Positions 1 through 64,000 of a stretch of DNA of 64,000 nucleotides are shown here, one piece after another. The notes beneath the pieces are model-generated. The model worked only from the letters and a program-made list of their open reading frames with translations. It did no database searches and had not been told where the DNA came from. The stretch lies in the NCBI RefSeq assembly GCF_028858725.1, contig NC_084763.1:9936001-10000000 (forward strand), given 5' to 3'. Made by a program: the position numbers and the translations under genes. How positions within the stretch are numbered: the first letter of the stretch is position 1; each line of letters begins with the position of its first letter. This stretch comes from Colius striatus. Lineage: Eukaryota > Chordata > Aves > Coliiformes > Coliidae.

Positions 1-248
1 AGCGTATCAATCCAACTGAAAGGAGGGTTTCTGCAAAATTCTGTTGGTTATGGAGATGCAGAATCCTCACGCAATAGGTAAAAAAACTGCAGCAAACCCC
101 CTTTACCTCCAAAAAAAAAAAAAGTTCTACAGTACTTCTGGCTCTAAGCCACACCTGAAGGTACAACACTCTCCAATCTTCCCACTGGTTCCAGCTACAA
201 ACTTGCAACTGCAGTTACACGTTTGTAGTGTGTTCTACTGAGCACGAC

Positions 249-2212
249 TTAAACATCAGCGACTAGCTTACCTCCCAAGAACTTCCTTAGCGGTCGTTGG
301 TGTTCAAGTCCTTCTCTTCTTGCCATAGGTCTCTTTCTTTCACAATACCCATAGTCACTGTATACAACTCCTTCTTTCTCCTTTGGCTTGTAAACTACAC
401 CAATGTTTTCACCAAGCCCACTCCTAGCTTTTATTTTCTCTTGAGCAGGCCAGCTAATTAATTGAGCCGGGATAACATTTCTAGGTGGTTTCCAAAGCAC
501 CCTCTGGCCAACCTGGTAGAAACTTCCTTTAGTGGGTGTCAAGGTTCCATATGGAGTGGCTTCTTGAATGAAATATTCAATTTCATCCATGTCATCATCA
601 TCATCCTCCTCCTCCTCCTCCTCATCATCATCTTCATCCTCCTCTTCTCCCCTCACAGAGCATTCTCCTGAGTCTTCAACTTCTGATAAACTCTTAGCTG
701 CTTTTTCCTTCAGAGAATGGATTTTTTTGTGACTAGAAGATCTAGGAAAGGCTGCCAGCTTTTTACTTCTGCTGGAAGCCTCTTTAGTCTTCATGGCTGA
801 AGAGTTTTTGACAGCTTGGTCATTCAAGGTGTTCACATGCTCCCTTCCAATCACTTCACCTTCATTAAGGGTCCCACCACTTTTAATTTGCTCTTTCTCT
901 AAGGCCTCTGTACTTTTCTGGAAAGTATACGTGCTCTTCTGAAGCACATAGTCAGGGACAAAATAAGACACTGGAGCATTATCAATTGATGAGCCTTCCT
1001 CTCTAGAAGACATGTCATCAGAAGAAAGACTGAGTACACTCTGATGTTTCCTTTGTGGCAGACAAACATTGTACTGGTAGTTTGTGTCCATACTGTCCAA
1101 GCAAGCCAGCCAACTGTCAGAGGGAACGTACTTCTCAATTGATTCGTCACACCAAATACTTTTGTCCGTTTGACTCTCATTCATTGTGCTGTGGTTTAGG
1201 TTCTGCTTTTTCTGCTGAAGAGTCAAGTTGCTCATTACCTCCATACTAGATGGAAGTAGTCCTGCTTGTTGACTAGAGCTGGGCTCTTCTTGAGAGGTTT
1301 TTAAGCCTGTAGATTTTTTGGAGCTAGGTTTCTTAACTACCACATCCTGTCTCACCACTGTCTTATCTACACTAACAGATCTTGCCAGCTCTGAGACTTG
1401 CACTGCCATGGTTTCACCCGGGGGAGATTTCACCTGCTGACCTGTATTTCCCTGCTTTTCTGCATCCAGCTTCATTTCATTATTTTGGACCTCTCTTTCT
1501 TGTGCAGTCTCAACACATTGTTTTGAGGAGAGAACAGCTTTTCTCTCATCTATGGGAGCTCCTGGCACCATTTTCTCCCCTTCACGAGAGCCATATATCA
1601 TTCCTTCACACGAGCTAACAGAAAACAAGTCACGCTGCACCATATTATCTGGGACTGGTTTACCACTCGCCACATCATACAGAGGGATCGTTTCTTTGAA
1701 GGACTTCCACAGCTGAATGGCTGGAGAGCCATTTCCATATTCTATCCTCACTTCTTCCTTTTCAAAGGCATAGCTTCCAGTAGGAAGATTTCTATACTGT
1801 GTAGAGCTGCAAGGGCTCTTGTTATGAAACTCTCTGTCTACTGCAATGGAAGATCCAGATGAATCTTGTTTCTCTGAAGTACTTTCAGTCTCTGTACCTA
1901 CGCCAGAAGAAACACAGGCCTTATTTCCTACATCACAACCTTTCGTTCCTGTATGGCCATCTTGATGCTTTTTTTGCTTGTTTTCAGGCTGTCTAGGATC
2001 AGTCTGTGTTTCTTTTGTCTCCATTTTTTTCCCAGGGGTACCATAGTGCCTAAATCTTGTCGCATGATAAAACATAGGGGAGGGTGAGGGAGCATTAAAA
2101 TAAGGCCTTCTGTGAATTCTTGCATGCACTGGATGCTGTGGAACAAAAAATCCAGGGTAGTCATGGAGCGCAACAGGATAAAGTGGAAGATACGGATTTC
2201 CACTTCTGAAGC
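249..2212 (-). CDS. BUC: BUC large second coding exon
   Basis: About 1.96 kb of uninterrupted frame follow the acceptor tgtctag|gc. It completes Gly-50 and continues the N-terminal Buc/Velo block (GFRSGNPYLPLYP), then ETQTDP, a long hydrophilic linker, the acidic tract (plus-strand 591-650) and the C-terminal block. A TAA at 251-249 ends the frame. A GAG|GTAAGC donor at 272/271 may instead link to a further exon, which I could not find in the 270 bases that remain. Confidence 0.85.
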
Positions 2213-3096
2213 CTAGACATTGGGAACAACAACAAAAAGTAGTACATATCAGTACATATTCTTTCTGAAAGAAGTCATTCTGGTTAACATTTGCTTGCAC
2301 ACACGGGGACAACTACAAGATGAGACACTTAAGTAAAAACTCCACCTGTCAATGCTTGGAAGCAAATCTGATGCAAAAAAAACATGGAAAAGCTTCCCTG
2401 GACAGCTACACTTCAACCAAAAGTCATTTTTTTTTTTCCTTAGAGAATACAACAATTGGCTTCCTGTACTTTTTTTGTTGTTCTTATTTTATGACTATAA
2501 CATTGTCTTTGTAAAAGACAGCTCCAGATAGAAGTTAACATAGGTATACCATTTACAAGATGTACTTCATATTGCTGTTTCTGTATGGATTTTGAAGTTT
2601 ATATTTATCCATATCTATAATGTGTGCAGGTATGTAACCCCTATATACACACACATAAGATAGCTGCTGGACATATTCTAGAGCTCTGTAGCTGTAGGAC
2701 AACTACTACTAAATATTTTTTGCTCAGTTCCCACTTTCCAGAAACAGATGCTTTCTAGCACATGGGCTACATATTTAACTAACACTTCATAAATCAGAGC
2801 TTTGGCAAGTAAAACGTTAACATTAATTCTACCTGGAGCTCTCAAGAAACTTAACACAAACACACGTTCATTTCTTCTACTCTATCAGTAAGTTACTAAG
2901 CAAAGCTACCACAGACTGCTCTCATTTGCCTTACCTGCAGCAGGCACACAGTATGGACTGTACACATGACTGAGGTACCATGGATTTGGAAAAGGCTGTT
3001 GTTCTGATGGCTGCGCATAAAAAAAGGGTCTGGGGTGGTTTGTGGAATATGATCCACTTTCTGAATTTGAGGCAGTATTCATTTTCTTTTTAAATG
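249..3096 (-). CDS. BUC: Bucky ball/Velo1 family germ-plasm organiser, two coding exons seen
   Basis: Zebrafish Bucky ball and frog Velo1 build the oocyte Balbiani body and recruit germ plasm; that role is inferred here by homology. Coding exons join 3082-2935 to 2212-249 (GTAAGG donor; acceptor after tgtctag), giving about 703 residues, somewhat longer than zebrafish Buc. Residues 1-100 hold the Buc/Velo block: NHPRPFFYAQP near residue 15, then aromatic/proline-rich text with YPGFFVPQHP and RHYGTPGKK. ETQTDP lies near residue 115, a family hallmark. The middle is low-complexity and Ser/Gln-rich. An acidic run lies at about 571-593, followed by a conserved-looking block with YQVGQRVLWKPP and a basic tail. 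The start chosen is the ATG at 3082-3080, just after an acceptor (3096), so a 5' noncoding exon lies upstream. The gene is head-to-head with KBTBD2. There is no internal stop. The C-terminus is uncertain: a donor at 271-270 could splice out the last six codons. Confidence 0.85.
2213..2934 (-). other. BUC intron between the two coding exons
   Basis: A 722-base A/T-rich intron with consensus ends on the minus strand (GTAAGG ... TCTAG). It contains short poly-T and TA-rich stretches but no recognisable gene or repeat element. Confidence 0.75.
2935..3096 (-). CDS. BUC: BUC first coding exon
   Basis: The exon is bounded by an acceptor (tttatctgtttcag just above 3096) and a GTAAGG donor. It has 14 bases of leader, then the ATG at 3082-3080. 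It encodes residues 1-49 and one base of the Gly-50 codon. It carries the aromatic/proline-rich start of the Buc/Velo block, including NHPRPFFYAQP and the tail PYCVPAA. The intron to the next exon is 2213-2934. Confidence 0.82.
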
Positions 3097-4743
3097 CTGA
3101 AACAGATAAATGGCTGGAATTAATCACATTAAGAACTGCATGACCAAATGATTTTAATGCTCTGTCAGAATTCAGCAGGTATTCCTCTCCCAGTCCAATG
3201 AAACCAGGTCTTTCCAGAAGAAAATTACTGTCTTCTGACCAGAAAGGGGAAAGTTTACACTACTATCAAGGTCAAAGATCCCAGTTTCCCTTTGCTAAGT
3301 AAGCTTGCATACGTGTCTCAATATTATTACTTCAACCGAATCTTACAGCACATTTTAAAGCTGCAGGACCAGTAACTTATATGAATGTGTAAAATTAAGT
3401 TAAAGTAGTACTCCAGTCAACTAAAAACTAGCCTTCAATTAGCCTTGAGTAAGAGGCCGTAAAACAACAACAAAAGAACCATAGAGGGCTTCACACAATC
3501 AGAAGTACTATTCTTCATGGAGAAAACACTTCTTAATCCCAACACATATCTTTCATTTGAGCTTACAGCAAGAGCTCTGTTAAATCAGGATTTGTACTTT
3601 ATATTTAAGAACAATAATAACTAGTATAATAAACCAACTATTTCTTTGACATTCTTCTTATGCTTAAGCTAAATGATATCTAATGAAAAAAGAGCAAAGT
3701 TCATGCCTAAGCTCATGTTCAAAGCCATACCAAATTCAGAAGACAAAAACCTCCCTCCCCCATTTACACACTTCCTCAGTTAACTAATACACTACATTTA
3801 TTCCATTAGAGCCCAACAAGACATAGAAACTCTTGTCACACATAGGCTATAAGACAAGATTAAATAAATCAGAGAACACAGAAGATAGAGGGAATACACA
3901 GGGAAAAGAAAAAGAGACAGCAGTTCAAGTCTTCAGAGAACTTAAGCACTTCAAAATTACAGAAAAAAAGAGATTAATTCAAGACCTGTTACAAACTGGC
4001 ATCCACTTCAATCTAAAGTTAAGAGCTTTCAAGAACACTGGAGCCCTCTTCAGTTTTCATCTAGAACAGCCTGTCCAGCTCTAGTAAGCACCAAAAAGCC
4101 TACAGCTTCCCTTCACTCTCTTCAGCCAAAGCTCCCAAAACTACTTCAACCTTTAAGAGAAAGGAATATAGAGAAGAAATAAAAAGAAAAAATGAGAAAT
4201 AAACCCTAGAAAAAACACAAAGCTATTCCTGCCCTCTTAGAGCCCCTCAAAACTAAGATCCATGCTGCTGCTTACAGCCCAGCAGGAAACTACCCAACAC
4301 CTCATCTCACCCTCTTTATGGGAGGCAGCTGCTACTTGTCCACTCCCCCTTCCACCTGAGGCTCATTTAATGGTGACACGGGGCCCTTTTCAATGAGGAC
4401 ATTGGAGAGAGATGCAAAACATGAGGAAAGGAGTTGTCCTAAACATCTTAAGCTAACATACAGAAACCTAACAGTCTCATTCTCCAGGCATTTAAGCTGC
4501 ATTCTTAAGTGAATCTAGCATTTCCATTTTGTAACATTGGAACTTATATTAAAAAGGAAAAGGAAATTACTCCCAATTTCCTGCTTAAAGCTACCGCTAG
4601 AGACACTTATGTAAGGGGGAAAAAAAAAAAAAATTAAAAAAACCAAAGCTCACTGTTGTTTCTGAAGTTTACCAGTTTTCCAGTGCTGAGTAAATGGAGT
4701 AATGCTCTTCCATCCTAACCTGACTAAGTGGATAGATAAACAC
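3097..4743. other. BUC upstream region or 5' intron
   Basis: A/T-rich sequence above the BUC first coding exon. An acceptor at its lower edge implies that one or more noncoding BUC exons and the promoter lie here or further up. I could not pick out the exon. No protein-coding similarity is recognised. Confidence 0.5.
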
Positions 4744-5257
4744 AATCATAGAATGGTAGGGGTTGGAAGGGATCTTTAGAGATCATCTAGTGCAACCCTC
4801 CTGCAGAAGCAGGTTCACCTAGATCAGGTCTCACAGGAATACATCCAGGTGGGGCTTGAAGACCTCCAAGGAAGGAGCCTCCACAGCCCCTCTGGGCAGC
4901 CTGTGCCAGGCCTCCCTCACAGTGAAATAGTTTTTTCTTATGTTTAAATGGAACTTTTTGTGTTCCAGCTTCATCCCACTACCCCTTGTCCTGTTACTAT
5001 CTACTATAGAAATAAGGGCTGTCCCAATCTCCTGACACTCACTCTTTAGATATTTGTAAATATTAATGAGATCCCCCCTCAGTCTCCTCTTCTCCAGCCT
5101 AAACAGCCTCAGTTATCGCAGCCTTTCCTCGTATGAAAGATGCTCCACTCCCCTGATCATCTTGGTGGCCCTGTGCTGGACTCTCTCCAGCAGTTCCCTG
5201 TCCCTGTTGAGCTGAGGAGCCCAGAACTGGACACAGGACTCCAGATGAGGCCTCAAT
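4744..5257 (-). mobile_element. CR1 LINE fragment, 5'-truncated
   Basis: The plus strand starts with the reverse complement of the CR1 3' end (tcatagaatggtaggggttg). It continues through the 3' UTR into the last part of ORF2, with the typical phrases about 'ctctccagcagttccctg' and 'tccagatgaggcctca'. The element therefore lies on the minus strand, with its 3' end at 4744. The reading frame is broken and the 5' end is missing, so it is inactive. Confidence 0.93.
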
Positions 5258-5929
5258 ATTCTTTCCGTATGGAAAAGTGCTTATTTCAGTACCATGTGCA
5301 ATGGAAATGTATTAAATGGGAGGTTATAACTTGGCTCTGTGCTGGCTCTTTGCAGGAGCTGAACATCTGAGCAGCCCTTTTGCGATGGTGTGTCTCCGTA
5401 TGACAGATCACCAATGCTGGGAGAGACGGTGAGAGAAGGAAGCACAAGCAATGCACCGAGCAAGTAAAATGGGCAATGAGAAAAAAGCAGAGAGGTTTCA
5501 ATGTTTAGAGACTGGTTACATTTCTAGGTTGGGCAATTCCTGTAATTTCTGGTGGGTTTTTTTTCCTTCCACAGGGTTCAGATTCAGCTCGCCCTTTGCG
5601 CCAAGACCCTAGGGAAGGGTTGCTGATGCCATTCCTCACGGGCCTGCCCAGCCACAGCTTGTCCTTTCCACTGACGGCAGCTCTCGCGCAGTGTGCAGGG
5701 CACTTGTGGGACTTGTCTGGGACGTTTTAAATCCCCAGCTCCAGATTAAGCTTTCACCTTTTTAAAGTCAAGTTCCTGGCATTTCTCTTGGCGGATGGAC
5801 TCAAAGAGAAATTTTAAATTAAATAAAACAAACCAACCCAGCCCTCCCCAGGTTTTATAAAGGTGCCTGTCCTGAGGATTTTCCTTTCCCAGGGACCAGA
5901 CTTCGGGCTGCTCTCCCTCACTGCCACAT
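5258..5929. other. Intergenic spacer between BUC side and CpG island
   Basis: Unique-looking sequence between the CR1 copy and the CpG island, becoming richer in GC toward 5900. No gene, RNA or repeat is recognised. Confidence 0.5.
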
Positions 5930-7370
5930 CCTGCCCGCGGCGGCCTCAAGGCCCCACAGCCCTCAGCCGCCGTTCCCTCAAGGGGCAGGCAAACCCAGGC
6001 GCCTGCCTTTGCCAGAGAACGTTCTAGCTGCGCAGTACCCGGTCCCACAAGGGAGAGCCGGTGGCGGGGGCGAGGGCCCGAGCCGGACCGAGCTGAGCCG
6101 CGCTCTGGCCGCCCCTCAGCCGCGCACAAGCCCCTCAGCGCACCGAGCTGCAGCGAGCCGCTCTTCCCAGCAGGGGGCGCTGCGCGCACCCGCGCGCCTG
6201 GCGCCGGCTCCGGCCCCGTGTGCGCCTGCGCCGTCGGAAGCGCCGGAGCGGGAGATCCCCGGGCGCGCGGCCAGGCCGATTCCCTTCCCCCCCCCGCCCC
6301 GGGCGCGTCGCGCCGCCGTGAGCATGCGCGGCGAGGCCGGTTCCTCCCCCCGCCCGTGGCGCCGCTGCGAGCATGCGCGGCAGGGTAGGTACCCCCCCCC
6401 CTTCCCCACGCGCGTGGCGCCGCTGCGAGCATGCGCAGCAGGGCCGGGCAGGCGCGGCCGCGCGCGCCGCAGCGTAACGGCCGCCGAGCGGCGGCGGCGG
6501 GGTGAGAGTGAGGAGGCGGAGGGCATCGCGCTTGCGCGCCTCGAGGCCGCCGCCTCCGCAGCCCAGGCCAGACCGGATCCTCCTCCTCCCCCGCTTTCCC
6601 GGCCCCCTCGCCCCTGGCCGCCCGCGGTCGGGGCGCTGAGGCAGAAGAGGAAGCGGCGGTCAGAGGTTTGTTCGGGGATGGGAGGGAGATGGGGGCGGCC
6701 GCTCTCCCGTCCCGCCGTGTCGTGAGGCGGCGGCCGCCTTCGCCTGGTGCGGCCGTTGCTCGCCTCGCCGCGGGGGGCCGCAGCGGGGGGCAGGTAGGCC
6801 GCCCCTCGCCGGGAGGGCTCCTGGGCCCCGGCGGCGTGGCCGGCCGGACGCTCTGCGGCAGCCTGTGCTCCCCCCCTGCCTGGGTGCGGCTCCCGCCCGC
6901 CCCTTCCGTGACCCGCGGCCACTCCCGCCCGCCCGGCGGCTGCATCTCCTGGGCCCGCTGGACAGCGGCGGCGGCGCCCCGAGCAAGAAGGCGGCTGGGG
7001 CCGGCTGCTGCCGCGGCGGAGCTCGGGAGAGCCGCGGGGAGGAGAGGAAGAGGGCAGCGCGCCGGGTGCTGAGCCGAGCGGGCGGCAACTCGCCGAGCAG
7101 GAAGGTGCCTCTGTCCTTAGGGCTGAAGGGAGCTCGGGGAAGCAGGAGAGGGATTGAAGCAACAGAGAGACGGGACGGCACACCCGGCTGTCGAAGAGGA
7201 AAACAAGATGTGTTTCCTGCTGTAGTAGCGCGTCGCTGCGCCCGGCAAGCGGGAGGGGACGATCGCCTCGGGCCGGTAATGGGGCGGGCTGTAGTGTATC
7301 CAGCGTTTAGCGCTCCTCTTCAGCCGAGCGGAGTGGGACGTTTGCAGCTTGCGTGGTTTTTTTAGAGGTG
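5930..7370. promoter_or_regulatory. CpG island; KBTBD2 promoter and first noncoding exon, possibly shared with BUC
   Basis: About 1.4 kb of very GC-rich, CpG-dense sequence in A/T-rich surroundings. It lies 5' of the KBTBD2 coding exons and faces BUC on the other strand. Human KBTBD2 has a noncoding first exon, so exon 1 should be here. Candidate plus-strand donors are ggg|gtgaga near 6502, ag|gttt near 6666 and cag|gtaggc near 6793; I cannot choose between them without transcripts. GCATGCGC motifs at 6322, 6371 and 6429, plus GCGCCTGCGC near 6222, fit NRF1. Long open frames on both strands here are a by-product of high GC. Confidence 0.85.
6308..6450. repeat. Tandem imperfect repeat of about 49-58 bp carrying NRF1-like cores
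   Basis: Two and a half to three copies begin at 6308, 6357 and 6415. Each has a ggcgccgctgcgagcatgcg-like core, and the first two also contain a poly-C stretch. Each copy has one GCATGCGC palindrome, so the repeat multiplies a probable transcription-factor site in the promoter. Confidence 0.75.
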
Positions 7371-10300
7371 CTCGAAAGGACAGACAGGATGGAGTCTTGT
7401 AGAACAGCGCTGCGGTGTCATTGCCGTTTCATGTAATTGCCTACCTTGCCGATCTGTCTAGTGGTGGGCGTGTATATAGTAGTACCTACGGAGACCCAGG
7501 ATGGGCTTCAATGTTTACGTGCAGATTTGAAGAGTCGAATAATTCATAGCTTTTCTAGACTAAATATATGTGTAGTATAGCTTTAAAGTTAGCCATCTGC
7601 ATGCCTGAGTTTTTCCAGTATTTAATACTTTTTCTGTTATGAACAGGACAAGTACCTACAGCTTTTGAAACAACTGTAATAACGAAATAGAAATGGATGT
7701 GTATTTTAGTTAGCATCTGTGTTTTTAGAGGTTTTCTTGCAGAGCCATAGCTTGGCTTTCTACATTACTTTGTAATCATAGTGGCCCTGAAAGGCTGCAT
7801 GGTGCTGGGACCTCACCCAGGGCTGTACCTATGTGAATTTTGCTAAGATGATGTGTCTAGATCATTAAAATACATGATTAACTTAGTTCAGTTTCTTGTG
7901 AATGTATCAGGAGAACTAGGTAATTCTTAATATTAAATATACTCAGATGTGTAAGTCTTGCAGTCTCATCCTCTGGGTATAGGTGTCAACACTTCCAAAT
8001 ATTTTTGTGTGTGGAGTACAAGGGTTGTGCTATACTTGGTGCTGCACAGCAAACATCTTGCAGGAACAGAGCAAAGTAGAAGCAGTGATGCTTCTGCTTA
8101 ATTAGTATTTTTTTTACTACACTTTGGACAGGTATTTGTTGTTGGTTTTCTTTGAGGCAGACTTTTTTTTTTTGGTCCTGTGGTTACGAAACAGACCGCA
8201 ATTGGTGCAAATCCTAAAATCCTCTTCCTTAATTTAGTGGCTGCTGCTTTTTTGAGATGAAATTTTATATGTATGAGAGATCCATTATAAGACTCATAAC
8301 CTGTCAGGCACTAACTTACGGTTAGTTAAGCTACATTAATTATTAATCTAATTTCTTAAGGCAGAAATGCTTGAATTTATAGTTGAACATCATCATATCG
8401 TGAATATTTAAGGGAGTAACGTGTATTTTTGAACCAGAACATGAGCTGTTAAATCAAACAGCCTAGCTTCCTTAGCATGCTAGAGTTCAGTCTTTTCTGA
8501 ACATACTTGATACATGGCTGGATCGTGCTGGAGACATCCATGGCCCATATTTTTTTTTTCAAAGTTTAATTTTCCAAAACAAGTCAAGTCTTTCAACAAA
8601 ATAGAAACACCCTTGGGGATGGAAACTACCTGTGCTCAGCGTTAGAAGGCCAAGTTGCCAAGTTGTTGGTTTATCTTGTGCTAATTTTATTTCTAGGCAG
8701 GTATTTCCTTTAGTGTATAACTTCCTTCAGGAGCAGAAAAACAGGAAAGAAACTGGTAATGAGGAGTACGTTGTAACCAAGTACATTGTTAGTGTGGAGT
8801 CTGACACTTCCAGCCTCTGGCTTCTATGTAGGTTCAGAAAGCTGAACTCCCTCAAAGTTGTAAGTGACCTCTCATGCGCAATATGTATAGAAAACAATAG
8901 CAGTTTACACATGAACAGTAATTTTTGAGATGGTAACATCTTTGTTTTTTCATGAAATTTCACGTTGCTTCATTAGACTCTCTGTGGTGTCCTTGTGTTT
9001 GTGGACTGCAGTGCTATCAAAGACACCTTTGATAGCTTTAGAAAAGAGGAAAACTTCCAAGTCCTGAACTGCTTCATCAATTACCTACTACTTTTTCACT
9101 GCCAAGGATGCAAATTTGATACATTACTCAAGACTCTAGAGCTTCTACCTCCTTTTTTCTTCTTTTCTTATCTTTAAGATCTGTTGGCTGGGTGCATTTA
9201 TTTCCATAATTGCTTGTCATCGTTTTTAGCACTAGTATTCCCCCTCACTGTTAGTTGGTATGATCCTTTTGCACCACGTTGATTTGTAACTCAGCATGTC
9301 TTTAATAGTATGGCAGTACTGAAGTGCTCAGCTTGGTACTTGGATTGCCATCTTCACACACATGAGTGCCTGTGTAGTTTGACTTACAGTGGCTCAGTTC
9401 TTAATTCTGATGTTTTATTATGTTAAAAATAGCGAATGACTCACTTCTTTAGGCGAGTTTTTACTTGTCATTTGAATGAAACTGCCCTTGGTTGCGAATA
9501 GGTGTTTGAGTAGAAGTGCACCAAAGTAGTATTTGAAGCTTTTTAATATTAGTTACAACTAGATTAGATAAGCTGAATGTCCAGGGAAGTAAGTTTGGGT
9601 GGTTGTTTTTTCTTTTCTTGGTTTTTTTTTTTTTTTTACCAGCCAAACACAGAGGTTTACTCAAGTAGGATTTCTGCTTTGTGGTGTTAGAATTCAAGAG
9701 CTATTTAGATGGCTGAAGATGCAGATAGGAATGTGTGAGACCTTCATTGACCTTAAAGTGTTTCCCAGAATGTTATTGGAAGTTAGGCATGTAATCTAGC
9801 GGACTTAACAGGATTTTCAGAACTTATTTCTTTTCCTAGTATAAAAAGGTCCTTAAAAAAACCCAAAATTGCATGTTTATGTATCTTGTTTTACCTTTCT
9901 TCTAATTTGAAAAAAATAACATTTTGTTTTGAATGTAGTGCAGTTGAAGAATGTTACATCTGTGTCTCTTAAACTGTTCCCTACTACTGAAACTGGAAAT
10001 AGTCAATATTCCATGCTACACGTTGAAGTTTACTGTTAACATTTGGGTGTAGGGAGTGCAGTGTATATCTCTGTTCATCAATCTTTGCCTGACCTCAGAG
10101 GATACACTGATTCAAGGAAGGCAATTAACAGCCTGTCCCGTAACTCATTAACATTTGATGACTAATTTTTTGAATGGTCTTGTTCTGATTGGAAGTGCGT
10201 GAACAAATGTTACAAGCCACCTCATTAAAATTATTGAAGCTATAAGGAATAATTAATTAAAACAGAAGCGTCTTATCATCCTGTTGCTCTCCAGCTTGGT

Positions 10301-13300
10301 AGGGAGGTACTTTAGATCACCTGGTAGTTTAATTTGCACTCCAGTGCTGCGGTGGCCTTCCAGCAGCTGCTGACGACCCAGCCCTGTTTTAGCCAGCGGA
10401 CTTCTAAGAAGTTACCCAGAACAAAACAGTTGTTTCGGTGACATTGCTGAAGGGGAAAATCTTATTCATAGAACTTATATTCAAGGATTATTTTTTATTC
10501 TGTCAGAAATTCAGTTCAGGATATTAAGCTAACTTCAGCCATAGATTTTCCTTCTTCTCCTGTGTAAATCAGAAATTGTCCCCCACTATGAAGTTAGGAA
10601 AGCTATCGAGGACTGCAGCGTGCCTGGAGACATCTTTTCAAGTTCATAGTTTTTCAGTTAGCTGAGCATTAAGAGCTAAGCCAACTAAGCACAGAGGTGT
10701 GAGGTTGGGACCGAGGAGAACTGAGCATCTTGCATTTCTGCTTTGGCGAGTATTTGGCTTTGGACAGGCTGATTCTTATGTGCCTCAGTTTTCCAGCCTC
10801 TAAAGTGAGGAGAGTATTGCCTTTAAAAGTGTCTTGAACTCCTCAGAGACATATGAGAAGTAGGTAGTCTTGGATGACTTTCCAGGCACAAAACAATGTT
10901 CCTACACTGCTTATCCTAATGTTTTGCACAGATTCACCTCCCTTGGGTAAATGACAGTATAAGTGGCAATAATTTTAGACCAGAAATTCAGAAACCCTGG
11001 ATTAATAGCTGAGGAGCTATTAATGTGGTTCCAATACAACGGAATGGGATACGACTCCTGACCTTGTGAGAAAGACAAGATTTTGTTCTTTAGCAAATGT
11101 GTGGATGTGGAAAACGGGTGACGTGCGTAGCGGGTCCCTACTGTGTGCACACTCTGGAGCACGTCATGGAACGGAGATGGTTTCAGATGAGCTGCACACC
11201 AAGGACTCCCGCTTTGGAAACATACAGTTCAAAGGTGGTTCACATCGTATAAATGTTCTGCAACAAGACTCCTGTCATCTCCTCCATCTTTTCTGCTACA
11301 GAGGGTCATACTCAAATGTTCCAGCTATTTATAGCAGTTAATTTCACAGTTTCAGCTCGTCTCCTGTTGAACAGGTCTGCTTTTTCAGTTACCGACTGTC
11401 AGCTGCATGCTGCCAAAAATGTCTTTAATCTTACTAGCAGGTGAATATCAATTTCTCCATGGCATCCATGACTGGTTCTGCTACCTAATGACTAAACCAG
11501 TGCATATTTGTTTTCTCATTCTTTTTTTTCCCCATTTCTGAAGACTTATATTCTTTAAAATTACATCAGAATAGGAAGTTGTGATATGGATGACTTCTTG
11601 TGCTTAAAGCTTAGTACTACTGATGCTCTGCCCAAACAGAGCTTCATCCACGAGCTTGTATTGTTCTTTAAACTGTACTCCCAAGGCAGGAAAAACAATG
11701 CTGTCAAGAGACCCCAGATATCAGCAGAGCCACAAGCTGTTCATTTCTGCTGGCCTAACACTCTTAGAAAGTCTGTATGTCTCTATAGCCGTTCAGTGTG
11801 AAATCTGTCAATGGATTAGGTTACCTGTTAAGCTGTTATCAGGTAACCAGGGTAGTGGTCAGTGTCGCAGAGAGGATGCATGCTAGTTTGGTGAAAAGAG
11901 GCTGTGACTTGAAGCAGAAGGTCATTGCTTTTGAATGGCAGTATCTTTGTATGTCCTTGACACACTTGTGGTTTAGTGACTTCAGTGGTCAACTGCGCCT
12001 GAACCTTGAAGGTCTGAAGTCAAGACAGACTAATCTAATTGTTGTTATAGCAGACAGTAGTCTCTCCTTCCTCCTCCAAATATTTAACACCTTTCATGTT
12101 TTTCTTAATTAACTGGCTTTACCTAAGCAAGTAGTGAACACAGGGTTTGACAATTTTGTCTGTTTTCTAGTTAAACAATCAGTGAAAACAGAGTTTGAGG
12201 TGCCTGTTTGTGTATTTTTCTTGACTTAAAAAGATCAGTGACACTAAATTAGTGGTAATTAACGTTGCATTAATTATGCATATCTGTTTCCAGTGAGTGA
12301 ATGTTAAAGGACAGCTGTCTTTGAATTGTTTTACAGGCAGGGCTCTGTTGACACAGCAGATCTTTGATATGGCTGGCAGGTATTTCTACAGCCTTCATCT
12401 TAGACAAAGTTGTGTGGTTTTTCTATGGAACTTAAAAGATGTAATTTCAAGTAAAGTATTTCTGCATTCACCATTCATCATGAACTGTATTGATTGTTAT
12501 GTCATAGACATCAGCCAAACACATCACTGGTTATTTCTTGACTTTGGAATGAGAAAGAACAGTAGAGATCTGGAAGTATTTGATAAGTGTGGTACACTGG
12601 TGTCCTCAATGATGATGATTTTACTGTCACAACTATCCCATTCTTAATTACATTTCTGGGTTCACATGGGAGATAAGGTAATACCTGACCCCATTTTTAA
12701 GAGGAGGAGAAATGTCCAAACAAGAAAAAGCAGACTTTGGTAGCTTGTGGTCCTTGTTTTTTGACCACTGCAAGAGTTTTGACCCCTGCTATTCCACCAT
12801 CCCTTTGCTTTTGTTGTCTCCCGATTTTTTGCTTTCTCCTGTCTGCAGCACTCATGCCTACCTGTCTGTGTGGAAATGACTCAGAAAGCAAAAAAAGAAA
12901 CCACCAGGAAGGCAAAATGTTAAGAGGGTGAAGGCCTCCACTGAGAAGATGAATCAAACAAGCACTGGGAATATAGGCTGTTATGTTTGTTTAATCTTTG
13001 GCTCTGGTTCTGCTTGTTCTCTAGTAGGATGCCAAATGTGAAATTAAATGGGTTGATGATGACGTGGAGAGTTGAGCTGGAAAATGATGGAATGTTGAAG
13101 AAACTACATGTATCTTTTTAGTGGCCTAGCATCAGTAATGTATAAGCAGACAAAAGTATAGAAACAAAAAAAATAGCCGTTCAATATAAAAATGAGAAAA
13201 TGTGGCTATCTCATCAATGCTTAGAGGAAGTGCACAAGTGTACCCAGTGGGGACACTGAGTAACAATTGGCAGAGGAATAAAGTCTTGCTGAACCTCATT

Positions 13301-13575
13301 TTATCTTTCCAGACTGAGAAGCTGTGCTGCTGAAATAAATTACCTTAATTCCTGTGTCTTGGTCTTGATGAGATTTAATATACTGACCCTTCAGCTTTTC
13401 ATTTATCTTCAATACTTTTGCTTTTGAATTTCTTTCTCTACAAGAGTTTTAGTGGAAGTAATAGTAAGTACTAATTTAGAAAGAAGTTTGTTAGACAACT
13501 ACTTTTAAGGGGGAACTATGAAAAGTTTTTGAAAAGGTGCTAACATGTAAATTAATTGTATTTTCCTGCTTTCAG
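7371..13575 (+). other. KBTBD2 intron 1
   Basis: About 6 kb of A/T-rich sequence between the CpG-island exon and the acceptor ttcctgctttcag at 13575. The true 5' end depends on which donor is used. It has short poly-T runs and one 9-bp inverted repeat at 11819-11848. No exon, CR1 element or RNA gene is recognised. Confidence 0.6.
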
Positions 13576-14103
13576 TCACTCAAGTGCAGCCGGTGATCAG
13601 GAGATGTTACCACGAAATCTACCTCAGACTTCGCTTGTGCTCATCCATTCGCTACATGGTAGCTCTCAACAGGAGTTCTACAGACCTTCTTGAAAGTCTC
13701 TGAACAGACTGTGACATCAAGTAAAGCATGATGACCTCATAGTAGGTCAAAGTCCGAAATATCGATTCATCAGTCCGGGAGAACACTGCCTATTTTGATC
13801 AGTGTCACTTCTGAAGGTTTCAGACCTCCTGCTCTTTCTTCTCTGGTTACTTCAGAAACATTCAACTGACCTTTCTCTGGCAAAAAGATTCTGACTTTCT
13901 CTCTGGTCCTGGAAATATTAATGGAATACAGTCATGTCTACCCAGGACGAGAGGCAGATAAATACAGAGTATGCTGTATCCTTGCTGGAGCAGTTAAAAT
14001 TCTTTTATGAACAGCAGTTGCTAACTGACATAGTGTTGATTGTTGAGGGCACTGAATTTCCTTGCCATAAGATGGTTCTTGCAACATGCAGCTCGTATTT
14101 CAG
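13576..14103 (+). CDS. KBTBD2: KBTBD2 exon 2: 5' leader and start codon
   Basis: Acceptor ttcctgctttcag at 13575 and donor AG|GTAAGT at 14103/14104. The first 358 bases are untranslated. The coding part from ATG 13934 encodes residues 1-56 and two bases of Arg-57, the first half of the BTB domain. Confidence 0.95.
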
Positions 14104-17100
14104 GTAAGTATTCAAACTAGGATCTGTTAATTCTGGAAAAATCTCTGATATCTCTTTTTGAGTGCAATATTACCTCCTTGATTAACAGTTAATGTCCTGG
14201 CAGAGTTCAAAAGATCAGCAAAGTAAGTTAAAAAAAAATCTAAATATCATTACTTGCCAGCATCGTAAGAGTAAAATAAACTTTCTAGCATCTCTTGCCT
14301 CCCTCTGGGCAGATCCTGTGTAGTTCTAATAGGAACTGGGTTAAAAAAAAAAACACAGAAAATCCCACTTGTGATGGGTTGTTTTCTTTAGGGAGTTAAT
14401 TGTGTCTGAATTATTAGTAAATTTTTATTCTTCATACATATTCCTTGAATATTCAGTCTTTTTCTTTCCCAAGGTTGGGTAACAAGTATTTTTGAGACTT
14501 GGCTATGGGAGTTCCATTGTTGTGTTTATTAGCTGTAGTGTCTTAGCAGAAGCCTCTGCTAAAAGCAGGGATTGCTGTGCAAATTCATGGCTTCCTTTTT
14601 TGAATCATGTGGTTTTCTCTGCTTAACAAAGAAACCAGAAACTCTTCTCTTGCCTGAGTCTTGCTGCAGTGCAACAGTTTTTTTGGATGTGTGTGGGGTT
14701 TTCTTTGGGTTGTCTTTTCCCCCTAGTGAGAGACTTGCAATTCTGAATTCAGTAGCTCGTGCTTCCCAGGTGTCCTGTTTTTTTTGGCTTTTGAAAACTT
14801 TTTATTAATGAGGTAAATCAAATGTTATTACTATGTGCAGATACCTTCAGAGTAAGTCTTAGATTAGGGACCCTGAATTTTCTGCTGTGATTAATCATCT
14901 TTTGTTGAAAACACAGTGTAATTAACCTCCCTGTATGGAAGGAGTTTTGAATCTTGAAACCAATCTTGGTGACATCCACACGTTTCACCTCCCGGATGCA
15001 CTGTGGAGGGATTATAACTCTTTTTTTCCCTATTTAATCAAGGGAAGATTTGCAAATTCCTTTTTTTTGTTGTTTTTTGCTGTGGTGGGCTCACTCTATG
15101 GAACACTTTCTGAAGCATTTTCTGTGTTCTGTTTGCTTTCATGGTTTTTGGTGTTTAATTTTTTTTGTCAATGATGATGAGCCTGGTAAAATTTTTAGCA
15201 ACAAGTATTCTGTGATAACTAGGTAATGATTATTGCTGTTGGCCTTGTACAGATGACATAGTTTTAACATGTGAAACAACAGTCACTCAAACTGTGGCCA
15301 GATTTCATGTGGGTGGCTAATCATAAGGTTGGAAAGCTGTCACGAGTCCATGTAGCGTGCTGCATTAGAGTAGGTACTCACATCTCTTATTCATATGTTT
15401 ATTGTTTATGGAATGAAGTTTTAGCACTGGTTAAAAGAAGCATCAAGCTTATGGTTTTGTCATGTCTGTTTTCCTTCTCTACTTCAGTTGACAAAAAGAT
15501 GCTCAGCTTCCTAAATTTAGCTTTATTATGAAAAATTGATAGCTCTTGAAGGAGGCTGCAGGGAGAGGAAGAACAGAGAAGCATGATCCACCCATGGTGT
15601 GTGACTGCACCCAGCTTACCTTCCCTCTCACGCAGGTTGCCCTGAGTCAAGATGCTTAGGAGGCAGGGAGATGAGGCTGGGGCAGGAGGGAGTGGGGCAC
15701 TGCCTTTAGATCGAGTACTTCTCTGAGTGGATTTGCGTAGAGAACAGATCTCCATATTCCCTTCGCAGGTGCAGCTGGAGGCAGGACTGTAGGGTGCACT
15801 CATTGTCCTTTCCAGCTTCTGTCATATCTGGTTTCCTAAAAAGCCCCAAATAAAGAGCCTTGAGCTGAATTTCCATGCAACTATTAATACAAATCAATGT
15901 CCCTCACTTTAATAAAATTGTCAGGTATCTGCTTTGTGGTACTAGAATTGGATTATTTCTGAACTGTGGTGAGATTAAAAAAACAGAATGGGCAATAGGT
16001 AGGTAAACCATTATGGAAACAATAACCTTTTCTTAAAGGTGCCTTTCTACTTTTTTCAGGAAGCTATAATGGAGATACTTGCACTTTTTTTTTCTTTAAA
16101 GTCAGATAAGTCTTTTCTGTCACCAATTTTTGTCTGCAAACTTGAATCTTACTGCATGTTACAATGACTGGTATATAAGATGTACTTCAAGGAGTGCTAG
16201 TCCTTGCTCCATTTCTGAGCTTTCTCCTCCCAGAAGAGTGTGCTTTTTGGTGTGCCTTAGCTCAGTCCATGACATAAATCTGTTTTGACAGTCTTTTCTG
16301 GAGGATGTTTCTTCCCATTTATCATCACCTGACAGGAGAAAGTTTTAAATTTCATCATTAAAACTTAAAAATCTAAATTAGACTTCTCTGTTGGTGAACA
16401 CAGAAGAGTTTGCATACATACAAAGTATTTCTACAGAAGTCACTGATGGTACTGTTTTGTACAAATGCTTTATCCTAAATACTAAATTGCTGTAAACAGG
16501 CAACCAAAAAGACTGTTCAGCTTTTGGAGAGTAACCACTGAAGACCTACAAGTGACTGTTGAAGATTATTGTACTTACTGTGGTTGTCTTGCTATGTTTA
16601 TTTCTCCTCAGAGCCATGTTCATGAGTGGGCTGAGTGAAAGCAAACAGACACACGTGCATCTGAGGAATGTGGATGCAGCCACTTTACAAATTATCATAA
16701 CTTACGCATACACGGGTAACTTGGCAATAAGTGACAGCACAGTGGAACAGCTGTACGAAACCGCCTGCTTCTTACAGGTAGGAGTGTTTTGTCGGAGTAC
16801 GAAGTAACTGCTGCCAATCTCTGAACCATTTCTTTCTTTATCTTGTTAAACAGTCTTTTCTGTTTGGTTATTTCAAAATGCTGTTGTTCTGTTTGCTCCA
16901 TACAGGCACCAGTTACTTGCCAGCTAAGTTTCATGCACACATCCCTCCTTGCTTTTTGGTCCCTATTGAGGGTGGAAGTAAAAGAGTGTGTTTGTAACAT
17001 CTGAAAAACTAGTTTCTCCAGTGGACATAATCGTGTCGTGTATGATCAGTATGAAGTAGTCGAGTCACTGCTGTACTTTGTGTATAGATAATACTTCAGG

Positions 17101-18718
17101 CTTTAAGGGTGTTGAACAACACTAAACAGAGGTGCTTGGTGCTTGGCAGTAATACTCAGCGTGGCTTTTCTTTGCGTTACAGGTAGATGATGTGTTGCAG
17201 CGGTGCAGAGAATACCTAATCAAAAAAATCAACGCGGAAAACTGCGTGCGCCTCCTGAGTTTTGCTGATCTCTTCAGCTGTGAAGAGCTAAAACAGAGTG
17301 CTAAAAGAATGGTAGAGCACAAGTTCACAGCTGTGTACCACCAGGAAGCTTTCATGCAACTGTCCCATGACCTACTGATCGATATCTTAAGCAGCGACAA
17401 CTTAAACGTGGAAAAGGAGGAGACTGTTCGGGAAGCTGCGATGCTGTGGCTGGAGTACAACACGGAGTCGCGCTCGCAGTACCTGTCCTCTGTCCTCAGC
17501 CAGATCCGCATCGACGCGCTGTCGGAGGTGACGCAGAGAGCCTGGTTCCAAGGCTTACCGCCCAACGATAAGTCAGTGGTGGTGCAGGGACTCTACAAAT
17601 CCATGCCCAAGTTCTTCAAGCCCCGACTCGGTATGACGAAGGAGGAGATGATGATATTCATCGAGGCTGCTGCTGAAAACCCTGGTAGTCTTTATTCTTC
17701 TGTCTGTTACAGCCCCCAGGCAGAAAAAGTTTACAAACTCTGTAGCCCTCCAGCTGACTTGCATAAGGTTGGGACGCTCGTGACTCCCGATAATGACATC
17801 TATATAGCAGGGGGGCAGGTTCCTCTGAAAAACACAAAAACCAATCACAGTAAAAGCAGCAAACTCCAGGTGGCCTTCAGAACTGTGAATTGCTTTTACT
17901 GGTTTGATGCACAGCAAAACACTTGGTTTCCAAAGACACCGATGCTCTTTGTTCGTATAAAGCCATCCCTGGTCTGCTGTGAAGGATACATCTATGCAAT
18001 TGGAGGAGACAGCGTCGGTGGAGAGCTCAACAGGAGAACTGTGGAGAGATACGATACCGAGAAAGACGAGTGGACCATGGTGAGCCCGCTGCCTTGCGCG
18101 TGGCAGTGGAGCACAGCGGTAGCCGTTCACAACTGCATTTATGTAATGGCACACAACTTGATGTACTGTTATTTTCCCAGGTCAGATGCTTGGGTAGAAA
18201 TGGCTATGCGACAAACAAGTAGGTGTTTTGCTTCAGCTGCTGCTTTTGGTGACAAAATATTCTATATTGGAGGACTGCACATTGCCAGCAATTCTGGCAT
18301 AAGGCTCCCAAGCAGTACTGTTGACGGGTCTTCCGTAACGGTGGAAATCTACGACGTGAATAAAAACGAATGGAGGATGGCAGCCAATATCCCTGCCAAG
18401 CGTTACTCCGACCCCTGCGTCAGAGCCGTCGTCATCTCCAACTCCTTGTGTGTCTTTATCCGAGAAACCCACATGAACGAGCGAGCCAAGTATGCCACCT
18501 ACCAGTACGACCTGGAGCTCGACCGCTGGTTCCTCAGGCAGCACATATCGGAGCGTGTGCTGTGGGACTTGGGGAAGGACTTCCGGTGCACCGTAGGAAA
18601 GCTCTATCCGTCTTGCCTTGAAGAGTCCCCGTGGAAACCTCCAACGTATCTCTTCTCCCCAGATGGAGCTGATGAATTTGAGCTGGATGGGGAGATGGTT
18701 ACTTTACCACCTGTATAG
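13576..18718 (+). CDS. KBTBD2: Kelch repeat and BTB domain-containing protein 2, CUL3 adaptor
   Basis: Coding segments 13934-14103, 16612-16777 and 17183-18718 join in frame at GT/AG sites to exactly 623 residues, the human length. KBTBD2 is a BTB-BACK-kelch adaptor for the CUL3 E3 ligase; in mammals it targets the PI3K regulatory subunit p85-alpha and tunes insulin signalling (known for the family, not seen here). The BTB domain spans about residues 20-130, with [20 protein letters not shown] and [12 protein letters not shown]. The BACK domain covers about 135-235. Kelch blades start near 315, with IAGGQ (~319), YAIGGD (~383) and FYIGGL (~473). The protein ends [12 protein letters not shown]. 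The start ATG has G at -3 and agrees with the known N-terminus [10 protein letters not shown]. It is convergent with AVL9, as in human. Confidence 0.97.
13604..13742 (+). promoter_or_regulatory. Three upstream ORFs in the KBTBD2 leader
   Basis: Upstream ATGs at 13604 (29 codons, stop 13691), 13656 (15 codons, stop 13701) and 13728 (4 codons, starting ATG ATG, stop 13740) all close before the main ATG at 13934. Such uORFs commonly lower translation of the main frame; an effect here is inferred. Confidence 0.7.
14104..16611 (+). other. KBTBD2 intron 2
   Basis: A 2.5-kb intron with GTAAGT donor and a pyrimidine-rich acceptor (tttatttctcctcag). It has poly-T patches. The minus-strand open frame at 15399-15803 shows no family resemblance. 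Nothing else is recognised. Confidence 0.85.
16612..16777 (+). CDS. KBTBD2: KBTBD2 exon 3: second half of BTB domain
   Basis: 166 bases finish Arg-57 and encode residues 58-112, from [10 protein letters not shown] to YETACFLQ. Donor CAG|GTAGGA. The junctions keep phase with both neighbours. Confidence 0.96.
17183..18718 (+). CDS. KBTBD2: KBTBD2 exon 4: BACK and kelch domains
   Basis: One long terminal coding exon after acceptor tttgcgttacag. It encodes residues 113-623, from [12 protein letters not shown] to MVTLPPV, then TAG. It holds the BACK domain and all kelch blades without an intron. GC is raised in parts of the exon compared with the flanking introns, as is usual for coding sequence. 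Confidence 0.97.
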
Positions 18719-19905
18719 CTCCCCGCTTAGGACTGCACAACCAATCCTGTGCTCGGTAATCCCGAAACAGATGGTTGTGAAAGAACAGGTCTGGAAACAG
18801 ATGTCAAACCTGTCTTTCATGAGTTGTATTTTTATGCCCTACCTAACACTTGCCGTCATTCAGTATGAATCAGTGAAATGAGCAGATACGCTTCCATAAT
18901 CTGAAATACTATTATCTGGTAATTGAGAACCATATGTATATCATGAGCTTTAAGCATCTGACTTGTCTAAAGAATTAATTCCTAGTTCTACAAAGTCTCA
19001 GTTCAGGAAAATTAGCTTCAGAAAAAAGTAGTTACTGTTTCTAGGCTGATGTCACAACTCTTTGAAAGTATCTTCCAGTTATATTTGAACTCCTTCTGGA
19101 TATCCTAGGTAAGTGCTAGTTATATAATTGTCGGTGCGGCCTAATTAAAGAACTGTGCTGCACTTCCTTAATACTGATATCCACATTGGTATAGCAATGC
19201 CATTGAAAGAAAAAGAAACAAATCCCATGGATCTACCTGTGGTAGGAAGGGTAGATCTTCCATTGTATGGTAACATGTGCAGGGCAAAATGACTGCAGGT
19301 TCAGTCAAGCTGTATGATGAGGTGCATGTATTCTATTTTCACTAACTTATACCTGTCTATCTAGAATACAGGTCTTCCAAGCAGCTGGTAGTTTACCAGG
19401 TGTGGACTTAAGTTGCTGGGCTTGCAATAGGAGTTGCCAGCCCTCACAGTGCGGGTCGATGTGGAGCTTTAATCAGTAAATGTCTCCACAGTCTGTATTA
19501 CAGTAACATTGGCTCATGTATATTACTTCCTGCTGCTGATGTATTTTTTTTCCATTGTAAAACAAAGTTTTAGTGTGGATTAACCAGGTCTTTATTTTCT
19601 GTTAATTTAATAACAAGCGTTACTGTAGTGTGATTGTGTATAGATACCCCTTAGCTACCAGGTTTTTTTACTTCTGGGGGGAAGCGAACTGTTCAGGAAT
19701 ATCCTGTGCTCTGTGTGCAGGGGAGCAGATGACTAGTGCTGCTCTGGCATTAATCCCAGGAACCACTAGCAGTAGCGGGGCGCCGCCAATCTAACACGAA
19801 CACAGGTGCTTCATGACAAACCTTACTAGCATGTTCAGCTGCATCATGTTCTGGCACTGTATTTTGAATGACATTAATTTATTAAAAAAGACTGAATCCA
19901 GCCGC
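18719..19905 (+). other. KBTBD2: KBTBD2 3' UTR
   Basis: About 1.2 kb between the TAG and an ATTAAA signal at 19881-19886; cleavage would be expected about 15-25 bases later. The size agrees with a compact KBTBD2 3' UTR. An earlier ATTAAAG near 19144 could be an alternative site. Confidence 0.6.
19881..19886 (+). terminator. Candidate KBTBD2 polyadenylation signal ATTAAA
   Basis: ATTAAA followed closely by A-rich sequence, then a G/T-containing stretch (gtctgagtctgctttctg), the usual downstream context. No transcript end is available to confirm it. Confidence 0.5.
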
Positions 19906-22900
19906 GTCTGAGTCTGCTTTCTGCGTGAAGTAGATAATACTTAGAGCACACTCCCACCACGCCCACGCTGTGAGCAAGGAGTTTGTTGGAGGCTGCTTGA
20001 AATAGTTAAGCTATGAAAAGCCTGCAGACAAATATGTTACTTGACAGTGCTTACTAGAAATGACTCTCCCAATATGATCTTTGTAAAATCAGCACTTCTC
20101 CAGTCAGAGGACGAAAGCAGGCATGAAGGAGGTAAGGAGGAATCTCTTCCAGAAGCTCAGAAGATGAGATACTGACTTTCAGTCTTTAAAATCAAGAGCA
20201 AATGTCTTTAGTCTGTCATTGAGACTGCCACGGGCTGTTCCTTATTTCTGTGTCTTACTCCAGTACATATGCTTGCAGCTCTCAACAAAGAAGACACCTA
20301 TATGTTTTTGTGGCTAGGTCTCAAGGGGACTGAGAAGGCCTTGTCTTGTACAATTATTAAAGGTTTTTTTCTGGAAAAGGGCCTTTGGGTAAGAAACCTG
20401 CCTTCTATAAAACTCTTCCTAATGTTCTGGGATTTTGTACCATGTAGAGATTGATGGGATCCAAAATAACAGTGGCTCCAAGAGAAAGAGGCAAGCTACT
20501 CCTGTTTTTAGGAAGGTCACATGACATGTTTGCATTGACCCATTACATCAGCTTTTTTTTTTAGCACCTAAATTGCTAACAGTTGCAAGCCTGCTTGTTC
20601 AAGGGAGCACACATTAAAAGAAAACCAGTGCTACTACTTGATATTGCACACTGGAGAATCACATACCTCAGGCTAAAAACCATGAGTGGTAGTGTAGTAC
20701 GCAGCCTGCAGGGACCACTCACTTCTGTGGGTCATTCTCGCTTCAGCCTACAGCAGCAGCCTGCATTAGGACAAGCCTGTGTTCTTTGAGGGCAGATGAT
20801 ATATAGCTGGTGAAGGAGCACAGGGTTTTGTTCTGTTACTGAGAACTTTCAAGTTTAAAATCTTATGTACAGTTTCTTACCAAAAGGTGAATTTGAATAG
20901 GAAATGGATAACTCAATGGCAGTGGCTGTATGTCACAGTTGCCTCTCTGAACCTGGAAGAACTGTCCTAGATTTTATCCATTTAGGAACATTTTCTAACA
21001 TACAGATGATCTACACAGCTTCCTGCTAGTCTGCATTTCTTACAGATTATGTTTATATTGTTTCTAGATAGTGCCTGCATTTTTTTCCCTATAAGTAGAT
21101 GTAGTACCTTATTTAAAATTTATTTACTATGGGTATTACAGTACTTGAAGAGTAGTTATCATAACAGTTCTCTACTGACTGTTAAAGACATGTTTAAGTA
21201 AGTGAACTAGCAGCAGCTTAGTTGCTGCAGTCAGGATTCAACAACAGATGCAAACACAGCTGGCAAATGCTATCCTCAAGCCTAAATTCTTTCCTTGTAT
21301 AATTTGAGGAGGAAACTGCAGGCAAAGTGTTGTCATGTGCCTGGAAGTGGTCACTAGTGGCAGAATTACAGAAAGACTTCTATAAGAACAACAGATATCA
21401 GCTGAAGGAAAAAAAATGCAGTTCTCATTTTGTAGACAGAGCAAATATGCTTAAAGCCTTTGCAGAGTTCTAAACTAACATCTCACCCTGCAGCTTCAGC
21501 CTCATGCTGCCCATTCAGCCTGTACTTGGCCTTGAAGTACATTTGTATACAAGTTTCAGAGAATCAACTTCATATCTCTTCAAGCTTTGCTGTATTTGCA
21601 AAAAGTTTGCCTCTTTTCTGGTAGAACTACTTTTAAGTTAATCCTACAGCGTTTCAGTTCCCCCCTACCTGAAGTAATAATAAGCAGCAATTTGGCCTTT
21701 GCTGATTTTTAATGCATCAACTCATTTTTAGAGTTGTTTAAATACACACCTAACTGCAAGTCTAAATTCTGTTATAAGGGAGCAGACAGATCTTAGGACA
21801 GTGAATTGCGTCAAGCTTTACAGGGAACAAGATGAGATAGATGGTTAACTTAGGGGCAAAATAATTTGCTAAAACTAAATTTGGGGGTTTTTTTTTTGTT
21901 GCCTTTAAGATTTTACAGCTTTTCACAACTTTTCTCCTTTCACTTCTCAGTGCTTCTGTTAAGATGTGGTACAGCTAAGGACCACCTCTTGACAAACCTG
22001 CTGACCACTGAACTTACTAGCAGGCTACTGTTCTTCCTCCCCTTTCCCATTTACAGATGCCTCAATTGTTTTCTCTTCTTGGATTTGGATTCCCCACGTG
22101 AAAAAAGCTTTTAGACAGACATTGAAGCAGGCTCACCTTTAAAAATCAGTTGCTTTCCACGTCACGCTCAATGTTAGCCAAGATTCTGTTCAGTTCCACT
22201 CTAGAACTATTTAAAATGTCTCCCTCCTACGACATTTATCATGAGTACAATTCAGCAAGGCAGAGTTCTTACTCATAGAGCTTGCAACGTGGAGGAGTAC
22301 TAGCAGCTCAAAATGCAGAGTTCACTCACGATGCTGGGAGGCAGTCTGGATGCAGTCTGTACATCTTCACACACCTCTCAAGTTCCTGTGTGGATGAGGT
22401 TGGTAAATGGCCAGAAATAGCAGGTGAGAACAAGGCCTGGTTGTGTACGGAGTTGCTGAAACTCTGACATGGAGGAAAGGACTAACAGAGAAGATGGGAC
22501 AGTAATAAACAGTAATACAAGTATCTCTGTGGGTGCTCCTCTCCTGCTCTAAAACACGGATCTTCCGTGGCTTGGTCTAACTTGTGAAACTAGATACCTT
22601 TTTTTCAGCAGTTAAGCACTGTACATACACTTACTGAAGTGCTAGAGTAGGACTGGTCCCCTGAAGCACGATGTGAGTTCATCCCTTAAACTGTACTGAA
22701 TACATACACGCCCTCTACTGCATCACTAGGACCAAAGACCCAGCAAACAGGACAATAACATGACTACCTTTTTTAGTACCTTTTATGTCAACCTTCAAGC
22801 CTGTTCAGATTACATGCAAAACATCAAGCTGAGTCTCGGTGCTGAGATTTTATTTAGAAAGTGCAAGCTCATTTAACCCTAAGCACATGTTTTTGCTGAA

Positions 22901-25900
22901 GTGAAAAATAAAGGAATTAGTTCCACAGTTCTGGAGTGGCCACACTCATCAGCCAGCTCTTTGGCATAGCATTGCACATGTCAAAACACATGCACACACA
23001 ATTGATTAAGAGCAGCACAGATAATATTAGGCAATAGGCCAAACTCAGGGTTACTTTTTGCCACTTTCTGGCATGCCTGAACTTTTAAGCTCTCTACTGT
23101 GTTTCTGGGTGCATTTCAAAGTCTTGAATTCGTAGATGAGAGACTCTGAGTTTTCTGCTTCTGTATTTTCCACATTTCATATATATGCAAGCAATGTTAT
23201 TCCCCATGTTGTTTTTAAGACAACAAAATACATCTGCCTCTAGAGAACTGCTCTTCCTTCAGTCTAAACATCCTTATGTGATTTCCTTTATGCTCACCTG
23301 ATGTAGAAAGCTGTGCTACTTTCTTGGAGATCTAGATTAAGACCAGAAAAGAAGATTTTGTACATGTTCTCCGCTACTATGGAGGCAAACAATTATGTTT
23401 TCATCAATATTAGTAAATTCAGGCAGGAAAGTAACAAGGTATTTTCTATCAGTTGTTTTTAGAATAGTATTAGAAGAGGAGCAATGCAGAATTAGGCAAT
23501 TTTGAACTTCTACAAGAGGACTCCAGAAAGCCAGACTTACAAGTTCTATCACAAGTGAGACTAAGCCACCTGTGAACAGATGTTACACACATATGGTGTC
23601 AGCTTAGGAGGAATAAAGTAACCTGAGCAAGGTGGACCTGCTTCTGCAGGGGAGTTGGACTAGATGATCTCTAAAGGTCTCTTTCAACCCCTACCATTCT
23701 ATGATTTACCTAACTATTTAACTAACAGAAGTGACCCATCTCCATATTTTTTAATGAATCCAAGTGCTACTTCTAATGTATGATAAAGAATGGGGTCAAT
23801 GCCAGAAACATCCCAGAACTAAAGCTCTGTGCCTGCTTTTCTCAGTCAATCTCTCCTCTACTATAGCATTAAAGACTCAAAACACCACAAAGTACATTGT
23901 CATACATCTTTAATCATGGTAAAATAACATAGTGTTCCTGCCTTCTATGAATACTCTCCATGTTGCCCTTTTTAATGAAAACTAAATACCTCCAAGAAAA
24001 TAAAAATCACACTGCATCAACAACATGATGTAAATTTGTGTTTGTTTGCACAGCTACTTGCTTACACTTCAGAGAAAATGTCAAGTTTTAAAGAATTGCA
24101 ACTGTTTTCTAGACATGAGCTTCATCTAACTCACACCTGAATGTTACTCAAAGCAGTTAGTTTCCTCCTACTGGAAACACAGCAATTTACCAAAAATCAC
24201 TCTCAGCTAGGTACAGTGGAAGTAGAAGTTTTAAAGCTTTAAAATAGCTCACCAGGGCAGAGAACTGGATGTGCAGGAATCAATTTACTCAACATCCTGA
24301 TTCTGATGAGATGTCACAATTCACATGAACTACCTAGCTAAATCTACATTAAAAGTTTACAGTTGTACCTAAAGTTCTTCCTGACATAAGAGGTCTGTGA
24401 CCTACTGAAGGCTTCAGTCATAAGCAGTACCCAGTAGGGAGTAACAAGTCACATTAGAGGATCCGCTTGTCCTGCATTTCCAAAGAGCAACATCCACCAT
24501 CAGTTTGAATGCGAGACAAATTCCAAAAGCACTGCCAGTGTATTATGAGCAGCTACTGATATCAAAACCAGATGATTGCAAGTGTCTTCTGGTGGAAATA
24601 CTTTCTTAACATAATACAGCTTTTTGAGCAGACAGAACTTGACACTGGCTGGATGTATTTATTTTTCAAGCCACAGAAGAAAATTCAAATACATTACTTC
24701 AATTTTTTCAATTATCAAGCAACAGTTTCAATGCTGAAAATCTGCATTCATGCCTTCACTTGCACAATTAAACACTGCCACATCAGTTTCTCTGCTTAGT
24801 AATAATTTCTATGGAAATCAGAAGCTTTAGGCAAAATACTAAATTTAATTACAAAGTGCTTAGAACAGATGTACAAGGTCAAACAAGTGCATTGATCTGA
24901 AAGTGATCATTACATTGTGATACTAGAGGAAACTGGTGTCAGATGTGCACAGGAATTAAGGTTATGACATGAGAAATGACTGATGAAAAATGCCGAACAG
25001 TTTAGCTGAATGAAATGGTAGGTCAGCAGAGTTTTGGGGACTTCCATCTCGTATGTATGCTCAGTTGGCAGATCCTCAAATGCTGGCACATAGAAAAAGC
25101 AGAAGCTGATGCCTTTGATACCAGGAAGCTGAGAGGTGCATTACCGTATTATCTGTCAGTCAGTTCATGCTGCACATTGACAGCCAGAAATACCTTTGCA
25201 ACATACAGCATGACAGAGCTGCAACAGGAGCTTCACAGTTGACTCATTAGAGACATTATCACCAATTTGTTTAGGACTCCCTGTTTCTTGCAGTGCAGAA
25301 ATGGATGTCAGGGGCTTTGGAATGAAAGTCAACTGCTTAAATATTCCTGAATAATAATGCTTGCACTGGAAATTTTAAACAGAGGGGAGGAAAACAACTA
25401 GCATTTGCATTGGGTTTAACTAAAGAGGTTACAACCATTAAATGAAGAGGAGGCCTGCATGAGAGGGAAATAGTCTTAATCAGGTTGTATGTCCGGTTCC
25501 ACAACAGAAACAGCAGGGACAATGGGAAAAAGGCTGCAGAGAAAGGTCTGTCTGGTTTTCTTGCCCATAAGAGAAATACAGGAGAGTGTGAAGTATTGTA
25601 ACAGAGTCCCTGTACAATGAAGCACGAAGCTGTTTATAAGCTTAGCACTGCAAAGGGCACCTCATGCTGCTTTTCCTCAGATCAATCTGCTAACAAGCCC
25701 CAACAATTAAAAAAAATTCAGCTTTCTAATATCTCTGGGCCAGTGAAAGAGTCTGTGTGAGTAAGGCGAATGCAAAGAACCTAGAAATCAGCTATACAAA
25801 TTTGGGCATAGCAGAAGTCTACAAAAGAAACTCATGTGAGGAGGTGACAGATATCGAGACGAGATCCTTGAAGGTCCTGTCCTTGGATGTCTGTAACTTG

Positions 25901-28138
25901 TACAAGTAAATATCAACCACTTGCCTGTCTCCTAGAACTCACTATCACGAGCTCTTCAACCTAAATTTACCCAGTGTGTCTTAAATTGCTGATATTACAT
26001 TTTATAGGTGCTTAAATCCTTTTGTGCACTTTTATTGTCTTCACTACAACATGAAGTGTGACCACTTAAATCCCAGACAGCAGATAATATCTCAGCCATT
26101 TCACAAAAGCAAGTGACTATTTTAGTTTATTTTCTTATCTGCATGCTGAATCAGAAAGCTCTAGACTCAAGAATAAATGCAGCCCTAGATTTATTTCACC
26201 AGAGCTCTTCCTGCATATCAAGTATTACTTAAGTCTTTGAAAAGATAAAAACATCTATTACCGAGTTGTGGAATAAAATAGAAAAGAGCATGTTTTAGGA
26301 GATAGTCACAGAGACCAGGAGCAATAGTTGCAGTTCTATAGATATATTTTACTTGTATATCAGAAGCAGTAGATTAGTAGAGCTTCTCAAATGAAACTAC
26401 TCAAACTAGCTGTATTCTCTCAGGTTTTCCACGTTTATTCTATCTAGTTTGTCCTGGAAAAAAAAAAAAATGAAGGCTTTAAATCAGATTCTGTGTTTCT
26501 GAATGGCTGCTTGAAGCAATAAAACTGAAAACTAAGAATTTGGACAGTAACTACATGATGCCAATGTGGCTTTTCTATTAGCTTTTCAAATGGATCTAAA
26601 GAAATTACAACTTAATTGCTTTAAAAAAAATTACACTCAAGCCTCCTTGTTTATTTCTTGTACAGCTGCTGCATTTTGTTTGAGGAATAGAACAAGTAAC
26701 CATGACTTGAAGTCTTGGCCCCAGAAAAGAACAATGCAAAATGCTGACAGATACTGATGAGGCAATAAACTAAGAGCCTTTTACTACAGAAAACCAGAAC
26801 GTTTGACAATGCAGTGTAGAAAATGTTAACAGCTACCTCATGTCAGAAGGCACAGAAAGGCAAACACATTGCAAGAAACAGGAAATGATCTCCAAGTCAG
26901 GAAAGGAAGTGGAGTATACTTGCATACAGAAGACACCACATGCAGGTTACATATGCAATACAGCCTTATGCAACAGATTTTCATAAAAGCTATTGTATTT
27001 CTTCACACAAGGATACAAACTGAGCTGTTTCAGGTATTCTCTCAATTCTAATGTTAATTTCCTTATGAAAAAAAGGAGTTATCCAAACAGAACATTCCCT
27101 GAGTCGACACAGAAAACAGATACAGCTCATTTTTGTCTGGAAGAGTCTTCATAACTTTACTGGCAAAAAAAGACAAATAAAGCCATGCAGGGTTTGCTTC
27201 TGTGCTAGCTTTGGGTGGTTTTAGTACTTTGAATTCATATGTATGTAACTACATTGGATGGTATAATTACATCTTAACAGAGTAAGGCCTCACAAACCTG
27301 TCTATGATCCAATCCCAATTTGGGAGAACCGTTTTGTAATACTTTTCCTGAGAAGATCTCTCCAAGTGCAATTCATTCATGTCCCAGGGTAGAAACACAG
27401 CCGAAAACATACACAAGGTTATGAAGGCCTACTGCATAACAGCAAGAAAACATCGATTTTGCAACTATCACACAGATTTGGGGACACAAAGAAAAAGCTA
27501 GAGACAGATTAACGCAAACAACTGATCATGGCTACAGAGGAGAAAGGAAAAAAACCCTTAAGTCAGCCACAGACTTACTCTGCACCCTGCAGATTTTAGT
27601 TTGCCAGTGATGGCAATAAAGTTCCACCTGGCTTGGAACCCTTTTAAGGGTTTCCACCGTATACTTTTGCAGAGATGCTCTCAACTCTAACCTGAAAGAG
27701 GAAGCAGTATTTATACTCTGCTCATTTCTATCAAGAATTCACAATCATTTGGTTATCTGGATTGAAAAATATAACTAGGTTACATAAATATTTCCAACAT
27801 CCAAGAAAATGTACAAATCTAAAGTCAAACATATTTGGCTTGCCAACAAGCCCTGTTTGCTAATGTCTTTATAAAGGCTCAGTTTTAAAGAAAAGTAGTC
27901 ATTTAAAATACAATGAATATACTGCAAGTGCCATCCCACTGTATGGAGACATTCACCATTCTTCTGTACTTTACTGAAACTGAATGGTAACAATTCCATG
28001 TCTGCTTGCAAGCAACATATACCTTGTTTTGGTCCTGGGTAGTTCATCTCCACTCCTATGTTTTGGAGCGGTCTTTTTTTACAGCTCAGAGAAAGCATTG
28101 CACCTGAAATGTTCAGCAGCATTGTGCAAAACAACCAT
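19906..28138. other. Convergent intergenic region plus AVL9 3' UTR
   Basis: The two genes converge here. The part next to 28138 is AVL9 3' UTR on the minus strand; its end is not clear. Minus-strand AATAAA occurs several times (for example plus-strand tttatt near 26126, 24660 and 22850). Human AVL9 has a multi-kilobase 3' UTR, so an end as low as about 22.8 kb is possible. One CR1 tail (about 23.62-23.70 kb) is embedded. No other gene is recognised. Confidence 0.45.
23619..23705 (+). mobile_element. CR1 LINE 3' tail
   Basis: Only the last about 87 bases of a CR1 element remain, reading forward: 'ttggactagatgatctctaa' and an end with one ATTCTATG unit. It is heavily 5'-truncated. Confidence 0.88.
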
Positions 28139-28233
28139 TTAGTCCCCGAGGCTTTGGGTTGACTGTGTAAAAGTGGAAAACCACGATGACATCGCTGATT
28201 TTGCACTTGTGAAGGCTCCTCCAACCGACTGAC
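28139..28233 (-). CDS. AVL9: AVL9 terminal coding exon 16
   Basis: Acceptor ttttgcaatgcag; encodes [20 protein letters not shown], then [10 protein letters not shown] and TAA at 28141-28139. The human tail continues to EPPDEKP, so this protein ends earlier; the 3' UTR follows on the minus strand. Confidence 0.93.
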
Positions 28234-31200
28234 CTGCATTGCAAAACAGAAGAAAGAAGGTCATTACTGTAGTATTATCATTACTGAGCTACTACAAAGA
28301 AATATATAGTAAAAAAATTGAAATCACACAAGTAGTTGTCCAATTTGGGATTTAAAATTCAAGTCCAGAGTCTGTGTCAGAAAATATTCAAAGAACTTGA
28401 AGACTAGCTCAGCCGAAATGACTTATGTTGTTCCTTTGCCCTGGAAGGCTCATTAGGCCAAAAGGCTCTCCTTGCCAGAGTGTACAAAAGCAAAAACAGT
28501 AGGAAGACTCCAATGGAATAAAATAGGAAGCTAATCTCAGTTTTGGCAAAGCCAATGCAGAACAACTATCAGATTCTTCAATGGGTGAACTCCCATTATC
28601 TCGCACTGCCAGATGACAACGTGATGTTGCTCCTGTTCAAGTGCAACAACTGCTTTTCAGGAAAACTACAGACTATCCCAGAACCTGCAGAAATTGACAC
28701 TAGGTCTTCCTCTGATTTCAACTAGCTCCAGATAGTTTCAGCTAAAAGTGACATAAAAATGAGAAGAGCTCAGTGAAGAAGGAGGTGTTGTGGTCTAAGC
28801 ATCTCCAGACTACATGAAAGCTTTTACCTGAACACCTCTTCCCATGTTCATCCCCAGCCCAAACTGGAAAAGGAATTTACAATCATTTCTTTATCTATCT
28901 GCTTCTCCTTCCACTATTACACAGTATACAGGGCCTCAATCAGCAGCTTTACACAAAATGTTGCTCTGTTTTTTACCTATGTTATAAAGTAGACTTGGAT
29001 AAAAATAAACCAAACTGAGATATGGGATGCTTCTTCAAAAAAGATATAGCTCAGATGAAAGTTGGTTTTAAACAGTTTCCTACCTACAGCTTTTCCTGTT
29101 TGCACAACATTTCGACTAGTAGAGACCATCACATTTCCAATCTTCTTTCCACGTTCACTGTTTTGCACAGAGCTAAACAAGAGAGATACTGAAGACTGTT
29201 AGTTGACTTCTTATCACTTCCAGATGTAAATATGTAGTTAAAAGATATATCCACACAGAGATTTGCATAGCATACATATGTATCTTTATACATATACATA
29301 GGTCTCTCATTATAGATCTAGATCATCAAGCCCATAATTCCCCCATGCATCTTATCCACACAGATCAGTTAAGTCAGCCTGTCAGACGAAAAGATACCGT
29401 CAGCAAGAGATACTGACAGGAATGAAAACACTCAATGGTTCATTCTTACACAACATACTCTATACCTCCCCTAAGTGTTTACCAAAACGCATTCACGCTC
29501 TAAGTTACACGGTCAGTTTTGCAGTACTTCTGAGAAATTTTAGCCCTAATATATAACCTTTAAACAAAACAGTAAATGTTACTGATGACTCAGTAGTCTT
29601 TTTTCTGTATAGAGTTCATTTTGTACCCTGCTCTAAGATTGAAGTTTTGATCAATTACTGTTCACACTGTTGCTTTTCTTAAAATGATAAAAGATGATGG
29701 ACGTTACCATCACTTGGAAAGAAAAGCACAAAAGCAATCACTTCTACTGTACAGAGTGTGATCATTTGAAAACAACCTCATTTAAATTTACATTGTAACA
29801 TTCAGGTCCACATTTCAGGCTTTGCAAACCCATTTCTGTAAAACCTAGGAACACAGCATGCCACATTCTTTTCCCACTTTAAAAAACATCAGCGTTGATG
29901 CAAAAACCAGCAAGAATACCAAGAACAAGTTCAGGCTCAGTTTGCAGAAGTGTTTAATTTTGATGAGTATCTGACAGCGTAAGTCATATCTGCAGAAGAA
30001 AAGCACTATTGCAAAAATACTTATTATTAGAGACACACTAAGAACTACTGGTCTTTGTACACTGATCTCAGGCTACTTGGAAATTAGTATCGACCTTTTC
30101 AAACACAAAAATAAGGCATGTAAAAGATTAGAGACACCTCCACAGCTTTCAAATTAAGTCTTCCTTCAAAGACCATCTATTACAAGTAAGAGCTGCTATC
30201 AGCATGCACCTTATTGAAGGCAATTACCTTGAGATAAATCTTGATTCATTTGCATTCTCAATCCCCATCATGGAAATTTAATCTGTCGTGGGTCAGCAAA
30301 AGCAACAAAACGATTCAGCAGGCTGAAGCCTGAACCTTTTCATTCCTCAAGCTGTTCTATGTTAACCTGTGCTTTAGTTCTACTCACAGTGTACTGAAAA
30401 CAACTGCCTATAGTCAAAGCAGGTGTGGAATCAGCAGCATGTATGGATTGCTGATTTACTGGCATCTTAAAGAACCGATCTCTAATGTTTCATGGTCAAC
30501 ACAGTAAGTGAGAAAAGCACCTATTTTGCTTAGTGCATAAACAAGAAGAGACAGTGAACTGCAACCCCAAGACAGAATTCTGGTTTCAGTCAGAGTCAAA
30601 AAGCTATGGGAATAACAAGCACCACTGAGTTTTGGACTTGAATACTACAGGTAAGAGCTGAGTTAAGAGTTTTAGAACAAAAGTGTATTAAAAATGACCA
30701 GGTTTTTAAAAAGGCTGTTTTCTCCTAAAAATGAGGCCTAAAGTCAACATATAGAAAAACATTGCTGAAATTTATAACAGCTTTAGTTTATAACTTAAAA
30801 AGAAAGCTACAAAAGCCTTATAATTACCATGCAAAAAAATCTATTCTATGAAGTCCAGCACAAAGTAGCGTTTTAATCTACTTCAGGCAAATGTTCCATC
30901 TTTAGACATGGTGAAGTTTTACAACAGAACATTGTGTAGCTTCATGTACATGACAAGTTTAAATCACTATTTTGTTTAGACCATCAAAGCAACAGTTACA
31001 CAGTTACTAGTATTTGACCACACTTTAAAAAACCCAAATGAAAGTACTACATACTTACTGTGACAATCTTAACTTAACATCTGACACAGAGTACTGTCCT
31101 TGGAATGGATGACTACAAGGAAAAACCCCGAGAGAACATTAAGTATTTATTTTTTCATGATGAATCCATATCACACAATTACTAGTTGTACTCCTCTGTA

Positions 31201-34200
31201 GCTTACAATAACAAAATTTAAACAATAAAGCTTTACTCTGTCACTTGACAGAAGGCCAAGTCCCAGCAATTACTCAACCTTCGATTTCTTATGAACTACC
31301 TGTAAGGTGTCTTCTATTTGCATACCATATATTAACAATCATTTCACACTGAGGCAGAGGCACCTCTTTCTAGTAATATACACAACATGAAAAAAAAAAA
31401 AGATACCTTAAGCAGACTAAAACCACATTGTGGATCCTAAAGGAAAACCTTTGTCAGACTAAAGCAGCTGACAAAGCAAAAAGCAAACAGAACTCCCTGC
31501 AGTACAGTAGTAAACTGCAAACATGCTAAACAATACATACTCACAGAAAATAGTGTTACCAAGCCTGGCATCATCTAGTCTTTGAGTGAAAATACACATA
31601 AACCAATCTAAAGTACGGAAGATGCAACATGGAAGAGCCAGCTCTCCCTATCCTTGTCAATGGCACCCTGGACACAGCTATTCCTTGGAAGCAGTTGATA
31701 AAAAGCAGAACCATCTGAGGACAATTCTTGAGGAATGACAAACTTTCTACAGCTAGAGACAGTCAGCAATCAACTTCAAGAAGTTTCACTTCTCCTGACT
31801 CTGGTTGTACTTTTCTTCATAAATCTACAGCCCAAGATTAGAGGAAGGTATTGAACAACAGCAATATTGGGTTTCTGTACTTACAGAATAAGTCTTTAAA
31901 GTTTCCCCCTCAGAGCTTTATAGCAGGAACAAGGAGGAGATTGTAATTGTACAGAATGGTGGTGCCTGACTATGTATGCTAGGAGTTCTCCATGTTCATT
32001 GCTTACAAAAAAAAGAAGAAAAATAAATGGAAGAAAATCAAGAAGTTGCCTTACCTAGAATTCACCTCTGCAAGAGCTGGATGCTTGTTGCTATTCCATA
32101 CTCTGTAGTTGTGGGTATTTTTCCAGGCTGCTACAAATGCTGTTCCAAAGTCTGACAAAGTCTTTTCATTGTCTGATAAATTAAAATAGAGATAATTTGT
32201 AGCAATGGAGATGAGTTGCTTTTCTTCTTACAAAGAACAAGAAATTTTTCCAGGCTCTTATCAAATTAAAGGCAATTAAAATTCTAATACTAAGAACTGG
32301 GCACTTCAAATATGTTTTATTACTTTAATTTTAAGCTATTGCAAATACACAATGCCAGGACAAAAGGGAAAAAAAGCTTAAAAATGACTTCTTATTTTTA
32401 ATTCATTTATAAAGCTCAAGGTAAAGAGCTCAACTAGAGAAAAAGTAATTCAAATGTGGGCTTCTTCAGTTATTCTCTGAGCAAAGACAGGAAAGGGGAG
32501 AGAATGAACACACAGCAATTAAGAACAAAACCATCATCTGCATTGCTCTTGGTCAGATAGTACAGCAAAGCCCAGTGTATGTTGCTACTCATTTAAATCT
32601 AGTAAACCTCAAATACACTGCAAAACTGCAGTATGAACTAACATGAATTCAACTTCTAATAATGCCTCCTTTAAAACACTGAAGAGTGTAAGAAATAATT
32701 TTAGAGCTGGCCAGTGAAGCAGTATGAGTTTCCAGATAAAAATGACATTTCATATCAACAAGGCAACCATCTTAAAATACTAGTGCTATCATACAAAGAA
32801 CTTGGCATCTTCCAGACTTTAAAATCAAGTTCTCAATCCCATGTTTTCTCACATGTATCACAGAACAAGATCTGAATTAGTTAATTGATGCAAAGAGGGA
32901 ATAATCGTGACGAGACTGAAACTAAGAGGGTTCGTGCTAGGCAAACTAAACATTTTCCACAAACAAAACACTGATTCTTTCTGTTATCTTCATGCACTAA
33001 AGGTTGGAATATAGATAATTCCCTCTGAGTTAAGACATAAAAATGTTGAGGTCCAGAAAACATAAGCTTATCAAGCTTCTAGATGAGACTTTTCACTTTT
33101 ATGAATCCCTACTTAAGACCTTGTCAGGAAGGGAAAAAAGGAATATCCTAGTAAAACTTCCTGAAGACAGCCACTTAACTTCATGTGTCCTTGAACCCAA
33201 TTAGTTCCCCAAAATTAATGTTGCAACAGAGTCTGTATGACACCCATGTTTGTAAAAGTCTCATCATTTATGGAGTTTCAGGCACTTCTACTTATGAAGA
33301 AAGCTTAATTAAATCAAGAAGAAGGAGACAATCAAAGAAGAAAGCGCCTGTAGGGCTGTGAAATAAGAATTACTAATAAGGAACAACAGGCTAGCCAAGG
33401 ACAAACCAAAAGAGCAGCCTAAAATGAAATGTAAGGTAGAGGGAGATCTAATGATAGGCCACAAGTTTAATGTAACAGAGCAAATGCTTATTGCATCCAC
33501 ACTCATCTCAGTACCTACACAAGGTATCTGTCCTACCTGGATGCAGCACAGCAGCAAGCAGTGCATGAAGATAAGCACTGAACTGAGCCCTGATCCACTC
33601 ATCTCCTCCTTCCCATCCAGTGCCATCAAGGAAAACATCATCTCTGTTCTCAGTTACGTGCTTCACCAGGTAATCTGCAAAACGTAGGTCAGCAGTGGTT
33701 GGGTTCAGGATCTTACGGAGTTCTGGATCATGGATTTGTACAAGAGCATCTTCTATCTGTTTGAAATAAGTCCAAGGATAAACATTTACCTAAATAAAAC
33801 TGCTAATATATATTACTATATATCACTATCTAAATCATCCCCTTATATCAAGACGAAACAAATGGCCAAGGAAATAATGACTTAAATGTTCTCAGAAAGT
33901 AAGATAATGCTCCAATATAATCAGAATCTGGTCATCTTCTTGCCAGAGTAAAAGCTGCTTGCTTGACAGAATTTGTCAGAGGAAGTTTGGTGCTTATATA
34001 TATCTTCCTAGAGGCTCTAGTGCTTCAGTTTATTAAGTTAGTTACCTACATGTAGCAATCTTAGGTTACTAAATGCTGATTACATCGTTGTATCTATTTT
34101 CTAGAACTCAAAACAGTGTTTTCTTAGGTACTATTTCAATATTTTGATTAAACCAGAAGGAAGTCAATAGCAATGTGCTTTATTATCCTACTGTGTCTGT

Positions 34201-37200
34201 TTCTCAGCTGCAAGCACTTGTTTTTGAAGACTTTATTACAGAGTTATGAAAAAAGCCTGTGACAGGAATAGTAAAAGCACACCAGCAACAAAATTAACTT
34301 CAAGAAGTGTCCTGTAGATTCAAATACTGCATATAAGAATATACAGAAAAATGGGTATTAGTTTTGCACAGCTTGTCTAACCTCATCATAACAAATGATA
34401 CAAATTTAATTAGCTTCTGCATTTAAGGATTTATTTCATAGGGAAGTATTAAAAATTTGAAGATGACTGTGAAATGTTAAAGCTATATTTAAAATGCAAT
34501 CTCTGCTTCCCCCTCTACCCCCTCTCGCTCTAGTTGAGGAAGTTCAAATGCAAAGATTCATACCTCCACAATCGCATCACTCAGGTGTTTCTGCTGACGG
34601 AACAGGATATTGGTGGCTCCCGCAACAAAGCCACGGACCGTAACATCTGACAGGAGATGATGCTGCTGCAGTGCCATGTATGGCAAACAAAGGTACCCCT
34701 GAAGAAACAGAGATACTTAGAGGGTTAACATAAGGCCAAAAAAAAGGAAAAAATCCACTTAGATTCAGAGTTACTCTTACCATCACACTCCACCCAGTAT
34801 GAACCCTGGTTATTACAGTTTCAGCCAGAATTATCTATGGTTGTGCTACATTACACCTGCAAAAGCAAAGCCACCAGATTCCACAGGAATTCATTTTCAA
34901 AAGGCGATGTTGCCTTTCAGTCTCAGGACTGAAACTGAAACACAATGCAAGGGACAAGAATCACATGTGTTTATAAGGCAACAGACTAAGCAGTATAAAA
35001 CAAGAGTGAGGTCTCAGGTCAGTTCAGAGACAAGAAGTCAGAGATAAAGATTTGTATCTCTGCTTTGCATACCACAATGTCTTCTGTTAGTGTGGGGCAC
35101 ATCATGCACGAAAGCTACAGATTGCTGTCTGCATTTTGTAGGTGGAGATTTCCAGGCTCCAGAGACAGCCATCGGTTTTTGATAAGCATATGTGTGCCTC
35201 CTTTAAGAAAGAGCAGGATAGAAAGCAATACACTGTGCCTTTTAGCCACTCACAGAATCTTAGGGGTTGGAAGGGACTTTGAAAGATCATTTAGTCCAAC
35301 CTCCACAGCCAGAGCAGGACCACCTAGAGTAGGTTAATCTAGTGTCTTATATTCCAAATAAAAAACCCAAACCCATACACTTTGAAAAAAAAGCTTTGAG
35401 GGAAGTCATCAAGAGATCATTGAGAAGCAGCTATAGGTATTGCAACTTTGTTCTTGAATATAGGATGAAGACATCCCTGAAGTCTAATTCTGCAGTTTAA
35501 CTTCAGCTGGTCAATTGCATAAAGCACAAAGCAATTTATTCACTAGTAGGAACCCAGAAGTGCTAACGGCATACTGGACAAAGAGCACATGCACTTCATT
35601 GTACACTTCATGGTAGCTGGAAACATATGGAAGAAAGGAGCACAACTATTCCCCTTTGTTATATTAAGACACAGGGATGGCTTCCCAGATGACAAGCGCT
35701 TATCAGTTGAAAACAGCCTGTGTCAAAGGAACAATAGTGCTTTCAGAGGAAACATCAACCTAAAATTGAAAAACTTCCAAAAATATGGCTTAAGGAGCTG
35801 CCAAAGGAAGGTTTAATTTCTGTATACTTGAGTAGCAAAGGCCTGGAAATCTTTCACTATTTATCAGCTCCCAAAGTAAGTCTAACAACTTTTCACCTCT
35901 GTTAAGGTAGTCTGTTCTTTTTAAAACAGGGCAAATAAAACAACTATTAGATCTTTCAGAACTGGTGCTAAATGACCCGTTTTTCTTTTTACTCTGGTGT
36001 ACCTGGATACAGTATTATGCCATCTGGCAAAACCTCCTCCCATTCAAATTTGTCAGATTTCACCTCTCTACGGCATGGCATAAGCCAACCCTGAGATGAG
36101 AGCTCTAAAAGAGATTTAATGCTTCCAAGTAAGTGGTTAAACTATAACTTCGAATCACATTTTTCTGATAACTTAGAGATGGAAAGCCTTTTCTGCATTA
36201 ATCATATTGGATGAACTCAGATGAATAGTGGCTTTGTGGAACAGAATGTAAACATGTGGAAAATGTCAGCTTCCTTAAAATTGTTTACTTTTCCATTTTG
36301 TGAGCTTAGAAGCAAACTAAGTTTGGACTCGTAGGCCGCCTTATCAATGATTTTCTTCTTGCTTTCAATCTAGTATGGTCAATAGAACTAGACAACATAC
36401 AATTTACAGGCCATTCTTTTCATTAGACAGACCATAAGGACAAACACCAGACTGCAGATCTTTGTTGAAAAAGCATTTCCAACAGCGACACGAGGCAATA
36501 CAGGACAACCACATTTGAGCTGCTCACTGGGCCCACACAGTGTACCATTTCCAATGACAGTCATTGTGAGAAGCTCACACGCAATCATTAAATGCAGTGT
36601 TCTGCAAGGAAATGCAAATAAATACACCTCCAAAGGGAAAAACACCACTGAACCTCATCAGCTTAAGGAAACAAATTTGAATCTTCTACTTTCTAGGCCA
36701 ATGTTAATCCAAAGGGTTATTACATTAAACACAAAACAAAGTATTTATGATGTTACTTCATTTATTGATAAAAGTATCTTTAAAAGGGACACATTTTCCT
36801 ATTCTTTAATGGAAAACCAGCTCTAGGAAATGTATTGCTTGCTACTCGACAATACCCATCAGAGTTCTTAGAGAGACCCTGGAATACCCACAGTTCAGTT
36901 GGGCATCAGTGGAAGCTGAAAATTTGTCAGCTCAGCACCATGAATAGGGAAAAAGCCACAAACAATCAGAAAGATTTACATAAAGAAAGGTGAAATTATA
37001 CATACATACACATTGTGTGTGTATATATATATATATAAACACATTAATATATGGATATGCACATTTACAAATACACACACATATATATATATATATAAAT
37101 TAAAAGGGGAAAACACAGGCTTAGGTGTCAGCTAAGATATACCTTTGGGAATCTTAGTTTAGATTAAGGTATGTGAAGTACTTAAGGAGTAAGTACTCTG

Positions 37201-40200
37201 GCATTGCCCCATGTAGGTTAGATGGGCAATTCTTCAGAGTAAACCAGTAGTTACTGACACATACCAACTGTTTACCACAGTGGGGCTGCATGTTACCATC
37301 ATGTAGCATTACAAACAGTATATAAGTATATATATGGGAGAAAAGTGGAGTGCATGGGTGCATGCATTCATCCCTGTCAAGACATACACTCACGCTTCCC
37401 ACCTGCCCTAGGAACAAACACCTGCCAGAGACTGTACTTACATGTTTTGTAGTAACCTACTGCTCATTTGGAGTAGGGTGACCCAAACTACTAGCCACTT
37501 CTGAAAAACTGATGTCTTTATGAGTTACTAGGTATCAAGAACAACATATTTACCTTTGTGAAAATAGCCAGTGGCATACCATACTGGTCCTCTTCTAACC
37601 CAGATATCAGTCCTGGAACAAGCACCGTGTGTCCTGTATTTGCTTGGGGCTGCACAGTAATTGGAAGGCTTTCTGAGCTCATGCCTGTGCTTGGAAGATT
37701 TTCAGCCCGTTCTGGTGCTGTATTTTCACGTTCTCCTTCTTTCAAATTAGACTCCTCCAAAATGCTAGGATCTAAGGTCTCCCAGTCACTCTCGGAAGAC
37801 GCTGGAGAAGCGTGGGAAGGAACTTTCAGGTGCTGCACAGTACCATTGGAGGATTGAGCTCCATTACAAGTCTTCTCTGATTGGGAAAAAGGCACATTTG
37901 CTTTTTGACCCTCTCGTGTATGGTTTCCTGCCATCTTCCTGCCTCCTTTTCCCATTCCTAAGCTTGGATTTGAAGCATCAGCAGCAGACACAGAAATAGA
38001 GTCATCTAACCGTGGCGTATTTTCCTGCAAGCCCGCATCCTCTGATATGCTCTTTCTTGGCCTATACTGTGAGCAGTCAGTAAGACCATGTTCAATCATA
38101 CCTGGAAAGTGACAGCACATGTGAGTATCAGCACCCCATTAGAAATTTAAGTGATGTTTGTTACAGAAAATGAACAAAGTAACTCATGTGCATAGTGGAA
38201 ATAATTTATTTTAAAACATTGCCTTGGGGAGAGGGACAGTGTTAAAAAAAACACCAAAAACCAAACACTTTATCTCTTAAAGAACCTGCCTCAAGTTATT
38301 TCCCTTGAGAAGACTGGTTAGAAGTTAAGAATCAGCAAGGTTAAGGAATTGGGGTGAGGAATGGGATTGTTGTTTTTTGTTGGTTGTTTTGGGTTTTGGT
38401 TTATTTTTCCTTTTTAGAGAGCCAATGTAGAAGGAAGAGAGAGGTTTGTAACTTGACAGGAATGTGTGACCTATTCAGAGTCCCATTTCTGTTACCTACA
38501 GGCAATACAGAAGATAGAGTGGCTCTGATTAAGCACAACAAATAACTCAGAGTGCAAGTAGTAAGTATTAGATGTATATGTAGTACACAGACATGTATAA
38601 AAGCCACCCATTTTTCAGGCAACATATCAACATAATTCTATTGTCACATAGTTGTTTTCCAAATAAAACAGTACAGTCAGTCTCAGTTATCACCAGCAAG
38701 CATACAAAAAGAAGTCCAAACTTCTCTTACCAGGAAAAAGTGATAGGACAGTCATCAGAGCTCCCACCAACCTATTTACTGGAGAAATATAAAACAGCAC
38801 CTGGTGGCAGAAGGGAGGGGGGTGGGGGGAAGAGAGTGCATGAGAGGAAAGGACAATTAGAGAAGAGGAGAGAATGAGAAAAATAAAAATCACACTTAAG
38901 CCTCACAAAGTCAGAACACACAAACTATTCAAGACATTGCTTTTATGTTCTTGTAGAAAGTCTGTTTACCAACAAAAGCTCTAGCAACAGTTCAAAGTAA
39001 ATATTTAAATCCATCTATTCTATCATTATATTTTATAATATTTGTAACAGATACTTGTCAGTCATTCAGATGCTTCTGTCAGTCACTCATTTTTTTTTTC
39101 CCCTAATTGCTCCAGTTACCAAATGACTGACAGAAAAAAGTTGTTTCTGGCACGATACATGAATTCTTGTTCATTTGTAGTACATTAAATTCTCTGCTAT
39201 AAATCAAAGATGACAAATAATCTCCATCCCAGAATTCTAACAAAAACCTATGCAAAAACACCTAAGAAAACATGTTAAAGACAAGCAGATAAATGGAAAC
39301 TAGGATAAATGCAGCATGCCTTCATTACAGGCATGTCTCTACAATTAAAAAAGGTAAGATTGTTTTGAAACAGAAAACAGGACTGATATTAACTTTAGTA
39401 AAGCACTTAAGGCATAACATGGAAAACAGAACCTGTTTAATTAAATCAGAGAGACTGGGATTAGTAAATTACTTAGGAATTCAGAAGGAGGGTGTCAAAG
39501 GCTAGCAAAGAAAGAACAAACAAGGCAGACTGAGTTTTACTACTGTAGTTGCTTCAGGGAGGAGGAAAGAAAAGGAAACCAATAAACAATCAACCCAAAC
39601 GAAAACAAAATACCCCAAAAGCCAACTTGTTTAACAAGGCTATTTCTACATCTTCAATGTAGAAAATACTAGCAAAAATTACATAAGCATTACAAGGAAA
39701 TGAACAATGCAAAGGAACACAGAATGATCTAACTTCAGGACTTTGCAGACCAGTTTAATAGGTTATGGTGACATTGAAACTGCAAGTTTGAAGACCTAGA
39801 CTTACTAAAAGACTTCTGCTGTAAGCTAGGAAGACATTTTAGGTTAATGAGTGATGAATAACTCATATTCCACCAGTATTTGCAAGTCTACAAGCCAGTG
39901 AATTGATGGAATCAAGAAAAAACGTCATTATTTAATGATACCTCAGCTAGAAATAGACTGTATATTATCTTGTACAAATGTTTCTTTTTGCTATAATCTG
40001 AGTTCAGCCTGACCTAACAGGTACAGCTCTTTACATTGTGTCCTGCAGGTGTTCGGGCAATTCAGGTCTGAAGAGCACTTCTAGCACTCGTTTCCTATTT
40101 GCATTATGTGTATCCTTTCCTATCTTATTACAGTATGTTAAGTTTCTCCACTCTTAATCCCATTTTACTTACTCTGTCTGGGATAGCTATTAAGGCAGAG

Positions 40201-43200
40201 CATTGACAGAAGACATGGACAAAACAGAAGCTGAGACAAACTTATACACCAATAAACAGCAGTTATTTTAGCATAATTTCCCAATTTATATATGGATGAA
40301 AAGTTGTTGATACAACTTCAGATAATTTATTTTTCACTAGTATACTCTACATAGCTTCGTATGAACAAAGTAACAACTGCATTTCTATTTCAATTACCTC
40401 CCTCAGCCTACAAACATTACCTTTTTCTCTAGAAGAATCAATTTAAAAAGGATCAAGACCTGAAAAGACACAAAAAGGTAAAACATGGTGAGTGAACCAG
40501 TGCCATTTATCAAAAACACTGTGCAAGCTTATTCAAGATTTTATATTAATGGCTGCATAACTGTCAAATACATTTGCCCAGTGAAAATCATTGTTCCAAC
40601 ACCCTTTCTCCACCTGAGCACTCATTTTAAGATAGCATTTGAGATGCACAAAGAAAAACCTGCACAAGCAAGAATCATGTCATTTCGATCATAAAAAGCC
40701 TGTGAGAAAGAACATGTTGTGTACTTCCAGAACTTTGAGAAACAGTAAACTGCATAAACATAAAAAAAGAGTTCCTCCATGGAAATACAGAATATAATTC
40801 AGCAAAGAATCAAGAACATTCACACCACCTCATTTTAGGCACCTACAGATGAGACATTTACATCAGAAGTGTCTGTCCAGACTCCCTACACTCAGAAGAA
40901 AAACACGAGCACTTCTGGAGCATGACCAGCAGACACCTCAAGTTAAAGAAAATAAGTTCTACCCCAAAAATGTACTAAGCAAGTGCACATATCACCATGA
41001 AATCCAGATTCTTGAACTTGTTACCTTGATGCCTCTCAGTTAATAAAAGATTCTAAATGCTACTTGCACCTTAACTACAGGATAGACAATTTCAGTAGTC
41101 ACTAGGAAAAAGAGCTGCAAGTTCCCTCAGGTTCTGTGTGGCAGAAGCCACAAACATTACAATATACAGGAAAAAATGCTCCAAGTTGTGTCTGCATGGA
41201 CTTCAGCAATATTCTTTTACCACAGTCATGTAATGAGAGGTGGGAAACAGAAATAAGACTGTAACTGAGATACCACTTGCACTCTGGGACAGGACTAAAG
41301 ATGTCACACAAACCTAGAAATCTCCAAGGAATCCAGCAAACAAGCAAAACCTCTGCCTGGAACTTACTTTCACTGAAGTTACGTAGGCAGAAGAGGAAGG
41401 GAAATCAGGAGGCTGTAAGCAGAAGTACTTAAGAAACATCCTTCTCACCCCTAGCTCAGGTATGTCTAGACAAGTTTATTTTTCAGTTCCTTACAATGCA
41501 TTTTACTCCACGACATGAGTGCTGTAGTTTATATATCCATCAGAGAACACCTACCTTGTGTCTGAAGTGAAGGACAAGATCCCGAGGAGACAGACCTGAG
41601 ATACCAAAAAGAGAGCAATTATTAGAGTTTAATAACTAGTAGAGATACTAACTTGTCACCATTCTTTGGAGGAAGGGGACATTCATTATGAATTCTATGT
41701 GAACTGGGTTATTTCAATAGCAGAACTCAAAAAAAATTTTGTGCTTGAGTTAAATCTACAATAGACACTCATAACATGAATAGTCATGCTCTGTTACTCC
41801 TGTTAGCTGCCACACAGCATTATGGAATCACCAGAGTAAATACTACACTGTGGATTCAGAAATGAAATAGTCAGAATCAATTGGAAGATATCCCAAGTAA
41901 CAAGCAGATCAAAGTCGGAGCGCCCTATACCATCATATAGTTCCATATAAACTGTCTCCCAAAAACAGCCAAGCAGTTGCTTTTCAGACTGTTAGGTCAA
42001 GAGGTAACACAGCTTTCACCCTACAACTGACTCCTATTGACATTTATTTAAATCCATTAATAAAGCAATGCATAAGAGAATACTGTGCAGGCACATAGAC
42101 CTCTGGTGCTTAATCTGTTAATGGGCATAAACAAATTGGCTCAGGAAGAGAACATGCTGATTAGAGTAACATTATCTCTGCTGCTTGTACAACAAAAAGT
42201 CACTTACCAAGATAAACTTGTGACCCTTCTAACAAAGTACTGCCCAAGGAACTATTCATATGATCATAAAGTTCCTGTAAAAATTAGAAGGAAAAAAAAC
42301 CCAGAAGCTGTTAATGGTGCACGGTCACACAAAATCCAGAATAAATCAAATTCATCTATTCAAGGTTTTATTCCAGAAAGACAGTAAAATTTTACTACTG
42401 GAGTCAATGGAGATAGAGACTGACAATCATGCTCATTGTCACATTTCAGATATGGGTAGTTCATTTAGTTTCCACTGAGTGATTACAAGAGCTGAATAAC
42501 TGAATGACCTTTGCAAATACAATATCTGAGCACTAATCGAAACCATTGCAGTTCACAGCCGTACACTGAAAGCTCGGTCCCGGGTGGCTATTGCTTAAAA
42601 GTTACCTTTAGAATTGATATTTTTGAGAAGTCTTTTTCTTCAAAATACGCATGTGTAATGAGTTGCAGCTTTGCCTGAAGTAACCCATACAAAGGCTTGG
42701 AAGAAAAACAAACACAAAAGCAAGTGAAAAAAACTTATTTAGTCACTCATTTTTAACTTCAATCTTCTCCCATTCTTATCTTGCAATACAGACGTATCAT
42801 ACAGAGTTCATGGAGGGGAAGTCCTTACTTCCTAACTGAAGTACTCTGACTCCAGTAAAAGTCTTTTCTTCAGCTTTAAGCACAGGAAGAATTTCTGTTC
42901 CCTGCCTGGTGACTAGTAGCTTTTTCTAAACAGGTAGAAACACAAAATGTTTCTTCAAAACAAGGGTAGCTGTACACGTGACTATCAGAATCTCTTTCAC
43001 AGTTGTCAATAGCCACTCTCTCCAGTTATTATAATGGCCAAACCCCTCGATCCTACTACAAGAAATACAGGTAGCAGCACTTAAGAATAATCAAAAGTGC
43101 AAATAGATATCCCAGACCCTGACAACAGGCAGACATTTTTACAATTACTCTTACAAGGAGATACCAATTCAAGGCAGCTCACTCAAATGCCACAACCTTC

Positions 43201-46200
43201 CAATTCAATTTGACTTCAGTGTTTTGTTACCCTTAGCAATTTAAAGACAGATGTTTGGAACCAAAAGTTCCAAATAAGAATATGGAAACCAAATAATTTT
43301 TTACTATGTTACTTGAAAGCATTGAGAGTTAACCAAACATCCTTACCAGCCGACTGAGAACACAGACACTCTTCTGTACTGTCTCTCGGGTGATGTCTGC
43401 TTGTCGTACTTTTAACACCTAGGAAACAGAAGGATTGCAGTACTGTTACCCACACACAACAACTTCAAAAAGATTTCTTTCATGGCTCAAGTTGCCACAT
43501 ATCACCCTGCTATTTAAACAAAATCCTAAACCTGACTGCCTTCAATGGTGGAATATCCAAATCATGCAACAGTATGCCCATATCTAGTAAAAATGGTCAT
43601 AGCGTTGGTACGTCAGACTTGTGTTCACATCTCACTGTGCACAGCAAAGATCCCCTTACAGCTGTGATCATAGGCAGAGGACTGTTTAAAAGACACTAGC
43701 ACGAGAAAAAAGGCAATAGGCCTGGAAAAGGCAATAGCATTTGACCTGGTAATATAAAAGAAGCCACAACACGTCACTCTAATGTTGTCTGCAAAATGGA
43801 CCAGGTTTAAAAGTCCTTGCCTAGAAATTCCTTGCTTTATAGTTGAGGATTTTCACTGAGCCACACATAAAACAGAGGAGGTATCATCACACTGTCATAA
43901 TCAATGACATTCTCAGTTAGACCTAAGAGTTTCAGCACTTAACAGAAGACCTAGAAAGCGGGAGGGGTGGGGGAGGTGTTGCACAGAAATACAGTCAAGT
44001 GATTAACTTCATTGTACAAACCAAAATGTGTGGACTGCAGCCCACACATCAAAAAGACAGATGGAAGGAGTGCTAGAGCTCTCATATGAAACACATTGCT
44101 TTATATTCTATTTGTTCATTTAAAACATTTATCTTCTTAATTGGTTACTGAACTACATAAACTGGAACCAAGAGAATAATAAAGCCAAGTTATTGCATAG
44201 TTAGATAGAGCAAGACTCCAAATCACAGAATACTGTGAAGACTGGCTGCAAAGATAATGAGTAAACTAAAATCAACATGGAGTTAGTTCAACAGAAAAAG
44301 GAATTAAAGTCTTCACATGTAAAATTTCTCCTACAGCATACACAGGAAACTGAAATATAATCAAGTATGAACGGTAAAACATAATTTCATTTGTATCTTC
44401 TAAATAAAAGACATGTAAAATGCAAATCCACATGACACTCCAAATTCATGGCATTTCATTGGAAAAAGGGAGTAATTTGTAAAGAAATTAGTAATAAATT
44501 TCTCAATTCTAAGTGCATAGATCATACAATCTTTACTACTTTTGAAAATATGGGTAGATTCTAGTAGATCAAGTACGTAATTTTCTCAGTGTGATGAGGT
44601 GCACACTTTAACTGTCATGAATTGTTCAGCTTGACCACTCAAAGTTGACTAGCAGTAAGCAACTACAATGAATGGGAAGATTCTAGTCTACTCTGCAAAT
44701 GTACATTTGGCAAAGGAAGTGGATTAGGAGAAAGATCCCAGGAAATACACTAAAATTCTTCCTAGGCACACACACTGCAGAAATTTCATCTTTTTCCACC
44801 CAAGAGGCCTACTTTCTGGAAATACAACTTGGCACCCCAACAGATTGTCAGCTTCATTTTGCTACTTGATGCTGATACCTGGATTATCTCTCAAGATCCA
44901 AAACATACCTTTCAATTGCCTTGCACATTTCAGGAGATCACAATATGCTTGCTGATGTAAGGGAAAAATAGCTCCCAAGTTCTGTGGCTACCTACTGTGC
45001 ACATTCTCATAGATTCTTAAAGTAAGCTGATCATGCAGTTTGATAGTTGGTATAATGCAAGCCACTGAAATTTAGGGCTGTTAATGCATCCAGCCTAGTA
45101 TTTCATTAAAAAAAGTCATAACTTGAATAGTTACCTTTGCTTCAATCTGCCTATAGCACGAGACTCCATATACTGTGGTTTGATCCCCGCATCTCGGTGG
45201 CAAATGGAAAAACACGGTATCTATGAAAAAGAACAGGCTGTTTTAGAAGTCACTAAGAAGAGTTTAGTATCTTTATTTTCAGCACCACTTACTTATAAAA
45301 AGTTTACTGCTGATAATCCTGGCACACTTATTTCACGAGATTTGAAAAAGAAAAAAAGTAATTTGTAAAGCTATGCCTGCACCTGAACTAGTTTCCAAAT
45401 TCATAGAATCTCAGAATGGTAGGGGTTGGAAGGGACCTTCATAGATCATCTACTCCAATTCCCTTGCTAAAGCAGGTCCACCTAGATCAGGTTGTACAGT
45501 AACACGTCCAGGTGGGTTTTGAAAACCTCCAGAGAAGGAGACTCCACACTCTCTCTGGGCAGCCTGTGCCAGGGCTCCCTCACCTGAACTCCAAAGAAGT
45601 TTTTTCTTATGTTAAAGTGGAACTTTTTGTGTTCCAGCTTTTGTCCATTACCCTGTGTCTTGTCACTGGAGACCACAGAAAAAAGTGATGTCCCAACCTC
45701 CTGACACCCACCACTTAGATATTTGTAAATATTAATGAGACCTCCCCTCAGTCTCCTCCAGACTAAACAGCCCCAGTTCCCGCAGCCTTTCCTCACAAGG
45801 AAGATGCTCCAGTCCCCTGATCATCTTGGTGACCCTGCGCTGGACTCTCTCCAGCAGTTCCCTGATCCTCTTGAGCTGGGAAGCCCAGAACTGAACAAAG
45901 GACTCCAGATGAGGCCTCACCAGTGCAGAGAAGAGGGGGAGAAGAACCTCCCTTGACCTGCTGGCCACACTCTTCTTGATGCATCCCAGGATGTCATTGG
46001 CCTTCTTGGCCACGAGGGCACATTGCTGGCTCATGTTTAGCTTACTATCAATCAGGACTCTCAGTTCTCTCTCTGCAGAGCTGCTCTCCAGCAGGTCAAC
46101 CCCCAGCCTGTACTGGTGCATGGGGTTGTTCCTTCCCAGATGCAGGACTCTGCACTTGCCCTTGTTGAACCTCACGAGGTTCCTCTCTGCCCAACTCTCA

Positions 46201-49200
46201 AGCTGATCGAGACCTCACTGAATGGCAGCACAGCCTTCTGGGGAATGAGCCAGTCATGGAAGAGTCTCCAGCTGTGCTAATATGGATATTTTGACAATAG
46301 TCTCATGTTCAGCCTGATCAAGCTCCTGTAAGCCCACTGAAAGCAGGCACACTGCTTTCGCACTTCAGTATGAAGGAGCAAAGACAAGGTGTATAGTTGG
46401 AGTGTGATGCCACTAGGATGTAAATCCAATGAATATGGGAGAAAAAAACAACAGAGGACAGCTACAGTTGAAAGATTAGAGCAGCTGCTAGCACTACCGA
46501 GGTTGATATCCACACACCAGCACCACTATGCTAACAAAAAGGATTTGTGAGTCCTTGTCTCACACAAAACAATTACTGTCTCTGTGCAGGTGTGACAAAA
46601 GAAAAAAAATCTCTTACACATGACCAGAGAAGAGATATTGTGGCTTGAGATACACACACACTCATACACACACTTGCTACTACTGCAAAAAAAGTTGCTA
46701 CATCCTGAGTAAAGAAGAGGATATTATAACCATGGTTAATTGTCTTTCAAAACATGATTGAAATCTGTTTTGAAACCAATAATGGATTTGTTTGCCTCAC
46801 AGTAACAAAATGAACAGTAGAGACAATCCCATATGCATGAAGTCCAACAGAAAGAGTGACTGTTTCTAACAAAGCTTACTCCCTTTAACAAGTTTCATTA
46901 TGTTATGAAGATCACTCAGGGTTTTAAAAAGCCTTTAAGACTACTTCTCACACTAAATCATCCCCTTGGTGAAAATGCAACTATCAATGGGAATTAGTTT
47001 AAAACTTAAAAAAATAATCTAGTAAATTTGCAGTAAATGTTACATAACTATGATCTGAAACATATTTGTTTCAAGTTCATGTGTACTCTTGCCTATAAAA
47101 CACAAGGCTGTATATCAGTTTTCTTGCCATGCCTTTTTTTTTAATGTCTTTTTTTTTCTCACCAAAAATATACATTGATAATATTTTAGTGCTGCAATAA
47201 AAATGCTTCAAGTTTAGCATTAACTGGGATGGTACTGAGCCAAGAGAGAAAAGGTAAGGGCAGCTGTATAGGATATTCCTAGCTTTGAATGTAGCCTGCT
47301 TCTTGTTAAGTATTTAACAATGCAGAAATTGAACAAAAATTATGACTCAGAGCAGAATCAGAGACTCTTAACTGCTGCTAGAAAGGGGATTACTTTGATG
47401 TCTTCCTTTGCTTCCAAATGAGGTCTCTGGAAACTGGAAAATTAGGAAACTAAGGACATTAAGTAAAAAAAAAAAAAAATAGTAGTATTAAAGAGTTTCT
47501 GTGATTTTGCTGCTTTAAGTGACTTCCTTGTTCACTGCTCTGTGGAAAAAAAGATGAAACAACTGAACATGCATATAAATGTCACAGCAATGCTTATTTG
47601 TCAGCAGTTCAATTCGAAGACATAATTGCAGTACTAAAAAACCCCAAGTCAGAGACTGCAGAGAACTTGATCTTAACACTGGAGCAAAGGAATCCTTTTA
47701 TCTTCATTCTGCTGACAAACACACTAAAGCTCTTGTTTCCACCCTTTACACTTGCTGGTTTTCAAAATATGTCATTCTACAGACATTGGATGACTTGAAG
47801 GTTATTCTAAGGATCTCTAAACTAGTAGAGGATTAAAAAAATCATAATGACTATATACCTTATACAGATGAGTTTTAGAACTTCAGTCTTCCCCTACCTC
47901 AAAACTGGATTAGATTTTACTCAAGACTTCATTCCTGCTTCAAAGAATTTCTGAGAAGCCTGGTAGCCTTGTTTTGTGCTAGGACTAAATGGAAGTAGTA
48001 TTTTATTGACATATGATTTCTTGATGTAGGAGGTACACCTTTATGATCTACTTTCACTCTAAACTCTGAAGCAATACACTGACAATGTATCTTGCAGCTT
48101 AAACAAAAAGTACAAGAAGTTTAATAGTGAAAAAAAAAATGTTGACCAACTGTTCAGATACCAGGATTTTTCTTTTGGTTGCAGGAGAAATAGTACATCA
48201 AACTTCCTCTCTCATTTCTTACCTTCTAGATAGTTGTGAGCACCATCCGGTAAGGCAAGAAATGGCAAGTATTTCCATTCCTCTGGTAAACTGTGGCTGT
48301 CATGTCCTTCTCCAGGCTTTAGAGGAGGATAGGAGAATTCAACCTAAGCAAACAAAACCAGAGGGGAGGCAAAGAGAGAATATATTACTGTTACCAAACA
48401 AGCAAGTCTCTGTGATTCAGCCTAGCACCTTTCCTTCAGGAATGGTAGGAAATACAGTTTTTCTTCCTACTAGCACCCTTTGTTTCTTTCTCCAAAGCAC
48501 CCATGGACTGGCTTGTGTGTGGTCTGACAGGCCATGGGCAGATTTGGCTTCCACAGTGTTTCCATCCAGCCTAGTATCTTTTCCTCACAAGAAAGAGGAA
48601 ACGGATCTTCACACAGAAAACATCACCAAGCAGCTGAACACCTTCTCCATCTGCTGCTGTCAGCAGGAGTCATTGTTGGGGTACATATTTCTCAAAATCA
48701 GATTTGGCTTTTCAGTCTCTCAAGTGCCCATGACTATGTAACACATGCCAGCCTCTCTTTTACCCTACAGATGCTGAATGATATCAGAAACTACTCATGG
48801 TAAAATACTGCTTTTAAATATTTTTCATGTCCCTGACTGCAATGCATTCAACACACTGGTCTAAAGTACCTTGTTTGCCTTTCCACAAGAAATCCTGCTT
48901 TTCAATTTTGCCTTTCATTTATTTCTCAGTTACCTCTTTTTCCTAGAAACAGGGATAATCTTTCTATCCCTCCCACTGCACTACCTGTCTACCACATATC
49001 CTCCTCACCAGCATCTTCACAGTACTGTCCTTTCACCTTCTTTTCCCATGAGGATCTCTCTGGGTTTCCATCCACTTTCATGAGCTCATTTTTCAAGACA
49101 TGTACATCTTAAATTACTGAATAAAATCTCTTTTACACAAATTTATAAGTGAAAGAAACTGTTTCAAAACACTGCAACTTCTCTTGAAGAACATCTAGCT

Positions 49201-52200
49201 ATAAACTAGTGAGCTGTAAAATGTATACATGGAAAAAAACCCCCATGACATGGTAAGCATAGAAAAAAATCTTAATATTTGATGGATGATAAAATAAAAA
49301 CACTGTAAAGGATGAGAGTGCTGAAAAAGTGGGAAATAAATAAAAAAAGTGAAATTCTTCACTTTAACACATGGTGTCACTCTTTCTACAACTTCTAACA
49401 ACTTTGAAAAAAGCACAAAGGACAGGAAAACGCCCAAGAAATAAGCCTTGCTATTTGCTGTATCAATTCCTCACATTATTCCTCAATTCCTCCTAACTGT
49501 TCTTATTCCTCACATTATAAGAGAGCTCTTGAAAACATGCACAAAAAAATAAAGGTCCAGTGAATGACTGGAGCCTCAAGATGATGACAGTAATCCAGGA
49601 AGAATAATTAAGCACGGGGGAAAATAAAAGACATGCAATAGAAAAAAGAGTTAATTTGGGGAGAAGGAGGAGGAGGGGATACAGACCTTGATTTATAGTT
49701 GTTTATCAAGAATCTGCAGTCTTTTAAACAAAACATGCCAGTAGGCAAAGCAAAGAGCATCTGACTTCTAAAGGATAGCCAAACCCTGGAATTAGCATCC
49801 ACACAAGGAACAGAGAAATTGCCTGCTATTTAGTACACACGTGAATCCTAAGAAATCTCTGCTGTCCTTTTCAAATCACAGATAAGAAAATTGAAATGCT
49901 AGAAGCTTAATCTAAATATCTGCAATACAGAAGAGGACTGTACTATACAATTTGATGCTGTCCAGATTCAAACTGGCTGGCTGAAAACAGTGTTTACAGA
50001 ATCATTACTGGATTTGTCAGGAGTGAGCTTTGCAATAAATAAAGCACAACTCCTAAATTGTAAAACATAAACACTGACAGGGAATGTCTACACTAATGTC
50101 CTGAATTAGGTGTTTTATTTCAGTGCATGGCCAACAGAGGGGGGTTTAGATTCACCTCTGCTGGAGCTTCTTTCCATCAAATACAGAAGAAACCCTGGAT
50201 CCCTTGGATCTCATCAAGTGCCTTCAAAACATCATTCCTGACAGGGAAATACTGTAAGGACTTAAGACCATATTATTTACAGAATTACATTTGTATTTTG
50301 CATTCCAATCAAAATAATAAATTAGAAGACATATTTAAAGGAAAGAAGAATAATTCGAGCTGCATGAAAAACATGTATTCACTAAGGAATATTCCTTTTT
50401 AAGCCTTTTTAAAAAGCCAAGAGATTCCGCTACTGCATTCTTTTGGCAGAGTGAAATTTGATGAAAAACTACTTTGTTCTCGCTCACAACATGCTATCAA
50501 CACCTCAGCTGCTATCAGAAACTCCCAGCAACAGGGATTTCTGCAGGCTCTGTCTGTTCCAAATTCAACAAGCTGAACAGGCATTAGTGACACTGATGAC
50601 AACCTTGTTTTACATTATTCTGGAAATTATTTCGGAAATGTGTTTTAATACAAAGATTTCTGTATGCATGGGTGTGTATAAATGAGAGAGGATCACGGAA
50701 CTCAAAGCAGAATTAAGATTCCTTAAGTTCCCCTAAATAATGTGTTTTACTCATATACTTTATGACAGATGTGATTTGCATCCTGATGTATTATTTCTCC
50801 CCAAAAGGAACTACATAGGGAAATACCCTGGTTCCTAAGAAGAAATCACATTTGTGTAGTTTAACAAATGTCTGCTTGTAGAAGTATTGCCTCTCATAGA
50901 GGAGGCTGAAAGAGTGGAAGTAACAAAAAAGCAGGTTAAAAGAGAAAAATAAATTCAACAGGAAGGACAGCATGCAATGCCCTGGAAAATTTCCTTCCAC
51001 CCCCTCTTGACTTAAAGAGTTCTCAGTGATTCCAGCTCAAAGAGTTCAGTAATTTTTTTCCCCCACAAGTAGTACCTGCAGGTGAAATTCCTATCAGTTG
51101 ACTATATGTCAAAAAGCAAGATCTGGGAGCCATTCCTCCTAAGCATTCTCCAGAGACACAGAAAACAGACACCTGCAGAGGATGATTCATCTGATCTGTT
51201 TCTTTCCATTGTCTCTGAACAGAGCTAACTCAGATTTCGAAGTCTAACTTGCAGATGACTGAATTAATACAGATGAAACTCATCCTAACTGTTCCTTATC
51301 TTCTAGACATTCTGTTTGATTTCTACTGCTCAATTTGCAGACTTGGATTAATTGCAGTCAGGAATTGTTTGCTTAGAAAAAAAACCCCATTACTTCAAAT
51401 GAAAGTACTATAAGAACATTAAAAAAAACCCACAAACAAAAAACCAAACTCAAAACCAGAAAACCAAACTCCACAGTTCTTGAAAATATTGAGACTGAGC
51501 AGCACACATACACAAAAATGACCATGGAATACAAAGAATCTCACTCAGTCCTATCACTGCTGAGTTTTTGAACTACTAGAGCCTCAGTAAAATTCCTCTC
51601 TCAGTCTGTTTGTGCAAGCCATATAGCATGGGGCTCCTACTTAAGGTAACTTTAAAAAAAGCTTTTTTTCTCTCATCTTCCACTTTAAATGTAAGGGACT
51701 ATAGAAGAGACCTGTCTCACAGCTCTTTTTCTCTGTCTTCATTCTGTGAAGAGGGAGAAAGAGCTCATTTTTTATTTAAATATAATGGACTTTATGTAAA
51801 TCCTAAATATATGCATGTGGCACGCATAAACATGCACTTCAGTTTCCTGACTTGTAAATACCTAAAGGGTGAGTGTCAGGAGGTTGGGACATCCCTCTTT
51901 TCTATAGTAGATAGTAACAGGACAAGGGGTAATGGGATGAAGCTGGAACACAAAAAGTTCCATTTAAACATAAGAAAAAACTATTTCACCGTGAGAGTGA
52001 AGGAGCCCAGGCACAGGCTGCCCAGAGGGGTTGTGGAGGCTCCTTCCTTGGAGGTCTTCAAGACCAGTCTGGACATGTCCCTATGCAACCTGATCTAGGT
52101 GACCCTGCTTCCGCAGGGGGGTTGGACTAGATGATCTCTAAAGGTCCCTTCCAACCCCTACCATTCTATGATTCTATGATATGCATTACAAAAAAAATGC

Positions 52201-55200
52201 CTGCAAATATGAGAAAGTCTTTTAATAAAGCTCAACAGTCAATTGGGACAGATAAAATAGATGTAAGTTTTCAGAACTCACTGCTGGAGCAGATTTTCAG
52301 ACTTAAGAATAAACTAGATAAAACATGAACTAGAATCTCCATTTTTTACTCTTCAAAGTGTCAGGGATCTTCACTACAGCTGGAAATTCTGATTATGCCC
52401 AGTATGAGGTTTTGATGGGAATGTCTTGTTTTGTAAGCAGATAGCTCTTGATGGATTTCAGAACTAAAATCCAACCAGAATATTTTGTTGTGATTTAGTG
52501 AAGAAATAAATAACTGTGCTCTTCACTACACAGTATCTCACCTCTTGGGGATTACCGAGTTAAGATACAATTTTTAAAAACTCCCTAAATACACCTGAAT
52601 TTCAGGAATTGACATTTTGACTTTCCTTCCATTCTGCTGTGTTAACTAGACTTTTTCTATGCAATACTCATTGTATTTTTGTTTGTACTCAATCTAACAG
52701 TTTAGATGCAAAGCACCTACAAATACATACCCCTATATTGTCTGTGGAATGTAAAAAAATCCAGGCAACCTATTTTGGCTCCTTGTCTTTAAAGGGACTT
52801 CCTCACCAGAATACATTTGAGACATTCATTAACTCATAGCTAAAAAATTAAGTACAGGCAAGGAAAAAAGTACTTCAGTTCCTACATTTAGGAACTAACA
52901 CAATAGTGCTTCTCTTAAGAAAAAAAAATCCATTGATATTGCCTTCCACCTAAATTACAGTTACACAATCAGAAGTTCAAAGGACATTGATAAAGAGGAA
53001 TTTCCGAAATATATGTGCATGTCCACCTAAATTATCACACTCAAACATTAGACAAGCAGTTGGCATTACTTTTTTGTGAAGTTTATCCTCAGATACTGTT
53101 TTTTTCCTTAAAGTGTTGTTAGCAATAACATTAAGAGTAAGATCCTCAATCAACACTAAACTGTGACGATTCAATTGTGCTCACAAGTATAAACACTTTA
53201 TCCTCTCCATTCCATATACTATCATGTTTGAGCCATTTAAGAGTTAGTTCCTCTTACTCAGTATAGCCATAATAAAAGCTCTCTAATACAGGTATCTTGG
53301 AAGATTTCTCTTTAGACTAGAAATGAAAAAAATCTGGACCCAAATAAGTTTTCATGGGTTCACAGAATCATATAGACTATATGAAACATATTTCATATAC
53401 AGAATGACAGTACTATGTTAAAGATAATGATTTTTTTCACTAAGTTGCAGAATCTAATTTACAAGGAGGGAATCCATTTCATTCTCGGAACAGTTACTTT
53501 GATGATCTCTCCCACTGCATGTACTGCACAAATAGGTAGAATAATTGTATCAAATGAAGAACAGGAGATCAGCAAAACCCACTCACTACAGTCCTATTTA
53601 GAAAAACTTTTCCCTTCATAAAACATTTCAACACATTTTATCTGGAGGATACAAACTCTTCCCCTCTCACTTAAGAAAGAAAAGCAGCAAGATAATGAGT
53701 ACTGAGTACAATGCTAAGCAGTAGTGACCAAAAAACCCCAACAGATTGAAGTTACACCTAAAACTTGATCTCTCATTTCAAATAACTCAGTATTTGTCCT
53801 TCACTTGAGGTAGAGATTTCTAAAAGAAGTTTTCTTTATATATTAGTCCTACTATAGGCAGATCCAGAGAAAACCAGCACACCAGTGATTTTATCTAAAT
53901 CATGATAACAACTGTAGCATCCAGCCAAGTGAAAATCCAAATATCATTGTTACTCTTTCAGCAATGAGAATGATTTATTATTTCAACTGCAATTTAATCT
54001 GATTTAAATTACAAACTTTCCCCATTCTAGGACAGAACCAACTTATCAGGACCCACAAGTTGAAAAGCCCATCCATATAACAATGCCAACACAGCAATAT
54101 GATGACCTCTAATATCAGATTTCAAAGTATGTTATAGATTTACATAAATATACATGCAATAACTATTTATAATTCTCATGCATATTTACATAAATACAAA
54201 TATGTAGAATAAACATGTACACTATATGTGTATATAAATATATTTTTAAACCCACTGCACACAGCAACAGCTAAGGAAATACATGCATTACAAAGAGGGT
54301 ATAATAGTAGAGCATAATCTCTTCTTTCAGTTTTTGAAAATAGATCCTTATCTTAAAATGACCTGAAACACTGAAACTTTTGCATTTGTTTTCAAAGTTG
54401 CGTTAGTACACATTTTAGACACTTTTCCCAATTGCTTAACACAATTTTTAGAGTTACACAGTTCAAAGTCAGACACAAATCCTGTGTTTGGAACTTTGGC
54501 TCTTATCAGTCTCCTCAAAGAATGTAAATTACCACAACAAAACTCCCACTCCCACACTTCTCCCAGAAGAGGAACAAATACTATTGCAATAATTCCAGCC
54601 TAGAGGACTTGCTAGGGAACTCTGGGCCCTCAATACAAGAGGTCATACAAAAAGTAAGTTGGAATTCATAAAGACAAACTCTTAAGACACAAGGTACCAG
54701 TAAAGGAAGCTTCCTTAATGAAACAAGAGGGCAGCCCTCAGCAATGGGAGTATTGTGTACCCAGCCCAGCAACCAGCACTGGCCAGGTCAGAAGCAGTCC
54801 ATTTTCCACCCACACAACCTGCTGCTCCCATCTCCCATTAACAGGCACACCCATCCACAGGGACTGGTGGCATTTCCTCTTCCCCAGGACAGCACTCAGA
54901 CCTCATTACACACGAGATTCAGATGAGCACAATTTCCCCAGCTCTGCTGGGGAAATTTCCCCTGGTTTCCAAGGGGAAGGAGCCAATGCAGGCTGGCAGG
55001 GAGCTGTCAAACAGTACAGTGAATCCTCTTTTTCCTAGAAAAATGTAGGACTAGGACCGTAGACACATTTTAAAGCATATTTACTTGTCAATTCATAAAC
55101 AGCCATTGTGTGTAATTCACATATTTACGTGTGCACTAGCATATATTGCTGAACTGATGCAACCCAAACAAGATATCACCTTGTCTTACCAGCCAACAAA

Positions 55201-58200
55201 GCATTCAGGTTCAAGTACACAGAAAACAAAAAGTTGAAAGTTGCCAGTTGCAATTTACTCCAGACGGAGTGACTTCTGCTCACTGCTTTTACAGCTTTGA
55301 ACCTCCTTATTACATTGTTACCTTTACAAAAGCGCTGAGAGCTAGAGTTGCTATTTGAAAGCATTCTGAAAGAGGTAGGTGAAAGGTGCAACAGAGGTAA
55401 AGAAATATATATTTTACTGATATAGTATTAATTCATTTATGCAAGAGAAAGGTCAAGAATCATACAATTGTTTCACCTGGAAGAAATCTTTAAGATTATC
55501 GAGTCCAGCCTTTGTCCCAGCCCTATCAACCACTAGACCATTTCCCTAAGTGCAAAATCCACCCATCTATGAAACCCCTCCAGGGACAGTGACTCCAGCA
55601 CCTCCCTGGGCAGCCGTTCCACTGTTTGACAACCCTTTCAGGAAAGAAATTCCTCCTCATATCCAGCCTGAGCTTCTGTTGGCGCAGCTTGAGGCAGTTT
55701 CCTCTTGTTCTATTGCTTGTTACTAGGGAGAACAGATTGACTCCCATCTCACTACAGCATCCTTTCAGGTAGTTGTAGAGAGTGACAAGGTCTCCCCAGA
55801 GTCTTCTTTTCTCCAGGCTAAATAGTCCCAGATCCCTCTGCTGTTCCTCATATGAGATGTGCTCCAAATCCTTTATTAGCTTGGTAGCCCACCTCTGGAT
55901 CCTCTCCAGCACCTCAATGTCCTTCTTGTAGAGAGGGGCCCAAAAATGTACATATTTCTGTTACAGAATGTTTAAGTAACTACTTGGGTATTATTTCAGA
56001 AACAGATAGCAGACAGATCATAAGATGAAAGTTAACAATGATGACTACAAGAAGGGTTACACAACTGTAAAAATGTATTTAGGAGCCTTCTCTCAGTTCA
56101 CACATCAGGGCAAGTATGGAGAAAACATCCACAATGGAATCCTTCAAAGGATTACTTTAACTCCTGTCCAGGACTTGAAGGAAGCAACTGCAAGACTACC
56201 AAAGCAAAGTACTCCTTAAAGCTTGAAAAACTAAACAAGCAAGTGAACAACAACAACAAAAAAGTCCACCATACCTGGGAGTTTTTCTTAAATGATGAAC
56301 ACAAAATAGTAAACAGATGGGTTACATAGGCATGCCAAGAGTGGAACCTATCATCAATTCTACCATGGAAGAGTCTGTGGTATTATTTACAGATGTGTGA
56401 GATAGCAATTACATGTATACTCAGCAGTGTGTATTTAAAACAATTAGCACCCCATGCTAATTTTAGTAGCATTTCTAGTAACAGCCAAAAAGCTTCTTTC
56501 AAAGTTTCAACCTGTTGGACCTTAGCAAATCCACATAGTTTAGACAACAGGCTTATCTTTGATATTCAATGTAAGCTATCTGATTAACTTTATCAGATAT
56601 TTCATACCCATAATGGTCCTTTAAAGTGCTTAAATAATACTATCACAAGCAAGGAATAAAATCAAAGGAATTGTACTAATATTTACAGCTTATCATCAAC
56701 AGAGCCAGGAACAAAGATCTTTGGCTTGATTCCAGCCTAGTTAATCACAGCACACAAGCTACTCCAAAACAGATCACACCATTCTGTAGCAGAGTTTCTT
56801 TACTATCAATTTATGCCCCAATGCTTTTGTGACTTGAGTCCTGCAGAGCCTGAGAAGTGTGTAGAACTCTAACCACACCAAAACCATGTGTTCTGTATAA
56901 AAGGACAAGAGTATGAGTATCCACATGTGACAAAAGGCTGTGTTTGTTGCTTCTCTTAGGCCACTCCTCTTATTACTGCCAAACAGGTCACAAAACCCCC
57001 TACTTATTCTGAACTCCCAAATAAATGTTGTACTAGTTTTATTTCAGATTAATAGAAATCATGTTAAATTCCTGTTGAGACAGGCAGGCAGGCTGCATGA
57101 CCTCTTGATCTGACATTCCTCAAATCCATCCTGAATAACTGCCACTTGAAAGCTGCTTTGGAACTTTGCTTTCCTGCAGTTAGTGGTTTCTTATATGCCA
57201 CCCGCAGCGTGTCTACAGGTTGGTCAGAGCCACTTGTTTTTGAGCTGACACAACCTTTCAGACTAAAAGGTTGGGTTTTCCTCCTCATTTTTCACTTTCT
57301 GATAGTGTCCAAGTCAGCCTGCATGGAATGTGGTGGTTTAATGAGTACTCCAGAGACCATGAGTCAACATGGCAAACAAAAAGAGAAGTCCTGGAGTACC
57401 ACTTTCAAGAGACTCCTTTCCACCCTCTTCCTGGTCTTTGCCTTGTGCCTTTGCTGTCTGCTGTAGATGTCCACTTGGCAAACAAATCCTGTGAACTAAC
57501 TGGCTGAAAACCAGGCTTTTTGTTTACCTCAGTTCCCAGTTTCAGCTTACCACACAACCACTCCTGCTTTTCAGTTTTGAAGAGGCAGGAGATAAAAAGG
57601 GGAGAACGTTTCCATATCCACAGAGGTGGCTTAAAATCTTCATATAGAATACAGCCTCAAAATCCTTTTTCTTAGCCTACCTAGCCAAGCTTTTCTATAT
57701 TCTCCTTAAAAACAGACTGCCCAAGGACTACTTCATCCATTCCTACAAGTGATAGACAGAATCGGAATCCATGTTTGTGAAAGGTGGATAGAATTTTTGT
57801 ACATCAACAGATACATTATTGTACTGTAAGATTACATTTGTTGCCACTCTTGCCTCCAAATTGCAACACTTCTGTGACTTTTCCTTGACCATATGCAGTG
57901 TCTTTTCTCTTCCAGAGGCCTCTTCATGTTAATTCCCAAGCCTTTACTTTGATTACTCCTTCCTGATTCCTCAAGTTTGTTCACCATAGTTAGATTTTAC
58001 TATGTAAGCGACGTCAGGACTGCTTACATGGGTCCAAATTCAGACTTGAGAAAAACCTCTTGCAAGCACCTTTCAAGATCAGCAGTTCCTCTTCTGACAC
58101 AAATCTATTCCCGCTCCTTCTCCTTCATACTACTCTTTACCCAAGTACCAGCCAAGTTAAAGTTGTCTAACAGAGAAATTAAGTCAGTCATTTATTCTTA

Positions 58201-60823
58201 CCAGAGATGCAGGTCAGTCAGGCATGAGCTATTTTTAGTGAATGCTCATAAGACTCAGTCTACTTAGTTTCAAGATGTTAATTAATTCTTTCCTTCAAAA
58301 ATTCTCTAGAGCCTTACATACTACTGATGTCAAACTCATTAGGCTACAGCTGCACAGCTCCCTGTCTCCAATTCTTTTAAGAAATGACTTTTATGGTTCA
58401 GTAACAGATCTGCTAGGTCACAGTTAAAATCTATTTTGAAATAGGGTTCTGGTTAGATTTCCCTTAGGAGGCCTGGCTGTATGTAGTTCTACCAACTGCC
58501 ATTTTACTCCTGCAAATCATTTCCCTGTGACACAGTTACCCTGTCCCCTTCCCCAAACATCTTCCTCTAACTTCTTCAGTTCATTTCATAGAATCACAGA
58601 ATCATTTTGGCATGAAAAGACCTTTAAGATCATTGAGTCCAGCCTTTGTCTCAGCCCTGTCAACCACTAGACAATCCACCTGTCCCTGAAACCCCCTCCA
58701 GGGATAGTGACTCCAGTACCTACCTTCCTGGGCAGCTGTTCCAATGCCTGACAACCCTTTCAGGAAAGAAATTTCTCCTCATATCCAGCCTGAGCCTCCC
58801 CTGGCACAACTTGAGGCAGTTTCCCCTTGTTCTTCTGCTTGTTACTAGGGGGAACAGACCAACCATCACCACCTCGCTACAACTTCCTTTCAGGTAGTTG
58901 TAGAGCAAGAAAGTATCCCCTGAGCCTTCTTTTCTCCAGGCTAAACAGCCCCAGATCCCTCAGCTATTCTTCACACAAGACATGCTTCAAATCCTTTCCT
59001 GGCTTGGTAGCCCACCTCTGGATCCTCTCCAGAACCTCAATGTCCTTCTTGTAGAGAGGGGCCCAAAACTGGACACAGCATTCAAGGTAGAAGACTTTGG
59101 TTCAGAGGTATTCCGACTCAACTTTTGGTAACACCAAAAACATACTTCTACAAATGTTTTACTGGCAGCAAGATAAAATTCACTGCTATGAATCTGTAGT
59201 TTGGGAGGGCTTTCTTAGTGGTGTTTGTTTATCTTTGCATCAACACTGTGTAATGTTACAAGAAAATACAGGCCCCAAAGGATGAACAGAAGCAACAAAA
59301 GCCACCTCTGCTTTTCTCTCCAATATGTCATCTTTTCCAAGAAGCCACAACAAGGTGAGGGCAAAAAAAGGTTCTTCCTCCTCAGGACACCCAGCTAACT
59401 CCCATCTCTTAACAGTCTTGGACAAGAAAGACTGATAAATATTGCAAACCTTGCAACGCAGATGATCAAATTCCTTTAGGAGCTGGTGCTGTGAACATCC
59501 ACATGTGAACAGCCCCCAGACACTCCAGGGAGAAAGGATGCCTTGCAAACCCATGCAGATCTTTCAAAAAAAAGAGGTGGAAGAACACCAAAAATGAGTT
59601 ACTGCCCTGCTGCTTCAGCCTCTGTTCGTGGGAGGGATTGTTTTACACGTTACCATGCTTGGTTTGTTTCTTGAAGCATTACCACTGGCTAACATACCTC
59701 TCTGCTACCCTGTATGGAATGTGTTTGCATCAGACCAATTATTAGGTAATAACAACTACCACATTCAATATTGTTTTGGTAATTTCTGTAACAACTAAGA
59801 ACACTCCATGGAAAAAGACTCACTGCATGTCCAGACTGTATCTATCTGCTGTTGTAGCAGCAAAGTAACTGTGTGTGGAGCCCAGCTGGGCAGCAGTATC
59901 CCTGTTCCAAAGGTTAAAAAGATGAAAACAAAAAAAATGAGCATAAAGTACCTATAAAATACCTTCCACTTCACAGGTCACATGAGGCAGTCCAGTATTT
60001 ACGAACGATAAGAAGAAACACGCAAAAAAATGTTAAGTGAAGGGTGGACTTATACCCTGGGGCCATCAAGCCTTTTGTGTAGACGTTGCACCTGTGAGAG
60101 TTCAACACGGTGCTGCCCGGCTGGGCCGGCAGGTAGAGAAGGTACATTAAAAAAACCTTTTGTCTCTCTATTCTCTGAAAGCATGAAACACGCACGACTC
60201 GCGGGACATACGGGTGTCACAGTTGGAGGGCAGCACGCAGAGGAAAGCAAGCGGAGGGCCGGCCGGCAGCCGGGAGCTGCCCGCGCCCCGCCTCGCCGCG
60301 GGGCAGGCCAGGGAGCGGTCACGTAGGCAGCTCCGCACACACGAACTGCTCGCGGCGGGCTGAGTCACGGCCCCGCCGGGCAGCCGCCGCCCCGCGCCCC
60401 CGCCTGAGGGAACCCCCGGCCTAGCCCGGGCCTTCGGCGGGGGACGAGGCAGGCCGCGGCCAACCGTGGCCTCAGCGCTCCTCGCCGGTTTCAAATTGCT
60501 CCTTTACCTGTCCCTTTGGGCTAAAAGCCAAGGTCTCCCCCAGCCCCATCAGACGCGCCCCGTCCCGCAGGGGGCTCAAGCCTTCCTTCCCCGCAGGGCC
60601 GCTCCCAGACCACCCCGCCGCAAGCTGAGAGCGACAGGCAGGCAGCTCAGCGCCGGGGAGGGGATGGGGGAGGGTTGGGAGGAGGCGGAGGGGAGCGTCA
60701 GGAGAAGAGGGGCACCCGTAGGCGGGCGAGGAGGCGGCGGCACCCGCGCCCCCTCACCTGGCAGCCCTTCTTGTGATGAAAGCCCACCACCACGATGTGC
60801 AGCACCGGGCCCCGCTTCTCCAT
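28139..60823 (-). CDS. AVL9: AVL9 homolog, DENN-related cell-migration/late-secretory protein
   Basis: Sixteen coding exons (listed separately) join in phase at GT/AG sites to 636 residues; human AVL9 is 648. AVL9 is a DENN-fold protein of the late secretory pathway, first named in yeast and linked to epithelial polarity and migration in mammals. Residues 1-217 form the N-terminal DENN part (start [15 protein letters not shown]; later [21 protein letters not shown]). Residues 218-400 come from exon 10: a low-complexity, poorly conserved insert that ends in conserved [11 protein letters not shown]. Residues 401-606 are the second DENN part ([54 protein letters not shown]). The tail is QSVGGAF...TQSLGD. 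Compared with the human protein as I recall it, the start is about nine and the tail about six residues shorter. It is convergent with KBTBD2. Confidence 0.96.
29084..29172 (-). CDS. AVL9: AVL9 coding exon 15
   Basis: 89 bases: completes His, then [20 protein letters not shown] and NVVQTGKAV. Donor GTAG|GTAGGA. Confidence 0.95.
31059..31112 (-). CDS. AVL9: AVL9 coding exon 14 (54 nt)
   Basis: Encodes [17 protein letters not shown] with split codons at both ends. Donor CACA|GTAAGT. Confidence 0.93.
32055..32172 (-). CDS. AVL9: AVL9 coding exon 13
   Basis: 118 bases: [38 protein letters not shown] and two bases of Ser. Donor TAG|GTAAGG. Confidence 0.95.
33537..33756 (-). CDS. AVL9: AVL9 coding exon 12
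   Basis: 220 bases encode [40 protein letters not shown] and [14 protein letters not shown], ending LHP plus one base. Donor CCAG|GTAGGA. Confidence 0.95.
34564..34698 (-). CDS. AVL9: AVL9 coding exon 11
   Basis: 135 bases, 45 codons: [20 protein letters not shown] through [15 protein letters not shown]. Nearly the human text. Donor GAG|GTATGA. Confidence 0.95.
35250..35332 (-). mobile_element. CR1 LINE 3' fragment
   Basis: The plus strand shows cacagaatcttaggggttgg and 'tttagtccaacctccacagc', the reverse complement of a CR1 tail. About 80 bases survive within AVL9 intron 10. Confidence 0.87.
37014..37100. repeat. Paired TA-rich microsatellites
   Basis: Two (TA)n tracts of about 18-20 bases, at roughly 37019-37036 and 37078-37097, each with neighbouring GT or CA dinucleotide runs. 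Such tracts are often length-variable. Confidence 0.85.
37554..38101 (-). CDS. AVL9: AVL9 coding exon 10, variable linker
   Basis: The largest AVL9 exon (548 bases, 182 codons). It begins [17 protein letters not shown] and ends [14 protein letters not shown], both conserved. The middle ([14 protein letters not shown]... to ...[12 protein letters not shown]) is hydrophilic, probably disordered, and differs from the human text except for [12 protein letters not shown]. Confidence 0.95.
38731..38800 (-). CDS. AVL9: AVL9 coding exon 9
   Basis: 70 bases: [20 protein letters not shown], then LFP and one base of Gly. Donor CCTG|GTAAGA. Confidence 0.95.
40421..40459 (-). CDS. AVL9: AVL9 coding exon 8 (39 nt)
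   Basis: A 13-codon exon encoding [13 protein letters not shown] between acceptor tgtcttttcag and donor AAG|GTAATG. It is too short to stand out as an ORF and was found by matching the AVL9 family. Confidence 0.92.
41555..41595 (-). CDS. AVL9: AVL9 coding exon 7 (41 nt)
   Basis: A very short exon: completes Gly and encodes [13 protein letters not shown]. Acceptor tatctcag, donor AAG|GTAGGT. Confidence 0.92.
42208..42274 (-). CDS. AVL9: AVL9 coding exon 6
   Basis: 67 bases: [20 protein letters not shown], then YL and one base of Gly. Donor TTG|GTAAGT. Confidence 0.93.
42606..42695 (-). CDS. AVL9: AVL9 coding exon 5
   Basis: 90 bases, 30 codons: [20 protein letters not shown], then [10 protein letters not shown]. 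Donor AAG|GTAACT, acceptor tttcttccaag. Confidence 0.94.
43347..43418 (-). CDS. AVL9: AVL9 coding exon 4
   Basis: 72 bases, 24 codons in phase 0: [20 protein letters not shown], then LSRL. Donor CTG|GTAAGG. Confidence 0.94.
45135..45220 (-). CDS. AVL9: AVL9 coding exon 3
   Basis: 86 bases encode residues 63-91: [15 protein letters not shown], then [13 protein letters not shown]. Donor AAG|GTAACT. Human has NGNGATVFG where this has CGDQTTVYG. Confidence 0.94.
45401..46260 (-). mobile_element. CR1 LINE with remnant of ORF2 C-terminus
   Basis: About 860 bases, the longest CR1 copy here, with the 3' end at 45401. Minus-strand frames at 46175-45732 and 45796-45482 still read as the C-terminal part of the CR1 reverse-transcriptase ORF ([53 protein letters not shown]). 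The frames are shifted against each other and the 5' part, including the endonuclease and catalytic RT motifs, is absent. It lies inside AVL9 intron 2, in the same direction as the gene. Confidence 0.95.
48223..48343 (-). CDS. AVL9: AVL9 coding exon 2
   Basis: Residues 23-62 plus one base: [16 protein letters not shown] and [18 protein letters not shown] are recognisable. Acceptor tttgcttag, donor GAAG|GTAAGA. Confidence 0.94.
51852..52180 (+). mobile_element. CR1 LINE 3' fragment with intact octamer end
   Basis: About 330 bases reading forward. It ends in two ATTCTATG units, the diagnostic CR1 terminus. It is antisense to AVL9 within intron 1. It resembles the copies at 4744 and 45401. Confidence 0.94.
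54931..54957. repeat. 12-bp perfect inverted repeat with 3-base loop
   Basis: Arms aatttccccagc and gctggggaaatt around tct. The right arm runs on into ggggaaatttcccc (54949-54962), itself a palindrome of NF-kappa-B type. Confidence 0.85.
55457..55946 (-). mobile_element. CR1 LINE fragment, second subfamily
   Basis: About 490 bases. The plus-strand text (ctttaagattatcgagtcca; 'cctggatcctctccagcacc'-like end) differs from the copies at 4744, 45401 and 51852 but closely matches the one at 58587. The minus frame 55912-55526 is a worn ORF2 tail ([20 protein letters not shown]). Confidence 0.93.
58587..59090 (-). mobile_element. CR1 LINE fragment, second subfamily
   Basis: Starts catagaatcacagaatcatt and runs about 500 bases, colinear with the copy at 55457. 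It is 5'-truncated and coding-dead. Confidence 0.93.
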
Positions 60824-61150
60824 GGAGCCTCGGCGATAGCTGTCTGAAGGATGCCGCCGTGCCCGGGCTCTCGCTCCGCCTCCCGCCTCCGAGAGGCCGA
60901 CAGGGACGCAGGCCCAGCCGCCTGCGCTTCCGCACGGCCCGGCCAGGGGAGGGCGGGATGCCGTGGGCTGCACCCCCGTCTTCCCGCTCCTCCTCCCTCC
61001 CGCCGCCGGGGCGGGATTTCACTTCGGCCCGTCCCTCAGGAGGCGCAGGGCGGTGAGCCGCGGTGAGCCGCGGAGCGAGCGCGGGACCCGCACCACTCTT
61101 CATCCCGCGCAACACGTTCTCCGGGAAAGCTCGCTTCATCGAAAGGCCTG
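60090..61150 (-). promoter_or_regulatory. CpG island and promoter of AVL9
   Basis: About 1 kb of CpG-dense sequence around AVL9 exon 1. The start codon lies at 60823, so the transcription start is probably between about 60.85 and 61.15 kb on the minus strand. A GCTGAGTCAC motif at 60359-60368 fits AP-1/antioxidant-response elements and would sit in the start of intron 1. Long frames on both strands are GC artefacts. Confidence 0.85.
60758..60823 (-). CDS. AVL9: AVL9 coding exon 1
   Basis: Encodes residues 1-22 ([20 protein letters not shown], then CQ). Donor CAG|GTGAGG. It is the first ATG in this frame within the CpG island; frame upstream stays open but begins with a GTG, not ATG. Confidence 0.94.
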
Positions 61151-64000
61151 CCGGGCAAGGAGGCTTCATGTTATCCCACAACCAGGAAAACACATCGCGC
61201 CCGCTGGACTTCGGCTGAGACTTTCCTGCCGTTGGATCGTGGTAAGGCTGCGAGGTCGGGCGGTAAGGGTGCCAACTTTTTCTGATCTTTTCCTGAGAAA
61301 AATCTGCTCTCAAAGTATCCCCGAAGGGCAGAGGACGGCACATCCTCGGGCTGCACCCTCCGTGTATGAAGTCTCGCAGATTAATGACAGGGGAAAGTGA
61401 AGTCTGCGCTGCTTTCAGTCCAGGTGTATCAGGTTGGTTGCTGAAGGTTAAAAGCAATAACAATCAAGTTAAGGGTGCTTCTGTTAGTACTCTTCTGCTG
61501 CTAAACATACGCTGTGGTACATTAGAAAGATAATTTAAATACTTGTCCAAGAGCCCAGGCAAATTCAGTGCAAGAAAACAATCTTTATCTTGCTTTTGTC
61601 ACACTCAAATTGTGCTCTCTCTTTGTTATGACCCAATACTGGTTGTTTAAATTAACGGTATTTGCTAGAGACAGTACTCAATAGTTAAGATTTTCTGTGG
61701 AAATCGGAGGAAAAGATTATTTATGAAAGAATTTTAAAAGAATAGGGGTTAAAGAAAATCTCATTACTAACACTGTATCCAGAGGCTCAAATCATAACAG
61801 TAAAACATGTAATTACGTATGACTCCTCAAAACCAACAGACGTGCCATTATAGAAAAAATACACTGTAGGAAACACAGGATAAGCTACAAGGAATAATCC
61901 AACCCTGACAAGTGGATTTCTTCTTAGTTTTAGTCTGCAGCTTACTTCTTAGTATAATTTCAAATAATGAAATATTGGCCATTACCTCCTGTAGTAACAA
62001 GATATTTTCCAAAGATGGAGGGAGTCATAATAACTCTTACTCACTTCACTGAGGAAACTGCAGTCAGGCGTCATTCCTACTGCTCTGGATTTTTGCATTA
62101 TAGAGACATATCAGTGATACTGTTGGGTAATTGTGGTTTTTTGCTTCTCTGAGTAGATTTTTGTGTTGTTCTACTTGCCTTTTTTTTTTTTTTACCCCTA
62201 CTAGTAACCTGTGCTGGATACCTGCCAGTCCCCATGGGAGCAAAACAACTAGTGGTGTTGATTAGAAATGAAGGTGTGAATGAGTAGTTGACACATGGGC
62301 CTATACTCTACTGGCTGTGGGCTTAAAGACTTTAAAGGCAGAAAAACTCACAAGGCTGGTTTTTTGTTTTTTTTTTTTTTTCCTGTGGAACCAATTTTCA
62401 TGACAAAGCTCCACTTGCTTGTTTTATTCCTGCCTTTAGAGATGAAGCTTTTTTCCTCCCTTGTCTCCTGAACTAGAAGTGTGATGCTGCTTGTGTGTCT
62501 ATTGCCAAACAGCTGAATATGAATGCTTTCCTACTCCGTTTAGCTATTTGTCTGTCTCAGATCTATGGTCTGGAGCTTAAAATAAGGTGGAGGTAGGATT
62601 GATCTTGCTCTGTCCCACTGACAGTTGCCCTCCCAGACAATGTAGCCTAGAGCACAGATGGCAGCCAGCAGTTCAGTGATGTCTCGCTTACAGCCAATTT
62701 GCTGTTCTTGAAACAGAAGTAGGACACATCTTGCAATTGGTCACTTGGGTACGCTCAGGCTTTCGTAGGAGAGCAGCATCCCCAAGAGCTGGAGAGAAGC
62801 CTCATGATTCAACTCTTGAATTTTCGTATCTGCATTTTTGTCAAATATGCCACCAAGAAACTAGGGGAGCCTCAGGTGATGGAATAGGTTTTGTGGTGAA
62901 TTTTGGTCTTTAGCTTTCTTTTACTGAGTAACAGCAATGAACAAAGTATTCCAGGACTCTTAAAATGCTCTCATCTGTGCTATAGAGAAAGAGCTTTAAA
63001 AGGTGTTTGTGTAAAAAAAGAGAAAAAGTGAATGCTCTCCTGCTTCTTATTTGCTCCATAAAGCTCTGGAAGCATGTAGGAGAGATGAGCCTGTGGCTTG
63101 TGTCCTGCCAAAGAGAGTAAGGATGCAAGCAGGTGGAAATCAAGTTCTCTCCTCTTTGTCTTTTTTAATACTGGCTCTTTGCTGTTCCAGCTAGCAAACT
63201 GAGCAGTGATGAGGTGTGTCTGTGAGATCAATAGGATGATTTTCTGCATGGTACTGGATTAGGAAGAACATTTCAGTGTGGTGGGAGCTGAGTGTTCAGA
63301 GGCAGCCACGAGCCCTCTCTTGCCCCAGCTGCCTGCACCTACCCTGATGTGCCAGTGCCCCAGCCCTGAGCTGCTCAAAGGTGCTGTGCTGAACCCACAC
63401 CAGCTATGGCAGTGTCTGTCCCTTGCTGGGGGGAGCAGAATGGGACACAGGAGTCTGCAGGCACCCGCAAAGTGCCAAAGAACAGAGGAGAGACATTTGG
63501 GTTTTGTTTCTTTCAATTACTTTTATGCTTGTTTTATTGCCACCCATTTGTTCCTGAATTGAGAGCTATCAGAGGACAGCTACTGCTCACTGGCTTTATC
63601 ATCCTCACACTGACAAAATGTCACCTTGAGGCTCCAATAACCTTATTTGGACCAAGTGGCATTGGTGGTCTCCATCAGTGTTCCAATAGTCTTCCTTGTT
63701 TTCCAGTGATGACTGGCGCTCTACTTCATCCAACAGTGTCTGATGGTCTCCAGCAGCCTCCATCAGGCTCCCATGAGCTCTTCTTAGTGCTATGATGGGG
63801 CTGATGGCCAAATATGGCAGCCCCTGTCCTTGCCTCTGGTCCAGGGCTCAGGGCAGAGGAGTTGCCCCCTTTCCTGAGGGGCAGGGGTGAGAGGATGGTA
63901 AAGCAGAGCTCATCTGCAGCTTGACATGTGGGTGATGTTCCTGAGGAGCAGCCTGCTGGGTGCCTGTGTGAGTTGCCCATGTGTGGCTCATGGTGGTGGC
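61151..64000. other. Upstream intergenic region beyond AVL9
   Basis: A/T-rich to 63.2 kb with poly-T runs (62180-62193 and about 62362-62380), then moderately GC-rich text to the window end. No recognisable exon, RNA gene or CR1 copy. In human, LSM5 is the neighbour on this side; none of its conserved text is seen here. Confidence 0.5.

Follow-up and report, generated by a model that had tools for sequence, protein, structure and literature searches.

Organization of the locus

The window analyzed here, 64,000 nucleotides of the Colius striatus genome (contig NC_084763.1, hereafter C7, C7:9936001-10000000), opens on a minus-strand gene that is very probably the bird ortholog of Bucky ball/Velo1 (Buc), apparently intact and built of five coding exons that encode 791 residues. 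Within the window lie coding exon 1 (2935..3082, minus strand; residues 1-49 plus one base) and coding exon 2 (272..2212, minus strand; through residue 696 plus one base), separated by intron 1 (2213..2934, minus strand), a phase 1 intron whose donor (CAG/GTAAGG) and acceptor (TCTAG/GCT) define the 2935/2212 junction. A TTTCAG acceptor stands directly upstream of the ATG, and a 5′ UTR exon ahead of coding exon 1 is thus likely. The original prediction, made from the letters of the window, had described a 703-codon frame open across this splice, and a minus-strand reading of the joined exons bears this out: from the ATG at 3082 to the TAA at 251-249, the frame is open throughout. The stop-to-stop frame of exon 2 spans 687 codons, whereas resampling the region 500 times under a first-order Markov model gave at most 179 on the same strand; it is thus no product of chance.

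Buc is arranged head-to-head with KBTBD2, and both KBTBD2 and AVL9 lie on the same side of it. The KBTBD2 coding exons found are all on the plus strand, at 13934..14103 (the first found), 16611..16777 (the second, with an approximate start), and 17183..18718 (the last, with the stop). This last exon matches KBTBD2 chains in the PDB over residues 111-623, which confirms the adjacency to KBTBD2 that had been proposed from sequence. Five matches to the AVL9 domain, which are all five in the genome, fall on the minus strand at 33547..48346. On the other side of Buc is a gene with an FKBP domain, marked by a cluster at C7:9887436-9898701 that holds 4 of the genome's 22 FKBP-domain matches; from human gene order, it is probably FKBP9. 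A CpG island at 5800-7300 (GC 0.737, CpG observed/expected 0.91) occupies the space between the divergent Buc and KBTBD2 genes and is a possible two-way promoter shared by the pair. Another, at 60300-61300 (GC 0.701, CpG observed/expected 0.82), has a position that would suit a promoter for the minus-strand AVL9. Reading frames at approximately 4787-5311, 45485-46214, 51580-52095, and 55529-55960 resemble the end of the reverse transcriptase of CR1 retroelements, as would fit a bird or other reptile.

A position next to kbtbd2 and avl9 has been described for the family in elephant shark, fish, and most tetrapods (PMC5080839), and the location of Buc in Colius is conserved accordingly. When the exon 2 protein was searched against the whole genome (1.21 Gb in 191 contigs), a single match was returned among the best 7 candidates scored, a depth at which a very diverged paralog could escape; within the 124 kb examined around the gene, we found no second Buc copy.

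Family identity of the predicted protein

The family test compared the predicted protein with printed fragments of Xenopus Xvelo, namely a published motif and a set of decoded primers (PMC3827131). The printed motif is ETKETQT (Xvelo residues 115-121), and the primers decode to MNTTAPPP, SSPGRRT (108-114), DPRQQECA (122-129), SRDEGSS (445-451), and KQLNGKL (773-779). Against the Colius protein, the fragment covering Xvelo 108-129 scores 79, with 300 shuffles reaching at most 44, and SRDEGSS scores 30, with 300 shuffles reaching at most 26. Two of the six Xvelo fragments thus exceed every one of 300 shuffles, and these two anchors are collinear in the two proteins. The other four, including the C-terminus, give weak or chance-level scores that were matched by 18, 69, 94, and 170 of the 300 shuffles.

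The anchors lie in exon 2, as ETKETQTDPRQ at residues 114-124 (115-125 in Xvelo; PMC3827131) and as SREEGSS at 452-458 in place of the SRDEGSS of Xvelo; an acidic run follows from residue 570, and WKPP from residue 623. The first anchor falls in the region where the N-terminal BUVE block, residues 23-136 in zebrafish, comes to its end. ETQTDP and WKPP, named beforehand as hallmarks, are both present, but the placement of WKPP at the C-terminus does not hold, as residue 623 of 791 is internal. The spacing beyond the second anchor is also informative: 333 residues follow it in the 791-residue model and 328 in Xvelo, a near-equal length, as against 245 in a 703-residue model. The expected aromatic/proline-rich block of low charge is present at the N-terminus by composition, with residues 1-125 containing 23% F/W/Y/H, 17% P, and 5% D/E.

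Xvelo differs in its total length of 779 residues, in its KQLNGKL end, which does not recur at the predicted Colius C-terminus, and in having a known short splice form (PMC3827131). Zebrafish Buc, at 639 residues (PMC6219760, PMC8533965), is shorter than the protein predicted here. General searches returned little: when the two Buc frames were scanned against Pfam, three matches came back, none of which reached the curated cut-off, and a PDB search with the exon 2 frame gave no relative at E 0.1. For comparison, the stretches reported as common to chicken and zebrafish Buc are only 134 and 96 residues long (PMC9546911).

The Buc/Velo1 identity assigned to this gene is thus supported by the two Xvelo anchors, the conserved neighbors, and a match to a chicken primer. 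That primer comes from a chicken transcript labeled “similar to velo1”, a label dating to 2007, for which RT-PCR primers were published and which was listed as up-regulated at stage X (PMC1894632). The site of the forward primer lies at 1640..1659 (minus strand), in frame; 18 of its 20 bases match, and of the two that do not, one changes E to D and the other is synonymous. For comparison, 13 other primers from the same paper have 4-6 mismatches at their best sites in the window. A possible site for the matching reverse primer, at 1424..1443 (plus strand), is oriented so as to yield a product of 236 bases, but with 6 mismatches in 20 (14/20 matching) it is one of five equal sites in the window, and we therefore consider it weak.

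The 3′ end of the gene

The original prediction had taken the TAA at 249..251 (minus strand) as the end of the gene, and assigned it two coding exons. Just before this stop, however, stands a strong donor, GAG/GTAAGC (GTAAGC at 266..271, minus strand, with the intron beginning at 271); on an approximate donor matrix, it is equaled or bettered at 14 of the window's 6995 GT sites, both strands being counted. We inspected the next 10 kb of genome beyond the window for downstream exons, and three more predicted exons, all in phase and on the same strand as Buc, were placed at C7:9935283-9935158 (exon 3), C7:9933654-9933532 (exon 4), and C7:9932571-9932534 (exon 5, a last exon of 12 residues). In the resulting five-exon model, all four introns are phase 1, and the coding sequence of 2376 nt including the stop encodes 791 amino acids (88.86 kDa) in a predicted frame that is free of stops.

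Exons 3-5 were initially chosen by eye and were then subjected to a systematic exon scan. Over 4.77 kb downstream, internal exons that are in phase and 120 nt or longer begin at just two acceptors, those of exon 3 and exon 4; among 300 resamplings, 2 produced two or more acceptors of this kind. The donors are uneven, with scores of 7.84 (exon 1), 6.41 (exon 2), -0.46 (exon 3), and 1.16 (exon 4), the last two being weak. Consequently, a scan at a donor score of at least 1.0 recovers exon 4 and misses exon 3, and a looser scan recovers both. A candidate cassette exon of 65 nt at C7:9934938 was rejected, as it would disrupt the phase. Of all parts of the predicted model, the 12-residue exon 5 is held with the least certainty.

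An indication of gene size comes from chicken Buc (LOC420748; protein XP_040518588), whose cDNA is given as 2379 nt and whose Venus fusion is printed at 116 kDa (PMC9546911). Because 2379 is a multiple of three, and because the fusion less a 27-kDa tag leaves approximately 89 kDa, we infer that the 2379 nt are coding sequence. If so, the chicken gene agrees with the Colius model in length to within one codon, as it does in mass and at the forward primer site (PMC9546911, PMC11557578, PMC1894632); the differences observed are the primer mismatches, 2/20 forward and 6/20 reverse. The length match supports the predicted exon chain but does not single it out, since 5 of the 27 possible chains total 790-794 amino acids.

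Taken with the good donor at 271 and the in-phase exons downstream, the size match with chicken indicates that the TAA at 249 most likely lies inside intron 2, and that the final seven residues and stop of the 703-codon frame are most likely intron 2 sequence. We nevertheless weighed the reading in which the gene ends at 249, with two coding exons and a 703-residue protein as its sole product or as an isoform that retains intron 2. The frame does stay open as far as 249, exons 3 and 4 have weak donors, and the tail of the 703-residue model, KFLGGKL, resembles the KQLNGKL end of Xvelo with a score of 21, a value reached twice in 2000 random draws of 20 residues; the same score is, however, also reached in 68 of 1000 shuffles of the whole protein. 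The 703-residue model has a mass of 78.6 kDa compared with approximately 89 kDa for chicken Buc, falls well short of the Xvelo spacing beyond the second anchor, and leaves unused both the strong donor before its stop and the predicted exons beyond it. On mass, anchor spacing, and downstream exons, we set aside 249 as the true end despite its Xvelo-like tail, keeping it as an improbable rival to the five-exon model. Less probable still, to the point of being a long shot, is that two Buc proteins are made, one of 791 residues and one of 703, the shorter of which would retain intron 2 and stop soon after KFLGGKL, without the basic C-terminal segment. Of the two Xvelo splice forms, self-interaction is described for the long form only (PMC3827131), and a two-tailed Buc, if true, would be a bird parallel to this pair. 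Under the favored five-exon model, the claim of an intact copy stands in so far as the coding frame is predicted to be unbroken up to what is probably its true end; the placed end and the two-exon structure are not confirmed.

Implications for germ plasm and germ-cell specification

How the Colius protein might act can be sketched from published work in zebrafish, Xenopus, and chicken, on the assumption that it behaves like its relatives. In such a scheme, Buc mRNA would be made in the ovary, and the aromatic/proline-rich N-terminal block of the protein would drive condensation and bind RNA-binding partners such as Hermes. In Xvelo, the first 114-121 residues are reported to localize the protein to germ plasm, and the N-terminal region binds Hermes (PMC3827131). 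A central motif would bind and activate Vasa, as zebrafish Buc residues 372-394 are reported to do (PMC8533965); our guess for its counterpart is the stretch at residues 399-420. In this way, Buc may concentrate germ plasm, initially in the Balbiani body and afterwards in the first cleavage furrows. Chicken Buc, characterized in 2022 and 2024, forms insoluble condensates, has been localized to the Balbiani body and to cleavage furrows at early stages, and shows overlap with the Vasa homolog (PMC9546911, PMC11557578); its published structure model is mostly of low confidence (PMC9546911). We note in passing that the title of PMC9546911 prints LOC420478 where its text has LOC420748; as the 2024 paper gives 420748, the digits in the title look transposed.

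The original prediction had further held that an intact copy would support maternal specification of germ cells in this lineage. As an argument, this is weak: turtles and non-primate mammals are reported to retain buc while relying on induction (PMC5080839), so an intact Buc is compatible with either mode. What supports a maternal role in chicken is the published data on expression and localization, not the intactness of the gene, and the 2024 chicken paper describes the mode in birds as still debated (PMC11557578). That debate, together with the reports of intact buc in several inductive mammals and in turtles, and of salmon buc genes expressed outside the ovary (PMC5080839), lends some weight to a reading in which the Colius gene is genuinely orthologous to Buc but has lost its part in germ-cell specification in this lineage, being retained for some other function in the ovary or soma. 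The company that chicken Buc keeps with the Vasa homolog in the Balbiani body and early furrows speaks against it, and we judge it unlikely, though the most serious of the alternatives considered. That the copy has decayed or is not expressed is, by comparison, scarcely credible, given that its introns and ancestral location are retained, that no stop interrupts 791 codons, that two substitutions, an E-to-D change and a synonymous one, separate the forward primer site from that of chicken, and that it is the sole genomic match to its own exon 2 protein among the best candidates scored.

We therefore return to the reading of an intact Bucky ball/Velo1 ortholog with five coding exons. Among the titles listed by a broad literature search naming other birds, with subscription journals outside its scope, none concerned Buc in a bird other than chicken. 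The Colius gene does not settle the mode of germ-cell specification in birds, a question under direct test in chicken; inductive animals, too, carry an intact copy. Colius Buc is an ordinary bird ortholog with a corrected gene model, and the corrected exons are useful for the design of probes and antibodies that cover the true C-terminus.
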